Below are positions 1-64,000 of a DNA stretch of 64,000 nucleotides, in pieces. Below the pieces are notes generated by a model. It saw only the letters and a program-made list of their open reading frames with translations. It was not told the DNA's origin and ran no database searches. Numbering within the stretch: the stretch's first letter is position 1; each line of letters begins with the position of its first letter. Source of the DNA: Pandoraea communis. GTDB lineage: Bacteria; Pseudomonadota; Gammaproteobacteria; Burkholderiales; Burkholderiaceae. The DNA is taken from contig NZ_CABPSJ010000005.1 in the NCBI RefSeq assembly GCF_902459745.1, positions 248,001 to 312,000 of the forward strand, in the 5' to 3' direction. The position numbers were made by a program, and so were the translations under genes.

Positions 1-1089
1 GCCCCGACGCCCGAGAGTGGCACGGTCGAGTCTGACGATCTCGCTGCCGATTCGCTTGAAAATCCGGCTGAAGAAGATGCCCTTGGGCAACCGCAGGTCG
101 ACCCGGTAGCACAAGCTATGGCCTCGGGCGTGGTCTTGACTCAAATGGCCAACGCCGCGCAACAGAATGCCGACCTGTTCCGCAGGGGTATGCAAGACCG
201 TCTGTCGGGCGACGATGCGTTTATGCAGCCGACGGACATCGAATCGACGGCGAGCGGCATCTCCACCTGGGCGCAAGCCATGGGCGCTCAGACGACCGGA
301 CGGGCGCGCGGTGATATTGCGGGCTTCTCCATGCGCGGTGCCGGTATTGTGACGGGCGTCGACGTTAAGAAGAACAACACGCGAGTCGGTGTGGCAGTGG
401 GCTACGGCGATGCGACCGCCGACGCCAGAGGCGAGAATAGTCAGAGCGCCTCGTCGAAGGTGAGCACGTACAGCGTCGGTCTGTATGGCGCCCACGAAGT
501 CGATGGCTGGTTCGCTAACGGTGGTGTGTCGTATAGCGCGCACAGCATCAAGAGCCAGCGTGCGCCGAAACTGGATGGCGAAGTCTATGGCCTGAGCGGC
601 AAGACGAACGCTACGACCGTGGGCGGCTTCGCACAGTTCGGCAAGCACATCGTCACACGCGCCGTGAACATCGATCCGAGCATCACCCTCAAGGTGTCGA
701 ACACCTCGGTGAAGGGCTTCACCGAAAACGGCGATGCCGGTCTCAAGGTCGACGGCAGCAACTTCAACTCGGCACGGGTGGGCATTGGCGCGCGTCTGTG
801 GAAGGCGTTCGGCGACGAGTCGCACAGCGTCACGCCGTCGCTGCGTATTTCTTACGAGCGCGAACTGGCGCATGCCGCGCCGTCGATGGACGTGGCACTC
901 GCCAACGCCGCGAATGCCGGCAAGATGACCGTCACGGGCAACAAGTTGGGCCGCGATATCGTGAGCGCGGAAACCAGCGTCGACGTGAAGCTCGGCAAGA
1001 AGCTCTCGCTTCGCGGTGGCGTGAACGGCAGCGTGCGCCAAGGTCAAACGCAAGCCGGCGTGGCCGGTTCGCTCAAGTACGTCTGGTAA
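1..1089 (+). CDS. Autotransporter outer-membrane beta-barrel domain protein, C-terminal part (5' end outside window)
   Basis: The frame is open from base 1, so the gene begins upstream; 362 residues are visible. The first ~40 residues are acidic and proline-rich, like a linker. From about residue 100 the sequence is rich in alternating Gly, Ser, Thr, Val and aromatic residues (for example GVAVGYGDA, YSVGLYGAHE, GGFAQFGKH), the pattern of amphipathic beta strands. The protein ends in the aromatic tripeptide YVW, typical of autotransporter barrels recognised by the Bam machinery. It would insert in the outer membrane and export the upstream passenger (type V secretion). The passenger is not visible, so the function (adhesin, protease, other) cannot be given. 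Confidence 0.85.
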   Translation, partial: APTPESGTVESDDLAADSLENPAEEDALGQPQVDPVAQAMASGVVLTQMANAAQQNADLFRRGMQDRLSGDDAFMQPTDIESTASGISTWAQAMGAQTTGRARGDIAGFSMRGAGIVTGVDVKKNNTRVGVAVGYGDATADARGENSQSASSKVSTYSVGLYGAHEVDGWFANGGVSYSAHSIKSQRAPKLDGEVYGLSGKTNATTVGGFAQFGKHIVTRAVNIDPSITLKVSNTSVKGFTENGDAGLKVDGSNFNSARVGIGARLWKAFGDESHSVTPSLRISYERELAHAAPSMDVALANAANAGKMTVTGNKLGRDIVSAETSVDVKLGKKLSLRGGVNGSVRQGQTQAGVAGSLKYVW

Positions 1090-1167
1090 TCCTGGTGTGA
1101 GAGGTGCCGGCTTGTGCCGGTGCCCACTTCGCAAGGTAGTTGCAGTAGCAGTCGCAGTAAAGGAAAA

Positions 1168-1198
1168 GCCGTCCGGCAATACACCGGACGGCTTTTTT
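1168..1198. terminator. Bidirectional intrinsic terminator
   Basis: The inverted repeat GCCGTCCGG / CCGGACGGC (1168-1176 and 1183-1191) has a 6-nt loop, is followed by TTTTTT and preceded by AAAA. It lies between the convergent autotransporter and porin genes and can serve both. Confidence 0.85.
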
Positions 1199-1231
1199 CG
1201 TCTTGCGGATTCGCGCTTACCTCACCCGCGA

Positions 1232-2296
1232 TCAGAACGAGTGCGACACCCCGATATAAGCACCGGTCTGGCTCTTGCCTGCGGGCGGGTTATCGAGCGA
1301 GTCGCTCGGAATGGCCGCGACGGAGAAGCTCTGATTTGCGCTGTTCTTGACATAAGCGACCGTGCCGTACAGGAACGTGCGTTTCGACAGGTTGTACGTC
1401 GTGCCCAGCTCGAACATCGTGGCGTGACCAAAGCCGCCCGGCACATTCACGTGATACACCGCCGCATTCGCGGCCCACACCTGGGTCGCCTGATACTTCA
1501 CGCCAGCCCAATAGTGATCGGCGCGTGTCGCGAAATCGGGGGCCGGCGCGTCCGGGGCGGACATATGGGTGTAGCCCAGCGAAATCGTGAAACGGTTCAG
1601 GAACACGTTCGCGCCTGCGAAGTACTCGCGCGACGTGGCGAAGACATCGGTGAAGCGTCCGTTGGTGTCGCGAATTTCGTCGTACAACGCCCGCAACTGG
1701 AACCGGTCATGCGTGTACGTCAACTGTGCCCCCATGCCCCGGCCGTTATTGAACTGCCCGGCGATGTTGGAGAACGCGTACTGACCCGCGACATCGAAGC
1801 CGTACCAGTTCGGGCTTTGATAGTTGACGGTATTGCTCGCCTGCGGCCAGTTACGTCCTCGCACGAGCGACGCCGAGGAAAACGCCTGCTGTTGGAACGG
1901 ATCGAAGTCCCAGACGCCGTTGCTGATGAACAGATTGCGGCCGAGCGTCAATTGCCCCCACGAGCGGGAGTTCAGACCGACCAGTGCGCGCCGGTCGAAG
2001 ATCGATCCCGAGCCGTTGTTGTTGAAGCCGTTCATCAACTGGAATCCGCCTTCCAGATTGAATACGGCATGCAATCCCTGTCCGAGGTCTTCGTAGCCGC
2101 GCAGGCCGAACAGGCTGGTGCCGTAGTCGCCACCTTGCGCACTCCAGCGCGATGCGGTGCCGCCCTTACCGTCCTGCAGGTTGTTCATGAATTGAAAGCC
2201 GCCATCCACGCGGCCATAAAGCTGCACACTCGATTGCGCGTGCGCAAACGTGCCGATACCGCAAAGCAGGCTTGCTGCAATGAGCTTCTTTTTCAT
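1232..2296 (-). CDS. Gram-negative porin (Porin_4 / OmpC-like general porin)
   Basis: 354 residues. The start at 2296 (MKKKLIAAS) is chosen because a typical Sec signal peptide begins there, ending in AHA-QSS, with GGGGAA just upstream; an in-frame extension 11 codons longer lacks a signal-like start. The mature protein opens with SVQLYGRVDGG, the hallmark first strand of beta-proteobacterial trimeric porins. It ends ...YIGVSHSF with the terminal Phe needed for outer-membrane assembly. Length matches the family (about 350-390). It would form a 16-stranded channel for small hydrophilic solutes. It is monocistronic, facing the autotransporter terminator. Specificity cannot be read from sequence. 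Confidence 0.92.
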   Translation of the reverse strand: MKKKLIAASLLCGIGTFAHAQSSVQLYGRVDGGFQFMNNLQDGKGGTASRWSAQGGDYGTSLFGLRGYEDLGQGLHAVFNLEGGFQLMNGFNNNGSGSIFDRRALVGLNSRSWGQLTLGRNLFISNGVWDFDPFQQQAFSSASLVRGRNWPQASNTVNYQSPNWYGFDVAGQYAFSNIAGQFNNGRGMGAQLTYTHDRFQLRALYDEIRDTNGRFTDVFATSREYFAGANVFLNRFTISLGYTHMSAPDAPAPDFATRADHYWAGVKYQATQVWAANAAVYHVNVPGGFGHATMFELGTTYNLSKRTFLYGTVAYVKNSANQSFSVAAIPSDSLDNPPAGKSQTGAYIGVSHSF

Positions 2297-2811
2297 GGTC
2301 TGTTCCCCAGGTTGCGTTTTGCCCCGCACCTTCCTTGCGTGGTTATGTCCGTCGTCGTCGCGCGGCGCCCGAGCGAGGGCGATGCGAAAGGTCGGCGGGA
2401 AAGCCTGAAATTTCGTTACGAGTGACGAGAAATAGGCAAGCGGGAACGCCTGGGCAACGGGCGCCGCATGAGGAGGTGCGGGCGGTTGCGAGTGATGCCG
2501 TCACGCTCTGGTCGTCAGAGATCGTTGTCATGGCAGTCCACTGGCGTAGGACCTGCGACAGCGTGGCGCAAGCTCGGATTGTCTTGCGCGCGGCCGTGCG
2601 GCCGGGAGCGGTTGGTGAGGGGCCGGCGCAGCGTCGCATAGGTCGTAGTGCGACGCAACGGGCACCCATCACCCGGATGGCTTCTGTTATATCCGATTTC
2701 CCCGGCACGCAACATCGGGGAAAGGCTTAGTCGCCCGATTGTTGCTTAACCGCAACCGAAATGGCGCGCACGGCGAGACAAGTTCGAGTCGACCCGCTTC
2801 AGCCGGCTGTT
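2297..2811. other. Intergenic region upstream of the porin gene
   Basis: About 515 bases between the porin start and the 3' end of the LysR gene. ORFs here lack ribosome sites and recognisable protein character. It must hold the porin promoter, but I can support no specific box, RNA or repeat. Confidence 0.5.
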
Positions 2812-3741
2812 TCAGTCCGGTGCGCCGAAGGCTTCCATCTTGCTCGCCAGGTGCGTCAGCAACCGGTTGGCGGCACCTGACAGCCGCCGGCCGGCGCGGG
2901 TGACGAGGTGCGCCTCCGCCTTATTGAGAATCGGGTGATCGACCGGCAGCGCGCGCAACACGCCGGCCTCGATCTCCTGCGACACGGCAAACGCGGGGAG
3001 AAATGTCGCGCCCAGTCCCGCACGCACGAAATGCTTGAGGACGGAAATCGAGTTGGTCGTGACCGCGGGCGTGAGCCGATGCTTTTCCGACTGCTCGGCC
3101 AGTTCCATCAGTTGGCGCGTGCCGTAAGCCCCGTGCATGAGGGCGAGTGGCACGTCGTAGAGCGCATCGAGCCGAAGCGCTCCCGTCTCGTCCATTCGCG
3201 CGATCAGCGGGGAGTCGGGCGCGACGATGGCGTGCACCGGCTGACGCATCTGTGCGCGCGACACGATCTTGGGTTCGGCCGGCGGGTTGTAGACGAGCCC
3301 GATGTCCGCATCGTCCTCGGCCACGAGTCGCATGACCTCGTTGGTGCCCGCCAGATCGAGCGTTAGTGTGATGTCGGGATAGCGCTTGCAGAAGTACTGC
3401 AACGGTGCACCCATCAGGTCGCTGACGAATCCCTCGCCGACAGCCAGCCGGATGTGGCCGCGCCGCAGCCCGCGGACTTCCTGCAACTTGGCAAGCAAGT
3501 CCTCCTGGTGCGCGCGCTGCTCCCGGTAGTACTCCATGAGCAGCCGTCCGGCCTGCGTCAGGTGGACGCCGCGCTTGTGGCGTTCGATGAGCGGCAGCGC
3601 CAGTTCGGCTTCCAGTAATGCGATCTGGCGGCTGACGGCAGAGGGGGCGATGTCGAGCCTGTCGGCGGCGGCGCGCACGGTGCCGCATTGGACGGCTTCG
3701 AACAGATACGCCAGACGGCTTTCGGTGATGGCAGGTGTCAT
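2812..3741 (-). CDS. LysR-family transcriptional regulator
   Basis: 309 residues, the standard LysR length. The N-terminal winged helix-turn-helix covers about residues 8-65 (AVQCGTVRAAADRLDIAPSA then VSRQIALLEAELALPLIERH), followed by the linker helix and a periplasmic-binding-like effector domain (about 95-300). It is transcribed divergently from the VOC / dehydrogenase / ALDH genes at 3983-7492, with about 240 bases between the starts. By LysR convention it probably activates that operon in response to a pathway intermediate and represses itself. The effector is unknown. Confidence 0.9.
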   Translation of the reverse strand: MTPAITESRLAYLFEAVQCGTVRAAADRLDIAPSAVSRQIALLEAELALPLIERHKRGVHLTQAGRLLMEYYREQRAHQEDLLAKLQEVRGLRRGHIRLAVGEGFVSDLMGAPLQYFCKRYPDITLTLDLAGTNEVMRLVAEDDADIGLVYNPPAEPKIVSRAQMRQPVHAIVAPDSPLIARMDETGALRLDALYDVPLALMHGAYGTRQLMELAEQSEKHRLTPAVTTNSISVLKHFVRAGLGATFLPAFAVSQEIEAGVLRALPVDHPILNKAEAHLVTRAGRRLSGAANRLLTHLASKMEAFGAPD

Positions 3742-3982
3742 ACCCTAAAGACTAATTTTTAGAACAAAAATCTTCAAGCGTTGTCATTGAGCGTCGTTTT
3801 TTTTCAATTCACACTGCGAAACATGCGGATCGGCCCCTCTGCTGGGCAACGAACCCAGGCGAGGCCTGGTGGAGGTGGTCCGATTCCGCGCCAGTTTCAG
3901 AGCCGCCGGCCCGCACAGGGATAACGGGGGCGAGCGTCCTCGGGCCGCCAGGATCGGCGCCGGGTCACATCGGAGACACCAG
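3742..3982. promoter_or_regulatory. Divergent promoter region between LysR gene and VOC operon
   Basis: This AT-rich stretch starts right at the LysR start codon. It contains a small dyad, CTAA-TTT-TTAG, at 3752-3762. The position fits a LysR autoregulatory site, but the arms are only 4 bp and no clear -35/-10 pair could be assigned. Confidence 0.35.
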
Positions 3983-4888
3983 ATGATTCCTCCGCGCAAC
4001 ACGCGATTTGGCGTCGATCATCCGCTGGTCACGGTGCATGACCACCCGCGGCGCCTGACGCACTACGAGCGCATGGGCTTTTCCCCGTCGCCGGTGTCGT
4101 ATCACCCGTGGGGCACGGTCACCGCGCTCATGATGTTCGGCGACAACTTCATCGAATTGATCGGCGTGGACGACGCCCGCAAGTTCGGCACGCATGCGAT
4201 CGGAGACTTTTGTTTCGGACGTTATCTCGGCAGTTTTCTGGCGCGCGAAGAAGGCGTTTCGCTGATTGCCCTTCACAGCAAGGACGCACGCGCCGATCAC
4301 GCCCGCCTCGTGCAGGCCGGCCTCGAGACACAAGGCATCATCGATTTTCGCCGGACGATGCGCAAACCGGACGGCTCGCCCGACCAGGCCGTCGTCTCGC
4401 TCGGCCTGTTCATCGACGACTCGTTGGGCGATGCGTCGAATTTCATCTGCCAGCAACATCGGCCCGAGCTGATCTGGGTGCCCGAGTGGCAGACGCATGC
4501 GAACGGCGTGAGCAACATCATCGGCGTGACTTACGTGACGCCGGATCCCCTTTCCCTGCGCACGCTCGCCACGCGCTGGCAGCAGATATATGGCGAGCGT
4601 CACGTCGATCACTATGACGGCGGAGCCGTGGCCGACACCGGCTGCGGCCACTTGTGGGCGCTCTCGCCGCAGCGTGCCGAAGCGCGTTATGCGGCGGTCG
4701 GTTTGCCGATGGCGCATGCCGCGCGTACGCATGCCGTGGCGATCACGCTGCTGGCCCCGGATCTGGCTCACGTCGAGGCGCTGTGGCGCGAACACGGCGT
4801 GCCCTACGGCTACAACGAGCACGGGCTGGTGGTGGAGCCCGAGTTTGCGGGCAACGTCGTGCTGGAGTTCGTCAACTACCCGCACTGA
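3983..4888 (+). CDS. VOC-superfamily (glyoxalase-like) protein
   Basis: 301 residues. The start at ATG 3983 is chosen because GGAGA lies 6-10 bases upstream and the conserved text (FGVDHPLVTVHDHPRRLTHY) begins right after it; a longer in-frame extension is low-complexity. The pattern FGVDH...ERMGF...GTVTALMMFGDNFIELIGV is a first beta-alpha-beta-beta-beta metal-binding module with His and Glu ligand candidates. A second module ends in VVEPEFAGNVVLEF. This resembles the glyoxalase-like domain 3 proteins, which include lyases and dioxygenases as well as uncharacterised members. As first gene of a dehydrogenase/ALDH operon it probably acts on a catabolic intermediate. Substrate unknown. Confidence 0.8.
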   Translation: MIPPRNTRFGVDHPLVTVHDHPRRLTHYERMGFSPSPVSYHPWGTVTALMMFGDNFIELIGVDDARKFGTHAIGDFCFGRYLGSFLAREEGVSLIALHSKDARADHARLVQAGLETQGIIDFRRTMRKPDGSPDQAVVSLGLFIDDSLGDASNFICQQHRPELIWVPEWQTHANGVSNIIGVTYVTPDPLSLRTLATRWQQIYGERHVDHYDGGAVADTGCGHLWALSPQRAEARYAAVGLPMAHAARTHAVAITLLAPDLAHVEALWREHGVPYGYNEHGLVVEPEFAGNVVLEFVNYPH

Positions 4889-4993
4889 CGTGCCCCTGAA
4901 TTTTCCAAACGGCGGCCGGACGATCCGGCCGGCGGAGCAACGCGGCGTCGCTCGTGGCGGCGGCGTCATCCTCGCAGTCAATCTGGAGTCAAC

Positions 4994-5875
4994 ATGAAAA
5001 TCATCGGAGTGGTCGGACTGGGCAATATGGGACGCGGCATGGCGCTGTCGTTGCAGCGCGGCGGTTTCACAGTGCTTGGGTTCGATCCGTCGCCGGCTGC
5101 CGGTAGCGCCCTGGCCGAGGCCGGCATCGGCCTGCGGGCTTCGGTCGCCGAACTCGCCCGCGAAGCCGACGCCCTGGTGCTGTCGCTGCCGACGTCGCAA
5201 GTGGTCGAGGCCGTGGTGAACGGCGCCGACGGCATTGCCGCGAACGGCCGCGAGGGGTTGATCGTCGTCGACACGTCGACGGCCGACCCGGAAAGCACGC
5301 GCGCCCTCGCAGCCACGCTGCGCGAGAAAGGCATCGCACTGGTCGACGCACCGGTCTCCGGCGGCCCGAAAGGTGCACTGAACGGTGCACTCACGATGGT
5401 GCTGGGCGGTTCCGCAGACGACATCGCCCGTGTCGAGCCGGTGCTTGCTGCCATGTCGGCCAAGCGCGTGCACATCGGCGACGTGGGCGCGGGTCACGTG
5501 ACCAAGCTCATCAACAACCTGATGTGCGCGGCCCATCTGGTCGTGGCGGGCGAAGCGATGCGTCTGGCGAAAGCCGCCGGTGTGGCGCCCGAGCAAGTGC
5601 TCGAGGGCCTGAATGCCGGTTCGGGCCGCAGTGGCGTGACGCAGACCAATTACCCGACATGGATTCTGAACGACGCGTTCGACTCGGGCTTCACGATGAA
5701 GCTCATGCGCAAGGACGTGCGCCTGGCGATGGCGCTCGCGGAGCAGACCGGCACGCTGGCCACGGGACCGCTCTCGGCCGAAGTTGGCCGTCTGTGGGCG
5801 GCGAGCGCCGCAACGGTGGGCGACGACGAGGATTTCAACCGCATCGTGCAGTTCATCGAACCGGGCCGCGCGTAA
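4994..5875 (+). CDS. NAD(P)-dependent beta-hydroxyacid dehydrogenase (HIBADH family)
   Basis: 293 residues, the family length. An N-terminal Rossmann fold carries GLGNMGRGMA (dinucleotide-binding GxGxxG, residues ~8-17). The substrate signature DAPVSGGPKGA follows near residue 118, and the catalytic-lysine region GAGHVTKLINNL near residue 165. The family oxidises 3-hydroxyisobutyrate, tartronate semialdehyde or threonate-like 3-hydroxy acids. Between a VOC protein and an aldehyde dehydrogenase it likely produces or reduces a semialdehyde passed to the ALDH. The exact substrate cannot be assigned. It sits 105 bases after the VOC gene and 102 before the ALDH start, so co-transcription is likely. 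Confidence 0.88.
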   Translation: MKIIGVVGLGNMGRGMALSLQRGGFTVLGFDPSPAAGSALAEAGIGLRASVAELAREADALVLSLPTSQVVEAVVNGADGIAANGREGLIVVDTSTADPESTRALAATLREKGIALVDAPVSGGPKGALNGALTMVLGGSADDIARVEPVLAAMSAKRVHIGDVGAGHVTKLINNLMCAAHLVVAGEAMRLAKAAGVAPEQVLEGLNAGSGRSGVTQTNYPTWILNDAFDSGFTMKLMRKDVRLAMALAEQTGTLATGPLSAEVGRLWAASAATVGDDEDFNRIVQFIEPGRA

Positions 5876-5977
5876 TCGTTGCCGGGCGGCCGCTGGCCCC
5901 ACGCGTTCGCGTTCGATATTTCTTTTTTGTTTGACGACAGGATGTGCCCCGGACGGCGCATCGCACGGAGTTTTCTC

Positions 5978-7492
5978 ATGGCAGATCAACAAGCCGCCGC
6001 CTTGCTCGGCGCATTCGCAAAGTTCTTCCCCAACGCCACCACGATCGGCTCGTTCGTGAATGGCGAACTGGTCGAAGGCGCGGGTGAGGCGACCATCGAT
6101 ATCGTCAATCCGGCCACTGGCCAGACGGTGCTGACTTACCGCGATGCGGGTGCCGCCGTCGTGGCGCAGGCCGCCGAAGCCGCGCAAGCGGCGCAGAAAA
6201 CCTGGTGGGCGCTGACCCACGCGGCGCGCGGCCGGGTGATGCAGGCCGTTGGCAGCAAGATCCGTGAAAATGCCGAAGCGCTCGCGCAACTCGAATCGAT
6301 CGGCGCAGGCAAACCGATCCGCGATTGCCGTGGTGAAGTCGGCAAGGTGGCGGAAATGTTCGAGTACTACGCCGGCTGGACCGACAAGTTCTTCGGCGAC
6401 GTGATCCCGGTGCCGAGCACGCACCTGAATTACACGCGTCGCGAAGCGATGGGCGTGGTGTTGCAGATCACGCCCTGGAACGCCCCGGTGTTCACCTGCG
6501 GCTGGCAACTCGCCCCGGCCATCGCGATGGGTAACGGCGTGCTGCTCAAGCCGTCGGAACTCACGCCGGCCAGCTCGCTCGTGGTGGCCGCGCTTGCCGA
6601 GCAGGCGGGCGTGCCGCGCGGTCTCATCAACGTGCTCGCCGGCTTCGGTCACACCACCGGTCAGGCAGCGATCTCGCATCCGGTCATCAAGAAGGTGGTG
6701 TTCGTCGGCTCGCCGGCCACGGGCAGCAAGATCGCCACGGCCGCCGCACAGCGTCTGCTGCCGAGCGTGCTCGAATTGGGCGGCAAGTCCGCCAATATCG
6801 TGTTCAATGATGCCGATCTGAAGCGCGCCTGCCTTGGCGCCCAGGCCGCCATCTTCTCGAGCGCAGGCCAAAGCTGCGTGGCGGGCTCGCGTCTGCTGGT
6901 TCAGCGCGGCGTGTACGATCAGATGATCGAGATGCTGGCACGCGGCGCGGAGAAGATTCGCGTGGGCGCGCCGCTGGACGACACCACCGAAGTCGGCCCG
7001 ATCTGCAACCGCACGCAGTATCAGCACGTGATGAACATGATCGACGCAGGTGTGCAAGGCGGCGCGCGTCTGGCGGCCGGCACGCAGCAGCGCAGCGACG
7101 GCGGCTTCTTCGTGCGTCCGACCGTGCTGGCCGACGCGAACAACACGATGGGCGTGGCTCGCACCGAAATCTTCGGCCCGGTCGTCGTGGCAATTCCCTT
7201 CGACACGGAAGAGGAAGCGCTGGCGATCGCCAACGACAGCGAATTCGGTCTGGCGGGCGCCGTGTGGACGCAGGATGTCGCGCGCGCTCACCGTGTGGCC
7301 GCGCAGGTCAACGCCGGAACGTTCTGGATCAACGGTTACAAGACGATTAACGTGGCGTCGCCGTTCGGGGGATACAACCACAGCGGTTACGGCCGCTCCA
7401 GCGGCGTGGAAGCGCTCTACGAGTACACGCAGACGAAGAGTGTGTGGGTCGAGACCGCAGCGAATCCGGCCACGCCGTTCGGCTACGTCTGA
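5978..7492 (+). CDS. NAD(P)-dependent aldehyde dehydrogenase
   Basis: 504 residues. ATG 5978 has CGGAG 8-12 bases upstream and opens the conserved N-terminus; an upstream in-frame extension reads as non-coding. Classic ALDH features are present: the PWN region (QITPWNAPVF), the cofactor loop FVGSPATGSKI, the general base Glu266 in ELGGKS, the nucleophile Cys300 in GQSC, and EIFGPV near the C-terminus. It oxidises an aldehyde to an acid and is probably the last step of the pathway encoded by the preceding two genes. Substrate undetermined; betaine-aldehyde-like or semialdehyde substrates are both possible. Confidence 0.92.
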   Translation: MADQQAAALLGAFAKFFPNATTIGSFVNGELVEGAGEATIDIVNPATGQTVLTYRDAGAAVVAQAAEAAQAAQKTWWALTHAARGRVMQAVGSKIRENAEALAQLESIGAGKPIRDCRGEVGKVAEMFEYYAGWTDKFFGDVIPVPSTHLNYTRREAMGVVLQITPWNAPVFTCGWQLAPAIAMGNGVLLKPSELTPASSLVVAALAEQAGVPRGLINVLAGFGHTTGQAAISHPVIKKVVFVGSPATGSKIATAAAQRLLPSVLELGGKSANIVFNDADLKRACLGAQAAIFSSAGQSCVAGSRLLVQRGVYDQMIEMLARGAEKIRVGAPLDDTTEVGPICNRTQYQHVMNMIDAGVQGGARLAAGTQQRSDGGFFVRPTVLADANNTMGVARTEIFGPVVVAIPFDTEEEALAIANDSEFGLAGAVWTQDVARAHRVAAQVNAGTFWINGYKTINVASPFGGYNHSGYGRSSGVEALYEYTQTKSVWVETAANPATPFGYV

Positions 7493-7583
7493 TCGCGCGG
7501 CGAGGCGGACGAAGCCATCCGCGCGAATGTGCTGCCATCGAGCGTTCTGTTGTCGGGAACGTGACGTAATCGTGTGAATTGTG

Positions 7584-7655
7584 TGCCGGACGAAGGTCGT
7601 GAGACCCCGTCCGGCAGGCAACCGTTCCAGCCTGCGAGACCTGGGGCCGGAACGG
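7584..7655 (+). other. Predicted structured RNA element (GNRA hairpin plus pseudoknot or terminator) after ALDH
   Basis: The stem TGCCGGAC / GTCCGGCA (7584-7591 with 7609-7616) encloses GGTC-GTGA-GACC, a GNRA-type tetraloop hairpin. A second stem, GCAGGC / GCCTGC (7614-7619 with 7630-7635), has CCGTTCC in its loop. That loop is exactly complementary to GGAACGG at 7649-7655, followed by CAATTTT. The second stem plus the loop pairing would make an H-type pseudoknot; alternatively the CCGTTCC/GGAACGG stem forms a terminator-like hairpin. Function is not known to me. Confidence 0.4.
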
Positions 7656-7669
7656 CAATTTTGACCGCG

Positions 7670-7675
7670 TATAAT
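7670..7675 (+). promoter_or_regulatory. Consensus -10 box ahead of DUF3100 gene
   Basis: A perfect TATAAT stands about 210 bases upstream of the DUF3100 start, with no good -35 at the usual spacing. If used, the transcript has a long leader. The leader contains the stem CCTCGG / CCGAGG (7681-7686 with 7717-7722). Confidence 0.4.
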
Positions 7676-7888
7676 GCCGCCCTCGGGTGGTTCGGCGCGC
7701 AAAGCTGTTGCTGTCACCGAGGCGTGTCAACGTGGTGCTCGTTCGGGCGTCACGAGGAGAGGAGTCCGCGGGTTTTGCGACCGGGTGGACAACGCGCCGA
7801 ATTTCCTTAACCACCGAAATGTTCGCGTCTTTTCCGGGTCACCGGAGGGCACCGGACCGGTTCAATAGCAAGTGCAGTGGAGACCCAG

Positions 7889-9256
7889 ATGGCAGTCATG
7901 GAACAAAACGCGGCCAAGCCGCAAGGGGGCGCCTTCAGTGATGGCGTGCGCCTGTATGTTTGGGCGATCGTGATTCTCGTGATCGCGGAGCTGATCGGGG
8001 CGATCAGCATCAAGGCCGGTCACGGCAAGATCGTGTTGTTGCCGATGGTCTGGGCGTTGCTGCTCGGCGCGGCGCTGGGCTTGTCGCAGTCGCGTTTGCC
8101 GCGTTTCGCGCAGATCGACCTGCCGATGCAGCACCGCGCTGCCGCCATTCTGCAACCGGCGCTGCTGCTCTTCGTGGCAAAGCTGGGCCTGCTCGTGGGC
8201 GGCTCGCTGCCCAAGCTCGTCGCTGCGGGTTGGGCGCTCGTGTTCCAGGAATTCGGCCACTTCGTGGGCACGATCATCCTGGGTCTGCCGGTAGCGCTGA
8301 TGCTCGGCATCAAGCGCGAAGCCATCGGCGCGACCTTCTCGGTCGGCCGTGAGCCGAGCCTCGCCATCATCGGCGAAAAGTACGGCTTCGACTCGCCGGA
8401 AGGCCGCGGCGTGCTTGCCGAGTACCTGACGGGCACGATCTTCGGTGCGGTGTTCATTTCGCTGTTTGCCGGTTTCGTCGCCAGCCTTAACCTGTTCCAT
8501 CCGCATTCGCTCGCCATGGGCGCCGGCGTGGGCTCGGGCTCGATGATGGCCGCGGCAGCAGGCGCCATCGCGGCACAGCAAACGCCGGAAGTCGCCAAGG
8601 AAGTCGCCACGTTCGCGGCGGCATCGAACCTGATCACGACGACTATCGGCACGTACTTCACGCTGTTCATCTCGCTGCCGCTCGCCGTGTGGGGCTATCG
8701 CGTGATGGAGCCGGTGCTCGGCCGCATGAGCCGCCGCGGCCGTGCCAACGCGGAAGCCGCTGCCGTGGCCGATGCCGAAGCTGCCAAGGAACTGAAGCAA
8801 GCCAGCAAAGCGCACACGGTCGAAATGAATTTCGGCGCGCGTCTGTTCGCCTGGGTGTTCTCGGGTACGTTGGCGCTTATCGGTAACAGCCTGGCCTTCA
8901 AGACGCCGTTCCTCGACGGTGTACCGGGCATGCTCATCATCATCGGCGCCGTGCTCGTCGGCGAAGCGCTGTACTTCGTCACGCGTCGCAAGGTGCCGGC
9001 GGTGTGCTGGGTATCGCTGATCGCCATGTTCCTGACGTCGCCGGCCTTCCCGTTCGCACCGGTCGTCGAGCAGTTCACGGGCAAGATCAACTTCCTCGCG
9101 CTGGTCACGCCGATGCTGACCTACGCGGGTCTGTCGGTCGCCAAGGACGTGCCTGCCTTCCGCCGCCTCGGCTGGCGCATTGTGATCGTGTCGTTCCTCG
9201 CGAACGCCGGTACGTTCCTCGGTGCCGCGATCATCGCCGAGTTCTTCCACGTGTAA
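7889..9256 (+). CDS. DUF3100-family integral membrane protein (putative permease)
   Basis: 455 residues. ATG 7889 is preferred over an in-frame GTG at 7877 because GTGGAG then lies at ribosome-site distance. About 10-12 hydrophobic helices are visible, starting with LYVWAIVILVIAELIGAI, with a soluble Ala/Lys-rich loop around residues 275-310 (EAAAVADAEAAKELK). The glycine-rich GAGVGSGSMMAAAAGAIAA segment is typical of the family. I assign DUF3100 from the overall pattern; its function is uncharacterised. Position after the VOC/dehydrogenase/ALDH genes suggests transport of the pathway substrate or product, but a separate promoter is possible. Confidence 0.75.
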   Translation: MAVMEQNAAKPQGGAFSDGVRLYVWAIVILVIAELIGAISIKAGHGKIVLLPMVWALLLGAALGLSQSRLPRFAQIDLPMQHRAAAILQPALLLFVAKLGLLVGGSLPKLVAAGWALVFQEFGHFVGTIILGLPVALMLGIKREAIGATFSVGREPSLAIIGEKYGFDSPEGRGVLAEYLTGTIFGAVFISLFAGFVASLNLFHPHSLAMGAGVGSGSMMAAAAGAIAAQQTPEVAKEVATFAAASNLITTTIGTYFTLFISLPLAVWGYRVMEPVLGRMSRRGRANAEAAAVADAEAAKELKQASKAHTVEMNFGARLFAWVFSGTLALIGNSLAFKTPFLDGVPGMLIIIGAVLVGEALYFVTRRKVPAVCWVSLIAMFLTSPAFPFAPVVEQFTGKINFLALVTPMLTYAGLSVAKDVPAFRRLGWRIVIVSFLANAGTFLGAAIIAEFFHV

Positions 9257-9303
9257 TGCGTGCCCGGTGCGCGTGGCGGTGACACGCGGCGCGCTGGCTC
9301 GGG

Positions 9304-9341
9304 AAACAAATACGCCACGGCATGCCGTGGCGTATTTGTTT
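9304..9341. terminator. Bidirectional terminator, perfect 38-bp palindrome
   Basis: The two 19-base arms are perfectly complementary and end in AAACAAA on the left and TTTGTTT on the right. It separates the convergent DUF3100 and EF-hand genes and suits both directions. Confidence 0.85.
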
Positions 9342-9360
9342 GTGCGGCCGAATCCGTCAA

Positions 9361-9924
9361 TCAGGGCTTGGTGGCCGCAGTGTCGGCCCGTGCGCGTTCC
9401 TGATGGTAGCGACGGAAGTAGGCGCGAATTTCGGCCGGTGAGAGCTTGCCGTCGTGATTGACGTCGATCTCGTCGAAATGCTGATAGAGGAACGGCTCGG
9501 CGGCGGCCACTTCGTCGCGGCTCAGATAGCCGTCGTCATCCTTGTCGGCCGCCTTGAAATGGCGCTCGAACGTTGCACGGCGCGCCTGCAACTGGCTGCG
9601 CTGATAGGCCGCCCATTCGTCACGGTCGATCTTGCCGTCGTGATTGGTGTCGATGGCATCGAACGAGCGCTGCAGATAGAGGCCCAGCGCTGCGTTCTGG
9701 TCGGCGGCGTCGCCGTAGTCGGGACCTGCCGACGATGCTGGGGCTGTCGGCGTGGAGCGCATGGCGTCATTTGCCGGGTTGCCCTGCGCATGGCCGGTGG
9801 CGGCGACGAGCGACAACACAGCCGCACCGGCACAAAGTGCGGCGGCGGCGAGAGCCTGGCGTCCGAGGCGTCGTGTCGTGAGGGTTCGAAGCGTCCGTTT
9901 GCGGAGTGTGTCTTGGGGTGTCAT
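9361..9924 (-). CDS. Exported EF-hand calcium-binding protein
   Basis: 187 residues. The start at 9924 has AAGGAG upstream. The N-terminus is basic with tandem Arg (TTRRLGRQAL) followed by an Ala/Leu-rich segment ending GHAQ, so a Sec (or less likely Tat) signal peptide is probable. Three EF-hand loops follow: DTNHDGKIDRDE, DKDDDGYLSRDE and DVNHDGKLSPAE, each with Asp/Asn at positions 1, 3 and 5 and an acidic residue at 12. The mature protein is probably periplasmic and binds Ca2+. The role (buffer, sensor, envelope stress) is unknown. It is monocistronic. Confidence 0.85.
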   Translation of the reverse strand: MTPQDTLRKRTLRTLTTRRLGRQALAAAALCAGAAVLSLVAATGHAQGNPANDAMRSTPTAPASSAGPDYGDAADQNAALGLYLQRSFDAIDTNHDGKIDRDEWAAYQRSQLQARRATFERHFKAADKDDDGYLSRDEVAAAEPFLYQHFDEIDVNHDGKLSPAEIRAYFRRYHQERARADTAATKP

Positions 9925-10044
9925 ATCGCGCTTCTCCTTATTCCTTGAGCAATGACGGCGGCACGTGTTCCGAGTGCGCAATGCCACGCGAGGCGCATGC
10001 CGCCCGAAAACGATACTGAGGACGACGGGGGCGATTCGCCGCGA

Positions 10045-10314
10045 TCAGCGGCGGCGGCCGCGGTCGTCGGTAATGACGTTACCGATCACGCCGCCGACAA
10101 CGGCGCCGCCAACGGTCGCGCCGAGGTCGCCACCGGAGATGAGGGCACCGCCGAGCGCGCCGACACCGGCGCCGACTGCCGTATTACGCGATTCGCGGGG
10201 CGTCATGCCGCCGCAGCCCGCCAGCGTGCCGATCAGCGCCGCGCCTACGAGAATCGGGGCGACCGAACGTGGGAGATGTGAGATGGGCGAGATCCATCGT
10301 TGTGTGCTTTTCAT
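10045..10314 (-). CDS. Glycine-zipper 2TM-domain lipoprotein
   Basis: 89 residues. ATG 10314 has GGAG 9-12 bases upstream; a TTG six codons earlier is less likely. A lipobox-like LAGC closes the signal peptide (residues ~28-35). The rest is a glycine-zipper repeat, with GAGVGALGGALI and GGAVVGGVIGNVI, ending in a basic tail. This is the common OmpA-like/SlyB-type small outer-membrane lipoprotein pattern of beta-proteobacteria. Probably envelope-associated; specific role unknown. Confidence 0.85.
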   Translation of the reverse strand: MKSTQRWISPISHLPRSVAPILVGAALIGTLAGCGGMTPRESRNTAVGAGVGALGGALISGGDLGATVGGAVVGGVIGNVITDDRGRRR

Positions 10315-10463
10315 GACGTATGGCTCCTTCAACGGGGGGCGTTAAGCCCCAAGGGATGCGCAGGCCGGGCATCGAGGCTCAGCCTGCTATTCGACAAAAG
10401 CAGCGGCTTTCGGGACTGGCGCGCGGTGCCGCCGGTTCGGGGGCAAGGCGCGATGCATACGCA

Positions 10464-10895
10464 CTAATGGGCGGTTTCGGAGCCTGGTGTCGGTGCACCA
10501 GTTCCATTGGCCGGATACGTCTCCTGATACGCCGGAGGAAGCGGCGCAGGCGGATACGGCCGGCCCTGCGCGTCGGACGGGTACGGCCGCCCGTAGCCGT
10601 CAGTTGGCGGGTAGGGGCGCCCATAGGCATCTGTCGCCGGTGCCGGAGACGGCGGCGCCGCGTACGGACTGCATGGCGTACCGGCCGCATAGGGCGGCGG
10701 CCCGCAGTTCGGCTGATAGGCTGGATTCGTCGTTTCGTCGCCTCGGTACGGCAGACGCGGTTGCGGCGGCGCCTCATAGGCACATCCGGCCAGCGTCAGC
10801 AGCGCGGCGGCCAGACCGGTTGCAGCGGCAGCCCTGGCGGTGCGCGCCTTCACGAGACTTGCCGATGTACGGTTCGTAGCATTCGTTCTCAACAT
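10464..10895 (-). CDS. Proline/tyrosine-rich lipoprotein with YGRPYP repeats
   Basis: 143 residues. A strong GGAGG lies 5 bases before the ATG at 10895. A basic, Ala-rich signal peptide ends with the lipobox LAGC (Cys about residue 38), so the mature protein would be lipid-anchored. The rest is low-complexity Pro, Tyr and Gly with imperfect repeats YGRPYPPTD, YGRPYPSDA and QGRPYPPAP. No catalytic motif is seen. It lies next to another small lipoprotein but has its own ribosome site and a 150-base gap. Unknown function; an extended envelope spacer is plausible. Confidence 0.75.
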   Translation of the reverse strand: MLRTNATNRTSASLVKARTARAAAATGLAAALLTLAGCAYEAPPQPRLPYRGDETTNPAYQPNCGPPPYAAGTPCSPYAAPPSPAPATDAYGRPYPPTDGYGRPYPSDAQGRPYPPAPLPPAYQETYPANGTGAPTPGSETAH

Positions 10896-11523
10896 GACCT
10901 CCTTGTGAGAGCGGTGTTTACCCCGCTCGTCGTCATGGCTCGACTTAGGTTTGACTCAAATTGCGGGAATTGGATCGCCGGATCTTGTAAGACTTTGTAA
11001 TCCGCCAAGGCAGCGCGTGCTGGTGGGGATCTCACGTGGCTATTGCTGCGCACATCAGCGGTGCACATCAATGAATACGCATATAACGTAGTCCAAAACA
11101 ATGTAGGAATGCGCCGACACTGTGTACGCAAAATGCGTCATCTCCTGACGGCATTCGTATGCGTTCTCGTATTCGCTTTCATATATGACTTCATCTGCAA
11201 CGCCTGTCGCATCTCACGCCTTGAAAACATGACATCGAAATTGTTCATTTTTGAAATATCCGGCGCGTCAGGCACGGCGTCACATCGTTCGGAGGCTTGT
11301 GCGCCTATTGCGCGATAACGCGGCGCATTACGCGATGTCTGTCATCGCAATCCACGTTGAATGCGTTGAAATATCGGGAAAGTCCGGGGGAGTGTTTGCG
11401 CTTAGTTTTCGCCGCAAGCTGCGTTTGCGCTGGCATACTGTGCCCGCTGATGTTCGGTATTGGATTCAGCGGACGTTGAGAAAATTCGATTGAGGTGCTC
11501 GGCCTATCCGCGCAGGCTTACAC
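10896..11523. other. Intergenic region between lipoprotein and TetR genes
   Basis: About 630 bases, AT-richer than its surroundings, carrying the divergent promoters. A short hydrophobic ORF lies inside (11131 onward, LLTAFVCVLVFAFIYDFI) but lacks a ribosome site, so I do not call it. No RNA or repeat was recognised. Confidence 0.4.
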
Positions 11524-12171
11524 ATGCCACAAGTTAAGAAAGAAGACATTCGTCTGGCCATCCTCGAAGCGTCGCACGCCCTGTTTCTGGAAAAGGGCTA
11601 CGTCGACACGACGATGGTGCAGATCGCCAAGCGCGCAGGTATTTCGCACGCGAACATCTACAGCTACTTCACCGCGAAGCTGCAGGTCTTCTTTTGCGTC
11701 TACGAGAAGTGGTTCAAGGCGCGCATTACGGCGCTGGAATCCGAGGTGATGGCAGCCCATGGTGCGCATGAGCGCATGCGCACGCTGCTTGGCGGTCTTT
11801 TGGTTCAGACGCCGAGACTCGACAACGGCTTTTCGCACAATCTGGTGCAGGCGCTGGCCACCGTTGCCCCTGGCGATCCTTACGATTCGTCACTGCTGCT
11901 GTGGTTTCGCGAACGCCTCTCGAGCATGCTGGCGGCCTGTGCGCCCAGCCTCGCGCGTGACGGCGTGCGGCGCGCGCGTCTGGTGGACATCCTCGTGCTG
12001 ACGTTCGACGGGTGCCTCGTCAATCACCATGTCAATCCGGCGTCGCTGCCGGATGTCGCCATGCTCGAAGAATTCGTTGCGGCCTTCCTCTCGGGGGAAC
12101 CGGCGGACTCGGCAGTCATGCCGCAGGGAGCGGAGCCGGCCATACCGTCCGGCTCTGCGGCGGCGGCCTGA
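11524..12171 (+). CDS. TetR/AcrR-family transcriptional regulator
   Basis: 215 residues. The N-terminal TetR DNA-binding domain (about 8-55) shows the canonical pattern AILEASHALFLEKGYVDTTM followed by IAKRAGISHANIYSYF. The C-terminal ligand domain is unassigned. The gene ends 11 bases before the LysR start, so the two regulators are probably co-transcribed. Neither neighbour is an obvious efflux or metabolic target, so the regulon is unknown. Confidence 0.88.
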   Translation: MPQVKKEDIRLAILEASHALFLEKGYVDTTMVQIAKRAGISHANIYSYFTAKLQVFFCVYEKWFKARITALESEVMAAHGAHERMRTLLGGLLVQTPRLDNGFSHNLVQALATVAPGDPYDSSLLLWFRERLSSMLAACAPSLARDGVRRARLVDILVLTFDGCLVNHHVNPASLPDVAMLEEFVAAFLSGEPADSAVMPQGAEPAIPSGSAAAA

Positions 12172-12182
12172 ACAGGACGCCG

Positions 12183-13139
12183 ATGCGCTCACTTCCCTGG
12201 ACAGCCCTCAATCTCGGGCGAAAGCTCAAGTTCCATCAGCTTCAGGTGTTTGATCGCGTGCTCGAGACGGGTTCGCTCGTGCGCGCCGCCAACGAGACCG
12301 GCCTCACGCAGCCGGCCGTGAGCAAGATCGTGCATGAGATGGAAGCCTGCTTTGAAGGGCCGCTCTTCGTGCGCAGCAATCGCGGTGTGCAGCCCACGGA
12401 GCTGGGCGAACTGCTTGGCCATCGCGTGAAATCGCTGATGGCGGAGTTGCGTTATCTGACGGACGAAGTGAATGCGTTCAGCGCAGGCGCCAGCGGACAC
12501 GTGATTGTGGGCACGCTCATTTCGGCTGCGGCCGATCTGCTGCCTCGCACGATTGCCTTGCTGAAGACACAAGCCCCTGGTGTGCTTGTCACGGTGCGAG
12601 AAGCGACCACTGCACAACTCTTTCCGGCGCTGGCCAGCGGAGACCTGGATATCGTCGTGGGCCGTTTGCCCGAGCGTGCGCTGCCAGTCGCCAAGGCCTT
12701 TGCGCTGACTCACGAAATTCTCTTCAACGAATCGCTGTGCGTGGTCGGCGGCAAGCGTCACTGGACGCAGCTCCCCGAGCGCGTGCCGCTGGCGGAGTTA
12801 CGTGAGGGGGCATGGATTCTGCCGGTGCCCGAGTCGCCGTCGCGGCTGGCTGCCGAGCGTCTGTTCCACGATGCGGGGCTCGCGTTGCCCGAAGACGTGG
12901 TCGAATCGCTCTCCGTACTCACCAATATCGGGCTGATGCTGGAAACGCCGCGTGTCGCGCTGATGCCGCGTGTCGCTGCTACGCCGTTTGTGGAGGCAGG
13001 ACTGCTGCGAGTGTTGGCCGATACCATGCCGGGCAGCTTTGGCGACGTTGGGTATTCACTGCGTACCGACAAGCAACCGAGTCCGGCGTGTGGGCGTTTC
13101 GTTGCCTGTCTTCGCGAGGTCTGCGGCCTCAAGCCGTAA
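12183..13139 (+). CDS. LysR-family transcriptional regulator (PcaQ/GbpR-like)
   Basis: 318 residues. ATG 12183 is chosen because the conserved N-terminus starts there; the upstream in-frame extension runs through the TetR gene. The helix-turn-helix spans about residues 20-75 (VLETGSLVRAANETGLTQPA then VSKIVHEMEACFEGPLFVRS). The opening LGRKLKFHQLQVFDRV resembles LysR proteins that control aromatic or sugar catabolism. It follows the TetR gene closely. It is on the opposite strand from the aromatic cluster that starts at 13792, which it might control, but this is conjecture. Confidence 0.88.
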   Translation: MRSLPWTALNLGRKLKFHQLQVFDRVLETGSLVRAANETGLTQPAVSKIVHEMEACFEGPLFVRSNRGVQPTELGELLGHRVKSLMAELRYLTDEVNAFSAGASGHVIVGTLISAAADLLPRTIALLKTQAPGVLVTVREATTAQLFPALASGDLDIVVGRLPERALPVAKAFALTHEILFNESLCVVGGKRHWTQLPERVPLAELREGAWILPVPESPSRLAAERLFHDAGLALPEDVVESLSVLTNIGLMLETPRVALMPRVAATPFVEAGLLRVLADTMPGSFGDVGYSLRTDKQPSPACGRFVACLREVCGLKP

Positions 13140-13178
13140 CCCGCTATCCACGCTTTCACGCGATCCGGAATGCAATCA

Positions 13179-13213
13179 GGGCGGCATGCCGATGTATTGG
13201 CAAGCCGCCCTTT
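13179..13213. terminator. Intrinsic terminator between convergent genes
   Basis: GGGCGGC-a-TGCC pairs with GGCA-a-GCCGCCC (13179-13189 with 13200-13210) around an 8-10 base loop, followed by TTT on the plus strand. It lies between the LysR gene and the convergent helix-turn-helix gene. Confidence 0.75.
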
Positions 13214-13223
13214 GCTGTGGGTT

Positions 13224-13583
13224 TCAGAGGCGGGCGAGTGATGAGACGAGCCCTGGGTTCTGTTGCACGAGCCGAATCAGGCAGGCAGCCTGAGCGTTGG
13301 GACGCGCGCGTCCCTGTTCCCAGTTCTCGAGCGTACGCGGATTGGTACGAAGGTAATGCGCAAAGACATTGCGCGACATGCCCAGATGCTTGCGCAACGC
13401 CAGCAACTCATCAGGAAATATTTCCAGTTTGGGGAGCGGCGTGCGAGGTAGCTCCTTGATGTTGAGCGGAAGATCCGCGGGAAGGCCGTTCTTGACGTGT
13501 GCCGGCTCGGTGGGCTGCGGCGCACCGGTGTCCTGCGATAGCAGCCAGCGGAAGGGATTCGAAGGCGTATTGGAGTAAGCCAT
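13224..13583 (-). CDS. XRE/HigA-type helix-turn-helix protein without a toxin partner
   Basis: 119 residues; the start at 13583 is the first ATG before conserved-looking text. The C-terminal half is a helix-turn-helix: LRKHLGMSRNVFAHYLRTNP then RTLENWEQGRARPNAQA. The core RTLENWEQGR is typical of NadS/HigA/MqsA-type antitoxins. The N-terminal half is proline-rich and unassigned. In HigBA loci the toxin precedes the antitoxin; here the upstream 200 bases encode no protein-like ORF, so this is either an orphan antitoxin or a stand-alone regulator. Confidence 0.75.
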   Translation of the reverse strand: MAYSNTPSNPFRWLLSQDTGAPQPTEPAHVKNGLPADLPLNIKELPRTPLPKLEIFPDELLALRKHLGMSRNVFAHYLRTNPRTLENWEQGRARPNAQAACLIRLVQQNPGLVSSLARL

Positions 13584-13791
13584 AGTCCTACCCGGGTGTC
13601 GATAAGTGGTGAGAAGAAGGCGCTTGCGAAGTCGATCAAGCGGAATCGATTGCACCACATAGTTCCACTGGGCGCTTTCACAAAACACACCGGATTTTCG
13701 CGTCTGACACCTATCGAGTACTACGCACCTCATGGTCAGAGGTGCCGTAGAGTGTACGCAGCAACGTGAGGTACGCAGTGTGCCGTACGCC

Positions 13792-14502
13792 TTAAACGCC
13801 CAGATAAGTCTGCAATTCCGGCAGCGCCCGGCGCAGGCTCGGCGAGTCGCCCTGCCAAGCCACACGGCCTTTATCGACGATGTAGTGACGGTCGCCGAGT
13901 TCGAGCATCGGGGCCAGGTTCTTATCGATGCAGAGGATCGATAAACTGCTGCCTTTGAGTTGCTTCAGGCACCGCCAGATTTCACCGCGAATGAGTGGCG
14001 CCAACCCCTCGGTCGCTTCGTCAAGAATGAGTAATTTCGGATTCGTCATCAGTGCGCGGCCGATCGCAAGCATCTGTTGTTCGCCGCCGGAGAGTTGACT
14101 TCCGAGATTTTTCTCCCGTTCACGCAGACGCGGAAACAGTTCGTAGATGCGCTCGAGCGTCCACGGCGAACGGGCGCCATGACGGTTGCTTGCGGTGGCC
14201 ACGAGGTTCTCGCGCACCGTCAGTGTGGGAAATATCTGACGTCCCTCGGGAACAAGTCCCATGCCGGCGCGCGCAATGCGATGTGACGGACTGGCATGCA
14301 CCGGTTGTCCGTCGAACACGATCTCACCGCGCGCCGGGTGCATGAGACCGGTCATCGACTTGACGGTGGTCGACTTGCCCATGCCGTTGCGGCCGAGCAG
14401 CGTGACGAACGCACCGCGCTCGATCTCCAGCTGCATCCCGAACAGCGCCTGGCTCGCGCCGTAGTACGACTCGACACCAGACAAAGACAACAAGGGGCTC
14501 AT
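13792..14502 (-). CDS. livF: Branched-chain-type amino acid ABC transporter, ATP-binding protein LivF
   Basis: 236 residues. Walker A is GRNGMGKST (residues ~37-45), the ABC signature LSGGEQQM, and Walker B LLILDEATEGL. Length and C-terminus (ELQTYLGV) fit LivF. It overlaps livG by 4 bases (ATGA), indicating translational coupling. It is the last gene of the minus-strand aromatic catabolism cluster, so the transporter probably carries an aromatic amino acid derivative rather than leucine. With LivG it powers import through LivHM. Confidence 0.93.
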   Translation of the reverse strand: MSPLLSLSGVESYYGASQALFGMQLEIERGAFVTLLGRNGMGKSTTVKSMTGLMHPARGEIVFDGQPVHASPSHRIARAGMGLVPEGRQIFPTLTVRENLVATASNRHGARSPWTLERIYELFPRLREREKNLGSQLSGGEQQMLAIGRALMTNPKLLILDEATEGLAPLIRGEIWRCLKQLKGSSLSILCIDKNLAPMLELGDRHYIVDKGRVAWQGDSPSLRRALPELQTYLGV

Positions 14503-15269
14503 GCGGTGGCTCCCAGCATTTCGTTGCGGGTTTCGTCCCCGAGATAGGCTTCGCGCACCCCCGCGTCGTTTCGGATGGTGTCGGCGTCGCCACAGGCGAT
14601 GGCGCGCCCATAGACCAACACGGTAATGCGGTCGGCGAGTGCAAAGACGGCGTCCATGTCATGTTCCACGAGCACGATGGCGTAGTCGCCCTTGAGGTCG
14701 GCGAGCAGATGCGTCATTTGTTCGGACTCGGCTTGCGACATGCCGGCCATCGGTTCGTCGAGCAGCAGCAGCTTCGGACGGCCCGCGAGCGCCATGGCCA
14801 GTTCGAGCTGACGGTGTTCGCCGTGGGCGAGGGCGCTGGCGGGCACGTTCATGCGTGCGGCCAGACCGGTGCGTGCCAGAATTTCGCGTGCCGGTTCGAC
14901 CAGCGCCGCCTCGCGAATGGCCGGCCGCCAGAAGCCGAAGCTATGCCCCTGCATCGCCTGCACGGCCACGAGCACGTTTTCCAGCGCGGTGAATTCGCGG
15001 AATACGGACGTGATCTGGTAAGAGCGTGCGAGCCCTGCGCGGGCGCGCTGTTCGATCGGTACGGCCGTGATGTCGCGGCCGTCGAAATGAATGCTGCCCT
15101 CGTCGGCGCGCAGCTCGCCTGCCAGTTGACCGATGAGCGTGCTCTTGCCCGCGCCGTTCGGGCCGATGATGGCATGCAGCTCGCCGGGCGCGACATCGAG
15201 ACAGAAGTGATCGGTGGCGGTCAGGCCGCCATAGCGTTTGACCAGTTGGTCGACCAGGAGCAGGCTCAT
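14499..15269 (-). CDS. livG: Branched-chain-type amino acid ABC transporter, ATP-binding protein LivG
   Basis: 256 residues. Walker A is GPNGAGKST, Walker B LLLLDEPMAGMS, and the signature is the LivG-type degenerate ALAHGEHRQLELAMA. The C-terminus ends with the usual ...VREAYLGDE. It overlaps livM upstream and livF downstream by 4 bases each. It is the partner ATPase of LivF at the cytoplasmic face of the inner membrane. Confidence 0.93.
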   Translation of the reverse strand: MSLLLVDQLVKRYGGLTATDHFCLDVAPGELHAIIGPNGAGKSTLIGQLAGELRADEGSIHFDGRDITAVPIEQRARAGLARSYQITSVFREFTALENVLVAVQAMQGHSFGFWRPAIREAALVEPAREILARTGLAARMNVPASALAHGEHRQLELAMALAGRPKLLLLDEPMAGMSQAESEQMTHLLADLKGDYAIVLVEHDMDAVFALADRITVLVYGRAIACGDADTIRNDAGVREAYLGDETRNEMLGATA

Positions 15270-16246
15270 GCTTTGCCCTCCGCGGTGCGGGCGCGGCGGG
15301 AGAGCCGCACTTGCAGGTCGCCGAGCAGGCCGTACAGGCCGCGGCGCGAGACGAGAACCGCAACGACGACGAGCGGCCCGAAGATGATCATCCAGTGCTC
15401 AGTCATGCCCTTGAGCCATTCCTCGATCAGCAGCATGGCGGCGCTGCCCAGCACCGGGCCGAAGAACGATCCCAGCCCGCCGAGCACGACCATCACGATC
15501 AGTTCGCCCGAAGCCGTCCACGCCATATACGCCGGAGAGACGAAGTGCGTGAGATTGGCATAGAGCATGCCCGCTACGCCGCAGGTCATGGCGCTGATGA
15601 TGTAGGCCACGAGCTTGTAGCGCAGTGTCGGGTAGCCGAGCGCGCGCATGCGGCGGTCGTTCTGACGCGCGCCGCGAATCACCATGCCGAAGCGGGCGTC
15701 GACCAGCCGGCGGCCTGCCCATACGCACAGGCACAGCACTGCGAACGCCGCGTAGTACAGCACGGCCGGGTCGTCGAGCGTTACGCTGCCGAAGCGGCTG
15801 CCGGCAGACACGGGCAGGCCGTCGTCGCCGCCGTATTGCTTCAGGCTGACGGCGAGGAAGTAGAACATCTGGGCGAACGCCAGCGTAATCATGATGAAGG
15901 CGATACCTGTCGTGCGCAGCGAGAGCAGGCCGGTGACGGCGCCGACGATGGCGCACAGCAGCAGTGTCGCGCCCAGATGCACGAAGCCGTTATCCACGCC
16001 GTGATAGCTGAGAATGCCGACGACATACGCGCCGAGACCCAGATACAGCGCGTGGCCGAAGCTGACCATGCCGCCGTAGCCGAGAATCAGATCGAGCGAG
16101 ACGGCCGCGATGGAGAACACCACGATGCGTCCGAACAGGGTGAGATAGAACGGTTGCTGGGCAAACGTCGCGTAAAGGGGCACCAGAGCCAGCGCGGCCA
16201 GCACCAGCAACGGCACGGCGGTGCGAAGATTGAGTTTCATTTCCAT
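15266..16246 (-). CDS. livM: Branched-chain-type amino acid ABC transporter permease LivM
   Basis: 326 residues from ATG 16246 (MEMKLNLR); ATG 16240 is an alternative with GGAA upstream. About eight to nine transmembrane helices are visible, and the family motif LILGYGGMVSFGHALYLGLG lies near residue 53. The C-terminal conserved block GGLGSFFGPVLGSAA contains the EAA-like loop region. The start lies 2 bases after the livH stop. A much longer in-frame ORF extends upstream through livH but is only a shadow. Confidence 0.92.
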   Translation of the reverse strand: MEMKLNLRTAVPLLVLAALALVPLYATFAQQPFYLTLFGRIVVFSIAAVSLDLILGYGGMVSFGHALYLGLGAYVVGILSYHGVDNGFVHLGATLLLCAIVGAVTGLLSLRTTGIAFIMITLAFAQMFYFLAVSLKQYGGDDGLPVSAGSRFGSVTLDDPAVLYYAAFAVLCLCVWAGRRLVDARFGMVIRGARQNDRRMRALGYPTLRYKLVAYIISAMTCGVAGMLYANLTHFVSPAYMAWTASGELIVMVVLGGLGSFFGPVLGSAAMLLIEEWLKGMTEHWMIIFGPLVVVAVLVSRRGLYGLLGDLQVRLSRRARTAEGKA

Positions 16247-16248
16247 CG

Positions 16249-17169
16249 TCAACCGTGTTTGACCGGGAAGAGGCCTTGCGGGCGCACAGCAAGCACTGCG
16301 GCCATGACAAGGTAGATAAGCATCGACGCGAGGGCGGGCCCGGCGGTGTCGGCGGTGCTGCGCTCGAGCAGACTGCGCAGCAGCGTGGGCAACGCGGTGC
16401 GTCCCACCGTGTCGACCACACCGACGATCAGTGCGGCGAGAAATGCGCCGCGCACCGAGCCGATACCGCCGATCACGATCACGACCATCGTCAGAATCAG
16501 GATCGGTTCCCCCATGCCCGGCTGCACCGAGAGGATGGGGCCGGCCATGAGCCCGGCAATCCCCGCGAGAATCGCGCCGAGACCGAACAGCAGCGAGTTG
16601 AGCAGCACGATATTCACGCCGAGCGCGCCGACCATCTGACGGTGTGTCGCCCCGGCGCGAATCAACATGCCGATGCGCGTGCGGTGGATGAGCAGGTAGC
16701 AGCCTAGCGCCACCGCGAGCCCCACCACGATGATGAGGAAGCGATAGGCGGGGTACGCCAGCCCGAACAGGTCCACTGTGCCGGAAAGCCACTCGGGGAC
16801 TTCCATGTAGTACGGCGAGGGCCCCCAGATCATGCGCGCCAGTTCGTTGAAGAACAGGATCAAACCGAAGGTCGCCAGTACCTGATCGAGGTGGTCGCGG
16901 TCGTAGAGCGTCTTGAGCGCGACGAACTCGACGATCAGACCGAGCAGCAGCATCGCGGGAACGATGGCAATCGCCGCGAGGGCGAACGATCCCGTGTGGT
17001 TGTACACGGTGGCGGCGATGAACGCCCCCATCATGTAGAGCGAGCCGTGGGCGAGGTTGACGAAGTTCATGATGCCGAACACCAGCGTGAGGCCGGCCGC
17101 CATCAGGAACAACAGCACCCCGAGTTGCAGCCCGTTCAGGCACTGCATGATGAAGAGCGTCAGGCTCAT
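16249..17169 (-). CDS. livH: Branched-chain-type amino acid ABC transporter permease LivH
   Basis: 306 residues. The opening FIMQCLNGLQLGVLLFLMAA, then GLTLVFGIMNFVNLAHGSLY, is the LivH signature; about eight helices follow, with GGIGSVRGAFLAALIVG near the C-terminus. It overlaps the upstream hydrolase gene by 4 bases, which ties the transporter to the catabolic genes in one operon. It forms the inner-membrane channel with LivM. Confidence 0.93.
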   Translation of the reverse strand: MSLTLFIMQCLNGLQLGVLLFLMAAGLTLVFGIMNFVNLAHGSLYMMGAFIAATVYNHTGSFALAAIAIVPAMLLLGLIVEFVALKTLYDRDHLDQVLATFGLILFFNELARMIWGPSPYYMEVPEWLSGTVDLFGLAYPAYRFLIIVVGLAVALGCYLLIHRTRIGMLIRAGATHRQMVGALGVNIVLLNSLLFGLGAILAGIAGLMAGPILSVQPGMGEPILILTMVVIVIGGIGSVRGAFLAALIVGVVDTVGRTALPTLLRSLLERSTADTAGPALASMLIYLVMAAVLAVRPQGLFPVKHG

Positions 17170-18038
17170 GCGGCCTCCCGGGCCAGACCCATCTGGCGGA
17201 AGATGGCTTGCGTGAGCGGGCTGGTGGCGTCGTTGAGCGTGAGCACGATGTCGAAGTGATTGGTGCCGGGCATCGGCACGTACTCACCCGCGAAGCCCCG
17301 CGCGCGCCACGCGGCGAGGTAGTCGTCGGTCTGCCGCTTGAACTCGGCCGTCTCGGTCTCGCCGTACGACGCCACGATCGGGCAGCCGCGCGCGGGCAGA
17401 TGGAATTGAGGACTGTTGCGGCGCGCGTCGTCCTCGGACAGTTTCATCCATTCGTTGATGTGTGTGAATGGAATCGGCGTGAGATCGAACAGGCCGGAGA
17501 GCGGCGCGGCGCCGGCGACGACGTCTTCCGGCACACCGTATCGGGCGTGCCAGCCCTGCGCCAGCAGCATGCCCACGAGGTGGCCGCCGGCGGAGCTTCC
17601 GCACACATGAATGCGGCGCGCGTCGCCCTGGTGCTCGCCGATGTGGCGATGCACCCAGGCCAGCGCGCGGCGTGTCTGATCGACGATGGTATCGAGCGAG
17701 GCGCCGGGCGCGAGCGAATAGTTAATAGTGACGACCGTGGCGCCCGCGCGCGTGAAGGCGGGCGCCATGTTGCTCGAATCGTTCTTGCTGAGCGCACGCC
17801 AGTAGCCGCCGTGCACGAAGAAGAAAACGGGCGCGCCGGGCGCGGCGGCGGGGAAGATGTCCAGTGTTTCGTCGGGGTGGTCCCCGTAGGCGACATCGAG
17901 CACACAGGGCGTGGTCGCGCGAGCGTGCGCGCTCTCGGCGGCGTACTGCGTCAGGATGTCGAGAACATTGGGTGTGGTGGCGCGAGCGTTGTACTGAACG
18001 TCCAGCTCGGCTTCGTCGAAATTGCGGTAGCGCTTCAT
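17166..18038 (-). CDS. Alpha/beta hydrolase, kynurenine-formamidase-like
   Basis: 290 residues from ATG 18038. The oxyanion motif HGGYW lies near residue 73 and the nucleophile serine in GSSAGGH near residue 138; a C-terminal HFD (GTNHFDIV) offers the catalytic histidine. HGGYW is characteristic of the animal-type arylformamidase (Afmid) group, which hydrolyses N-formylkynurenine, and of related carboxylesterases. It overlaps livH and shares an operon with 3-hydroxyanthranilate catabolism, which supports a formamidase or amidase step before ring cleavage. A bacterial KynB-type (unrelated fold) is not present here. Confidence 0.8.
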   Translation of the reverse strand: MKRYRNFDEAELDVQYNARATTPNVLDILTQYAAESAHARATTPCVLDVAYGDHPDETLDIFPAAAPGAPVFFFVHGGYWRALSKNDSSNMAPAFTRAGATVVTINYSLAPGASLDTIVDQTRRALAWVHRHIGEHQGDARRIHVCGSSAGGHLVGMLLAQGWHARYGVPEDVVAGAAPLSGLFDLTPIPFTHINEWMKLSEDDARRNSPQFHLPARGCPIVASYGETETAEFKRQTDDYLAAWRARGFAGEYVPMPGTNHFDIVLTLNDATSPLTQAIFRQMGLAREAA

Positions 18039-18221
18039 AAACCCTCGATAGTGCTCAGGTACGGCTCGGGTCGTGCAATGGCAGTGTCGCCGGTGCGGGA
18101 CACCGGCGCACGTCAGCAACAGCGGGCAGCGCACACGCGAGACCTCGCGCGCGTGTGCGGCGTGCAGCAAATCGGTCCATCGGCATCGCGGGAGCGCCGC
18201 GATGCCGGGGCATGACATGCA

Positions 18222-18266
18222 TTACGCGAATTACGGGCTTTACGGGCGTTATGGGCGTAATGCGCG
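18222..18266. repeat. Five tandem degenerate 9-bp repeats
   Basis: The units are TTACGCGAA, TTACGGGCT, TTACGGGCG, TTATGGGCG and TAATGCGCG, laid end to end and stopping 5 bases before the stop codon of the binding-protein gene. They lie in the 233-base gap between that gene and the hydrolase. Confidence 0.7.
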
Positions 18267-18271
18267 TCAGG

Positions 18272-19465
18272 TTACGACTTGATCTTGCACTGCGCGGCCA
18301 GATCGGCACGCGTCTTGATCTGAATTTTCCCCTTGGTCGCGAACGCCGCGCCGTTGGCGTCTTTCACGACATCCACGCGATAGAACTGCGCCACGGGGAA
18401 CTGGTTGCTGGCGAACTTGAACGGCCCGCGCACGGACGAGAAGTCGGCGGCCTTGAGGGCGGCGCGCAGGGCTTCACGATCCGCCACGCTGCCCTTGGTC
18501 TTCGTGAGCGCCGAGTCGATCAGGTTGGCGGCGTCGTACGACTGGGCGGCATACATCGACGGCATACGGTTGTATTTCTTCTGGAAGGCCGCGACGAATT
18601 GCTTGTTCTGTGCGTTGTCGAGATCCGGCGAGTACGGCGCGCTGGTGATGGCGCCGACGGCCAACTCCTTGAGCGCGGGCAGGGTCGAGCCGTCGATGGT
18701 CGACACGGAGATCAGCGGAATCTTGCCGAGCAGCCCGGCCTGACGGTATTGCTTGACGAAGTTCACGCCCATGCCGCCCGGATAGAAGACGTAGACGGCA
18801 TCGGGTTTGGCGGCCTGCAACTGGGCGATTTCAGCCGAGTAATCGGGCTGGTTGACCTGCGTGTAGACCTCGTCGACGATCTGGCCTTTGTAGTCGCGCT
18901 TGAAACCGTTCACGGCGTCGCGCCCAGCCTGATAGTTCGGGGCCATGACATACATCTTCTTGTAGCCCAGATCGGTCGAGAGCTGACCGCCGGCTTCGTG
19001 CAGTTCGTCGTTATCCCACGAAGTGGAGAAGAAGTTCGGCGAGCACTGCGCCCCGGCAATCGGGGTCGGACCGGCGTTCGAGCCGACCATCACCACCCCG
19101 GCGTTGGTCACGTTCTTGTGGATGGCCATCATCACGTTCGAGAACGTCACGCCGGTGATGAGCGACACCTTGTCGCGCTCCACCAGCTTTTGGGCAGCCT
19201 GCACACCCACGTCGGGCTTGAGCTGATCGTCCTCCTTGATGACCTGCACGGGCACGCCGCCCAGCTTGCCGCCCTTTTGCTCGATGGCGAGCATGAAGGC
19301 GTCGTACTGGTCCTGGCCGAGCGCGCCGCCGGGGCCAGAGAGTGTGCCGATGAAGCCGATCTTCACCTGGGCGTGCGCACCGCCCGATGCGAACATCGCC
19401 GCCGCCGCAGCGACGGCGCCCAGCACAGCGATGGCTTTACGTTGCATGGTCTTCGTTCCCGTCAT
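18272..19465 (-). CDS. Periplasmic binding protein of Liv-type ABC transporter (LivK-like)
   Basis: 397 residues. The start at 19465 is chosen since GGAG lies 6 bases upstream (ATG 19468 and 19447 are alternatives). A Sec signal peptide ends GGAHA-QVKIGF. Then comes the type I periplasmic-binding fold with the Liv family opening IGFIGTLSGPGGALGQDQ. It binds the substrate in the periplasm for LivHMGF, which are encoded after the intervening hydrolase gene. Ligand likely an aromatic amino acid or benzoate derivative, inferred from the cluster. Confidence 0.9.
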   Translation of the reverse strand: MTGTKTMQRKAIAVLGAVAAAAAMFASGGAHAQVKIGFIGTLSGPGGALGQDQYDAFMLAIEQKGGKLGGVPVQVIKEDDQLKPDVGVQAAQKLVERDKVSLITGVTFSNVMMAIHKNVTNAGVVMVGSNAGPTPIAGAQCSPNFFSTSWDNDELHEAGGQLSTDLGYKKMYVMAPNYQAGRDAVNGFKRDYKGQIVDEVYTQVNQPDYSAEIAQLQAAKPDAVYVFYPGGMGVNFVKQYRQAGLLGKIPLISVSTIDGSTLPALKELAVGAITSAPYSPDLDNAQNKQFVAAFQKKYNRMPSMYAAQSYDAANLIDSALTKTKGSVADREALRAALKAADFSSVRGPFKFASNQFPVAQFYRVDVVKDANGAAFATKGKIQIKTRADLAAQCKIKS

Positions 19466-19686
19466 CATGGTCTCCAAACTAGGTTGGCGGTACTGGTAAG
19501 CGTTGTCAGCCGAAGGACTCGCGCCGGAATACTTGACCTTTTTTTCAAGTCGTCCGCAGGCAGCAAAGGCAGGCCAGACGCGTCAGGCTAGTCAAATTGT
19601 TTAAGCGTCAAATATTTCAGTGCCCAGCCTAAACGACGCCTTTTGCGTAGGCAAGCAATTTCAAAAACACCTCGGGAAAGCACCAG

Positions 19687-20682
19687 TCAGAGGCCGAAGA
19701 ACGTGAGGGCGTTCGCGGCCAGAATGCGGTGCCGGGCGGCGTCGTCCAGCTCCGGTTGTTCGGCCACCAGACGGCCGATGTCCTGCTCGCCGAGCGGGAA
19801 CGGGTGGTCCGAGCCGAGCATGACGCGCTCTACGCCCATGGTGTCGACCAGCAGGCGCAAGGCGCGCGGGTCGAACACGGCGCTGTCCACGTAGAAACGG
19901 TCCAGATAATGGGACGGCGGGTGCGGGCTATCGGCGCGTACGATGTCGCGGCAATGCCACGCGTTCTCGGCGCGGCCCAGCAGATATGGAAAGGCGCCGC
20001 CGCCGTGCGCGAAGCACAGCTTGAGCGAGCGGGGCAGACGCTCGAATGCGCCCGAGAGGATCAGCGAGAGAATCGAGAGCTGCGTCTCGGCGGGCATGGC
20101 CACGAGCCACGGCATCATCCACTTCTTCATGCGGCCGTCGGTCATCATGTCCCACGGATGCACGAGCACGGGGATATGTTCGTTGCCGCAGTGCCGCAAA
20201 AACGCCACGAGCTGTTCGTCGTCCAGATCCTTGTCGCCGAGGTGATTGCCGATCTGCACGCCGATATGACCGCTGGCCCTGGCGCGCGACGCTTCCGCGC
20301 AGGCCAGATCGAGGTCCTGCAGCGGTACCTGCGCCATGGGCTTGAGCCGGGTCGGGGCGTAGGCGCAATGCGCCAGTGCCAGATCGTTCATGCGCCGGAC
20401 CCAGTCCATGACCGCATGCCCGTCGTAGCGGTAGCCGAACATGATCGGCGTGGCGCAAACCACTTGCAGATCGATGCCATGACGGTCGAGTTCTTCGACG
20501 CGCAGCGCGGGGTCCCACAGCGCGCGGTAGACGGGACGGAAAGCGCGGTTGTCGAGCATGATGTTGCCGGTCTCGCCGCCTGCGTCGATGCGCAGCCACG
20601 GCGCGGTGGCGGGGTCGAGACGGGCCGCTTCCTCCTGCGAGATGCGCGGGAAGAAGTGGGCGTGCATGTCGATTTTCTTCAT
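19687..20682 (-). CDS. nbaD: 2-amino-3-carboxymuconate-6-semialdehyde decarboxylase (ACMSD)
   Basis: 331 residues from ATG 20682, the family length. It is an amidohydrolase-superfamily TIM barrel with the ACMSD metal-ligand set in place: His7 and His9 (MHAH), His175 (VHPWDMM), His226 (FAHGGG) and Asp292 (GSDHPFP). It removes CO2 from the 3-hydroxyanthranilate ring-cleavage product to give 2-aminomuconate semialdehyde. It lies 37 bases after the dioxygenase gene in the same operon. The symbol follows the 2-nitrobenzoate pathway naming. Confidence 0.92.
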
Positions 20683-20719
20683 GGCGTGACGTGTGATGTT
20701 CTGGGGGCGGTGTCGCGGG

Positions 20720-21325
<606 letters not shown>

Positions 21326-21760
21326 TCAGCGCGAACGCGGCGCGTAGGCCACACACTTGATTTCGATAAGCAACAGCGGATGCGGCAACTGGTGCACTGC
21401 CACCGTCGTGCGTGTCGGACCGTTCTCGTCGAAGTACTCGCCGTACACCTCGTTGTAGCCGCCGAAGTCGTTCATGTTCACGAGGAACGTGCCGACTTCG
21501 ACCAAGTCGGCCAGCGTGGCGCCCTCGCTCGCGAGAATGTCGCGGATATTCTCGATGACGGCGCGCGTCTGTTCGCGGATGTCGAGTTGCGTCACGCCCA
21601 GCGCATCGGCTTGCGCACCCGCGTAGGTGTTGTCCGGACGGCGCGAACTGGTGCCCGAGACGAACAGGAAGTCGCCGGCGCGTTTGATGTGCGGGAACTT
21701 GCCGCGCGGTTTGGCCTTGCCGGCCACCACGCGGGCCTGCGTGTCTTGCGATGCGCTCAT
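21326..21760 (-). CDS. nbaF: 2-aminomuconate deaminase (RidA family)
   Basis: 144 residues, RidA/YjgF fold. Conserved elements include [20 protein letters not shown] near the N-terminus and [20 protein letters not shown] in the middle, with the C-terminal [11 protein letters not shown] block. Classical RidA is about 128 residues; this longer form in an aminomuconate cluster matches 2-aminomuconate deaminase (AmnD/NbaF), which releases ammonia to give 4-oxalocrotonate. It lies between the dioxygenase and the semialdehyde dehydrogenase. Confidence 0.88.
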
Positions 21761-21846
21761 GTGTCGTCAGTCTCCGTTGTTATTTTGATGGGATGGCGCA
21801 CGGGTGCGGCCGTCTCGACCCCCATCGATATCGCCGCACCGCTGCC

Positions 21847-23319
21847 TCACAGTTTGATGCAGATGTTGGTGATTTCGGAATAGAAGTCGAGCGAATGGCG
21901 TCCGCCTTCGCGGCCCAGCCCGGAGAGTTTCACGCCGCCGAACGGTGTGCGCAGGTCTCTCAGGAACCAGGTGTTCACCCATACGAGCCCGGTCTGGAAC
22001 TGACGTGCGACGCGATGCGCGCGCGACAGGTTCGTCGTCCAGACACAGCCGGCGAGGCCATAGTCGCTATCGTTCACGCGGCGGATCACTTCGTCTTCGC
22101 CGTCGAACGGGGCGACGTGACACACCGGGCCGAAGATTTCCTCGCGCACGCAGCGTGCCGTGTCGGGCAGGCCGGTCCAGACCGTCGGTTGCACGAAGGC
22201 CCCATCGTCACGCGCGTCGCCGAAGGCGGGCACACCACCGCCGGTGACAACCGTCGCGCCTTCTTCGACCGCCAGCCGATAGTACGAGAGCACCTTCTCG
22301 CGATGCTTGCGCGACACGAGCGGACCCATCTGTACGCCGGGAGCGTCGGGGGCGTCGATGCGCAGCGCGGCGGCGCGTTCGGCCAGTGCGGCGACGAAGC
22401 GCTCGAAAATCGGCCGCTCGACGTAGACACGCTCCGAGCACAGGCACACTTGACCGGCGTTGGTGAACGACGAGCGCACCACGCCGTCGAGCGCCTTGTC
22501 GAAGTCGGCGTCGGCGAACACCACGGCGGCATTCTTGCCGCCAAGTTCGAACGAGATTTCCTTCACGCCGTCGGCCACGGCTTTCATGATGGCGCTGCCG
22601 GTGCGCGACTCGCCCGTAAAGGTGACCGCGGCCACGTCAGGATGCTTCGTCAGGAATTCCCCCGCCGAGTCGGGGCCGAAGCCGTGTATCAGGTTGAAGA
22701 CGCCGGGCGGCACGCCGGCGGCGTCCATCACGTCGGCGAGCAGCGTCGCGGACGAGGGCGTTTCTTCCGATGGCTTGGCGACCACGCAGTTGCCCATGGC
22801 CAGCGCGGGCGCCACCTTCCACGTGAACAACAGCAACGGCAGGTTCCACGGCGAGATGATGCCGATCACCCCGAGGGGTTTGCGCGTCACGTAGTTCATC
22901 ACGTCGCCGCCGTCGGCCGCGCGCATTTCGTACATTTCGCTGCCCGCCGTCTTGATGAGGTCGGCGAACATGCGGAAGTTGGCGATGCCGCGCGCAATGT
23001 CCAGCGTGCGGGCCTGCTCGGTGGGACGACCGGTGTCGGCGACTTCGGCGGCGACGAACTCGTCGAAGCGCGCCTGAATGCCATCGGCAATGCGGTGCAA
23101 CACCGCAGCGCGCTCGGCGGGCGTGGTCTTGCCCCACGGGCCATCGCGCAGGGCGCGACGGGCGGCGCTCACCGCCCGGTCGACCGTCGCCGCGTCGGCT
23201 TCGCAGACTTTTGCGACAAGCCGTCCGTCGACGGGGCTCACGTTATCGAACTGGCGATCGGTGGCGACGAATGCACCGTCCACGTAGTGCCGCAACAGCG
23301 GCGGAGTCGCAAGGCTCAA
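21847..23319 (-). CDS. nbaE: 2-aminomuconic 6-semialdehyde dehydrogenase
   Basis: 490 residues. ALDH landmarks: ISPWNLPLLLFTWK, FTGESRTGS, Glu258 in FELGGKN, Cys292 in NAGQVCLCSERVYVE, and EEIFGPV. The CLCSERVYVE sequence after the nucleophile is typical of the hydroxymuconic/aminomuconic semialdehyde group. It would oxidise 2-aminomuconate semialdehyde to 2-aminomuconate with NAD+, between ACMSD and the deaminase. It is the first gene of the core catabolic operon, downstream of a candidate operator at 23447-23465. Confidence 0.9.
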   Translation of the reverse strand: MSLATPPLLRHYVDGAFVATDRQFDNVSPVDGRLVAKVCEADAATVDRAVSAARRALRDGPWGKTTPAERAAVLHRIADGIQARFDEFVAAEVADTGRPTEQARTLDIARGIANFRMFADLIKTAGSEMYEMRAADGGDVMNYVTRKPLGVIGIISPWNLPLLLFTWKVAPALAMGNCVVAKPSEETPSSATLLADVMDAAGVPPGVFNLIHGFGPDSAGEFLTKHPDVAAVTFTGESRTGSAIMKAVADGVKEISFELGGKNAAVVFADADFDKALDGVVRSSFTNAGQVCLCSERVYVERPIFERFVAALAERAAALRIDAPDAPGVQMGPLVSRKHREKVLSYYRLAVEEGATVVTGGGVPAFGDARDDGAFVQPTVWTGLPDTARCVREEIFGPVCHVAPFDGEDEVIRRVNDSDYGLAGCVWTTNLSRAHRVARQFQTGLVWVNTWFLRDLRTPFGGVKLSGLGREGGRHSLDFYSEITNICIKL

Positions 23320-23446
23320 GAGGGTCTCCTGGAGCAGTATGTTCTGCGGGGTGGCGGCGGTCGTTGGAAAGCCACGGGTCTACCACCGGATGCCTTCGAG
23401 TCTAGGCATCCGGCTTCATAAAAAATAATGAAATTTATTGGGTTAT

Positions 23447-23465
23447 CTATTCCCGAATGGAATAG
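23447..23465. promoter_or_regulatory. Palindromic operator candidate (LysR-type T-N11-A) ahead of nbaE operon
   Basis: CTATTCC-CGAAT-GGAATAG has 7-bp arms and contains a T-N11-A core (ATTCCCGAATGGAAT). It stands about 130 bases upstream of the semialdehyde dehydrogenase start, just before an AT-rich stretch suited to a promoter, and beyond the 3' end of the SRPBCC gene. No LysR gene is adjacent; the 12183 LysR lies at the far end of the cluster. Confidence 0.5.
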
Positions 23466-23474
23466 CTGGGGCGG

Positions 23475-24041
23475 TCAGTGATGGGAGTGGTGACTCATGC
23501 GCGAGCGGGCTTCGCGCAGGTCGCGCGGATTGCGCTCCTCACCGATGGCTGCTGGCGGCAGGTCGGTATCGAGGCACTCGACCAGATGGGCGTTGAGCAC
23601 TGCCGCCAGGCCTTCGCCGCCGCGTCGCATGACGTAGTTGTGATTCCAGCGGAACAGCGGTTCAGCGATGGGGGAGAGTTTGTTCATCCAGCCGCGCTTC
23701 ATGTGCACATCCCAGGCGTAGCGCACGACGGTGATCGAGCCTTCCGTGTCGAAGCACCAAACGCCGGTGCCCTCCACCTCGCCCGTCGCCACGCCGCGCA
23801 CCTCACGCATCGGATCGATGTGCGTGATGCGCGTCTCGAACGTGAGCGAGTAGGGCAACGCACCATGCCAGGTCAGTTCGCGCACGGTGCCCACGCCATC
23901 GGCGTTGCCCGGTTCCAGAGTGCGCACGTTGCGCACGCATGGCCACCAGCGTGCCCAATGGTCGACGTCGCGAATCGTGTCCCAGACTTCGTCCAGCGGT
24001 GCAGTGAGCCGCCACAAGGTGAGGAAGTGATATTCGTTCAT
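23475..24041 (-). CDS. SRPBCC-family (START-like / polyketide-cyclase-like) protein
   Basis: 188 residues. The opening FLTLWRLTAPLDEVWDTIRD then VDHWARWWPCVRNV is the SRPBCC/START helix-grip entry. Later strands include GTVRELTWHGALPYSLTFET and GVWCFDTEGSITVVRYAWDV. The C-terminus is charged and His-rich (SHHSHH). The fold binds hydrophobic ligands; no catalytic role can be assigned. It lies upstream of the aminomuconate operon on the same strand with a 155-base gap that includes the candidate operator, so it may be separately transcribed. Confidence 0.8.
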   Translation of the reverse strand: MNEYHFLTLWRLTAPLDEVWDTIRDVDHWARWWPCVRNVRTLEPGNADGVGTVRELTWHGALPYSLTFETRITHIDPMREVRGVATGEVEGTGVWCFDTEGSITVVRYAWDVHMKRGWMNKLSPIAEPLFRWNHNYVMRRGGEGLAAVLNAHLVECLDTDLPPAAIGEERNPRDLREARSRMSHHSHH

Positions 24042-24260
24042 GGCCGATCCCGGTTGTCGGTAGTCGAGGAAGGGGTGCCGTCATGCCCCGGCGCGAGGGG
24101 GAATTCCAGTATAGGCGGCATACCGGCCTTCGGCGCTCACCGAACACCTGGGCACGGTGTGGCGACTTTCGCTAACGCTGCCGATGAATCGGATAGCGAA
24201 TTGGCCGGACTTTCTGCGCTGTCATGAATTCATCACAATGCCTCCATAGAATCCCGGAGT

Positions 24261-24284
24261 GAAAACGTTTTCGTAAACGTTTAC
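24261..24284. promoter_or_regulatory. Two abutting 12-bp LacI-type operators
   Basis: GAAAACGTTTTC (24261-24272) is followed with no spacer by GTAAACGTTTAC (24273-24284). Both are perfect palindromes with the central CG typical of LacI/GalR-family operators (core AACGTT). They lie 57-80 bases upstream of the lacI-family start, implying autoregulation. Confidence 0.8.
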
Positions 24285-24340
24285 ATTTGCGTAAAATCCG
24301 TCAACTTCGAATTTTGACGGCTCATAACAAGGAGAGGGGC

Positions 24341-25402
24341 GTGGCAGACATACGGGACGTGGCACAGCGCGCGGGGTGCTCGATTGCGACGGTGTCGCGC
24401 GCACTCAATTCGCCGCAACTGGTGCGCCCCGAGACGCTTGCTCGCGTGCAGGCGGCCGCCGCCGAGCTGAAATTCCGTCCCAATGCGCTGGGCCGTCAGT
24501 TGCGCGGAGAGCGCACGGGTCTGATCGGCGTGATGCTGCCGACGCTGGGCAACCCGGTCTTTGCCGATTGTCTCGAGGGGATCGAAGCCGCCATCGACGG
24601 CACGGGACGCCGCCTGCTGCTTGTCACCACACAGTACGACCCGGAGCGTGAGCGCAACGCCATCGAGACCTTGCTGCAACAGCGTGTGGACGGCCTGCTG
24701 CTGACACTGGCTGACGCCGAGCACAGTGCGCTCGTCGACGATCTCGCGGCCGAGGGAGTGGCGTGCCAGCTTGTCTATAACGATGCGCCGCAGCGTCCCT
24801 GCGTGTCGGTGGACAACCGGGCTGCCGCCGCGCAGGGCGTGGCGATGCTGATCGAGGCGGGGCACCGGGACATCGTCATGGTGACCGGGGCGCTACACGC
24901 GTCCGACCGCGCCAAGCGCCGCTATCTCGGCTATTGCGACGCCATGCAGGCTGCCGGCCTGACGCCACTGCCGGCTTTCGAAATCGACTTCAACAGCGGG
25001 GCACGCGGCGAGCGAGTGCGTGAATGGCTGGCGCAGCGCGAGCGCGACGGCGCACGTCCCACGGCTCTGTTCTGCTCCAACGATCTGCTGGCCCTTGGCG
25101 TGATGCGCGCGCTGCGCGAAGCCGGTTTGCGCGTGCCGGACGACATGTCGGTGCTCGGCTTCGACGGGCTGGCCGTGGGCGAGTTGCTCTCGCCGACGCT
25201 CGCCACTGTCGTACAGCCTAGCGTGGAGATCGGCCGGCACGCGGCGCAGCGTCTGCTTGCACAGATCGATGGTCGCGATGGGCGTTCCGGTGCGGCGACC
25301 GCGCCGGCCGACGCATCGCTCGGCCATGCCTTGATCCTGCCGCACGAGATTCGTCGCGGTGGCACGGTGGCGGCACCGCCGCGAAAGAAAGATCGGCATT
25401 GA
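24341..25402 (+). CDS. LacI-family transcriptional regulator
   Basis: 353 residues, GTG start at 24341 decided by AAGGAGAGG 5-13 bases upstream and by the DNA-binding domain beginning at once: IRDVAQRAGCSIATVSRALN (helix-turn-helix, residues 4-24), then the hinge helix (ALGRQL). A periplasmic-binding-like effector domain covers ~60-340. It precedes and probably controls the ABC importer/phosphoesterase operon at 25584-30195. Two LacI-type palindromes upstream suggest it represses its own promoter. The effector is unknown; despite family habit it need not be a sugar. Confidence 0.9.
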   Translation: MADIRDVAQRAGCSIATVSRALNSPQLVRPETLARVQAAAAELKFRPNALGRQLRGERTGLIGVMLPTLGNPVFADCLEGIEAAIDGTGRRLLLVTTQYDPERERNAIETLLQQRVDGLLLTLADAEHSALVDDLAAEGVACQLVYNDAPQRPCVSVDNRAAAAQGVAMLIEAGHRDIVMVTGALHASDRAKRRYLGYCDAMQAAGLTPLPAFEIDFNSGARGERVREWLAQRERDGARPTALFCSNDLLALGVMRALREAGLRVPDDMSVLGFDGLAVGELLSPTLATVVQPSVEIGRHAAQRLLAQIDGRDGRSGAATAPADASLGHALILPHEIRRGGTVAAPPRKKDRH

Positions 25403-25583
25403 CGCGGTATCGAAACGAATTTGAAGGAAAAGCAATAGCAATAGCAAGGAAACTGGCTGACGACTGGCTCCGAAAAAGAGAGTGCAGCGCCGGCCGAGGC
25501 AATCAGGCATCCGGGCGCGAGGCCCGCACTTATCCGGCAGCACATCGTGCCGCCAATGCTCAGACATTCAGGAGCCCACAGAA

Positions 25584-26597
25584 ATGAAGCTTTGGATCAC
25601 CCGCGCCGCCCGCACGCTGGCGCTTTTCACCTTGCTCGGCGCTGGCGCCGCGCACGCCCAGCAGACCGCCATCTGTTACAACTGCCCGCCGGAATGGGCG
25701 GACTGGGCCGGTCAGGTCAAGGCCATTGCACAGGACACCGGCATTCGCGTGCCGCTCGATAACAAGAACTCCGGCCAGGCTGTCGCGCAGATGATCGCGG
25801 AACAGAAGGCGCCGGTGGCCGACATCGTGTATCTCGGCATTACCTCGGCCATCGAAGCCGCCAAGAAGGGCCTGCTCGCCCCGTACAAACCGGCGAACTG
25901 GGACCAGGTGCCGGCCACCATGAAGGATCCGAACGGCATGTGGACGACGATCCACTCGGGCACGGTCGGCTTCTTCGTGAACCGCGACGCCCTGGAAGGC
26001 AAGCCGGTGCCGCGTTCGTGGGCCGATCTGCTCAAGCCGGAATACCGCGGCATGGTGGGGTATCTGGACCCGAGCAGCGCGTTCGCCGGCTATGCCGCCG
26101 CGATTGCCGCCAATCAGGCCCTCGGCGGTTCGATGGACAACTTCGGCCCGGCCATCGGCTACTTCCAGAAGCTCAAGGCCAACGCGCCGATCGTGCCCAA
26201 GCAAACGGCGTATGCCCGCGTGCTCTCGGGTGAGATTCCCATCCTGATCGACTTCGACTTCAATGCGTACCGCGCCATCTACAAGGACCGCGCAAACGTG
26301 CAGTTCGTGATCCCGATGGAAGGCTCGGTGTCGCTGCCGTACGTGATCGCGCTCGTGAAGAACGCGCCGCACGCCGACAACGGCAAGAAGGTGATCGACT
26401 ACACGCTGTCCGACAAGGGCCAGGCGCATTGGGCGCAAGCCTTCCTGCGTCCGGTGCGTGCGAGCACGATGCCGGCCGACGTGGCAGCCAAATTCCTGCC
26501 CGCGTCCGACTATGCCCGTGTGAAGCCGGTCGATCTGCAGAAGCTGGCCGCACAGCAGGACGCGTTCGGTCAGCAGTATCTGAAGAACGTGCGCTAA
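25584..26597 (+). CDS. ABC transporter periplasmic substrate-binding protein (iron/phosphonate PBP2 type)
   Basis: 337 residues from ATG 25584 with AGGAG upstream. A signal peptide ends GAAHA-QQTAICY. The mature protein has the type II periplasmic-binding pattern of the Fe3+/polyamine/2-aminoethylphosphonate group (IVYLGITSAIEAAKKGLLAP; WADLLKPEYRGMVGYLDPSS). The family binds metals, spermidine or organophosphorus compounds. The operon also encodes two permeases, an ATPase and a metallophosphoesterase, so an organophosphate ligand is favoured, by inference. Confidence 0.87.
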   Translation: MKLWITRAARTLALFTLLGAGAAHAQQTAICYNCPPEWADWAGQVKAIAQDTGIRVPLDNKNSGQAVAQMIAEQKAPVADIVYLGITSAIEAAKKGLLAPYKPANWDQVPATMKDPNGMWTTIHSGTVGFFVNRDALEGKPVPRSWADLLKPEYRGMVGYLDPSSAFAGYAAAIAANQALGGSMDNFGPAIGYFQKLKANAPIVPKQTAYARVLSGEIPILIDFDFNAYRAIYKDRANVQFVIPMEGSVSLPYVIALVKNAPHADNGKKVIDYTLSDKGQAHWAQAFLRPVRASTMPADVAAKFLPASDYARVKPVDLQKLAAQQDAFGQQYLKNVR

Positions 26598-26637
26598 GCA
26601 CGGTCATGTCCAACGAGGAAGAGGAGCAAAGCAAGCG

Positions 26638-27462
26638 ATGCGTGACCTGACCCTGCCGCGCGGCTGGCGCGTGGCACTTCTGCTACCGGCGCTGGCGGTT
26701 TTTCTGGCGTTCTGGCTATTGCCGATGGCCGCCCTTGTGCAAGTGAGCGGCGACGGTCACGCGTTCGAGACCTATCGCGCCATTCTCACCAATGCACGTT
26801 ATCTCGATAGCCTGTGGCAGACCGTCGTGCTCTCGGCGCTGGTCACCCTTGCCACCCTGGCGTTGTCGCTTGTGGCGGGCCTCTTCCTCACCCGTCACGA
26901 CTTTCCGGGTAAATCGATCCTCGTGTCGATGCTTACCCTGCCGCTGGCGTTCCCCGGCGTGGTGGTCGGTTTCATGGTCATCATGCTCGCGGGACGTCAG
27001 GGCCTGATTGGCGACTTGTCGACCAAGCTCATTGGCCACAAGCTCGTGTTCGCGTATTCGCTCGCGGGCCTGTTCCTCGGCTACCTGTATTTCTCGATTC
27101 CGCGTGTGATCCTCGCCGTGATGGCGGCAGCGGAATCGCTCGATCATTCGCTCACGGAAGCGGCGGCGTCGCTCGGCGCGGGGCCGTTCGCCATTGCCCG
27201 TGACGTGACGTTGCCGGCGCTGGCTCCCGCGCTGATCGCTTCGGGCGCGATGTGTTTCGCGACCTCGGTCGGTGCGTTCGGCACGGCCTTCACGCTGGCT
27301 ACCGACATCGATGTTTTGCCGATGACCATCTACACCGAGTTCACGCTCAACGCCAATGTGGCGACGGCGGCGGCCCTCTCGGTGATTCTCGGCATCGTGA
27401 CGTGGGCGGTGCTCATGCTCGCCCGCAATTTCACGGGGCAGGGCGTCGCTGCCGGAGGTTGA
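26638..27462 (+). CDS. ABC transporter permease (first subunit)
   Basis: 274 residues with six predicted helices, the first at VALLLPALAVFLAFWLLPMA. The EAA-type coupling loop is SLTEAAASLGAGPFAIARDV near residue 175, as in MetI-like permeases. It ends 5 bases before the second permease start, and the sequence GGAGG near its stop serves as that gene's ribosome site. It forms the inner-membrane channel with the second permease. Confidence 0.9.
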   Translation: MRDLTLPRGWRVALLLPALAVFLAFWLLPMAALVQVSGDGHAFETYRAILTNARYLDSLWQTVVLSALVTLATLALSLVAGLFLTRHDFPGKSILVSMLTLPLAFPGVVVGFMVIMLAGRQGLIGDLSTKLIGHKLVFAYSLAGLFLGYLYFSIPRVILAVMAAAESLDHSLTEAAASLGAGPFAIARDVTLPALAPALIASGAMCFATSVGAFGTAFTLATDIDVLPMTIYTEFTLNANVATAAALSVILGIVTWAVLMLARNFTGQGVAAGG

Positions 27463-27467
27463 TTCGC

Positions 27468-28271
27468 ATGCTCAAGAAAACCCTATTCACGCTGCAACTG
27501 CTGCTTACGCTGCTGATGTGTGCGTTCCTGCTGATCCCCGTGGGCATGTCGGTTCTCGCGGGGTTGTCGGTGAACTATTTCCGTGGTCCGTCGGCCGGCC
27601 TCACCTTCAAGTGGGTGATTCAGGTCTGGCAGGACTATCACGACGCCATTCTGAATTCGCTGTATGTCGGCGGTGCCACGCTGGTGGTGGTCACGCTGCT
27701 CGGCGTGCCGGCCGGTTACGTGCTCGCGCGCTGGCAGAGCCGCATGGCGCGCTGGATCGAAGAGCTGCTGACGTTGCCCATCGCGCTGCCGGGGCTGGCG
27801 AGTGCGCTCGCGCTGATCAGCGTGTACGGGGGCATGCGCGGCTTTCGCGAAAGCCTGGCGTTCATCGTGGTCGGGCATGTGATTTTCACGCTGCCGTTCA
27901 TGGTGCGTGCCGTCGCGGCCGCGTGCGCCGACTCGCGTATCAAGCTGATGGAAGAGGGCGCTGCGAGCCTCGGCGCGAGCTTCCTGCGACGCTTCACGAC
28001 CGTGGTGCTGCCCAACATCCGCAGCGAGATCGTGGCGGCCGCGCTCATCGTGGTAACGCTCTCGCTCGGCGAATTCAACCTGACGTGGATGTTGCACACG
28101 CCCGATACCAAGACGCTGCCCGTGGGGCTGGCGGACGCCTACGCGTCGCTGCGTCTGGAGATCGGCAGCGCGTACACGGCGGTGTTTTTCGTGTTGATCG
28201 TGCCGCTGCTCATCGTCATGCAGATGACGGCCCAGCGGGCGAAGGTGCGCAATGCCAAAGGCCGTACCTGA
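27468..28271 (+). CDS. ABC transporter permease (second subunit)
   Basis: 267 residues from ATG 27468, positioned 9 bases after GGAGG. Six helices; coupling loop LMEEGAASLGASFLRRFTTV near residue 165. It pairs with the 26638 permease in PotBC/PhnUV-like fashion. A longer in-frame ORF starting at 27252 runs through the preceding gene in another frame and is not real. Confidence 0.9.
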   Translation: MLKKTLFTLQLLLTLLMCAFLLIPVGMSVLAGLSVNYFRGPSAGLTFKWVIQVWQDYHDAILNSLYVGGATLVVVTLLGVPAGYVLARWQSRMARWIEELLTLPIALPGLASALALISVYGGMRGFRESLAFIVVGHVIFTLPFMVRAVAAACADSRIKLMEEGAASLGASFLRRFTTVVLPNIRSEIVAAALIVVTLSLGEFNLTWMLHTPDTKTLPVGLADAYASLRLEIGSAYTAVFFVLIVPLLIVMQMTAQRAKVRNAKGRT

Positions 28272-28316
28272 TCAAGTGGCTGCATTGCACGCCTACCGAA
28301 TGCCAAGGATATGACG

Positions 28317-29360
28317 ATGAAACTGACTTCCATCCCGATTCATCTCGAACGCTGTGCCAAGACGTTTCACGGCAACACCGTACTGCAACCGCTCGATCTG
28401 ACGATCGGTGCGGGCGAGACGCTAGTGCTGCTCGGCCCGTCCGGTTGCGGCAAAACCACAACCCTGCGCATGATCGCAGGCCTCGAACGCCCCGACGCGG
28501 GGGGGCGTGTGCACTTCGGCGACGAGGACGTCACGCGCCTGCCCATCGAAAAGCGCCGTGTGGGCATGGTGTTCCAGAACTACGCCCTGTTTCCGAACTT
28601 CACCGTGCGCGGCAACGTCGCGTACGGCCTGAAGCTGCGTGGACTGCCATCGGCGCAGATCGACAAGCGCGTGAACGAACTGCTCGATCTCGTGCAACTC
28701 ACGCCTTTCGCCGATCGTGCCATTGCACAACTCTCGGGCGGTCAGAAGCAGCGCGTGGCATTGGCCCGCGCGCTCGCGCCGGAGCCGCGTGTGTTGTTGC
28801 TCGACGAGCCGCTCACCGCGCTCGACGCCAAGCTGCGCGAGACGGTGCGCGCAGATATGGATCGTCTGCTGCGCGGGCTCGGGGTGACGACGGTGTACGT
28901 CACCCACGATCAGGACGAAGCGATGGCACTGGGCGACCGCATCGTGGTGATGAGCGCGGGCCGCATCGAGCAGATCGGTGCGCCGCGCGACATCTACTAC
29001 CAACCGGCTTCGCGCCATGTAGCGAATTTCGTCGGCACGCTCAATCGCCTGGCAGGCGTGTGGCGCGACGGTCATTTCCATCTCGAGGGCGGTCGCGTTG
29101 CCTGCCCGGAGGTGCGTGCCGACGTGCAAGAGCTGTACTTCCGCCCGGAAGATGCCATCGTGGTGCCCGCAGGCGACGCGCCGCTCGTCGGCCGTGTCGA
29201 CGAAGTGCAGTTTCTCGGCGACCGCACGCGCCTGACGCTCAGCGGCGTGTCCGTCGCAGGCCCGGTGCTGGTCGAAGTCTCCAGCCGTCGCGAGTGTCGC
29301 GTCGGCGATCAGGTGGGTCTGTCGCTGCCCGCCGCCCATATCTTTTCGCTTCACGGATAA
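28317..29360 (+). CDS. ABC transporter ATP-binding protein (PotA/FbpC type)
   Basis: 347 residues. ATG 28317 is preferred over ATG 28311 because AAGGA is then 7 bases upstream. Walker A GPSGCGKTT, signature LSGGQKQRVALARALA, Walker B LLLDEPLTALD, and the switch histidine in YVTHD. A C-terminal TOBE domain (about 270-347) begins near FRPEDAIVV and is typical of importers of this class. It energises the two upstream permeases. Confidence 0.92.
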   Translation: MKLTSIPIHLERCAKTFHGNTVLQPLDLTIGAGETLVLLGPSGCGKTTTLRMIAGLERPDAGGRVHFGDEDVTRLPIEKRRVGMVFQNYALFPNFTVRGNVAYGLKLRGLPSAQIDKRVNELLDLVQLTPFADRAIAQLSGGQKQRVALARALAPEPRVLLLDEPLTALDAKLRETVRADMDRLLRGLGVTTVYVTHDQDEAMALGDRIVVMSAGRIEQIGAPRDIYYQPASRHVANFVGTLNRLAGVWRDGHFHLEGGRVACPEVRADVQELYFRPEDAIVVPAGDAPLVGRVDEVQFLGDRTRLTLSGVSVAGPVLVEVSSRRECRVGDQVGLSLPAAHIFSLHG

Positions 29361-29367
29361 TTCGCTC

Positions 29368-30195
29368 ATGCTGTTCGCGCAAATCAGCGACCTTCACATC
29401 AAACGGCCCGGCAAGCTGGCCTATCGGCGCGTGGATACCGCCGCCTATCTCGAGCGCTGCGTGGCGCGTCTGAATACGCTGGTGCCGCGTCCCGACTTCG
29501 TTGTCCTGACGGGCGATCTCGTCGACTTCGGCGCACGCGAGGAATATGAACACCTGCGCCGGTTGCTCACGCCGCTGCAAATGCCGTACTACCTCGTGAT
29601 CGGCAATCACGACGGGCGCGATGCACTGCGCGACGTGTTTCCGGAGCACACGTATCTCGGCAAACCGGGCGGATTCGTGCAGTACACGGCAATGTTCGGC
29701 GCGCTGCGGCTCGTGGCGCTCGATACGCAAGACCCGCCCAATGGCGGCGGCAAGCTGTGCGACGAACGTCTCGAATGGCTGGAGGCGACGCTCGCGAGCG
29801 ATACTGCGACGCCGACCGTCATCGCCATGCATCATCCGCCGTTTGCCTGCGGTATCGAGCACATGGACATTCAGGCGCTCGACGCCAACGATGCTGCGAA
29901 GCTCGCGGCCGTCGTGCGTCGTTTCGAGAACATCGAGCGAGTGATTTGCGGGCATGTGCACCGGCCCATTCATACGCGCTTTGCCGGTACTGTCGCGAGC
30001 GTGTGTCCGTCACCGGCGCATCAGGTGGCCCTGGATTTGCGTGAGGGCGGACCGTCGGCATGGGTGCTCGATCCGCCGTCGTTTCAACTGCACCGGTTCA
30101 CGCCGAAGACAGGCCTCGTCTCGCATCTCGCGTTCGTGGACGATGCAGGTGGCGCTCACCCGTTCTATGACGCTGCGGGCACCTTGATCGACTGA
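29368..30195 (+). CDS. Calcineurin-like metallophosphoesterase (GpdQ/CpdA-like phosphodiesterase)
   Basis: 275 residues, starting 7 bases after the ATPase gene. The five metallophosphoesterase blocks are visible: ISDLHI (Asp8, His10), GDLVDFG, GNHDGRD, MHHPPF and GHVHRP. This arrangement fits the class III cyclic-nucleotide/glycerophosphodiester phosphodiesterase group with a dimetal centre. No signal peptide is seen, so it acts in the cytoplasm. As last gene of an uptake operon, it probably hydrolyses the imported phosphodiester. Direct cAMP hydrolysis is an alternative. Confidence 0.88.
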   Translation: MLFAQISDLHIKRPGKLAYRRVDTAAYLERCVARLNTLVPRPDFVVLTGDLVDFGAREEYEHLRRLLTPLQMPYYLVIGNHDGRDALRDVFPEHTYLGKPGGFVQYTAMFGALRLVALDTQDPPNGGGKLCDERLEWLEATLASDTATPTVIAMHHPPFACGIEHMDIQALDANDAAKLAAVVRRFENIERVICGHVHRPIHTRFAGTVASVCPSPAHQVALDLREGGPSAWVLDPPSFQLHRFTPKTGLVSHLAFVDDAGGAHPFYDAAGTLID

Positions 30196-30250
30196 GGCGT
30201 TCGTGTTGCGGCGCTGGTGCCGCATCAAGACATCCAGACATCGAGAAGCG

Positions 30251-30283
30251 ACGAGGCCCCCAATTGGGGGCCTCGTGTTGTTT
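30251..30283. terminator. Terminator, perfect 26-bp palindrome
   Basis: Two 13-base arms (left arm ACGAGGCCCCCAA) at 30251-30276 are followed by GTTGTTT. It lies between the phosphoesterase gene and the convergent hmp gene. Confidence 0.8.
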
Positions 30284-30300
30284 ACCGCTCGGGCGGCAGA

Positions 30301-31503
30301 TTAGAGCAGGTGATCGAGCGCGTCCGGGCCGAAGACTTCACGGTGCAGGCGCTCGGCGGGCACACCGGCGTCGCGCAGGGCACGCCATTGGGTCTGCATG
30401 AACGGCACGGGGCCGCACAGCAGGTAATCGGCGTCGGCAGGCAGTGTCAGACGCGAAATATCCATCCGGCCGGCAAACGTGTCGCCGGTGCCTTCGCGTT
30501 CGGTGCCTTTCGGCGTTTCGAGGAATGTCGCCACACGCAGGTGCGGCAACTGCGTGGTGGCATGAGCCAGATGGCGGCGTAGCGCGACGTGTGAGCCGTC
30601 GCGGGCAGCGTGCGCGAACAGGATCTCGCGGCGCGAGCCCTTGGCGGCCAGCGCGGCGAGCATCGACATCATCGGTGTGATGCCGACGCCTGCGCTAAGC
30701 AGCACGAGTGGGCGTGCTGCATCGAGCGTGGTCGTGAACTCACCGTAGGGCGGGCTCACGAGAATGCGATCGCCGGCCTTCAGGTTGGCATGCAGCCAGT
30801 TCGAGATCTGACCGGCGGGCTTGGCATCGGCCGCGTCTTCACGCTTGACCGTAATGCGCCAGTGCGGTGCGTCGGGCGCGTCGGACAAGCTGTATTGACG
30901 GCGTTGTTCCAGACCGTCGGGCAGCGTGACCGACACGCTCACGTATTGTCCGGGCGCGAATTCACCGGGCGACCCGCCCTCGGGCGTGCGCAGGTAGTAC
31001 GAGACGATGTGCTCGGTTTCGCGGTCGACGTCGGCCACGATCAGTTCACGCAGCGACCCCAGCGGCGCGTGCGTGCGTTCGGACAGACGCGCTTCTGCGG
31101 CAATCAGTTCGCCGGCGAGCAACCAATACGCTTCATCCCATGCCGCGATCAGTTCAGGCGTGGCGGCGTCGCCCAGCACGTCCTTGATGGCGCGCAACAG
31201 ATGGCGGCCGACGATCGGATAGTGCGACGGCGTGATGCCGACCGAGACGTGCTTGTGCACGATACGCTCGAGCACCGGCCCGAGCGCCGCAGCGTTGTCG
31301 ATGTTCGCGGCATACGCGAACACGGCCGAAGCGAGCGATTGTTGCTGGGCACCGCTGGCCTGGTTCCCCATATTGAAGAGATTGCGCAACTCAGGATGCG
31401 CTTCGAACATGCTCGCGTAGAAGTGACGCGTGATCGCAAGACCGTGTTCGCGCAGAACAGGAACGCTCGCGTCGATGTAGGGGCGGGAAGCGGCGGAAAG
31501 CAT
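30301..31503 (-). CDS. hmp: Flavohemoprotein (nitric oxide dioxygenase)
   Basis: 400 residues in three domains. The globin domain (1-140) has the distal Tyr in ITRHFYASMF and the proximal His in VHKHVSVGI. The FAD domain (150-255) has RQYSLSDAP. The NAD domain has LLSAGVGITPMMSMLAALA and CGPVPFMQ near the end. It converts NO plus O2 to nitrate using NAD(P)H and protects against nitrosative stress. Two NsrR-like operators stand upstream (31524-31546 and 31685-31707), which matches the known control of hmp in proteobacteria. Confidence 0.95.
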   Translation of the reverse strand: MLSAASRPYIDASVPVLREHGLAITRHFYASMFEAHPELRNLFNMGNQASGAQQQSLASAVFAYAANIDNAAALGPVLERIVHKHVSVGITPSHYPIVGRHLLRAIKDVLGDAATPELIAAWDEAYWLLAGELIAAEARLSERTHAPLGSLRELIVADVDRETEHIVSYYLRTPEGGSPGEFAPGQYVSVSVTLPDGLEQRRQYSLSDAPDAPHWRITVKREDAADAKPAGQISNWLHANLKAGDRILVSPPYGEFTTTLDAARPLVLLSAGVGITPMMSMLAALAAKGSRREILFAHAARDGSHVALRRHLAHATTQLPHLRVATFLETPKGTEREGTGDTFAGRMDISRLTLPADADYLLCGPVPFMQTQWRALRDAGVPAERLHREVFGPDALDHLL

Positions 31504-31523
31504 GGCAAGACTCCTGAATTTAT

Positions 31524-31546
31524 AAGATGCAAATTAAATGCATCTT
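31524..31546. promoter_or_regulatory. NsrR-type operator upstream of hmp
   Basis: AAGATGCA-N7-TGCATCTT is a perfect 8-bp dyad, the known NsrR half-site arrangement. It lies 21 bases upstream of the hmp start codon, over the likely promoter, where NO-sensitive repression is expected. Confidence 0.85.
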
Positions 31547-31575
31547 TTTGGGCGCACTTGTTGGGTATTTCGTGG

Positions 31576-31673
31576 ACACCGCGTGATCTCCGTGTACGGA
31601 GGTTCGCGGTGTGGCATTCGGTCGCCGGTTCCCCATGGGGCTCACAACACGACTACAACTTCGGGGAACCGGC
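31576..31673. repeat. Two long hairpins between ankyrin gene and hmp
   Basis: The first pairs ACACCGCG (31576-31583) with CGCGGTGT (31605-31612) around an inner CTCCG/CGGAG stem. The second pairs GCCGGTTCCCC (31624-31634) with GGGGAACCGGC (31663-31673). Neither is followed by a T-run on the minus strand. They may terminate or process the upstream ankyrin transcript. Confidence 0.55.
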
Positions 31674-31684
31674 GAGGTGATTAT

Positions 31685-31707
31685 AAGATGTAAATTAAAT
31701 ACATATT
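31685..31707. promoter_or_regulatory. Second, degenerate NsrR-like site
   Basis: AAGATGTA-N7-TACATATT matches the proximal hmp operator in spacing and central AATTAAA but has a decayed right arm. It overlaps the stop codon region of the ankyrin-like gene, 182 bases upstream of hmp. Confidence 0.55.
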
Positions 31708-33460
31708 ATAGGGATGCGGCGGAATGTCGCATGGGTTCGTCGGCTGGCTGGACGATGGGCGGGGGGCGGCGGGAGACGGTTTCGTGCGCGCTTTTGCGGG
31801 TGGCGGTGATCAGGGCGAAGCCCGCACGCACAAAGCGGCTTTGATCGGCGGACAAGAACGACAGGGCGGTTATCCCGGACCGATTGGTCAGAGTTGGGTC
31901 GCCGCCGTAACGTAGTGCGGTTGTCAGCATGTAGTCGGCGAGCGTGGCACCGTCCGGCGCGCGCGTCGCGGCGGCAAGCGCGTGCATCAGCGTATGGCCT
32001 TCTCGTCCGGGGACATTGGCATTCGGACATAGCGCCAGCAGGACCTCAGCGGCCCCGCAATATCCGCGTCGGGTCAGCCACAACACCGGAGGCGTGCCGT
32101 CTGCATGCCGTTGCCCGAGATCCGCACCGTTGCGCTGGAGCGATATCCCCAATCGAAACAGCGATTCGTGGGGAAGCAGCGGGTCGTGGCCGCGCGCGCA
32201 CAGCCGGCTGGCTTCCGCTGCAAAGGTGGTGATGAAAGAGGGGACGTGGCTGCCGGCGTTGCGTGAATGGCGTGCCGGCGCGGTGGATATGCAGCATCGC
32301 GCCCGTTCGCGCGTCGACGCGACCATCGTTTGGCTGACCCGTAGGTACTGCGCGAGACTTTCGGAGACCAGTGCGCGTGCCGCGACACCATCGTGGTTCG
32401 GCTGGTCGAAATCGCCGCCGTAGCGCAGCGCCAGCGTGAGCAGGAAGAACGCGGAGAAGGAGTGATGCCCGAGATGCGTCGCTGCGGCGAGAGAGTGCAT
32501 GAGTGTGTTGCCATTCACGTTGTCTGCCGTGGCATTACAGTCGGCACCGGCCGAGAGAAGCGCTTCTGCCGCCGCACAATAGCCATTGAGCGCGAGTAAC
32601 GTGACCGGCGGTGCCCCTGTGCGACTGCGTAGTGAGAGGCGGGCGCCATGCGATCGGAGCATTGAGGCGAGTTGATAGAGCGACGCGTGCGGGGTCAGCA
32701 AATCGTGGCCGGTCAAACGCAGACGTTCGGCTTGTGCGGCCATTGCGGTTGCCACCAGCGGAACACCGTTTGCGGTGAGTTGGTTGGGGTCAGTGCCGAA
32801 TTCGAGCAGTGAAGGCAGCCATTGTGGCGCGACCCGACAGCACAAATGAGAAAGCGGGAGATGAAAATTCCCCGGGATTTCCGATACGGCCACATCGTTG
32901 GTCTTGTCGCGGCCGCTGATGACCAGCACCTTGAGGGCTGACGCGAGCGAGTCTTCCGGTTCCGCGGAAGACGTCTCGTTCAGAATCGAGTCGACAAAGA
33001 CGCTGGGATAGGCCGACGGTGAGGCCGCGAAGCGAAGCCAAAGCAGCAATCCTTCGTCGCTCATGAGGAGGGCGGCGTCTGACGGGCGCAGATGTTCCCT
33101 TCGCGCCGGGTCGATGAAGATGCCTGCCTCGTCCAGTCCGGCGAGGGTTCTCTCTTGCGCCGGTGAGCAGAACAGGGTGGCCATGGTAAACGCCATGGCT
33201 TCGTGATGGGTTTCGGCCGCCATCCGGCAACTGTCGAGTAGCTCGCGGCCTGCCGTTGTGTTCAGGCTTATCAGCATTTCCCAGACGTCTTTCGAAGCGC
33301 ATTGCCCGTCTCGTTTTGCCAGGAGCAACTGGCTGATCGTCATGTCGGACAGAGGGGGCAGACTGGCGGCAGACGCGTGGGGAGGGATCTCCGGCCCGGA
33401 GTGGACCGGGGAGGCGGCGCTTGAGCGCGCGGGTTGTGCAGTGATAGGGGACGGGAGCAT
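31706..33460 (-). CDS. Ankyrin-like repeat protein of unknown function (paralogue A)
   Basis: 584 residues. The N-terminal ~40 residues are Ser/Pro/Ala-rich without a Sec signal. From about 100 the protein resembles its neighbour at 33599 (DEAGIFID..., SDEGLLLWLRFAASPSAYPS). A module of roughly 120-150 residues occurs twice (near 230 and near 410): GHDLL.PH.SL...L, a G-A-L segment, GYC.AAE.LL, GNTLMH.LA and ALRYGGD. Helical pairs with GADCNA-like turns suggest ankyrin-type folding. The Ser/Pro-rich start resembles type III effector leaders, but no secretion genes are nearby. Unknown function. Confidence 0.75.
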   Translation of the reverse strand: MLPSPITAQPARSSAASPVHSGPEIPPHASAASLPPLSDMTISQLLLAKRDGQCASKDVWEMLISLNTTAGRELLDSCRMAAETHHEAMAFTMATLFCSPAQERTLAGLDEAGIFIDPARREHLRPSDAALLMSDEGLLLWLRFAASPSAYPSVFVDSILNETSSAEPEDSLASALKVLVISGRDKTNDVAVSEIPGNFHLPLSHLCCRVAPQWLPSLLEFGTDPNQLTANGVPLVATAMAAQAERLRLTGHDLLTPHASLYQLASMLRSHGARLSLRSRTGAPPVTLLALNGYCAAAEALLSAGADCNATADNVNGNTLMHSLAAATHLGHHSFSAFFLLTLALRYGGDFDQPNHDGVAARALVSESLAQYLRVSQTMVASTRERARCCISTAPARHSRNAGSHVPSFITTFAAEASRLCARGHDPLLPHESLFRLGISLQRNGADLGQRHADGTPPVLWLTRRGYCGAAEVLLALCPNANVPGREGHTLMHALAAATRAPDGATLADYMLTTALRYGGDPTLTNRSGITALSFLSADQSRFVRAGFALITATRKSAHETVSRRPPPIVQPADEPMRHSAASL

Positions 33461-33598
33461 GGGGAAGCGAGAAAGGGAAATTCACGTGTGCGTGTGAAAT
33501 GGCGCAGGCGGACGGTATGATCGCTGTCGGGTCATATCGAGCGATAGCGAGCGGTATGCGCCCCACCGGCCGGTGGCGTGTGCCATGCAACCTTGCCG

Positions 33599-34831
33599 TC
33601 ACACGAGTGATCGAATTCGCCGAAGTGCCGTCTTGCGAACCGTGTCGAGGAACGCCTGACCGATTTGCGGGGCCAGGGTGAAGGGCTTTGGCAGCCATGC
33701 GCGAGGGGATTGCCCTGCATGGTTGACCCGGGTCACGTCGCCGCCATAGCGTGAAGCAATGATGAGAACGTAATGGGCGAGGTACGCGAGGTGGGCGCAA
33801 TCGGCCTTTGCCGGGTCGTTGCGCAAATGCACGATGTAGGCGAGATGGTGCATGAGTGTGTTGCCGCCCCGATCGGGCGTGTTCGGGTCGGCCCCTGTCG
33901 CCAGCAGGGCTTCGGCCGCGCCACAAAGACCGTGAAGCGTGAGCAAGGTGATGGACGGCATGCCTTCTCGGTCCGGTTGCATCAGGTCTGCGCCTCGCCG
34001 CTTGAGCAGTTGCGCGAGCTGACGCAGCGAGTCGTGCGGGGCCAGCGGATCGTGACCGGCTATGTAAAGGCGAAGCGCTTGCGCTCTCATGGCGACGACC
34101 GTCAATGGCATGCCGCGGCTATTGATCTGCTCCGGTTTGGCGCCGAGTTCGAGCAATCGGCGCAGCCATTGCGGTGCGATCTGACTGCACAGATGCGCCA
34201 ATGGATTTCGGGGCATCGTGTCGCTGGGATGCAATGGTGGCGCGTCCGTTCGGTCGCGGCCGCACGCGACCAGCACGCGGAGGATTCTGTCGATGCGTGA
34301 ACGGTCTTCCGCGACGGTTTCGCTGAACACATCCGATCCGTCGAACACGTTCAGATAGCTCGCGGGTGCTGCCGCGTACTCTAGCCAGAGTTTCAGCCCT
34401 TCGTTGCTTCGCAATAGCGCGGCGTCTTCGGCGGGCAACGGATGGGCGCGCGTTGAGGCCAGAAAGATGCCGGCATCGGCCAACCGGTCCAACGAACGAT
34501 CTTCTTCCCTTGTCGTGAGCAGCGTCACCATTTCACCGAACAGCGGCCCGTTTGGCGAGGCGCGCTCGCAGATCGCTCGCAGCTCGCGGCTGGCATAGGT
34601 CTGCGCATTGACCAGTGCATGCCAGATATCTTGCGGGCGATAGCGGCGGGAACTCTGGGCGTCGAGCAATTGGGGCAGCGACATCGCGTCCAAAGGTGGG
34701 GGGTGCGTGCGGTAGGCGCGGCGACCCAGGTCCGCCCCGGAGGGGGAGGGCGAGAGGCGCTCGGAGGTACTTGCTACGGGAGACAGGGCGGGGGTTGAGC
34801 CGAGCATAGGCGTTGGTGGTGTCGGGTGCAT
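33599..34831 (-). CDS. Ankyrin-like repeat protein of unknown function (paralogue B)
   Basis: 410 residues; ATG 34831 lacks a clear ribosome site, and ATG 34807 (MLGSTP) is an alternative. It has the same layout as the downstream 584-residue protein but only one copy of the C-terminal module (GHDPLAPHDSLRQLAQLL; GADPNTPDRGGNTLMHHLA; SRYGGDVTRVNHAGQSP). The N-terminal ~50 residues are Pro/Ser-rich. Conserved opening PPLDAMSLPQLLDAQ parallels PPLSDMTISQLLLAK in the paralogue. The two genes are tandem on the minus strand, 138 bases apart, and probably arose by duplication. Function unknown. Confidence 0.75.
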   Translation of the reverse strand: MHPTPPTPMLGSTPALSPVASTSERLSPSPSGADLGRRAYRTHPPPLDAMSLPQLLDAQSSRRYRPQDIWHALVNAQTYASRELRAICERASPNGPLFGEMVTLLTTREEDRSLDRLADAGIFLASTRAHPLPAEDAALLRSNEGLKLWLEYAAAPASYLNVFDGSDVFSETVAEDRSRIDRILRVLVACGRDRTDAPPLHPSDTMPRNPLAHLCSQIAPQWLRRLLELGAKPEQINSRGMPLTVVAMRAQALRLYIAGHDPLAPHDSLRQLAQLLKRRGADLMQPDREGMPSITLLTLHGLCGAAEALLATGADPNTPDRGGNTLMHHLAYIVHLRNDPAKADCAHLAYLAHYVLIIASRYGGDVTRVNHAGQSPRAWLPKPFTLAPQIGQAFLDTVRKTALRRIRSLV

Positions 34832-34973
34832 TGCGGTAGGGAAGGCGCATGGTTACCCAGATACTTCGAGCCGGTTTTGGCATTCGCACATCGAGGCTAT
34901 CGATGGCGGGCATGCCGGTGCGGGCCGAGGGGGAATTACAATGCAGTATTCATGAGTTACCGCCCCATTTCGT

Positions 34974-35639
34974 ATGCCGGAGAAAACCTTCCCAGTGACC
35001 GATGCCACGCCTCAATCGTTGACGCGTCAGGAGCATGAGGCCGTGATTGCGGCGACGCGCCATTGGCTCACGCGCGCGGTGATCGGGCTGAATCTCTGCC
35101 CGTTCGCGAAGGCGGTGCACGTCAAGGATCAGATTCGCTATGCCGTGAGCGCGGCCCGCGATAGGGAAGGCGCGCTGCTTGATCTGGAGCACGAGTTGCA
35201 GCGGCTGGCCGAGGCCGACCCGCAAGCCGTCGACACCACATTGTTGATCTTGCCGCATGCGTTGCTCGATTTTCACGAGTACAGCGACGCCCTGTTTTTC
35301 GCAGAGCGCATGCTCAAGCAGTTGCATCTCGAGGGTGAGTTGCAGATTGCGAGCTTTCACCCGGAATATCAATTTGAAGGCACGGCGCCAGACGACGTGG
35401 AGAACTACACGAACCGCTCTCCCTACCCGATTCTGCATTTGCTGCGTGAGTCGAGCATCGATCGCGCGGTGGAGGCGTTTCCGGAGGCCGAGACGATCTT
35501 TGAACGTAACGAGGCGCTGATGCGGCAGATGGGCGTGAAGGGCTATCACGCGTGGATGGCGCAGACGGCGGAGGGCGAAGACGGGGCGAACGATAATGCG
35601 ATCGGCGGCGCGATTGATGGCGCCCAAGAGAAGCGCTGA
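34974..35639 (+). CDS. DUF1415-family protein
   Basis: 221 residues. The conserved family text is clear: HWLTRAVIGLNLCPFAKAVH near residue 30, TTLLILPHALLDFHEYSD and FHPEYQFEGT, then ENYTNRSPYPILHLLRE. The C-terminus (Asn/Gly/Ala-rich) is variable. DUF1415 proteins are widespread in proteobacteria and have no established function; the NLCPFA motif suggests a metal or thiol site. The gene is alone and is the last chromosome-like gene before the island-type region. Confidence 0.88.
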   Translation: MPEKTFPVTDATPQSLTRQEHEAVIAATRHWLTRAVIGLNLCPFAKAVHVKDQIRYAVSAARDREGALLDLEHELQRLAEADPQAVDTTLLILPHALLDFHEYSDALFFAERMLKQLHLEGELQIASFHPEYQFEGTAPDDVENYTNRSPYPILHLLRESSIDRAVEAFPEAETIFERNEALMRQMGVKGYHAWMAQTAEGEDGANDNAIGGAIDGAQEKR

Positions 35640-35671
35640 ACGGCGGGGGTACCCGCGGGCGCGGTGTCGCG

Positions 35672-35718
35672 TGAACTGCACCCAAAAAGTCGGACACCCG
35701 TCTAACCTTTGGGGTCGA
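35672..35718. mobile_element. Remnant of an IS3-family-like end
   Basis: TGAACTGCACCC at 35672, the following AAAAAGTCGGACAC and then CTAACCTTTGGGGT resemble the terminal inverted repeat and subterminal sequence of IS3-family elements. No transposase frame follows, so only an end survives. Assignment is from memory of such ends. Confidence 0.4.
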
Positions 35719-36067
35719 ACACATTTCCACGCGATCCGAGCGCGGATACTTGATGACGCAGCACCTCGCGGTCGGCGGCGAGGCGCGGCGGGGCGACGCC
35801 TCGCGAATTGAAAGTACAATTGCGAGCTTAGCTCGCCAGCCCGGCCGCTAACACGCTGCGGAGGACTCGCAATGGCGATGCGCGGGCGTGTGAAGCGTGG
35901 TTGAAGGACACTATACGTCGCCTACCAGGCCAGTGACATATTAGGCGTCGTCATAGCGCCGTCTTTCGAACGTGACTGACGTTCGTCGAGGTTTCGCGAG
36001 CGATGGACGCTCCATTCTTTTCATTCGGAGACAAAAGGTAATGTCACCGTCGACCTGGATTCTGCCG

Positions 36068-36735
36068 CTACGCAGTAGCGCAGGCCAGCGTTCGCATGCG
36101 CGTCAAGTTGTACGCCGCCTGCGCAAGCGGAAACCGCTGTTCGACCCGCTTGTGGCCGCGATGCATCGCCTGCCGAATGCGACCGTCCGTTCTGCGCTAT
36201 CCAAACACTTATTCGATGCGTTTGCGTTTCCGTTGGCTTATCTCCTAGCCGGGCCAACGTGTCGTCCGGCCATCAATGGCCGAGCCGCCCCGACGCGCGT
36301 GGTTCCGCGCCACATGCGGCGTTATACGGTAGGCGCGACCGGCCGCCACGAAGCCTGTCTTGCCATGGTTCTCGCCGGCGCCGACCACGATGGGCGTCGA
36401 TACTGCGGGGGCGGCATCGGCAAGCGTCTCGATCGCCGCATCGCGCTCAGCGGTCCCGTGCGCCGCCAATGTGACCTGCGCATTGGCCACCGGCTCTTGC
36501 CGGTTATCGCTCAGCACATCGCCCGTATTGCAAAGTACGGCGCCGGTCCCCTTGCGCTTGCGAAACAGACGCGCCCGGTCATCGGTCGTCGATTCTTGCG
36601 TGGCGTTGCTGCGTTTCTGGCCGCGCGAGTCCTCGTTGGGCGTCTCCGGCTTGTCAGGTGGCGTTTCGCCGTCCGACTTGGCTTTGGGCGCGAGACGCTC
36701 GTGTCCTGCCCACGCTTGCTCAGCGCGATTGGGCG
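36068..36735 (-). pseudogene. Decayed IS5/IS1182-type DDE transposase
   Basis: Minus-strand text recovers the C-terminal half of a DDE transposase over several frames. In order: SNATQESTTDDRARLFRKRK, GTAERDAAIETL, AYRITPHVARNHARRGGSAI, DGRTTRWPG then a stop, RKRKRIE then a stop, and HRGHKRVEQRFPLAQAAYNL-TRMRTLA ending at 36068. Premature stops and frameshifts show the gene is dead. No intact inverted repeats were found. A 320-codon plus-strand ORF over this stretch is its antisense shadow. Confidence 0.8.
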
Positions 36736-36748
36736 CAATGAGACCGCA

Positions 36749-36932
36749 GTCACCATTGCTTCAAGCGGCCAACGGGAATGGAGGAGGCGTAGCGGCTACT
36801 TTCGGCGCTCGCTGGGCGAGAATCTCACCTATCGGCTCACCGGCAACCGAGTGGCGAACCCCGTCGGGGTGCCGGGACGCATGACGACTCTCGCCAAGGC
36901 GCAGTTCATAAGTATCGCTGCTAATCGCAGAT
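36749..36932 (-). repeat. Inverted repeat copy A flanking the YfhO-like gene
   Basis: The minus-strand sequence here (ATCTGCGATT... through AATGGTGACTG) is clearly homologous to 39361-39550 on the plus strand, roughly 70-75% by eye. Both copies contain GGTTGCCGGTGAGCCGATA and a shared frame reading SVAGEPI.E..AQR.P..VAT. Confidence 0.75.
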
Positions 36933-36974
36933 AAAAAACGATCTTCACGCTAGATTTACAAGATTCGCTTAAAT

Positions 36975-39185
36975 ATGGAGATGAAAATTTCTAAATACCA
37001 GAGCTCTTGCAACTGGAAAAGTTGCAATTCTTCGGGCTATAAAAATATTGCGATCGCAATATTTTTCTTGCTTTTGCATTTCTCATTTTTCTATGAGAAT
37101 TTATTTGGAAAAAGTTATACGGGATGGGATACGCACGACTGGAGCTTCGTGAATTTCACGTATTTTAGTGATGCGCTCAGGAGTGGAAGTGTTCCGCTAT
37201 GGACTCATTTTATTCAATCTGGGAATTTTTTCCCAAGCTTCAATAATGTGGGTTTATATACGCCGTTTCAGTTGATATTTATAGTGCTTGCGTGGGTGAT
37301 TAATCCCCTGCAATCCTACGAGTTCATGATCCAGGCCGCAATGCTTGTCGGTGTCCTGGGGGCATATTCTCTGTTTCGAGCGCAAGGCGCAGGGCGAATG
37401 GTGGCGTTATTCGGCGCTGCCGCGTTCGATCTCACCGTTCAGTTGCCCATTACCGGGCAAATGGTCTTCGTTTTTTCATTCAGTTCGTTACCCTGGTTGT
37501 TGCTCGTTTGTTTGAATATTATTCGCGGAAACTCGCGTCGCCCATACGTTGTTGTTTGTCAGGCGGCGTTTTTTGTTTTGTATATCGCTTCGGGATATCT
37601 GTGGCTGAACGTTGTCAACTTGATTATCGCGTTTTTGTTTTCGGGGGGCATGTATCTATCGCGCATGAGGGCGGCGAGCATCGAGCAGCGGATGGTTTTG
37701 CGGAGGGTGGCATTGACCCTCGGATTGTTCTTTTTAGTAATTGGAGTTCTGTATGCTGGATTGATATTGCCTGGCATTATCAATCTTAGTAGTTATTATG
37801 GAAAATTCTACGGCGATTTTGTTTCGCCTGATCCGAGGTTGCGCAGTCTGTTGCCCGCAGAGAATTTTTCATATAACTCAATTTTTCATGCAGTGGCGGC
37901 TGCGATCGATCCCCGCATTGCAGCGAATGATCCGATTTGGTCGGCCGATATGCGGGCCGCCTGGCCCTATGGTGCCGGCTGGGTCTTGTGGATTGTCGTG
38001 TTGGCGACGCCTTGGAAAAAGAAGGTGTTCTCAAGTCAGAGTTTCTGGTTGATTTTGCTTTTCGTTGCATTGCTTTATTCAACCGGTAATCGATACGGCA
38101 TTAATAAAATTATCGAGCACATTCCTGTACTTAAAGCAAATCGCTGGTGGTTTGCGGGTGGGTACTACTGTTCGATAGCACTCTGCATGCTTGCAGTTTT
38201 GAAGTTGAATGCGCTGTCATCAAGTATTACTCTCCGCCAAGCGACCTCGCGGATTTGCCTGGTGTTGGTTCCAGTTGCTTTCATTTTCATTGCGCTCGAC
38301 ACGCCGATTGAGCAGTACCACGTTGTGGCTGAAATTGCTTTGCTTTTCTGGCTGCTAAACGTAGTGTCCGATCGTTTGTTAAGAAACGTATTGCTGATGA
38401 GCTTGGTTTGCGTGAGTGCATTTTCGTTTCACGAGATTCCTAAATCGATGCCGAACTATAAGTACTCGAAAATTCCGGATTTATCTGGATATTTCGAGAA
38501 AATGGGGAGGCGAAAGGTGAATGTTGAAATTACTGAAAATTTCCGTAAACTTTCAACCGCGCACGACTATGTCTTTGATGATGAGGACTGGTTGCTGAAT
38601 AAAGTGCCGTTTGCGCATGGTTATAATCACCTGAGTAATCCGATTTACTGGTACGTAAAGAATGACGCGTTTTTGGCTAGGATTGCATTTTTGGCGCAAG
38701 GTGAGCGGGTCGATAAAATATTAAGTCGGCGCGATTTTTCGAGCGATAACGCATACGCGGAAGCGCTCGCTCGACAGATATCGGATTCCCCGCTTCATCC
38801 GATTGTGGGTCCCGAGAATTACCAGGGCGCTGCATATGCCGATGCCGTGTCCGGGAGAATAGATAGAATCAGTATTTTTCCTAATTCGGCAAAAATCACC
38901 GTGGTGACGAGCTCCCCGGCGTTGCTGGTGTTTAATAATGTAAGTTACGCAGGGTGGCGCGCTTACTTAGATGGAAAGCCAGCAGAATTGATTTCGGCGA
39001 ATTTGATTTTCCAGGGGGTCCGGATTCCCGAGGGAGGTACGCATACGGTTGAGTTTGTTTTTAGGCCTTATTTCACGATTTTCATGTTGGCCTCGCCTTA
39101 TTTTGTGCTGTTCCTGTGCGCGTTGTTTTTTTTGAGGCGGCGTGTGCTGGACGTGCGTCTGAGTAGAGTTGGCGTGGGAGCCTGA
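36975..39185 (+). CDS. YfhO-like multi-spanning membrane protein (putative GT-C glycosyltransferase)
   Basis: 736 residues, AT-rich. About 12 transmembrane helices fill residues 25-480, beginning NIAIAIFFLLLHFSFFY. The first loop holds GWDTHDW, resembling the acidic motif of GT-C enzymes that use polyprenyl-phosphate sugars. A soluble segment (about 500-700) ends with SYAGWRAYLDGKPAELISAN then GVRIPEGGTHTVEFVF, the typical YfhO C-terminal signature, and a last helix. Likely transfers a sugar from a lipid carrier on the periplasmic side; the neighbouring GtrB-like enzyme could make that carrier. It is flanked by the inverted copies A and B. Confidence 0.8.
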   Translation: MEMKISKYQSSCNWKSCNSSGYKNIAIAIFFLLLHFSFFYENLFGKSYTGWDTHDWSFVNFTYFSDALRSGSVPLWTHFIQSGNFFPSFNNVGLYTPFQLIFIVLAWVINPLQSYEFMIQAAMLVGVLGAYSLFRAQGAGRMVALFGAAAFDLTVQLPITGQMVFVFSFSSLPWLLLVCLNIIRGNSRRPYVVVCQAAFFVLYIASGYLWLNVVNLIIAFLFSGGMYLSRMRAASIEQRMVLRRVALTLGLFFLVIGVLYAGLILPGIINLSSYYGKFYGDFVSPDPRLRSLLPAENFSYNSIFHAVAAAIDPRIAANDPIWSADMRAAWPYGAGWVLWIVVLATPWKKKVFSSQSFWLILLFVALLYSTGNRYGINKIIEHIPVLKANRWWFAGGYYCSIALCMLAVLKLNALSSSITLRQATSRICLVLVPVAFIFIALDTPIEQYHVVAEIALLFWLLNVVSDRLLRNVLLMSLVCVSAFSFHEIPKSMPNYKYSKIPDLSGYFEKMGRRKVNVEITENFRKLSTAHDYVFDDEDWLLNKVPFAHGYNHLSNPIYWYVKNDAFLARIAFLAQGERVDKILSRRDFSSDNAYAEALARQISDSPLHPIVGPENYQGAAYADAVSGRIDRISIFPNSAKITVVTSSPALLVFNNVSYAGWRAYLDGKPAELISANLIFQGVRIPEGGTHTVEFVFRPYFTIFMLASPYFVLFLCALFFLRRRVLDVRLSRVGVGA

Positions 39186-39360
39186 ATCAGCGTAGCGCTT
39201 GTGGGGCGTCCGGGGGGGGGGATGAGGAAGCCGCCAGCTGCGGCGCGCCTAAGCGGCTGCGGCCATTTGTTGGCCTCGTTGTGTCGTAACGAAATGAGGC
39301 TTGATACAATGGCCGCACATTGCTGCATAAATCGAGTTTGACGATAGGGGGGGGCTTGTG

Positions 39361-39550
39361 ATCTGTGATTCGAGCGATACGGACGGGCAGGGGCCGTGCG
39401 GGAGTCGTCAGGTGGGTCAGTTCCCTGGTGCGGATCGCCGCTCGGTTGCCGGTGAGCCGATACGTGAGACTCCTGCCCAGCGAGTGCCGACAGCAGTCGC
39501 TACGCTCCTTCTTTCCCCGTCGGCCGCTTCGAGCAACGATGGTGATGGTC
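39361..39550 (+). repeat. Inverted repeat copy B
   Basis: Homologue of 36749-36932 in the opposite orientation, so the pair brackets the 2.2-kb YfhO-like gene. Frame text RRSVAGEPIRETPAQRVP parallels HSVAGEPIGEILAQRAP in copy A. Poly-G tracts of 10 (39212-39221) and 8 (39347-39354) lie just upstream. Confidence 0.75.
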
Positions 39551-40043
39551 CCGTAGCGCCAACTCGCGCCGGGCGTCTCGTCAGGTCACGGCACAGCTCC
39601 TTTGCGCGGCTGAATTGCCGGTTGGGTGTGACGCACGGTAATCGTTGTACTGTGCTATTTCGTGCCGTACACACCGTCGATACTGCCTACGTCTTGATGT
39701 GTCATTCAGTGCCGCTCACGCCCGAGCCGATTTCACGTCCTTTCCAGATACGCCCGGCGTCAAGCATGTCGCCGGCGCCTTCCATTTGCCTTCGCCGTAA
39801 AGATTCAAACGCACCCTATCCACAATCATTGCGCGCGAACATCGTCGTGTCGCGCGACGACCGGGTTTGTGCGGGACGCTGAAACTTTGCGAATTGAATT
39901 CGATTTGGTGATTTATCTGAATATCCGTTTGTGGAAAATTCTGTTGGCAATGGCGCTATTTTTTAATTGATTTGTAGTGCGTTGCTGCGGTGGGTCGGGA
40001 GGTTGGATTCATCAGTTTTTACAATAATGAATGATGATGAAAT
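39551..40043. other. Non-coding stretch before the GtrB-like gene
   Basis: About 490 bases. Plus-strand ORF text continues from copy B without protein character. The last ~150 bases are strongly AT-rich and probably hold the promoter of the glycan operon. I see no definite promoter pair, RNA or complete element. Confidence 0.4.
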
Positions 40044-40970
40044 ATGAGTGAGTTATATAGCGTTGTCATACCGGTTTATAACAGTTCCGGCATTGTCGCC
40101 GAAACCGTAAGGCAAGTCCGTGAGTATTTTTTGACTGCGGGAAGGTCGTTCGAGATCATTCTTGTGAACGACGGTAGTAAGGACAATAGTTGGCCTGTAA
40201 TATGTGACCTCGCTCGTAAATATAGCGAAATTGTTTCAATAAACTTGCTGAAGAATTACGGGCAACATAGCGCGAATCTGTGTGGTTTTCGAGAATCAAA
40301 GGGGGATTACGTCATTACGATGGACGATGACCTGCAGAATCCGCCGGGTGAAATCGGGAAACTCATCGATGCCGCGCGCGACGAATATGACCTCGTAATT
40401 GGGAAGTTTGAGGCCAAACGGCATTCGATTGTGCGCCGAATAGGTAGTCAGTTCGTCGGGTGGCTTAATCGAAAGGTGTTCGACGTAAGCGATGATTTGA
40501 TTTTGACAAATTTCAGAATCATTAGAAGGGACGTGGTCGACCGTGTTTGTCGAGACAATTCATATGCACCGTACATTCCTGGGCTCGTTCTCAAGTACTC
40601 TGGACGTCGGTGTAATGTATTGGTTCGCCATCAACCAAGAGCCGAAGGTAAAAGCAACTATACGGTGAGACGAATTTTGCGATTGGTTGCGTCGATCCTA
40701 TTTAATCATTCGGTGCTCCCGTTGCGTTGTTGCGCTGCATTGGGGTTTGTTATTTCCGCCGTTGGTTTCGCGCTTGGTTTTTATTTTCTGATCCAGGCAA
40801 TAGCTAACGGGACAAGAGCTCCGGGGTGGGCCTCGTTAGCAGTTCTGCTTTCTTTCTTTAATGGAATTTTAATTCTCCTGTTGAGTGTTATGGGAGAGTA
40901 TCTTGGCCGGATTCTGCGTGAATTAGGCGCGCAGCGTAGCTATGAGGTCAGGGAGACCGTGCGTCAATGA
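40044..40970 (+). CDS. Polyprenyl-phosphate glycosyltransferase, family 2 (GtrB/ArnC-like)
   Basis: 308 residues. The N-terminal GT-A domain begins YSVVIPVYNSS, has EIILVNDGSKDNSW and the metal-binding MDDDLQNPP, then LTNFRIIRR. Two C-terminal helices (about 230-295) anchor it, as in GtrB, ArnC and DPM synthases. It would move a sugar from a nucleotide donor to undecaprenyl phosphate on the cytoplasmic face. The gene overlaps the sulfotransferase by 4 bases. It supplies a lipid-linked sugar for GT-C enzymes such as the YfhO-like protein. Confidence 0.9.
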   Translation: MSELYSVVIPVYNSSGIVAETVRQVREYFLTAGRSFEIILVNDGSKDNSWPVICDLARKYSEIVSINLLKNYGQHSANLCGFRESKGDYVITMDDDLQNPPGEIGKLIDAARDEYDLVIGKFEAKRHSIVRRIGSQFVGWLNRKVFDVSDDLILTNFRIIRRDVVDRVCRDNSYAPYIPGLVLKYSGRRCNVLVRHQPRAEGKSNYTVRRILRLVASILFNHSVLPLRCCAALGFVISAVGFALGFYFLIQAIANGTRAPGWASLAVLLSFFNGILILLLSVMGEYLGRILRELGAQRSYEVRETVRQ

Positions 40971-41743
40971 AAAATCTGTTTATCGTCGGCGCACAGCGTT
41001 CGGGATCCACCTACTTGTATCAGTTGTTGGACGAACATCCGGGTGTGAGTATGGCGCATCCGGTTCGCCCAGAACCAAAATTCTTCCTGAATGACGAGTT
41101 GGTATTGAAGGGGCGGGAGTATTACGAGCGCGAATACTTCAAGGATCGTGATGCAAGAACAATTTATCTGGGCGAAAAAAGTACCTCGTATATCGAGAGA
41201 GATGACGTCGCAAGGAAGATAAAACAGTTTTATTCTGACGCCAGAATTTTGATGATTTTGCGTGATCCCGTGTCGAGGGCTTATTCGAATTATCGATTTA
41301 GTGTCGAACACAAAATAGAAGATCTTTCTTTCAGTGCTGCTCTAGCTGCCGAGCCCGAGCGGTTGAGGGGCGCAAAGTTCTCCACCTCAGTGACGCCGTT
41401 CGCCTACCGCCGGCGCGGAAATTATATTGATTATATCGAGAGCTATCTGAAGGTGTTTGACGCCAAGCAGATTCGCGTCGTCATTTTCGAAGAGATCGTA
41501 GGTAATCTACAGGAGGTGCAGTTGCTGTACCGTTGGCTCGAATTGGACGACACGGTTGTACCCGAGGCGCTGCATAGAGTATTCAATTCGGCCACTGTGC
41601 CGAAGGGAAATGAAGGCCGGGCTTTTCGGGATTTGGTGACGGGCTATCAGGATAGCATCTTGCGATTGGAGAAGTTTCTTCAGCGAGATATAGATGTTTG
41701 GCGAGAGCATCACAAAAGAATTGAGTGTAACGAGTCGATATGA
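40967..41743 (+). CDS. PAPS-dependent sulfotransferase
   Basis: 258 residues. The 5'-phosphosulfate-binding loop is at the N-terminus (FIVGAQRSGSTYLYQLLDEH) and the 3'-phosphate site follows (LMILRDPVSRAYSNYRFSVE, residues ~94-113). KSTSYIERDD between them offers the family's substrate-side segment. It transfers sulfate from PAPS to a hydroxyl on a sugar or lipid. Overlaps on both sides (ATGA) couple it to the glycosyltransferase and the flippase-like gene. CysD and CysNC at 47650-51011 can supply its PAPS, an arrangement reminiscent of NodH with NodPQ. Confidence 0.92.
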   Translation: MKNLFIVGAQRSGSTYLYQLLDEHPGVSMAHPVRPEPKFFLNDELVLKGREYYEREYFKDRDARTIYLGEKSTSYIERDDVARKIKQFYSDARILMILRDPVSRAYSNYRFSVEHKIEDLSFSAALAAEPERLRGAKFSTSVTPFAYRRRGNYIDYIESYLKVFDAKQIRVVIFEEIVGNLQEVQLLYRWLELDDTVVPEALHRVFNSATVPKGNEGRAFRDLVTGYQDSILRLEKFLQRDIDVWREHHKRIECNESI

Positions 41744-42738
41744 AGCAGGCGCTGAAATTTTTAGTTAGCGTCGCACTTGTCGTTTTTGCTGTGTCGCTTT
41801 TGGATTTTCACTCGATGCTTCGGACTCTCAAAGAAGGGTCGTTGGCGAGCTTCGTGATCGCGATTTGCATCAATATTTTTACCGTCGTTATTCTTGGGTT
41901 CCGTTGGCATAGATTGTCAGTTGCCCAGGTGCGCCTTTCATTCCAGTCGCAACTCGCCATCTATTTCAGGGCCAATTTTTTGAACACGTTCACGCCCGCT
42001 AACCTCGGAGGAGACGCTTATCGTCTGGTGAAATTGAGGCGGCCTTCTCTTTCGAGTGCGGATTTGGTGAAACTGTTATTGCGCGAACGGATTATTGGAT
42101 TCTACGGATACATATTGGTTTTTTCGATCGCCTATATCTACTTGCTGGTCCAATCTGGATTTCGTACAGCGTGGGTGGAGAATCCGTACGTTTATGGAGC
42201 CATGATCGCAATCGTTGCTCTCGGACTGCCCATTGTTGCCAAGCCTTTGTTGCATTGTACGATCACTATTTTGCATAGTTTTAAAGGCGGGCGGCGATTC
42301 ATTGCCTTCGAGCGGTGGATTTCGGTTGTCTTTGGTCTGCTGACCACAACAGGCGCGTTGCCAATGCTGGGGATTACCTTTCTTGGCATATTCTCATGGA
42401 TAGCTACCATCCAAGTGATTGCCCACGGATTCGGCTTTTCCGTTTCGTGGGTTCAGTTGGCCGCGGTAGCCACGTTGGTGGAACTGATCCGTCTCATACC
42501 CGTTACCGTTCAAGGGGTCGGCCTGCGCGAAGGGGTGTTTGCGTATCTATTGGGGTATTGGGGATATAGCCACGAAAATTCCTATGTGATCGCGATGATG
42601 GCGTACTTGGCTTTAAGCGTATCGATTGTGCTTTGCGGGCCGATAAGTTACGCAATTGATGCAGCAAGTACGGAGCGCGTGAGTGCGTTTCTACGCAAAA
42701 TCGTCAGGGGGCGAACTGAAGAAGATGGTCGACAGTAA
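41740..42738 (+). CDS. Lysylphosphatidylglycerol-synthase-TM / UPF0104-type membrane protein
   Basis: 332 residues with about 8 helices, the first at LKFLVSVALVVFAVSLLDF. Conserved family pieces include FLNTFTPANLGGDAYRLVKL (residue ~80), LLLRERIIGF and VELIRLIPVTVQGVGLREGV (residue ~250). The UPF0104/AglD-like family is frequent in glycan clusters and is linked to lipid or lipid-linked sugar movement across the inner membrane. Here it may flip the GtrB-type product. It is coupled to the sulfotransferase by a 4-base overlap. Confidence 0.88.
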   Translation: MKQALKFLVSVALVVFAVSLLDFHSMLRTLKEGSLASFVIAICINIFTVVILGFRWHRLSVAQVRLSFQSQLAIYFRANFLNTFTPANLGGDAYRLVKLRRPSLSSADLVKLLLRERIIGFYGYILVFSIAYIYLLVQSGFRTAWVENPYVYGAMIAIVALGLPIVAKPLLHCTITILHSFKGGRRFIAFERWISVVFGLLTTTGALPMLGITFLGIFSWIATIQVIAHGFGFSVSWVQLAAVATLVELIRLIPVTVQGVGLREGVFAYLLGYWGYSHENSYVIAMMAYLALSVSIVLCGPISYAIDAASTERVSAFLRKIVRGRTEEDGRQ

Positions 42739-42806
42739 TTTCAGATTGTCGATGAATCGGATCTTATGAAGCCCGGAAAATTATTAATTGTAAAAAGAGG
42801 TGTGAG

Positions 42807-43346
42807 ATGAAAGGGGTGACAAGTTACTCCGGAGTCGCCGGATTCTATTTTCGTTACTTGTTAAACCAGATCGTCCGCATCGGCGAGTTAAGGAAGCCAG
42901 GTCTGGTAATATTGGATTTCGGTTGCGGGAACGGAGAGTTGAAGCGCTTGCTGAAGGATGGGGTGGTGGGCTACGACATCATTCCAGATTTAAGCGACGT
43001 CTCCGATTGGCGGGGTGTTGAGTTTGATGTGCTTGTGGCGAATCAGGTATTTTATAGTTTTGATGAGGTGAGTCTCGAGAATCTATTGATTGAATTAATC
43101 AATCTAAATAGAAAGATAAAAATGGTTGTTGGGATAAGCCGGCAGGGGTGGATGAATAAAATAGGAAAATATCTTCTTGGTCGACCAAATGCTCATTCGG
43201 CAACGAAAATTTCCCCGCAGGCCGAAATCGGATTGCTGATGAGATATGGTTCGATTGTCCGAAAAAAGAGTATCTTTGGACTCACGGATGTTTTTCTGTT
43301 GGTCTTGAATGAAAAAAAACCAGAATCTTTTGATGAAAAAAGATGA
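42807..43346 (+). CDS. Class I SAM-dependent methyltransferase-like protein
   Basis: 179 residues, with AGAGGTG before the ATG. The nucleotide-binding motif I is ILDFGCGNGELKRLLKDG (residues ~33-50), followed by GYDIIPDL (motif II) and FDVLVANQVFYSF (motif IV). Shorter than most family members and Lys/Ile-rich with AT-biased codons. It may methylate a sugar or lipid of the local glycan. It overlaps the next gene if that gene starts at its first or second ATG. Confidence 0.78.
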   Translation: MKGVTSYSGVAGFYFRYLLNQIVRIGELRKPGLVILDFGCGNGELKRLLKDGVVGYDIIPDLSDVSDWRGVEFDVLVANQVFYSFDEVSLENLLIELINLNRKIKMVVGISRQGWMNKIGKYLLGRPNAHSATKISPQAEIGLLMRYGSIVRKKSIFGLTDVFLLVLNEKKPESFDEKR

Positions 43347-44610
43347 AATGAAATCATTCCTAAAGAAAATTCCCAGAGGTGTTATTTATCACAAGGTGAC
43401 GGATAGCGTTCGTTATCTGCTTGCTTCTATGCTTGCTCCACTTCACAAGAAGGAGAAAGTCATAGAGTTTGAGAACATCTTTGCCAGTTATTGTGAGCGT
43501 AAGCACTGCATTGCGTTTCCGTTTGCAAGAACTGCAATTTATTTTGTTCTGAAGGCCCTGGATTTGCCGAAGGGAGCTGAAGTTATTCTTCCTCCGATCA
43601 CGATCAAGGGAATTGTCGATGTTGTCGTGGATCTCGGTCTCACGCCCGTATATGTGGATTTGGATGCTGACACGATCAATTTCCGACTGGATCAACTGCG
43701 CGAGAAGCTCAATCCAAACGTCAAGGTAGCCATCATCACGCCGCTGTTCGGCTTGGTGCCCGACGTATCCGCTATGGTGGCTCTGCTCAAGGCGAATGGT
43801 GTTTTCGTTATCGAGGATTTTTCGCAATGCTTGAACGGTCGATACGACAACAGGCGCGTTGGGACTTTTGGTGATGTTGGGATTTACAGCGCTTCGTCGA
43901 TCAAGACCCTGGATACACTGGGAGGCGGGCTTGCGATCACGGATGACCAAGTAATTCACGACAGACTGAGGAACGCGCAGGCTGGATTGATGCCTGCACG
44001 CAGGACGGCGTTGATCAAGAAGGCCTGGGTCAATCTCGTGCGTAATGTCGCCACAAGCGAGCCGGTGTTCTCCTTGCTGACATTTCCGGCACTGCAACTC
44101 GTTCGCCAGCGAGATCCGGAGGCTGCTCTCAAGCAGACCGGGCATCGCGACAAAGGACGGCTTGCGACGCTTCCGCTTCTATGGTTTTGTCGGTATACAT
44201 CGGTACAAGCGCAGATCGGCATTGAGCAGATCAAGGGCGTTATCGCTCAAGACGCCGCGAGAGTGGCAAACGTCGAGTTCCTGAAAACGTATTGCGAAAT
44301 TGATGATTTCCCAAAGACTACTCAGGAGTCGCGTAATGTTTACTGGCAGTTGATTCTTCCAGTTTCCAATGCGCTTGAAGCCCAAGCTTACTTTGCAAAG
44401 CGAGGTATTGACAGCGCGACTTCAAGCTTGGAATTGGTTTGCGCGTTGAAAGACTATCCGAACCGCGCCGACTTGCAAACAGCGCAACGTATTTATAGAA
44501 ATGGGATATTCATCCCATGTTTCCCACACCTCAGTCAGTCGGATATGCAGCGGATTGTTATGGCTGTAAACGGCTATTTTCAAGAGCGTGGGCATGCAAA
44601 AGAAGGCTAA
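43333..44610 (+). CDS. DegT/DnrJ/EryC1/StrS-family sugar aminotransferase
   Basis: 425 residues from ATG 43333; ATG 43309 and 43348 are possible because no clear ribosome site decides. PLP-fold landmarks: FPFARTAIYFVLKALDLPKG near the N-terminus, VFVIEDFSQCLNG with the PLP-ring Asp, and SSIKTLDTLGGGLAIT with the Schiff-base lysine (S.KT/TLGGG). These enzymes convert keto-sugar nucleotides to amino sugars or, in a few cases, dehydrate them. The N-terminal ~45 residues are unusually basic. It overlaps the methyltransferase gene slightly. Confidence 0.88.
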   Translation: MKKDEMKSFLKKIPRGVIYHKVTDSVRYLLASMLAPLHKKEKVIEFENIFASYCERKHCIAFPFARTAIYFVLKALDLPKGAEVILPPITIKGIVDVVVDLGLTPVYVDLDADTINFRLDQLREKLNPNVKVAIITPLFGLVPDVSAMVALLKANGVFVIEDFSQCLNGRYDNRRVGTFGDVGIYSASSIKTLDTLGGGLAITDDQVIHDRLRNAQAGLMPARRTALIKKAWVNLVRNVATSEPVFSLLTFPALQLVRQRDPEAALKQTGHRDKGRLATLPLLWFCRYTSVQAQIGIEQIKGVIAQDAARVANVEFLKTYCEIDDFPKTTQESRNVYWQLILPVSNALEAQAYFAKRGIDSATSSLELVCALKDYPNRADLQTAQRIYRNGIFIPCFPHLSQSDMQRIVMAVNGYFQERGHAKEG

Positions 44611-46228
44611 CCGCGATCTTGACACCATGAGTGTCGCGATCATCGGCAGCGGCCTTGCGGCGGTCGGTGCGATAAAGGCATTGAGGAATCTGGGTATTCG
44701 GCCGACTGTGTTCGATTGGGGCGAAGGGCTGGATCAGGACAGCGAAAAGAAGGTCGAGGCATTGGCGGCTACGTCCCCCGTGGCGTGGACTCCATCGGAT
44801 AGGAAGTGGCTGAATCAGAACCATACCCTGAGGGATGGCTCTTCGATCCCTAAAAAGCTCGTATTCGGTTCAGACTATTTTTATGGGGCGTCGCGAGTTG
44901 AAGCCCCTGTCAAGGCGACAGGGAACGTACCTCCGTTCAGTTACGCGCTCGGAGGACTCAGTAGCGGATGGGGGGCTGCAGCGCTTCCTCCTCAGTCCTG
45001 CGACCTGTCTGACTGGCCGGTAGACGCGGATGAGTTGCAAAAGTACTGCGAAATAGTCCTTGCGGACCTGCCATATTCCGCTGCGGATGACGCTCTGAGT
45101 TTGAATTTCCCGCTGTCATCGCGCAGTGCCGTACCGCTTCAACTTAGCCGGGCTTCAGAGAAACTGCTGACGGCGCTACATAAGGCCAAGGTGCTCAAGG
45201 AGGGGGAGACTATCTTTGGGCAGGCTAGGCTACTGGTGGACGCCGGAACTGGCAGCGCAGGGGCGGGCTGCAGGTATTGTGGTCAATGTATGTCTGGTTG
45301 CGTCTACGGTTCCATTTACAAGGCTGCACACGACATCCTGGCTCTGCGTGATAGGGGGGAGATCGATTACGTCCCGGGGTGTCTGGTCGACGGGCTTGCC
45401 GAGGAGGGGGAGCATGTTTCGGTGTGCTATTTCGATGGGAACGGGGAACTGCGTAGGCAAGCGTTCGATCGCGTGTTTGTCGCGGCGGGGGCTGTGAACA
45501 GCGCCAGGATTGTCCTCAACTCGTTGGGCGAGTTCAATAGGAAAGTGCAACTCAAGAGCCGCGGCGGCTTTGTACTGCCGGTGTTTAGCTTGCGACGATT
45601 GCCGATAAACTGGCCACACTGTAATACTCAGCCAGGTCTTTTCCTCGAACTAAAAGGCAAGGGGCTTGAGCACTGGGCGCACGTGCAAATCTCAACTGAG
45701 AATGAACTGCTGATGCAGAAGCTCGGTGTGTCGGCGGAGACGAAAGGCTTCGTCAGCCGCGTCAAGCGCTTTATCGCGGAACACACTTTTCTGCTGTTGG
45801 TAAACTATCATTCCGACCATGCGGGGACTTACGAGTTGAGCGTTGCGGCCGCTGCAGATCCGGAGATTGCCAACCCGCTTTATTCGGTTCAGCGGAAATC
45901 ATTCCCTCAGGCGAAGGTGATGTGGGCATCTGCCATTAGACTGCTAAAGGTGTTTGGGCGAATTGGTTGCTTGCCGCTATTTCCGTTCGCAAAACTGAAT
46001 AGCGGTGCCTATCATGTCGGGGGTACGCTTCCTATGAGATCGGAGGCGGTTGACAGCTTGGAGACTGATACGTTGGGTAGGATTCACGCTTGGAAGCGCG
46101 TTCATATAGTAGATACGTCGGTGTTCCCGTCTTTACCTGGGACGACGATAGGCTTGCTCGCGATGGCGAATGCTTACCGGATTGTCGATAATATTCAGTG
46201 GTCCAAGGATATCGGGGCGTCAGAATGA
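44594..46228 (+). CDS. GMC-family FAD-dependent oxidoreductase
   Basis: 544 residues from ATG 44594 (AAGAG 7 bases upstream; GTG 44588 and ATG 44627 are alternatives). The FAD Rossmann motif is VAIIGSGLAAVGAIKALRNLG. The middle has GGLSSGWGAAALPPQS, and a CRYCGQCMSGCVYGS cluster (four Cys) near residue 220 could bind a metal. The C-terminus shows the GMC block YHVGGTLPMR and VHIVDTSVFPSLPGTTIGLL. Some related enzymes oxidise sugars or cyclitols. In this cluster it may oxidise a glycan sugar hydroxyl. It overlaps the wecE-like gene by 4 bases. Confidence 0.85.
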   Translation: MQKKANRDLDTMSVAIIGSGLAAVGAIKALRNLGIRPTVFDWGEGLDQDSEKKVEALAATSPVAWTPSDRKWLNQNHTLRDGSSIPKKLVFGSDYFYGASRVEAPVKATGNVPPFSYALGGLSSGWGAAALPPQSCDLSDWPVDADELQKYCEIVLADLPYSAADDALSLNFPLSSRSAVPLQLSRASEKLLTALHKAKVLKEGETIFGQARLLVDAGTGSAGAGCRYCGQCMSGCVYGSIYKAAHDILALRDRGEIDYVPGCLVDGLAEEGEHVSVCYFDGNGELRRQAFDRVFVAAGAVNSARIVLNSLGEFNRKVQLKSRGGFVLPVFSLRRLPINWPHCNTQPGLFLELKGKGLEHWAHVQISTENELLMQKLGVSAETKGFVSRVKRFIAEHTFLLLVNYHSDHAGTYELSVAAAADPEIANPLYSVQRKSFPQAKVMWASAIRLLKVFGRIGCLPLFPFAKLNSGAYHVGGTLPMRSEAVDSLETDTLGRIHAWKRVHIVDTSVFPSLPGTTIGLLAMANAYRIVDNIQWSKDIGASE

Positions 46229-47407
46229 TTCGTTTCAATTTTCCTTGCCTGGCAGGTTCGGAACTGAAGTATTTGCAGGATGTGCTTGAGCGGGGGCGTC
46301 TTGCCGGAGATGGGGAGTACACGAAGAGATGCTCTGAATTTCTCCTCAATTACCTGGGGGGGGGCTGCCGGAGTTCTGCTAACCCATTCCTGCACTGCGG
46401 CATTGGAAATGGCCGCGTTGCTTGCGGATATCCAGCCCGGTGACGAGGTCATCATGCCCTCGTACACCTTCGTTTCGACCGCGAATGCCTTCGTTTTGCG
46501 TGGTGGGATTCCGGTTTTCGTTGATATTCGCGAGGATACGCTTAATATCGATGAAAATTTGATCGAGTCTGCGATTACGCCGAGGACCAAGGCTATCGTT
46601 CCCGTGCATTACGCGGGTGTCGCTTGTGAGATGGGCGTGATCATGGACATTGCGAAGCGCCATGGTTTGATGGTTATCGAGGATTCGGCGCAAGCCTTGG
46701 GCAGCGATTACCATGGACGGAAACTCGGAACGATTGGCGATTTGGCCGCATTCAGTTTTCACGAGACCAAGAATATCGTCTCTGGCGAAGGTGGTGCGCT
46801 TGTCATCAATAATCCAAGATTCATGGAGCGCGCGGAAATCATCCGTGAAAAAGGCACGAACCGCTCCCGGTTCTTTCGCGGCGAAGTTGATAAGTACACT
46901 TGGGTCGATATTGGCTCGTCATACCTGCCCAGCGAACTCGTGGCCGCCTTTTTGTATGCTCAACTCCAGAGCGTTGATGAGATAAACAATCGTCGTATGG
47001 CGATCTGGAATCGATACCATGAGATGTTTCGTGAGGGTTTGGGGCTTGATGAATCGATCAGACTCCCCTCTGTTGCCGAGGGCATTACCCATAACGCTCA
47101 CTTGTTCCACCTCATAACACGCGATCCTGATGAGCAGGAGCGGGTACTTGCAGGTCTAAAAGCGAGCGGGATTAGCGCCGTCTTTCACTATGTTCCGCTT
47201 CACTCGTCTGACGCCGGAAGGCGGTTCGGGCGCTTGGGTTCGGGCATGCAAGTTACCGATAGTCTGTCGGCAAGATTGGTGCGATTGCCTCTTTACCCCG
47301 ATCTGCGCGAATCGGAGGTCGTTGAGATTGCGGAAAAGACGCTTGCACTCTTGATGACATCCAACTCGCGCGGACATTTCCCCGTTTCTGGCGCTTGCCA
47401 GAAATAA
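46225..47407 (+). CDS. wecE: WecE-like TDP-4-oxo-6-deoxy-D-glucose aminotransferase, frame-interrupted at a poly-G tract
   Basis: ATG 46225 overlaps the previous stop. The N-terminal part (MIRFNFPCLAGSELKYLQDV...RGRLAGDGEYTKRC) and the C-terminal part (THSCTAALEMAALLADIQPG onward) each match WecE but lie in different frames. They join at nine Gs, 46356-46364. With eight Gs the frame runs through as NYLGG-AAGVLLTHSCTAA to 47407, giving about 393 residues, close to WecE length. The PLP lysine is in FSFHETKNI and the Asp in VIEDSAQALG. The family transaminates dTDP-4-keto-6-deoxyglucose to the 4-amino sugar. As sequenced it is off; phase variation or a base-calling error would explain this. Confidence 0.85.
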
Positions 47408-47444
47408 CACGGCTAAAGGCGAATGCCTTGGCCGGGGGGGGGGG

Positions 47445-47472
47445 CTCTTCGGCGTTCGGGGGCGCCGAAGAG
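47445..47472. terminator. Terminator-like hairpin after 11-G tract
   Basis: CTCTTCGGCG pairs with CGCCGAAGAG across an 8-base loop, between the convergent wecE-like and cysNC genes. It follows directly on an 11-G run (47434-47444). There is no T-run, so it may act as a Rho-independent barrier only weakly. Confidence 0.55.
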
Positions 47473-47649
47473 GGTTGCTGGGATGGACTTGGTCGGCGAT
47501 CACGTGACTTGAGTGTTCCAGCTTTTCGAGGCGAACCCGAACGGCACTGCGCTCACCGATGACAACTGCTGGCGGTCTTGATTGTGCCGGCATTTGCACT
47601 GAGTGAGTCGACTCGGGGGGAATGCCTGAGACACGAAGACGGCCTGCAA

Positions 47650-49575
47650 TTAGGCGGGTTCGAGGAGCGTTTTTATAATCGTTTCGACCGCGTATTCGGT
47701 GGGGTGATCCTGACCTTCCACGATGAGCTGCGGGTGCTCCGGAGGTTCATAGGGGCTATTGATCCCGGTCATGTTGGGGATTTGACCCGCACGAGCCTTC
47801 TTGTACAAACCCTTCGGATCTCTCGCTTCGCATACTGAGAGCGGAGTGTTTACGTATACCTCAAGAAAATTCTCCGCGCCAATTAGGTCGCGAGCCATTT
47901 CACGTTCGCGTTTAAACGGCGAGATGAACGCGGTCATCACGATCATGCCGGCGTCCATCATTAACTTTGCGACTTCGGCAATACGTCGAATGTTCTCTAC
48001 GCGGTCACCTTGCGTGAAGCCCAGGTCCTTGTTCAGCCCTTGCCGAATGTTGTCGCCGTCCAGGAGGTATGTCCGCATCCCTCGTTGATGGAGTGCAATT
48101 TCCAGCGCGTTAGCGAGCGTTGATTTGCCGGAACCGGACAGGCCGGTAAACCAGATGACCCTGCCTTCGTGTCCATTGAGTCTCTCTCGATCAACGCGCG
48201 TAATCGAAAGCGGTTGCCTATGGACGTTTTCCGCTCGGCGCAGGCTATGACGAATCATCCCTGCTGCGACGGTGGTGTGACTAAAGCGGTCGATGAGAAT
48301 GAAGCTGCCGAGAGTGGGGCAGTTGTCGTAGGTGTCAAAGACCAGTGGTTTGCTCGTTGCGATATTGCACGTCGAGATATCGTTGAGCGCAAGCGTCTTG
48401 CTGGCTTGGCGGGATGCGGTATTGATGTCGATGCGATGCTTGATTGTCGTAATCGATGCCGATGCCGATTGGGTAGACAATTTAATATCGTAACTGCGAC
48501 CGGTGAGGCCTGCATCCTCATGCATCCAGACCAGCGTGGCTTCGAATTGGTCTGTGGTCTCCAAGGGCGACTGGCTCGATGAGATCACGTCGCCACGCGA
48601 AGCGTCGATTTCCCGATCGAGTCGAAGTGTCACCGCGTCGCCGCTTGTCGCCGCGTCAAGCGAGCCATCCATGGATAAGATTTCGGAGACGATTGCCTTA
48701 TGCCCGGATGCGGTCACGCGAATTTCTTCACCGACCCGCACGCTCCCTCCGGCGATCGTGCCGCAAAAGCCTCTGAAATTTGAATCTGGCCGGTTGACCC
48801 ACTGCACCGGAAATGCGAAACGATCCGAATGCCGCGGTAATACCGTGATGCTTTCCAGATATCCCAGCAAGGTGGGGCCATTGTACCAAGGTGTTTGCGA
48901 GGACCGCTCGGTGATGTTGTCGCCCCTCAGCGCGCTCAGGGGGATTGCAGAAATCGACGCAAAGCCAAGCGGGTTGGCGAAGGCATCGAAGGCTTCTCGG
49001 ATCTCATGGAAGGTTTCCGCCTTGAATCCGACCAGGTCCATTTTATTGATGGCCAAGGCCACGTGGCGGATCCCCAATAAAGATGCGAGGAACGCGTGAC
49101 GTCGTGTCTGTGTGAGCAGGCCGCTTCTTGCATCCACCAATAATATTGCTACATCGGCATTGGATGCGCCGGTGACCATATTGCGAGTATATTGCTCGTG
49201 CCCAGGGGTGTCGGCCACGATAAATTTTCGCTTGCTGGTGGCAAAGAAGCGGTAGGCCACATCGATTGTGATTCCCTGTTCCCGTTCGGCCGCCAAGCCG
49301 TCGACCAGTAAGGCAAAATCGACCTCGTCACCTTGTGTTCCATATTTCTTGGATTCTGAGCGCAATGTGACGATCTGGTCGTCGAAGAGTTGCTGTGCCT
49401 CCCATAGCAGTCGGCCGATCAGCGTACTCTTCCCGTCGTCTACACTGCCGCAGGTTATAAACCGAAGCAGATCCTGGTCGCGCTGTTTTTCAAGAAAGGC
49501 TTCGATGGTGCCGGCTTGTTCGGCTTGCCTTGGCCGGCGCAACTTGTCCTGAGTTTTGTTTGGCATGCGGCTCAT
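47650..49575 (-). CDS. cysNC: Bifunctional sulfate adenylyltransferase GTPase subunit / APS kinase (CysN-CysC)
   Basis: 641 residues. The N-terminal EF-Tu-like GTPase (about 30-430) has [32 protein letters not shown] and NKMDLV. The C-terminal APS kinase (about 450-641) has the P-loop [17 protein letters not shown], then [18 protein letters not shown] and [10 protein letters not shown]. CysN stimulates ATP sulfurylase CysD by GTP hydrolysis, and the kinase phosphorylates APS to PAPS. It overlaps cysD by one base. NodQ of rhizobia has the same fusion and serves sulfated glycolipids. Here it faces the sulfotransferase cluster. Confidence 0.95.
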
Positions 49576-51011
49576 CAGAAGTACCCCTCTTGCTTTTTCT
49601 TTTCCATGCTGGCGTTACCGTCACTGTCGATCGCCCGACCTTGCCGCTCGGAAGTGCGTGTATTAATTAGTTCCAGAATGATTTCAGGTACCGACGTGGC
49701 ATCCGATTCGATCGCCCCGGTGAGTGGATAGCAGCCGAGTGTGCGGAAGCGGACCATTTTCTCTGAAATCTCTTCGCCGGGCAGCAGGCGGAAGCGATTG
49801 TCGTCGACGAGAAGGATGGCGGCGTCGCGCACCACCACGGGGCGTACTTTCGCGAAATACAGCGGCACGATTGGGATATCTTCCTGGAGGATGTATTGCC
49901 AGATATCGAGCTCAGTCCAATTTGACAGCGGGAAGGCACGGATGCTTTCGCCTCGGCTCTTTTGGGTGTTGTACAAATTCCATAGCTCGGGGCGTTGGTG
50001 CTTTGGGTCCCAACGATGCGTTTGTGTACGAAACGAAAAAATGCGCTCTTTGGCTCGAGACTTTTCCTCGTCGCGTCGTGCGCCGCCGAAAACAACATCG
50101 AACTTGTATTTGTCCAACGCTTGTTTAAGCCCTTCTGTCTTTGTGACATTCGTGTGAAGTGCAGACCCGTGATCAAATGGATTAATGTCTTTGGCAATGG
50201 CCTCGGGGTTGACATATACCAGCAGATCCTGACGACTGACTTCGGCCAGACGATCACGGAACAAGTACATTTCCTGGAATTTCCATCTCGTGTCGACATG
50301 CAGGAGCGGAAATGGCGGCGGCGCCGGAAAGAAGGCCTTGCGAGCAAGATGCAGCATAACCGAGCTGTCTTTGCCGATGGAGTAAAGCATCGCGGGGTTG
50401 TCTGCTTCTGCGACAGCCTCGCGAATAATATGAATGCTCTCAGCCTCCAGGCGCTTAAGGTGCGGTGTTGCGGCGAAGCGCCTTGGCGCTACTGCGCTCT
50501 GGAGTGGTGCCACAATCGGCGGGTATGCGTTGGGCGTGAGCGTGACCAATTGCGTAGAGGTCGCTTCGCGAAGCCAGCGGACAAGTTCGCCGTGAGGGAA
50601 AACTGCAATCTCTTTGCCCACGTGTTGCTGAATGCGTTGTAAGGCAGCAAGCAATATCGCGGTGCCGAGGGGCGCATCGATAGGAAGCCAGTAAACGGCG
50701 CCACGTGCGTCATTGGCTTGCAGGCTGGTGACGCCGTTAGGCATTTCGTGCAGTTGCGCGAAGAGGGGGAGCTTGCGCTTGCTTCGGGATTTGTCCAACG
50801 CCCAGGCAAGCACGAGGTTGTTTGCCGGCCGCCCCAGTTCGTCTTCCAACGAATCCTCCCCAAGCTCCCCGGCGAGAACACGCAAGTCACGCAGGCGTCG
50901 TTCCGCTGTGCGCTTGGTACTGACCTCGCCCAGTGATTGCAGATGCTGGAAGGCTGTTTCGGTGTCCCAGACCCGGTCTGCATCAAGGCCAAAGATGACA
51001 GAAGTCGTCAT
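49575..51011 (-). CDS. cysD: Sulfate adenylyltransferase subunit 2 (CysD) with novel N-terminal domain
   Basis: 478 residues from ATG 51011 (GAG at ribosome distance; ATG 51017 or TTG 51032 also possible). The C-terminal ~300 residues are ordinary Cys[40 protein letters not shown] (PP-loop SxGKDSS), [19 protein letters not shown], then GCYPLTGA. The first ~180 residues have no counterpart in standard CysD (about 300 residues) and include no internal start near the core. I do not recognise this domain; it is mixed helical with [20 protein letters not shown] and [13 protein letters not shown]. It is the first gene of the cysD-cysNC operon. Confidence 0.93.
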
Positions 51012-51082
51012 GCGCATTGTCTCAATATTCAAATTGATGGAATTTCACGGTGTTTTTTTCTTATTCAGTACTTCTTGGTGAG

Positions 51083-51088
51083 TATAAT
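51083..51088 (+). promoter_or_regulatory. -10 box in the divergent cysD / TauE promoter region
   Basis: A perfect TATAAT lies on the plus strand, with no strong -35 at the usual distance. It stands 17 bases upstream of the first ATG (51105) of the small ORF. Confidence 0.4.
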
Positions 51089-51125
51089 CCATCGATTGAA
51101 CATAATGCGACGAGCAACCCAGATC

Positions 51126-51338
51126 ATGGCGGGACGTCTGATTCAAATTGTCAGGTTGGCTGGGGCAGGAGTGCCGTCGGGGTCTTCTGCGCTCTCGATT
51201 GACGAAGCTGCTCGTCTGAGTCATGAGCTCATGGAGCCAAATGCAGATGCGTATCCTCCGACGATGTTTGAGTTGCCCCCCCGTTTCATCTCGCCGGTTG
51301 CGGCTTCCGTCCCGCTCTCGGATTTGAGGTGCCTGTGA
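51126..51338 (+). CDS. Small ORF translationally coupled to the TauE-type gene
   Basis: 70 residues (MAGRLIQIVRLAGAGV... ending PVAASVPLSDLRCL); ATG 51105 would give 77. Its stop overlaps the TauE start as GTGA, a typical coupling arrangement. There is only a weak ribosome site and no known domain. It may be a leader ORF or a real small protein. Confidence 0.35.
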   Translation: MAGRLIQIVRLAGAGVPSGSSALSIDEAARLSHELMEPNADAYPPTMFELPPRFISPVAASVPLSDLRCL

Positions 51339-52114
51339 TCGACTCGACTTTCGTCCTGGCGGGGGCAGTTACAGGCTTCGTTGTGGGGCTGACCGGGGTT
51401 GGTGGCGGGGCGCTCATGACTCCCATCCTGCTCTTCGTCTTTGGCATCGCTCCGACCACGGCAATTGCGACAGACCTTTGGTTCGCGGCCATCACAAAGT
51501 TGTTTGGTGCCCGGATTCATTACCGTGCGGGTCAGGTTGATTGGCAGGTGGTGAGGCGATTGTGGGCAGGCAGTTTGCCCGTTTCCCTTGGCGTGGTCTT
51601 GCTGGTGAGCGCAGGTGGTGTGGTTGCCAAGGCGGAATGGCTCACCAACATTGTTGTTGGGGTGGTGATGCTGACTGCCTTTGGCCTGATTTTCGCACCT
51701 CGCCTATCCGCGGCCGCGCGTGGTCGACGACTGAGCAATCCTGATCGGTTCAAGGCGATGCAGCCCGGTCTGACGGTGCTGGTCGGCGCGACGCTGGGTG
51801 TGTGCGTTGCGCTTACTTCCGTCGGAGCTGGTGCTTTGGGCACCGTCATGATGATGAATCTATATCCGCTCCGCATGACGCCGCATCGTTTGGTCGCCAC
51901 GGACCTCGTTCATGCCATTCCACTGGCGGTCGTCGCCGGAATGGGATATTTGTTTGCCGGTGCTGTGGATTGGCAGATGCTCGCCAGTCTGCTGGTTGGC
52001 TCGATTCCGGCGGTTATTATTGGCAGTCAGTTGGCGGGAAGGGTGTCGGGCCGATGGCTGCAGGTGGCCCTTGCATTGGTGTTGCTATCCACGGGGCTCA
52101 AAGTGCTGATCTGA
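51335..52114 (+). CDS. TauE/SafE-family sulfite/anion exporter
   Basis: 259 residues from GTG 51335 (GTG 51329 also in frame), with TGAGGTG upstream. It contains eight predicted helices in two halves, each opening with the family motif: VLAGAVTGFVVGLTGVGGGA (residue ~8) and VGATLGVCVALTSVGAGALG (residue ~145). Members export sulfite or organosulfonates or move other sulfur anions. Next to cysD/cysNC and a sulfotransferase, it may relieve sulfite or sulfate imbalance. It is divergent from cysD. Ligand not determinable from sequence. Confidence 0.88.
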   Translation: MIDSTFVLAGAVTGFVVGLTGVGGGALMTPILLFVFGIAPTTAIATDLWFAAITKLFGARIHYRAGQVDWQVVRRLWAGSLPVSLGVVLLVSAGGVVAKAEWLTNIVVGVVMLTAFGLIFAPRLSAAARGRRLSNPDRFKAMQPGLTVLVGATLGVCVALTSVGAGALGTVMMMNLYPLRMTPHRLVATDLVHAIPLAVVAGMGYLFAGAVDWQMLASLLVGSIPAVIIGSQLAGRVSGRWLQVALALVLLSTGLKVLI

Positions 52115-52259
52115 GTCTGAGTCGTCTATTGGGATTTGGCGTGCGTCGGCGCTGCTTTCTCCTGATCTCCGTAATTCGACTCCGCAGTGGGATTGTTGCA
52201 AATGCGCGTTGTGGCGAGCGGTCAGCGCGAAAAATAGTGCGATCTGCCCGGCGCGCGGT

Positions 52260-52769
52260 CGTCAGGACGAGGGGGGCGTATATGGCTCGGAGCAGGTGGC
52301 CAAGCTCAGTCCGATCCGTGATGGCGGCGAAGTGCTTTGTCTTGATTGGTGACAAAGCGCCGCGTAGGTCTACGGTAACGGCCCGCTTAGCTCGTGCTGT
52401 AGCGACGGGGTAGCGCATCACCTGACCGATGTTGACGCGAAGTCAATGCGCGGTTTCCAGCTTGCCTCTCTACGCGGCGCAAAGCATCCAACACCTCCAA
52501 CCCTTCCAGCTCGGCGATCGGCTGGCCACCAATCCGCGGGAAAGCATAAGGCGACAAGTGGCGTGGGATTTTTTGCGCGTAGCCGTCTGTCCAGTTCGAC
52601 GCGAATCTTGCATGCATTCACGCGCCACGACTTCGAAGCAATTCCCGGAGTTCCGGCAGGCAGTGCGTTTCTCCGCTTTCCTTGCTTCACCCGGATCAAT
52701 GCCATCGGCAAGTCGATACGTTTTATGTGCTGGTTTTGCTGTGCGAGCTTCGGCGTCTGTAAGTGCCAT
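52260..52769 (-). pseudogene. Decayed tyrosine-type site-specific integrase next to tRNA-Thr
   Basis: The N-terminus is recognisable: MALTDAEARTAKPAHKTYRL-ADG at 52769. After an apparent deletion come DPGEARKAEKRTA and CFEVVARE. In a second frame stand RIGGQPIAELEGLEVLDALR-RVE, and in a third YPVATARAKRAVTVDLRGAL and SPIKTKHFAAITDRTELGHL-LRAIYAP. Frameshifts and missing blocks show loss of function. The catalytic C-terminal half (R-H-R-Y) is absent. It resembles P4/IntS-type integrases, which use tRNA 3' ends. Confidence 0.82.
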
Positions 52770-52817
52770 GATTGCGACGCCATGCTGTTGGGGTTATCGG
52801 TCGCGGGAGGCTCAGTT

Positions 52818-52864
52818 ATGCCCCCCCCAAAATGCCCCAGATTGGTCGAGATTAGGGGGGGCAT
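52818..52864. repeat. C-tract / G-tract inverted repeat
   Basis: ATGCCCCCCC (52818-52827, in an 8-C run) pairs with GGGGGGGCAT (52855-52864) across 27 bases, between the integrase remnant and the tRNA. Confidence 0.6.
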
Positions 52865-52888
52865 TGCATTGGCACCTCGCGAGAAAAC

Positions 52889-52924
52889 AAAAAACCCGCA
52901 AAGCTAATGCTTATGCGGGTTTTT
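52889..52924 (-). terminator. Terminator of tRNA-Thr
   Basis: On the minus strand AAAACCCGCA pairs with TGCGGGTTTT around a loop with an inner AAGC/GCTT stem, followed by TTTT. It lies 33 bases past the tRNA 3' end. Confidence 0.8.
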
Positions 52925-52956
52925 AGGACTTCGTCATACCCAACGATTTAAGTCGC

Positions 52957-53032
52957 TGGTGCCGGAGAGAGGAATCGAACCCCCGACCTTCTCATTACGA
53001 ATGAGCTGCTCTACCGACTGAGCTACTCCGGC
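52957..53032 (-). tRNA. tRNA-Thr (anticodon CGT)
   Basis: 76 nt. Acceptor GCCGGAG pairs with CTCCGGC; D-arm GCTC...GAGC; anticodon loop TTCGTAA with anticodon CGT (reads ACG); T-arm GGGGG-TTCGAAT-CCCCT; discriminator A and an encoded CCA. A terminator follows. Its 3' end faces the decayed integrase, so it is the probable attachment site of the island. Confidence 0.93.
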
Positions 53033-53197
53033 GCTGCGAAGAAGTGAGATAATAGCAGATTTTCTACGTTTGTCACGACTTTTTTCAAAGATTTTTTGCT
53101 GTCTCTGCGTGAGTTACGCGTAAATCCTTGAAATTGCAGAAATCCTGCGCTTTCGTCGTCGCGACGTATTCACTGGCGCGACGACGTTCTTGTGACC

Positions 53198-54211
53198 TTA
53201 CTTCGCGCTGTCTTCTTTGTGATAGGCCGTCACACGGTCGACTTCGTTCTTCGAGCCGAGGAACACGGCCACCCGCTCGTGCAGCTTCTGCGGCTGGACA
53301 TCCAGAATGCGCTGCATGCCGTTCGTTGCCGCGCCGCCCGCCTGTTCCACCAGAAGGCTCATCGGGTTGGCTTCATACATGATGCGCAGCTTGCCCGGCT
53401 TGTCCGGATCGCGCTTGTCGGCCGGGTACATGAACACGCCGCCGCGCGTGAGAATGCGATGCACGTCCGCCACCATCGAGGCGATCCAGCGCATGTTGAA
53501 GTCCTTGCCGCGCACGCCTTCCTTGCCTTGCAGCAGTTCGCTGACGTAACGCTGCACCGGCGGATACCAATGCCGCTCATTCGACATGTTGATCGCGAAC
53601 TCCTTCGTGTCCTCCGGGATGCGCATGCCTTCCTGCGTGAGCACCCACGAACCCATTTCGCGATCGAGCGTGAAGCAGTTCACGCCATGCCCCGTCGTGA
53701 GCACCAGCACCGTTTGCGGACCATACACCGCATAACCGGCCGCGACCTGTTGCGTGCCCGGTTGCAGGAAGTCCTTCTCCGTGGGGTCCGTTACGCCTTC
53801 CGGGCAACGCAGTACCGAGAAGATCGTGCCGATCGACACATTCACGTCAATGTTCGACGAGCCGTCGAGCGGATCGAACATCAACAGATATTCGCCCTGC
53901 GGATAGCGGTTCGGAATGTGGAAGACGTCTTCCATTTCTTCCGACGCCATGGCCGCCAGATGGCCGCCCCATTCGTTCGCTTCGAGCATGATCTCGTTGG
54001 AGATCACGTCTAGCTTCTTCTGGACTTCCCCTTGCACGTTTTCACTGCCCGCGCTGCCCAGCACGCCACCCAGCGCCCCCTTGGACACAGCATGGCTGAT
54101 CGTCTTGCACGCGCGCGCAACAACTTCGATCAGCAGTCGCAGCTCGGCAGGAATGTTGTTGAACTCCCGCTGCTGTTCGATGAGATATTGGGTAAGGGTC
54201 TTGCGCCGCAT
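53198..54211 (-). CDS. fbp: Fructose-1,6-bisphosphatase class I
   Basis: 337 residues, family length. The signature [20 protein letters not shown] contains the metal-binding D-x-L-D-G-S-S, and an upstream Glu-Glu/Asp cluster is in [25 protein letters not shown]-type text near residue 240 ([20 protein letters not shown]) and QAGGAATNG near the C-terminus complete the family pattern. It removes phosphate 1 in gluconeogenesis. It is monocistronic; a GTCGTCGCG/CGCGACGAC hairpin at 53155-53185 lies just downstream as a possible terminator. Confidence 0.95.
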
Positions 54212-54278
54212 GTGGGCCTCCGGGAAAGCAAAAAAAGCGTACCGATTCGATTTGGTCGCAATTTTACTCGTAAAGGCA

Positions 54279-54311
54279 CGCTGCCCCCGCGAAAAATCCT
54301 TGGGGGCAGCG
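54279..54311. terminator. Hairpin between pyrB and fbp
   Basis: CGCTGCCCCC pairs with GGGGGCAGCG across 13 bases. The stem is strong but lacks a T-run on the minus strand; it may end the pyrB transcript before the fbp promoter. Confidence 0.5.
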
Positions 54312-54363
54312 CAATTTCAGGGGTGGCTGAGGTAGGTCTCGGTGTTTTCCGAGACACAGCCGG

Positions 54364-55647
54364 TCAGTCGAGGCCGTCGAACAGCGCGTCATCCGGACCG
54401 ATGTGCGACGGTGCGCGCCAGGTGGCGTCGCGCATACTGTGCTGCACCTGCTTGTCCACGCCCAGCAGAATCGAGAAGATCGCCATGCGCACCGGAATGC
54501 CATTGTCCGTCTGGCGGAAGATGGCCAGTCGCGGGTCGTGGTTCAGATCCGTCGACAGATCGTTGGCGCCCGGCCGGCTGTCTCGCGGCAGCGGATGCAT
54601 GATGATCGTGCGCGCGTCGCAATACTGGTTGATGAGCGCTTCGTTGATCTGGAAGTCCGGCGTATAACCTTCGATGGCTTCGTCGGCAAAGCGCTCTTTT
54701 TGGATGCGCGTGGCGTAGACCACATCCGCACCGGCCAGATCGGCGAGCGAGTTGCTCTGCACGATCACATGACCGTTCTGCGAGATCTGGTCGAGAATGT
54801 ACGTCGGCATTTCCAGCGACGGCGGCGAGATCAGCGTGAACTTCAGGCCGCGATACAGCGCCAGCAACTTGATGAGCGAGTGCACCGTGCGGCCGTAGCG
54901 CAGATCGCCGACCATCGCGACGTGGGCGCCGTCGACCAGTTTGCCCAGCCGGGAGAACTCGCGGCCGATGGTGTACAGGTCGAGAATTGCCTGGCTCGGG
55001 TGCTCACCCGGACCGTCGCCGCCGTTGATGACGGGAATGTTCGTGGCGCGCGCGAATTCCGCGACAGAGCCCTTTTCCGGGTGACGCACGACGAGCGCGT
55101 CGACGTAACCGCTCATGACACGGCTCGTGTCGTAGATCGATTCGCCCTTGGCCATCGACGAGAACGTGAAGCCAGTGGTGTCGCACACCGAGCCGCCGAG
55201 ACGGCAGAAGGCGGCGCCGAAGCTCACACGGGTTCGGGTGCTGGCTTCGAAGAACAGATTGCCGAGCACGGCACCTTCGAGCACGCGCGAGATCTTCTGG
55301 CGGCGCGCAATCGGTTGCATGATATCGGCGACGTGGAACAGCTCTTCGAGCGAGTCGCGTGAGAACTGGTCGACCGAGATCAGATGCGGCTTGCCGTCGA
55401 GGCCCATGCGTTCACGCAAGGGTTTGTGTGCGCTTTGCGTAGATTCTGCGGACGGTGCTTCGCGGCCGAGGATTTCGCCGACGAATTTCTCCACGATGCT
55501 CGGCATCGTGCGATATTCGCTCGAATCCTCAGGCAACAGCCAGGTGTCAAGGGCGCGCCGGCGAACGCCGATGCGCTCGGCGAAGCTGTCGCGGGTCATG
55601 TTCAGGCGGCGCATCGCGTCGCGCAGGAATGTCTGCTGTGCACTCAT
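54364..55647 (-). CDS. pyrB: Aspartate carbamoyltransferase with N-terminal helix-turn-helix
   Basis: 427 residues from ATG 55647. The catalytic part (from about 90) has the carbamoyl-phosphate motif FFEASTRTRVSFGAAF, HPSQAILDLYTIG and MHPLPRDSR. E. coli PyrB is only about 310 residues; here the first ~75 carry an XRE-like helix-turn-helix (LNMTRDSFAERIGVRRRALD-TWLLPEDSSEYR). It catalyses the committed step of pyrimidine synthesis. I recall similar long forms in Burkholderiaceae. No pyrI is nearby. It is divergent from the LysR gene at 55783. Confidence 0.92.
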   Translation of the reverse strand: MSAQQTFLRDAMRRLNMTRDSFAERIGVRRRALDTWLLPEDSSEYRTMPSIVEKFVGEILGREAPSAESTQSAHKPLRERMGLDGKPHLISVDQFSRDSLEELFHVADIMQPIARRQKISRVLEGAVLGNLFFEASTRTRVSFGAAFCRLGGSVCDTTGFTFSSMAKGESIYDTSRVMSGYVDALVVRHPEKGSVAEFARATNIPVINGGDGPGEHPSQAILDLYTIGREFSRLGKLVDGAHVAMVGDLRYGRTVHSLIKLLALYRGLKFTLISPPSLEMPTYILDQISQNGHVIVQSNSLADLAGADVVYATRIQKERFADEAIEGYTPDFQINEALINQYCDARTIIMHPLPRDSRPGANDLSTDLNHDPRLAIFRQTDNGIPVRMAIFSILLGVDKQVQHSMRDATWRAPSHIGPDDALFDGLD

Positions 55648-55782
55648 GGTCGGGTCGGCAGGGCTGTGTACGCGATGCGTATAATAGGCGTCGATTCGCT
55701 GTTTGTCCAGCAAAAGACGTGCCCCGCGTGGGGCCGCGCCAGCCGGGCGTTTCCGGCATTTCCGGTGTATTGCCGTACGGGT

Positions 55783-56688
55783 ATGGAAAACCTTCTCCGC
55801 AAGCTAGATCTCACGTCTTTGCGCCTTTTCGTGGCCGTGTGCCAGGAGCGGAGCATGGCGCGTGCCGCCGAGCGTGAATTCATCGCGCCCTCGGCCATCA
55901 GCCGGCGCATTGCCGACATCGAGGCGATCGTCGGACTCCCCCTCATTCAGCGTCATCAGCGCGGTATTACCGTTACGCCGGTCGGCGAGACGGTGCGTCG
56001 CTATGCCGAGCGCATTCTCGGCACCATCGAATCGTTGGGCGCAGAGCTGTCTCAGTTCCACGAAGGCGCGCGCGGCAGCGTGCGCATCGCGGCGAACCTG
56101 TCGGCCATTGTCCAGTTCCTGCCGGAGGATCTCGCCGCCTTTGGCCGCGTGTTTTCCGCCGTGGACGTTGAACTCGACGAACAGCACAGCAACGAAGTGC
56201 TGCAGCGCGTGAGCGAGCGAGCGGTGGATGTGGGGATCTGTAACGCCGTCGAGGGGATCGAGGCCTTCACAATGGTGCCGTACCGGCGCGACCGGCTCGC
56301 CGTAATTCTGCCCGTCGGTCATCCGCTGGCGGCGCGCACGGGCGAGATTCCGTTCTCGGCATGTGCCGGCGAGACGCTGGTGGGCCTTCAGGGGAACAGC
56401 GCGCTTACGCAGTTGCTGCGCCAGCAGGCGAGTGCGGTGGGGGCGTCGCTGCGGATCAAGATTCGCGTGTCCAGTCTCGACGCTCTGTGCCGCATGGCGC
56501 ACGCGGGCCTCGGCATTGCCATCGCGCCCGAGCAAGTCGGCCAGTTATATGTGGGCAAGCTCGACGTGGTTGTGCGCCCGCTGACGGACGAATGGGCGCA
56601 TCGTCAGCTCTGGCTCGTGTTCCCGTCACGTGAGCAATTGAGCGCCACGGCGTCGGCCGTCGTGAATTTCCTCGCGCAGAAGGAATGA
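55783..56688 (+). CDS. LysR-family transcriptional regulator
   Basis: 301 residues from ATG 55783. The helix-turn-helix covers residues ~8-65 (VCQERSMARAAEREFIAPSA then ISRRIADIEAIVGLPLIQRH), then an effector-binding domain (HEGARGSVRIAANLSAIVQF onward). Divergent from pyrB, with about 135 bases between starts. Its N-terminus resembles LysR regulators of dicarboxylate or tricarballylate metabolism, and the nearby aconitase-family and MFS genes (57685, 59983) are plausible targets. That link is conjectural. Confidence 0.88.
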   Translation: MENLLRKLDLTSLRLFVAVCQERSMARAAEREFIAPSAISRRIADIEAIVGLPLIQRHQRGITVTPVGETVRRYAERILGTIESLGAELSQFHEGARGSVRIAANLSAIVQFLPEDLAAFGRVFSAVDVELDEQHSNEVLQRVSERAVDVGICNAVEGIEAFTMVPYRRDRLAVILPVGHPLAARTGEIPFSACAGETLVGLQGNSALTQLLRQQASAVGASLRIKIRVSSLDALCRMAHAGLGIAIAPEQVGQLYVGKLDVVVRPLTDEWAHRQLWLVFPSREQLSATASAVVNFLAQKE

Positions 56689-56795
56689 CCCGGCGATGAA
56701 ATGCCCGGTTCGCCTACCTGCGACCTGCCGCTCCCCGAAAAAAAAGCTGCCCGATACTCGAGGAGCGGCAAGGCGTTGCCGTTAGCGGCACCGCT

Positions 56796-56999
56796 TCAAA
56801 CGCGTGGCACGAGCGATCTGATGCGTGCAGCGAACGCCTCGGGATCGGCCAGTTTGATCACGTCATCCGGTACGTCGACGATGTGTGCCTGCTGATCGGG
56901 GCCGGCAGCGATCCCGGCCACTTGCCCGCGTATGCCGCCGTCACTTTGCTGCGCGGCGACAAGCTCACCTTGCTTGTTGACGATGACGATCATTTTCAT
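56796..56999 (-). CDS. Small protein of unknown function (67 aa)
   Basis: Starts MKMIVIVNKQGELVAAQQ and ends ARIRSLVPRV. A GGGGGGGT tract lies just upstream of the ATG, and the start overlaps the stop of the 87-aa gene by 4 bases (ATGA). Looks like a compact beta-strand/helix protein with a valine-rich first strand. No family recognised. Confidence 0.6.
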   Translation of the reverse strand: MKMIVIVNKQGELVAAQQSDGGIRGQVAGIAAGPDQQAHIVDVPDDVIKLADPEAFAARIRSLVPRV

Positions 57000-57259
57000 A
57001 CCACCCCCCCACCTTGCAAGTTATGCCAGGCACCGCCCGGCCCAAGATTCGTGATAGTGACGTAGTACGTCGTATGGCCGTTGTTGTCCTTCTCCTTGCG
57101 CTGATTGTCGGCGCGATGAACACCCCCGGAATTCGGCGTTTTGACATCGGCGCTTGCAAATTGCGTGCCGAAGTCTTCACCGCCGCTGCGGACATACCAC
57201 CAGTAGGCAGACTGGTTGGGGTTTAGGAAGGTCAGCGGTCCTACATTGTTGAACGCCAT
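56996..57259 (-). CDS. Small protein of unknown function (87 aa)
   Basis: ATG 57259 has AGGAGAA 5-11 bases upstream, a clear ribosome site. The protein (MAFNNVGPLTFLNPNQSAYW...; later HTTYYVTITNLGPGGAWHNL) is Asn/Gly/Trp-rich with a beta-strand pattern and no signal peptide. It looks like a small sandwich or lectin-like fold, but I recognise no family. It is coupled to the 67-aa gene and preceded by a related-looking 79-aa ORF. Confidence 0.65.
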   Translation of the reverse strand: MAFNNVGPLTFLNPNQSAYWWYVRSGGEDFGTQFASADVKTPNSGGVHRADNQRKEKDNNGHTTYYVTITNLGPGGAWHNLQGGGVV

Positions 57260-57294
57260 GGCACTTCTCCTCTGAAAATGACGCGCAATCGCTG

Positions 57295-57534
57295 CTAGCG
57301 GGCCGCGTACGCGCCAAGATGGAAGCAACCACGCACGCAATACGAACCTGTGACCCCCGTGGTCGGTGGGTGGTCCGCATGTCGCACGTACGTCATCGGT
57401 ATGCAATTGCCCTCACCAGTGACGTCCTTGCAATTTAGTTGTCCCAACGTGCCCTGTTGCGGAGCGTATGGCCGTCTCCCGGTGGCATACGCATCCGCGC
57501 GATTTGTAACACTGATATTTCGGAATTTTCCCAA
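57295..57534 (-). CDS. Possible small protein (79 aa, TTG start)
   Basis: The ORF reads MGKFRNISVTNRADAYATGR... with three Cys, and many Gly and Tyr. Only TTG codons are available as start and no ribosome site is visible, so it may be truncated. It lies 35 bases upstream of the 87-aa gene on the same strand. Composition looks protein-like rather than antisense. Confidence 0.4.
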   Translation of the reverse strand: MGKFRNISVTNRADAYATGRRPYAPQQGTLGQLNCKDVTGEGNCIPMTYVRHADHPPTTGVTGSYCVRGCFHLGAYAAR

Positions 57535-57684
57535 AGTACGTTGGGTGCGTTAGATCGGGGCGTACGACAGGCAGGCGTGGATCAGGTCGCCGCAGACATC
57601 GCAATCTGTCACGGCGACCTTGCTCAGACGGCACGACGGGGCGGGGTGTCCACGGCTATGCTTTTCGCGAGGAGGTTCCCTCGC

Positions 57685-59649
57685 ATGGAAGACACCATTC
57701 GTTTCGACGGCCGCATGTTGTTCCTGTCCGAAGACCCGGCCATCGTGCGCCGTCAGTTGGCAGGCGAGCCCGTCACCCGCGCCGAGGCCGGCGCGTTGCG
57801 CGATAACGTTTCGACTGACGAAATCACGCCCGTCACCGTCATGCTCACCTACGACGAGCGGCTCGGGCGCTATCCCTACGTCGGTTTCAAAGCGGGAAAC
57901 GAAACGCCTATCGGCGAGCACGACGTGCGGCGTGGCGGTTTTCAGATCACGGTGGCAGGCAAGCGCTACGGCAAAGGGTCGTCGCGCGAGTCGAGCCCGC
58001 TCGCGGAACTCTCTGCCGGCATCCGCCTGATCGTCGCCGAGAGCTTCGAGCGCATCTATCAGCAGAACTGCGACAACATCGGCATTCTGACGACCACCGA
58101 CTTCGGCGTGCTCGGGCGCATTCAAGCCGGGGAAGCCATCCCGATCACGGAATTCCTCAAGGGACGCGACGCCCTCACGCAGCAAATCATCCGCAGCGGC
58201 GGTCTGCTCGCGTTCAGCAAGTTCGCCGATTGGCCTGCGCCCGTGGCGCAAGCCGGCGTGTCGAATGCCACCGGCACGCCGCCGCGCACGCTGGTCGAGA
58301 AGATCATGGCGCGGCGCCTGCATCCGGCGACGCCCGGCGTCGAGCACGGCGATGGCGTGTTCGTGCGCGTCGACTGGCGCTTCTCGCACGATTACTTCAC
58401 GGGCATGTGCGCGCATCTGATGCATTGCGCGTTTGGCGAACCGGCGGCGCTGTACGACCCGGCGCGCATCATCGCGTTTCAGGATCATCTGGTGCTCGCC
58501 GCGCAGAGCCACCCGCACGTCTCGCAGGGGTTGCTGCCCGGTGTGGCTCATCTGACGACCGGACATCGCGATTTCGTGTCGCGTTATCCTGTGCTCGCCC
58601 ACGGCGAACTGGCGACGGACGACGAGGGTGCGGACGGCATCTGCCACGCGCTGATGGCCGAACGTTACGCGTTGCCAGGGCAAATCGTGATAGGCACCGA
58701 CTCGCACACGCCGCACGCGGGCGCACTCGGTTGCCTGGCGTTCGGCGCAGGCGCGACCGACATCGCAAACAGTTGGGTGACCGGCTATGTCCGCTGCAAG
58801 GTGCCGCAGACATTGCGCATCGAGATCGAGGGGGCGCTCGCCCCCGGCGTGACGGCCAAGGACGTCGTGCTCCACCTGCTGCGGCTCGACACGATTCGCC
58901 GGGGCGACGCCATCGGCCTCGTCTTCGAATATGCGGGCAGCGCGGTGCGGGCGATGTCGGTCGACGAACGCGCAACGCTCACCAACATGGTCGCCGAACT
59001 CGGTGGCTTCACCGGCATCGTGGCGCCGGACGAGAAAACCGTGGCGTTCCTGAAGACGCGCCGCGGTGTCGACTTCGTCGTCGAACCCTGGATGACGAGC
59101 GACGAGGGGGCGCATTATCGCGACGTGATCCGCATCGATGCGGGCTCGCTCACACCGATGCTGGCGCGCCCCGGCGACCCTGGCAACGGCGTGGCGCTTG
59201 CAGACCTGGCGTGTCCCGTCGCCATCGATATCGCCTATGGCGGCTCATGCACCGCGGGCAAACGCGATGACTTCGACGCCTATCACGACGTGCTTGCCTG
59301 GGGCGTTGCGCACGGCCTGCGCGTCGCGCAGGGCCGCTCGCTGTTCTTGCAGTTCGGCACGATGGATGTGCGTGCCTATTGTGAAGAGAAGGGTTATCTC
59401 GAGACGTTCGAAGCGGCGGGCGCGACACTCGTCATGCCGGGCTGCGGCGCGTGCGCGAACTGCGGGCCGGGCCAGTCGACGTCAGCCGAACAGGTCACGA
59501 TCAGTGCGATTAACCGCAATTTCCCCGGACGTTCCGGGCCGGGCAGCGTGTGGCTCGCGAGTCCGTACACAGTGGCCGCGAGCGCACTGGCGGGGCGCAT
59601 CGCCGGCTTTGACGAGTTACGCGCGTCTGTCGCGGCCGGGGGGCGGTAA
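57685..59649 (+). CDS. Aconitase-family hydro-lyase with N-terminal swivel domain
   Basis: 654 residues from ATG 57685 with GAGGAGG upstream. The swivel (LeuD/AcnB domain 4-like) domain is first: STDEITPVTVML, GKRYGKGSSRESSPLAELSA (RGSSRE-type), IGILTTTDFG. The catalytic domain follows (about 205-654): GTDSHTPHAGALGCLAFGAG, then the [4Fe-4S] cysteines in GGSCTAGKR and MPGCGACANCGPGQS. Aconitase A and IPM isomerases have the swivel last; AcnB has it before the catalytic part but after a HEAT domain, absent here. Substrate could be citrate-like, homocitrate or another 2-hydroxy acid. Confidence 0.88.
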   Translation: MEDTIRFDGRMLFLSEDPAIVRRQLAGEPVTRAEAGALRDNVSTDEITPVTVMLTYDERLGRYPYVGFKAGNETPIGEHDVRRGGFQITVAGKRYGKGSSRESSPLAELSAGIRLIVAESFERIYQQNCDNIGILTTTDFGVLGRIQAGEAIPITEFLKGRDALTQQIIRSGGLLAFSKFADWPAPVAQAGVSNATGTPPRTLVEKIMARRLHPATPGVEHGDGVFVRVDWRFSHDYFTGMCAHLMHCAFGEPAALYDPARIIAFQDHLVLAAQSHPHVSQGLLPGVAHLTTGHRDFVSRYPVLAHGELATDDEGADGICHALMAERYALPGQIVIGTDSHTPHAGALGCLAFGAGATDIANSWVTGYVRCKVPQTLRIEIEGALAPGVTAKDVVLHLLRLDTIRRGDAIGLVFEYAGSAVRAMSVDERATLTNMVAELGGFTGIVAPDEKTVAFLKTRRGVDFVVEPWMTSDEGAHYRDVIRIDAGSLTPMLARPGDPGNGVALADLACPVAIDIAYGGSCTAGKRDDFDAYHDVLAWGVAHGLRVAQGRSLFLQFGTMDVRAYCEEKGYLETFEAAGATLVMPGCGACANCGPGQSTSAEQVTISAINRNFPGRSGPGSVWLASPYTVAASALAGRIAGFDELRASVAAGGR

Positions 59650-59982
59650 TTCGCGGACTCGCCGGGGTTGGCGGGCAATGTTCGCGGGAAATGGAGATGC
59701 CGGCAGGCGCAAGCTGTGCGGCGCGTCATGCTGTGGTGCACACGTTTCGCAGTGGCGCCGTGCCGTCATTGATGAATATCGCAATTTCTCGTAGTGCGTG
59801 GCAAAGGTGGCAGGTGCGGCGCCATTCGTGGCACAATTTCGGCCCCGAGCCTGTCGATTCATGGTGTACCCGGCGTATCCCGCCACCGCTGGCAAATGCA
59901 TGGCAAATGCTGGCAGGTGGTTTGAGAGACGTCGGCAAATGACCAGTTCGGCCATGACCGAACCGGCCCGGAGACGATTTCC
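59650..59982. other. Intergenic region between aconitase-family and MFS genes
   Basis: About 330 bases. It includes the MFS promoter region, but I see no clear -35/-10 pair, terminator hairpin with a T-run, or conserved RNA. Confidence 0.4.
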
Positions 59983-61431
59983 ATGCCATCCCCCGACGTT
60001 TCAATGCCTTCCATGCCTTCCCCAAGTCAGGCCACCCAGGCCCGCGCTGCGGCAACCCGCCTGAGCGCCGGCGACATTTCCGCCCGTCTCGACCGATTGC
60101 CGCCAACCCGCACTGTCTGGAAACTGGTCGTACTCCTTAGTCTCGGCTTCTTCTTCGAACTCTACGATCTGCTCTACACGGGATATATCGCACCGGGGCT
60201 GGTGAAGAGCGGCATTCTGACGCCAACGACGCCGGGCCTGTTCGGCACGACCGGTGTGGCGAGCTTCATTGCGGCGTTGTTCGCCGGGCTGTTCGTCGGC
60301 ACCATCGCTTGCGGCTTTCTTGCTGACCGGTTCGGCCGCCGTGCCGTGTTCACCGGCTCGTTGCTCTGGTACACGGTGGCGAACGTCATCATGGCGTTTC
60401 AGGAGACGGCCACGGGCGTGAACTTCTGGCGCTTCGTGGTGGGGCTCGGCATCGGCGTGGAGCTGGTGACGATCGGCACCTATATCGCCGAACTCGTGCC
60501 CAAACAGATTCGCGGCCGGGCGTTTGCGTGTGAGCAGGCGGTCGGTTTCACCGCCGTGCCGGTCGTCGCATTGCTTGCCTACTGGCTTGTGCCGCGCGAA
60601 TTCCTCGGTCTGGAGGGCTGGCGCTGGGTGGTGCTCATTGGCGCGCATGGCGCAGTGTTCGTCTGGTGGATTCGCCGCGCACTCCCTGAGAGTCCGCGCT
60701 GGCTCGCCCAGAAGGGGCGTCTCGACGAGGCGGATCGTGTGCTGCGCGAACTGGAGGCGAAGGTTGCGCGCGAATACGGCAAACCGCTGCCGCCGCCGGG
60801 TGAGCCGGAGCCGTTGGTGCCGAAGCGTGCGTTTCGCGAGATGTGGGTGCCGCCATATCGCAAGCGCGCGATCATGATGATTCTGTTCAACGTCTTCCAG
60901 ACGGTCGGCTTCTATGGCTTCGCCAACTGGGTGCCGACGCTGCTCATCAAGCAGGGCGTTACCGTGACCACGAGCCTCGCCTACTCCAGTGTGATCGCGC
61001 TCGCGGCGCCCGTCGGCCCGCTCATCGGTCTGTGGATGGCCGACAAGGTCGAGCGCAAGCACGCTATCGTGTGGACAGCCGGTGTCGGTATCGTGTGCGG
61101 GCTGGTGTTCTCGCAGGTCACGTCGTCGTTCCTGCTCGTCGCCATGGGCATTGGCCTTACCCTCGCGAACAACATCATGTCGTACAGCTATCACGCGTAT
61201 CAGACAGAGCTGTTCCCCACCGGCATTCGGGCACGCGCCGTCGGTTTCGTCTATTCGTGGAGTCGTTTCTCGGCGATCTTCACGGCGTTCCTGATCGCGT
61301 CGGTGCTGCGCAATTTCGGGGTGACCGGCGTGTTCGCATTCATCTCGTGCGCCATGCTGGTCGTCATGCTCGCCATTGGCCTGATGGGCCCGCGCACGCG
61401 TGACATCGCGCTGGAGAAGATCTCGCAGTAA
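59983..61431 (+). CDS. MFS transporter (metabolite:H+ symporter type)
   Basis: 482 residues, 12 predicted helices in two halves separated by a cytoplasmic loop near 245-285 ([18 protein letters not shown]). The MFS signature appears as [20 protein letters not shown] in loop 2-3, and [16 protein letters not shown] in helix 1 is typical of the sugar/organic acid:H+ families. It follows the aconitase-family gene and may import the acid that enzyme acts on. The N-terminus has a repeated Met/Pro/Ser stretch ([15 protein letters not shown]) so several in-frame ATGs could be the true start. Confidence 0.9.
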
Positions 61432-61488
61432 GGCATAGGGCCGCGCGCCGGCGCGGTCATTCCCCGCGTTCTTCCGGAGACTCTGATC

Positions 61489-62082
61489 ATGACGGATCTG
61501 CAAACCGAAGCGGCCTACGAGGCCAACGCCGTTCGCTACAACGAGGACTGGCGCAACCAGCCGCCGCCGGACGACATGTACGCACTGCTGATGCGCCATT
61601 TCGTCACTGGCGGGCGCACGATCGATGTGGGCTGCGGCAACGGACGCGATGCCGCCTGGCTCGCGCAGCAAGGTTTCGATGTGATCGGCTACGACAGTTC
61701 GCCCGCACTTGTCGAACTGGCGCGTCAATCGTTCCCGTGGGTGACGTTTCACGTCGGCCGCCTCCCGGCACTGGAAGGCGTGACGGCGCAGTTCGATAAC
61801 GTGGTTTGCGAGACCGTGCTGATGCATCTGCCCGCAGACGAAGTGCCGCAGGCGGCCGACCGGCTCTGGACGCTCGTGCGTCCGGGGGGCGTGCTTTACG
61901 TCTCGTGGCGTGTCACCGAGGGTGACGATCTTCGCCATAAGGACGGGCGCCTCTACAGCGCTTTCTCGCCCGATGTGGTGCGCGCTGCCCTTCACGATGG
62001 CGTTGTCCTGCACGAGGAGGACGTGACCAGCGCCAGTTCCGGTAAGCGAGTGTGCCGCCTGATCGTGCGCCGCCCGGCCTGA
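61489..62082 (+). CDS. Class I SAM-dependent methyltransferase
   Basis: 197 residues; motif I is TIDVGCGNGRDAAWLAQQGF, motif II VIGYDSSPALVELA, and the later FDNVVCETVLMHLPADEVPQ-type sequence matches the ubiE/TehB-like fold. CGGAGAC 8-14 bases upstream of the start. It ends 47 bases before the convergent metR end. Substrate unknown; similar proteins methylate small molecules or tellurite. Possible co-transcription with the MFS gene (57-base gap). Confidence 0.85.
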   Translation: MTDLQTEAAYEANAVRYNEDWRNQPPPDDMYALLMRHFVTGGRTIDVGCGNGRDAAWLAQQGFDVIGYDSSPALVELARQSFPWVTFHVGRLPALEGVTAQFDNVVCETVLMHLPADEVPQAADRLWTLVRPGGVLYVSWRVTEGDDLRHKDGRLYSAFSPDVVRAALHDGVVLHEEDVTSASSGKRVCRLIVRRPA

Positions 62083-62129
62083 TACCGGGCATGGCCGTTG
62101 ACCGCACGATGCCCCGGGTCAGCCGGGTC

Positions 62130-63053
62130 TCAGAGCAATTCGATTTCCGGTAGCGTGAGCAGGCTCGTCTCGCGCATGAGCGAGACGAATTCGCCGATAT
62201 AGGGACGCGCCGTGATCGCCGGCAATGTCGCCGCCCAGAGTTCGGCGGTGAGACCCTGCGGCGTGATCGGGCGCGCGCTCACATAGCGTCGCTCGAGATA
62301 CCCCGTGACGGCCCACAGCGGCAGGGCAGCCAGCCCGCGGCGGCTGGCGACCAGTTGCAGAATCGCCACCGTCAACTCGGTGGTGCGGCGCGTCGGTTCG
62401 ATCCCGGCGGGGCGCAGCACCTGACGCACGATATCGAGCATGTCGTCGGGCACGGGATAGGTGATGAGCGTTTCGTCACGGAAGTCCTCGGCGTCGAGAT
62501 AAGGCTTGCCGGCGAGCGGATGATCGTTGGCCATGAGCGCCATCATCTGGAAGCGGAACAGCGGATGGAAGTCGACCGCTTCGCCTTCCTCATGTTCGGA
62601 AATGATCGCCAGATCGGCACGGTCCTGATGCAATAGCCCGATGGGGTCGGCGTGAAAGCCCGACACGATATCGAGTTCGACTTCCGGCCAACGGATGCGA
62701 AAGGCGTCCATCGCCGGCATCAGCCAGTCGAAGCACGTGTGACATTCCACCGCGATGCGCAGCGTGCCCTGCGTGCCTTGCGCGAGCCGTGTGAGGTCGC
62801 GGCCGGCTTCGTCGACCGCCGGCACGACTTCCTCGGCTAACGCGAGCAAACGCTTGCCCGCAGGAGTGAAGACCAGCGGCGACGACTTGCGCACGAACAA
62901 CGGCAGGCCATAGAAATCTTCCAGCGCCTTGATCTGATGCGACAGAGCGGACTGCGTCAAATGCAGCCACAACGCCGCGCGCGAAACGCTGCCGGTGTCG
63001 CGCAGCGCGAGCAACGTTTGCAGATGGCGGAGTTCGATAGGCGTGCGTTGCAT
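62130..63053 (-). CDS. metR: LysR-family regulator MetR
   Basis: 307 residues. Opening TPIELRHLQTLLALRDTGSV-SRAALWLHLTQSALSHQIKALEDFYGLPLF is the MetR form of the LysR helix-turn-helix (short prologue, TQSALSHQIK). The effector domain binds homocysteine in E. coli MetR. It is divergent from metE, the standard arrangement. MetR activates metE and represses itself. Identity is supported by both sequence and position. Confidence 0.93.
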   Translation of the reverse strand: MQRTPIELRHLQTLLALRDTGSVSRAALWLHLTQSALSHQIKALEDFYGLPLFVRKSSPLVFTPAGKRLLALAEEVVPAVDEAGRDLTRLAQGTQGTLRIAVECHTCFDWLMPAMDAFRIRWPEVELDIVSGFHADPIGLLHQDRADLAIISEHEEGEAVDFHPLFRFQMMALMANDHPLAGKPYLDAEDFRDETLITYPVPDDMLDIVRQVLRPAGIEPTRRTTELTVAILQLVASRRGLAALPLWAVTGYLERRYVSARPITPQGLTAELWAATLPAITARPYIGEFVSLMRETSLLTLPEIELL

Positions 63054-63188
63054 GAATAAAATTAATAATAATTAGCAAAAACTTTCGTTTGAATAATACA
63101 CGTGTGGCCGGGATACTGCCAGCCTGGGCGGACATTGTCCGCAGACACCGACTTTGCAGTTACGCAAGCTCCCGAAAGGACAACGCTC
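63054..63188. promoter_or_regulatory. Divergent metR-metE promoter region
   Basis: AT-rich first half. A MetR-like box TGAA-taaaa-TTAA (one mismatch from TGAA-N5-TTCA) begins at 63053, overlapping the metR start codon. AAAGGA precedes metE. No cobalamin riboswitch is visible in this short leader. Confidence 0.45.
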
Positions 63189-64000
63189 ATGGCTCAGGCC
63201 CACGTACTCGGATTGCCGCGCATTGGCGCGCAACGTGAACTCAAATTCGCCGTCGAGGCCTTCTGGCGCGGCGAAATGAGCGAGCCGGCATTACAGGACA
63301 CTGGCCAGCGCATTCGCGCGGCCAACCGCCTCGCGCAGCGCGAGGCAGGGCTCGACTGGATCACCGTCGGTGACTTCCATTGGTACGATCAAGTGCTTTC
63401 CACGCTGGCACTTGTGGGGGCGCTGCCGGAACGCTTCGGCGCGGCGCCCGCTGCACTCACGCTCGCGGACTACTTTGCCGCCGCGCGTGGCAATGCGCAG
63501 CAAGGCGCGATGGAAATGACGAAGTGGTTCGACACGAACTACCACTATCTCGTGCCGGAATACTCGCCGCAGACGCGCTTCGGCACGGGCACGCAATGGT
63601 TGTTCGAAGACGTTGCGGAAGCGCTGGCAGAGGGCGTGAAGGTCAAGCCTGTGTTGCTCGGGCCGCTCTCGCTGTTATATCTCGGCAAGGAGAAGGGCGG
63701 TCTCGCCGACCGTCTCTCGTTGCTGCCCGAACTGCTCGCCCAATATGAGCGCGTGCTGGCACGGCTGAGGGCGCAGGGCGTGACGTGGGTGCAGATCGAC
63801 GAACCGATTCTCGCGCTCGACCTGCCCGAGCGGTGGCGCGACGCCTTCACGCCTGTCTACCGGCGTCTCGCGCCCGTTGCACCGTCGGTGCTGCTGGCCA
63901 CGTACTTTGGCGACGTCAGCGAGCACGCGGCCCTGTTGGCGGCGTTGCCCGTGGCCGGGGTGCATGTCGACGGTGTGCGTGCGCCGCAGCAACTCGACGC
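63189..64000 (+). CDS. metE: 5-methyltetrahydropteroyltriglutamate-homocysteine methyltransferase MetE (3' end outside window)
   Basis: 270 codons are visible of a protein normally about 760 residues. The N-terminal text is diagnostic: [66 protein letters not shown] and DEPILALDL. This is the cobalamin-independent methionine synthase N-terminal barrel. It completes methionine synthesis by methylating homocysteine. Divergent from metR, which normally activates it. The zinc-binding C-terminal barrel lies beyond the window. Confidence 0.96.

Follow-up and report, generated by a model that had tools for sequence, protein, structure and literature searches.

In the Arn pathway (ArnB-ArnC-ArnT-ArnE/F), 4-amino-4-deoxy-L-arabinose reaches lipid A by way of a monophosphate-linked sugar donor. 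The CsbB-GtcA-YfhO and Gtr three-component systems, for which we also draw on the PgfS model, combine a polyprenyl-phosphate GT2 with a flippase-like protein and a YfhO/GT-C transferase and transfer plain hexoses or GlcNAc; we know of no such system with a sulfotransferase or with PAPS genes of its own. In NodPQ-NodH, CysD and CysNC are dedicated to a sugar-modifying sulfotransferase, and NodH acts on the finished lipo-oligosaccharide. The N-glycan of the archaeon Halobacterium is assembled on a lipid carrier. According to the accessible part of the report, it contains sulfated uronic acids, and the sulfotransferases Agl30 and Agl31 modify its sugars (PMC11980604). Sulfotransferases also lie within the glycan clusters for the capsule of Vibrio sp. 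KMM 8419, which is accompanied by extra copies of cysD, cysN, and cysC (PMC11641403), and for the exopolysaccharide synechan (xss; PMC8205485). In the accessible text of these two reports, the polymers are exported via ABC or Wzx/Wzy systems, and a donor module of GT2, sulfotransferase, and transaminase is not described.

Here we analyze a 64,000-nucleotide stretch of the Pandoraea communis genome (the window), in which positions 36975 to 52114 form an acquired stretch encoding 11 proteins. It looks like a block of genes seemingly built for a sulfated, lipid-carried sugar on the cell surface. A literature search by title or abstract, with most subscription journals outside its scope, returned no description of a GT2-sulfotransferase-transaminase module and no described role for the GT2-sulfotransferase gene pair.

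Results

Comparison with relatives identified the island as an insertion, about 17 kb long, next to a tRNA-Thr gene (CGT; 52957..53032, minus strand), which forms its right edge; with its left limit near 35640, the inserted unit is wider than the 36962..52114 delimited by a first-pass annotation of this DNA. In 10 of 10 other relatives examined, the island is absent from that site, and the match to a DUF1415 gene ends 173 to 720 bp from the tRNA-Thr gene. The island genes have a G+C content of 0.43 to 0.60, compared with about 0.62 to 0.66 in most flanks, bearing out the earlier description of an AT-richer stretch. Insertion relative to relatives, a tRNA edge, and odd composition together mark a tRNA-gene genomic island. 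At the place expected for an integrase, we found only a degenerate remnant without a Pfam match, and a comparison of 35551-37000 with 52401-53040 for direct-repeat ends gave no common word of at least 11 bases. Searched for by its sulfotransferase, the island turned up in two of 32 Pandoraea genomes, with P. terrigena as the other carrier. There the whole block is fully syntenic, with 84 to 95% amino acid identity across the eleven island proteins, indicating that the gene set is more than a chance assembly.

Every gene named in the first-pass annotation (PAPS synthesis by cysD-cysNC, a sulfotransferase, lipid-linked sugar machinery, two aminotransferases, a GMC oxidoreductase, and a TauE protein taken there for an exporter) is present. 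The PAPS-type sulfotransferase (ST; 40967..41743, plus strand) passes the Pfam cutoffs for Sulfotransfer_3 and Sulfotransfer_1 and belongs to the sulfotransferase fold family with PAPS-binding segments. Searching solved structures with an ST profile returned 3rnl (E value of 2.6e-34), followed by NDST 1nst (6.8e-15) and 3-OST5 (1.2e-14). Residues R11, E36, K38, R99, and S107 are identical in 50/50 ST rows, which is partly a product of row selection because the scan patterns themselves select for QR.G.T and RPEPKFF. Overlapping the ST gene by 4 bases is the GT2 gene (40044..40970, plus strand), encoding a probable polyprenyl-phosphate sugar transferase that passes Glycos_transf_2. Its best NCBIfam match is ArnC, at 176.8 bits against a cutoff of 529, which places it outside the ArnC orthologs. 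The ArnC model was likewise matched by all 36 GT2s of the module that were scanned, and the best solved relatives of the family profile are ArnC 9hwj (E value of 1.4e-72) and the GtrB-like sll0501. These matches suggest that GT2 works like ArnC without being a member of the Arn family.

The GT2-ST pair recurs beyond Pandoraea. A search for ST relatives returned 59 loci, 56 of which were confirmed and used for neighborhood counts within the fetched flanks. In 37 of these, labelled with ten phyla, GT2 immediately precedes ST, and in the remaining 19 it does not; among three GT2 relatives at 35% identity within the class, none had an ST. A tree of 69 STs placed every one of the 38 paired STs, including that of the window, inside one clade of 50 (support of 100/99), while pairing was seen in 0 of the 19 STs outside it. 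Twelve clade members are unpaired: in two, the GT2 lies upstream at a distance of 403 or 1033 bp; another two are followed by a different GT2; and some lie at contig ends. The GT2 and ST frames overlap in 37/37 pairs when counted with longest-frame starts, a choice biased towards overlap.

The aminotransferase that often accompanies the pair is AT2 (46225..47407, plus strand), a DegT-family protein above the Pfam cutoff, whose gene begins near 46225 rather than at 46280 and whose frame is broken inside a G run at 46356-46364, as seen by reading the frames apart. Its open piece (46280-47407) scored 529.4 and 509.2 bits on two models of WecE (dTDP-4-amino-4,6-dideoxygalactose transaminase), above the cutoffs of 375 and 434.85, and the open, 401-aa copy in P. 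terrigena scored 582.8 and 559.7 bits. On the ArnB (UDP-L-Ara4N transaminase) model, with a cutoff of 631, AT2 reached 206 bits and the second aminotransferase, AT1, reached 93.9. An AT2-type gene is present in 30 of the 56 loci (within 3 kb in 24 of them), and a WecE-type AT2 accompanies 25/37 GT2-ST pairs; all 29 AT2s scanned matched the WecE models, and the best solved relatives bear the WecE name or substrate. RmlB is encoded elsewhere in the genome, outside the island. A search for the same gene order, which the first-pass annotation had suggested, thus recovered the whole block in P. terrigena, while beyond that species only GT2-ST, often with AT2, recurs, ruling out the full island gene set as a conserved unit. 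We read this recurring part as a donor module that is conserved and apparently undescribed, Arn-like in its working, with ST added and with variable GT-C-like partners.

Several membrane proteins are candidate partners of this module. The gene for a flippase-like protein (41740..42738, plus strand), over the Pfam cutoff for LPG_synthase_TM, shares 4 bases with the ST gene. A 736-aa polytopic, GT-C-like protein (36975..39185, plus strand), which probably transfers the sugar to the acceptor, did not itself match any Pfam family. It is 84% identical in P. terrigena, and a profile of these two copies finds proteins at two other loci (L093, E value of 2.4e-13, and L109, 1.1e-10) that are both above the YfhO cutoff. 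GT2, flippase, and YfhO/GT-C proteins are therefore all found in one locus, with the YfhO link made only via relatives. Polytopic proteins of at least 450 aa occur within 6 kb of the pair in 23/37 loci and fall into several types (PMT_2, YfhO, and DUF6044); the term GT-C is mostly presumptive for them, since 6 of the 15 scanned had no Pfam match and 5 had only matches below the cutoff. Small EamA/SMR-like families lie downstream of ST in 11 loci, and a hexapeptide acyltransferase family adjoins the module in six.

Between the flippase-like gene and AT2 lie genes for a methyltransferase-like protein (MT; 42807..43346, plus strand; weak Pfam matches, under the cutoff), the DegT-family aminotransferase AT1 (43309..44610, plus strand; Pfam cutoff passed), and a GMC-type oxidoreductase (44588..46228, plus strand; GMC_oxred_C barely over the cutoff). 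This trio recurs in three fetched loci: that of P. terrigena (L067), L068, and that of Methylobacter (L070). Identities at L068 and L070 are 59% at both for MT, 67% and 60% for AT1, and 63% and 58% for the GMC protein. As a guide to the module, the GMC protein alone is poor: it matched in 25 of the 300 genomes searched from the order, with a best non-self identity of 31%, and the locus in G154 has GT2- and flippase-like genes and no ST match.

The sulfate activation genes consist of cysNC (47650..49575, minus strand), encoding the ATP sulfurylase large subunit fused to APS kinase (PRK05506, 946.8 bits; cutoff, 715), and cysD (49575..51032, minus strand). Both proteins pass their Pfam cutoffs, and the genome has no APS kinase match besides the island cysNC. 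CysD matches its models over residues 183-485 and carries an extra N-terminal domain of ~185 aa (about residues 1-185), conserved in 14 other genomes among 399 of the order. This domain matched nothing in Pfam, in NCBIfam, or among plasmids, and solved structures offered no convincing relative. A TauE/SafE-family transporter gene (51329..52114, plus strand; Pfam TauE cutoff passed) completes the island. CysD with a CysN-CysC fusion, separate from assimilation, constitutes NodPQ-like activation. A second PAPS_reductase-family pair was found at C9, and no CysQ model match rose above the cutoff. With RmlB outside the island, CysQ unmatched, and AT2 frame-broken, the earlier term "self-contained" is too strong. 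APS kinase or CysD/CysNC genes lie near the GT2-ST pair in 3/37 loci, within fetched flanks: P. terrigena itself, Methylobacter, and Peregrinibacteria (L087). Cys and glycan genes thus do co-occur elsewhere, if narrowly, and the linkage of cys genes to the pair is not conserved. Among the 32 Pandoraea genomes, 8 have APS kinase matches, 6 of them full-length. Five APS kinase loci (L134-L138) from the four non-island Pandoraea genomes with full-length matches lack the GT2-ST module. In G026, however, the kinase gene adjoins an ST-like frame (L137, E value of 6e-10), and a weak one occurs at the G014 locus (L134, 6.1e-5).

Discussion

The first-pass annotation coupled PAPS synthesis, an ST, and lipid-linked sugar machinery. 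The acquired stretch, the sole APS kinase match, and the widely kept GT2-ST pair favor that coupling, while the whole set is not a conserved unit. Its comparison with NodH/NodPQ holds for the sulfate-activation half; for the unit as a whole, NodH-like logic was rejected because a polyprenyl-phosphate GT2 is the constant companion of ST here, and by description, the only basis on which NodH was set apart, this pairing separates it from NodH. The glycan half is better matched by the Arn pathway, with which the island shares a transaminase of the same superfamily, a GT2 closest to ArnC, a GT-C-like transferase, a predicted monophosphate-linked donor, and, in some loci, EamA/SMR-like partners. Unlike that pathway, the island has a WecE-type rather than an ArnB-type transaminase, an ST in the operon, and a YfhO-related protein in place of ArnT; the eleven island proteins gave no match to the ArnA formyltransferase or the ArnD deformylase. 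The resemblance to Agl30/Agl31, compared by description only and on partial text, lies in sugar-modifying sulfotransferases and a glycan assembled on a lipid carrier; the archaeal system differs in making an N-glycan with sulfated uronic acids.

We propose, with a probability of roughly 60%, that the product of the module is a sulfated amino sugar linked to polyprenyl phosphate, which is passed to a cell-surface acceptor; we infer the chemistry, step order, acceptor, and position of the sulfate. RmlB would supply dTDP-4-keto-6-deoxyglucose, AT2 would add a 4-amino group, and GT2 would move the sugar onto undecaprenyl phosphate. ST would then add sulfate in the cytoplasm from PAPS made by CysD-CysNC, with TauE moving a sulfur anion. 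The flippase-like protein would turn the lipid-linked sugar outward, and the YfhO-related protein would join this sugar to LPS or to some other glycan of the envelope. The GMC protein and AT1 may, in this lineage, oxidize and aminate a second carbon, which the methyltransferase may cap.

ST might instead sulfate something other than the sugar of GT2, such as a lipid, a small molecule, or a glycan that is already complete, with sulfation and surface-glycan genes merely sharing variable loci. The 12 unpaired STs of the clade would fit, as would the varied loci of ST relatives from other clades (15 of 16 control loci lack GT2; one of them, L058, was not re-found by script) and the report, accessible in part, that sulfated capsule loci are typified by PAPS genes together with sulfotransferases (PMC11641403). 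We nevertheless consider this unlikely given the confinement of the pairing to one ST clade and the overlap of every paired frame, as counted from longest-frame starts. It is quite improbable that, instead of a single-sugar decoration, the module provides one sugar of a larger glycan (O-antigen, capsule, or glycoprotein) whose synthesis is encoded at another place in the genome: related loci do include some Wzx-like genes (Polysacc_synt in L074) and further glycosyltransferases, but GT2 belongs with the enzymes (ArnC, GtrB) that supply GT-C transferases with monophosphate-linked donors, and no Wzx, Wzy, or initiating transferase was recognized within the island. We regard it as very unlikely that the island is decaying in this strain and yields no sulfated glycan. 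The AT2 frame break and the degenerate integrase remnant would be expected from decay, yet the other ten frames are open and well conserved in P. terrigena, and a break in a long G run could be phase variable or an assembly error.

Returning to the lipid-linked sulfated amino sugar, a broader version is doubtful: a "sulfo-Arn" pathway of many phyla, in which polyprenyl phosphate receives an amino sugar through AT2 and GT2 and the lipid-linked sugar is sulfated by a dedicated ST, for some lineages at the amino group, with a sulfamate replacing the N-formyl of Arn, as a general route to negatively charged lipid-carried surface sugars. The adjoining hexapeptide acyltransferase family counts against the N-sulfate version because it suits an acetylated amine.

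If the proposed reading is true, surface-sugar sulfation via a polyprenyl-phosphate donor would be a widespread bacterial trait, beyond rhizobial signals, cyanobacterial slime, and marine capsules. An ArnC-like GT2 overlapping ST would be a marker pair for sulfated envelopes in genomes, and the module would be an enzyme source for making sulfated sugars. Some Pandoraea species infect cystic fibrosis patients, according to the accessible part of one report (PMC8052242), and two Pandoraea lineages would be predicted to have an altered surface charge.

A sulfotransferase island inserted beside tRNA-Thr

The gene for the PAPS-type sulfotransferase (ST) of the island was present in 2 of the 32 Pandoraea genomes among the 61 genomes searched. 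In P. terrigena, all eleven island proteins are found at 84 to 95% identity, with order and site unchanged. From the end of the match to the flanking gene, assigned to DUF1415 by Pfam, to tRNA-Thr, we measured 173 to 720 bp in ten other fetched Pandoraea, compared with ~17.3 kb in the window; the widest gap (720 bp) belongs to G005, the closest relative judged by this locus. The island is an insertion. We sought direct repeats at its ends and found none. A Pfam search of 52470-52864, a putative integrase remnant, gave no match. Separately, a pair of adjoining ankyrin-repeat-like proteins is encoded at 31706-34831 on the minus strand; their Pfam matches are weak only, and they diverge quickly (~67% relative to P. 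terrigena).

The gene for the ArnC-like glycosyltransferase (GT2) overlaps the ST gene by 4 bases, as the ST gene does the flippase-like gene, and because of these overlaps the three are probably transcribed together. The CysD and CysNC genes lie on the opposite strand. The frame of AT2, the second DegT-family aminotransferase gene, is broken inside a G run and its pieces are read separately, while the P. terrigena copy is an open frame. Five G/C runs of at least 8 occur in 36951-52950 (at 39212, 39347, 46356, 47434, and 52821) versus 0.33 expected from a first-order chain, and none in the other 48 kb of the window versus 0.87 expected; 47 kb of P. terrigena contains one. The run that breaks AT2 suggests either phase variation or an error in the assembly (5.7 Mb, 17 contigs). 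A 202-bp inverted repeat (72%; 36718-36919 and 39373-39574) flanks the gene for the 736-aa membrane protein, with a weaker trace in P. terrigena.

The GT2-ST pair across bacteria

An ST alignment, scanned against 84,980 species genomes, yielded 59 loci, and the ST was re-found in 56. At 37 of the 56, the gene immediately preceding the ST on its strand encodes a GT2 with 40% identity or more; this count takes in P. terrigena and also L121, which supplied one of the three query rows. The pairs fall in Chloroflexota (14), Pseudomonadota (6), Planctomycetota (6), Bacteroidota (3), Desulfobacterota (2), and Nitrospirota (2), with one each in Patescibacteria, Cyanobacteria, Actinomycetota, and Omnitrophota. 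These labels come from record titles, mostly of metagenome bins, and are only a guide because near-identical STs (L100 and L101; L115 and L118) bear different phylum labels; these are probably binning errors, and some labels must be wrong. GT2 identities outside Pandoraea, 44 to 73%, nevertheless show real divergence. AT2 relatives (at least 45%) occur at 30 of the 56 loci and alongside 25 of the 37 pairs.

The first-pass annotation had proposed seeking the same gene order in other genomes. The order is complete in P. terrigena, and L068, labelled Planctomycetota, lacks the flippase but follows the window in the order of GT2, ST, the methyltransferase-like gene (MT), the first aminotransferase gene (AT1), the GMC oxidoreductase gene, and AT2. 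A Methylobacter locus (L070) carries APS kinase, AT2, GT2, ST, GMC, AT1, MT, and a 35% flippase relative, and two further loci (L069 and L072) have GT2 and ST together with a pair of small membrane proteins, a hexapeptide acyltransferase relative, AT2, and one polytopic protein.

ST-family matches occur in 63 of 369 genomes of the class, and 16 loci fetched from those 63 served as controls. One of the 16, L051 (same record as L121), has GT2; the L054 contig is 3.5 kb long, and L058, where the script failed to recover the ST, has no frame matching GT2. An ST tree of 69 rows (the window, all 56 loci of the scan, and 12 of the 16 controls) contains a clade of 50 (support 100/99) in which every one of the 38 paired rows lies; the 19 remaining rows include no pair. 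The pairing label changes 7 times on this tree versus 22.9 in shuffles, with none of 500 shuffles as low. The clade was found with its own pattern motifs, and pairing played no part in finding it. At an E value of 1e-50 or better, GT2 occurs in five of the 369 class genomes: two at 46% or more (the window's own genome and G656) have the ST, and three at ~35% do not.

Sulfate activation

The single match to APS kinase (PF01583) in the window's own genome is the island CysNC. A second PAPS_reductase-family gene pair lies on contig C9 (186680-188253), adjoined by a 39% TauE relative; we take it as the assimilation locus, and on these gene assignments the strain's PAPS most likely comes from the island alone. 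No CysQ-like gene stands beside the window CysD-CysNC, and the CysQ model, a strict one that 2 of 14 control genomes pass, had no match over cut-off in the genome. In another Pandoraea (G026), an ST-like frame (E value 6e-10) outside the island ST family lies beside an APS kinase (L137:10222-12438).

The island CysD begins with an unnamed conserved domain of ~185 aa (50481-51032, minus strand), its signature lying around WDTE..F.HL and KRTAERRL, also NDARG. Counting the window's own genome, 15 of 399 genomes searched in the order have this domain (29 to 53% in the others), and several genera of Burkholderiales carry it as a fusion with CysD. At 10 of 10 fetched loci the fusion is followed by CysNC (split in L169), and 6 of the 10 have a TauE relative. 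Three tested neighbors belong to the inositol-phosphatase family, one of which passes the CysQ model, and L163 has a Sulfotransfer_3 gene nearby.

A probable Arn-like donor pathway that includes a sulfotransferase

Among solved structures, GT2 resembles ArnC and sll0501, and AT2 resembles 4piw and 6blg, transaminases for TDP-4-keto-6-deoxy-D-glucose and dTDP-4-amino-4,6-dideoxygalactose. The ST is closest to 3rnl, then to heparan N- and 3-O-sulfotransferases; as these score nearly alike, the resemblance does not tell the sulfation site. The most economical reading, to which we give a probability of roughly 0.6, is an Arn-like donor pathway plus a sulfotransferase. The module would work like the Arn pathway yet is not a member, because its proteins fall outside the ArnC and ArnB models. 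We found no description of such a module in the literature searched, including the portions consulted of PMC11980604, PMC11625862, PMC11641403, and PMC8205485.

Of 15 polytopic neighbors scanned, four passed the Pfam cut-off (PMT_2 in L074, YfhO in L093 and L109, DUF6044 in L094), five had below-cut-off matches only (L071, L087, two in L051, and L068), and six had none. The DUF6044 protein (L094:8130-9941) takes the place that a PMT_2 or YfhO protein has at other loci, and this position hints at a GT-C-like transferase role for DUF6044. If acceptors vary by lineage, a donor side that stays constant and a transferase that changes would be the expected combination.
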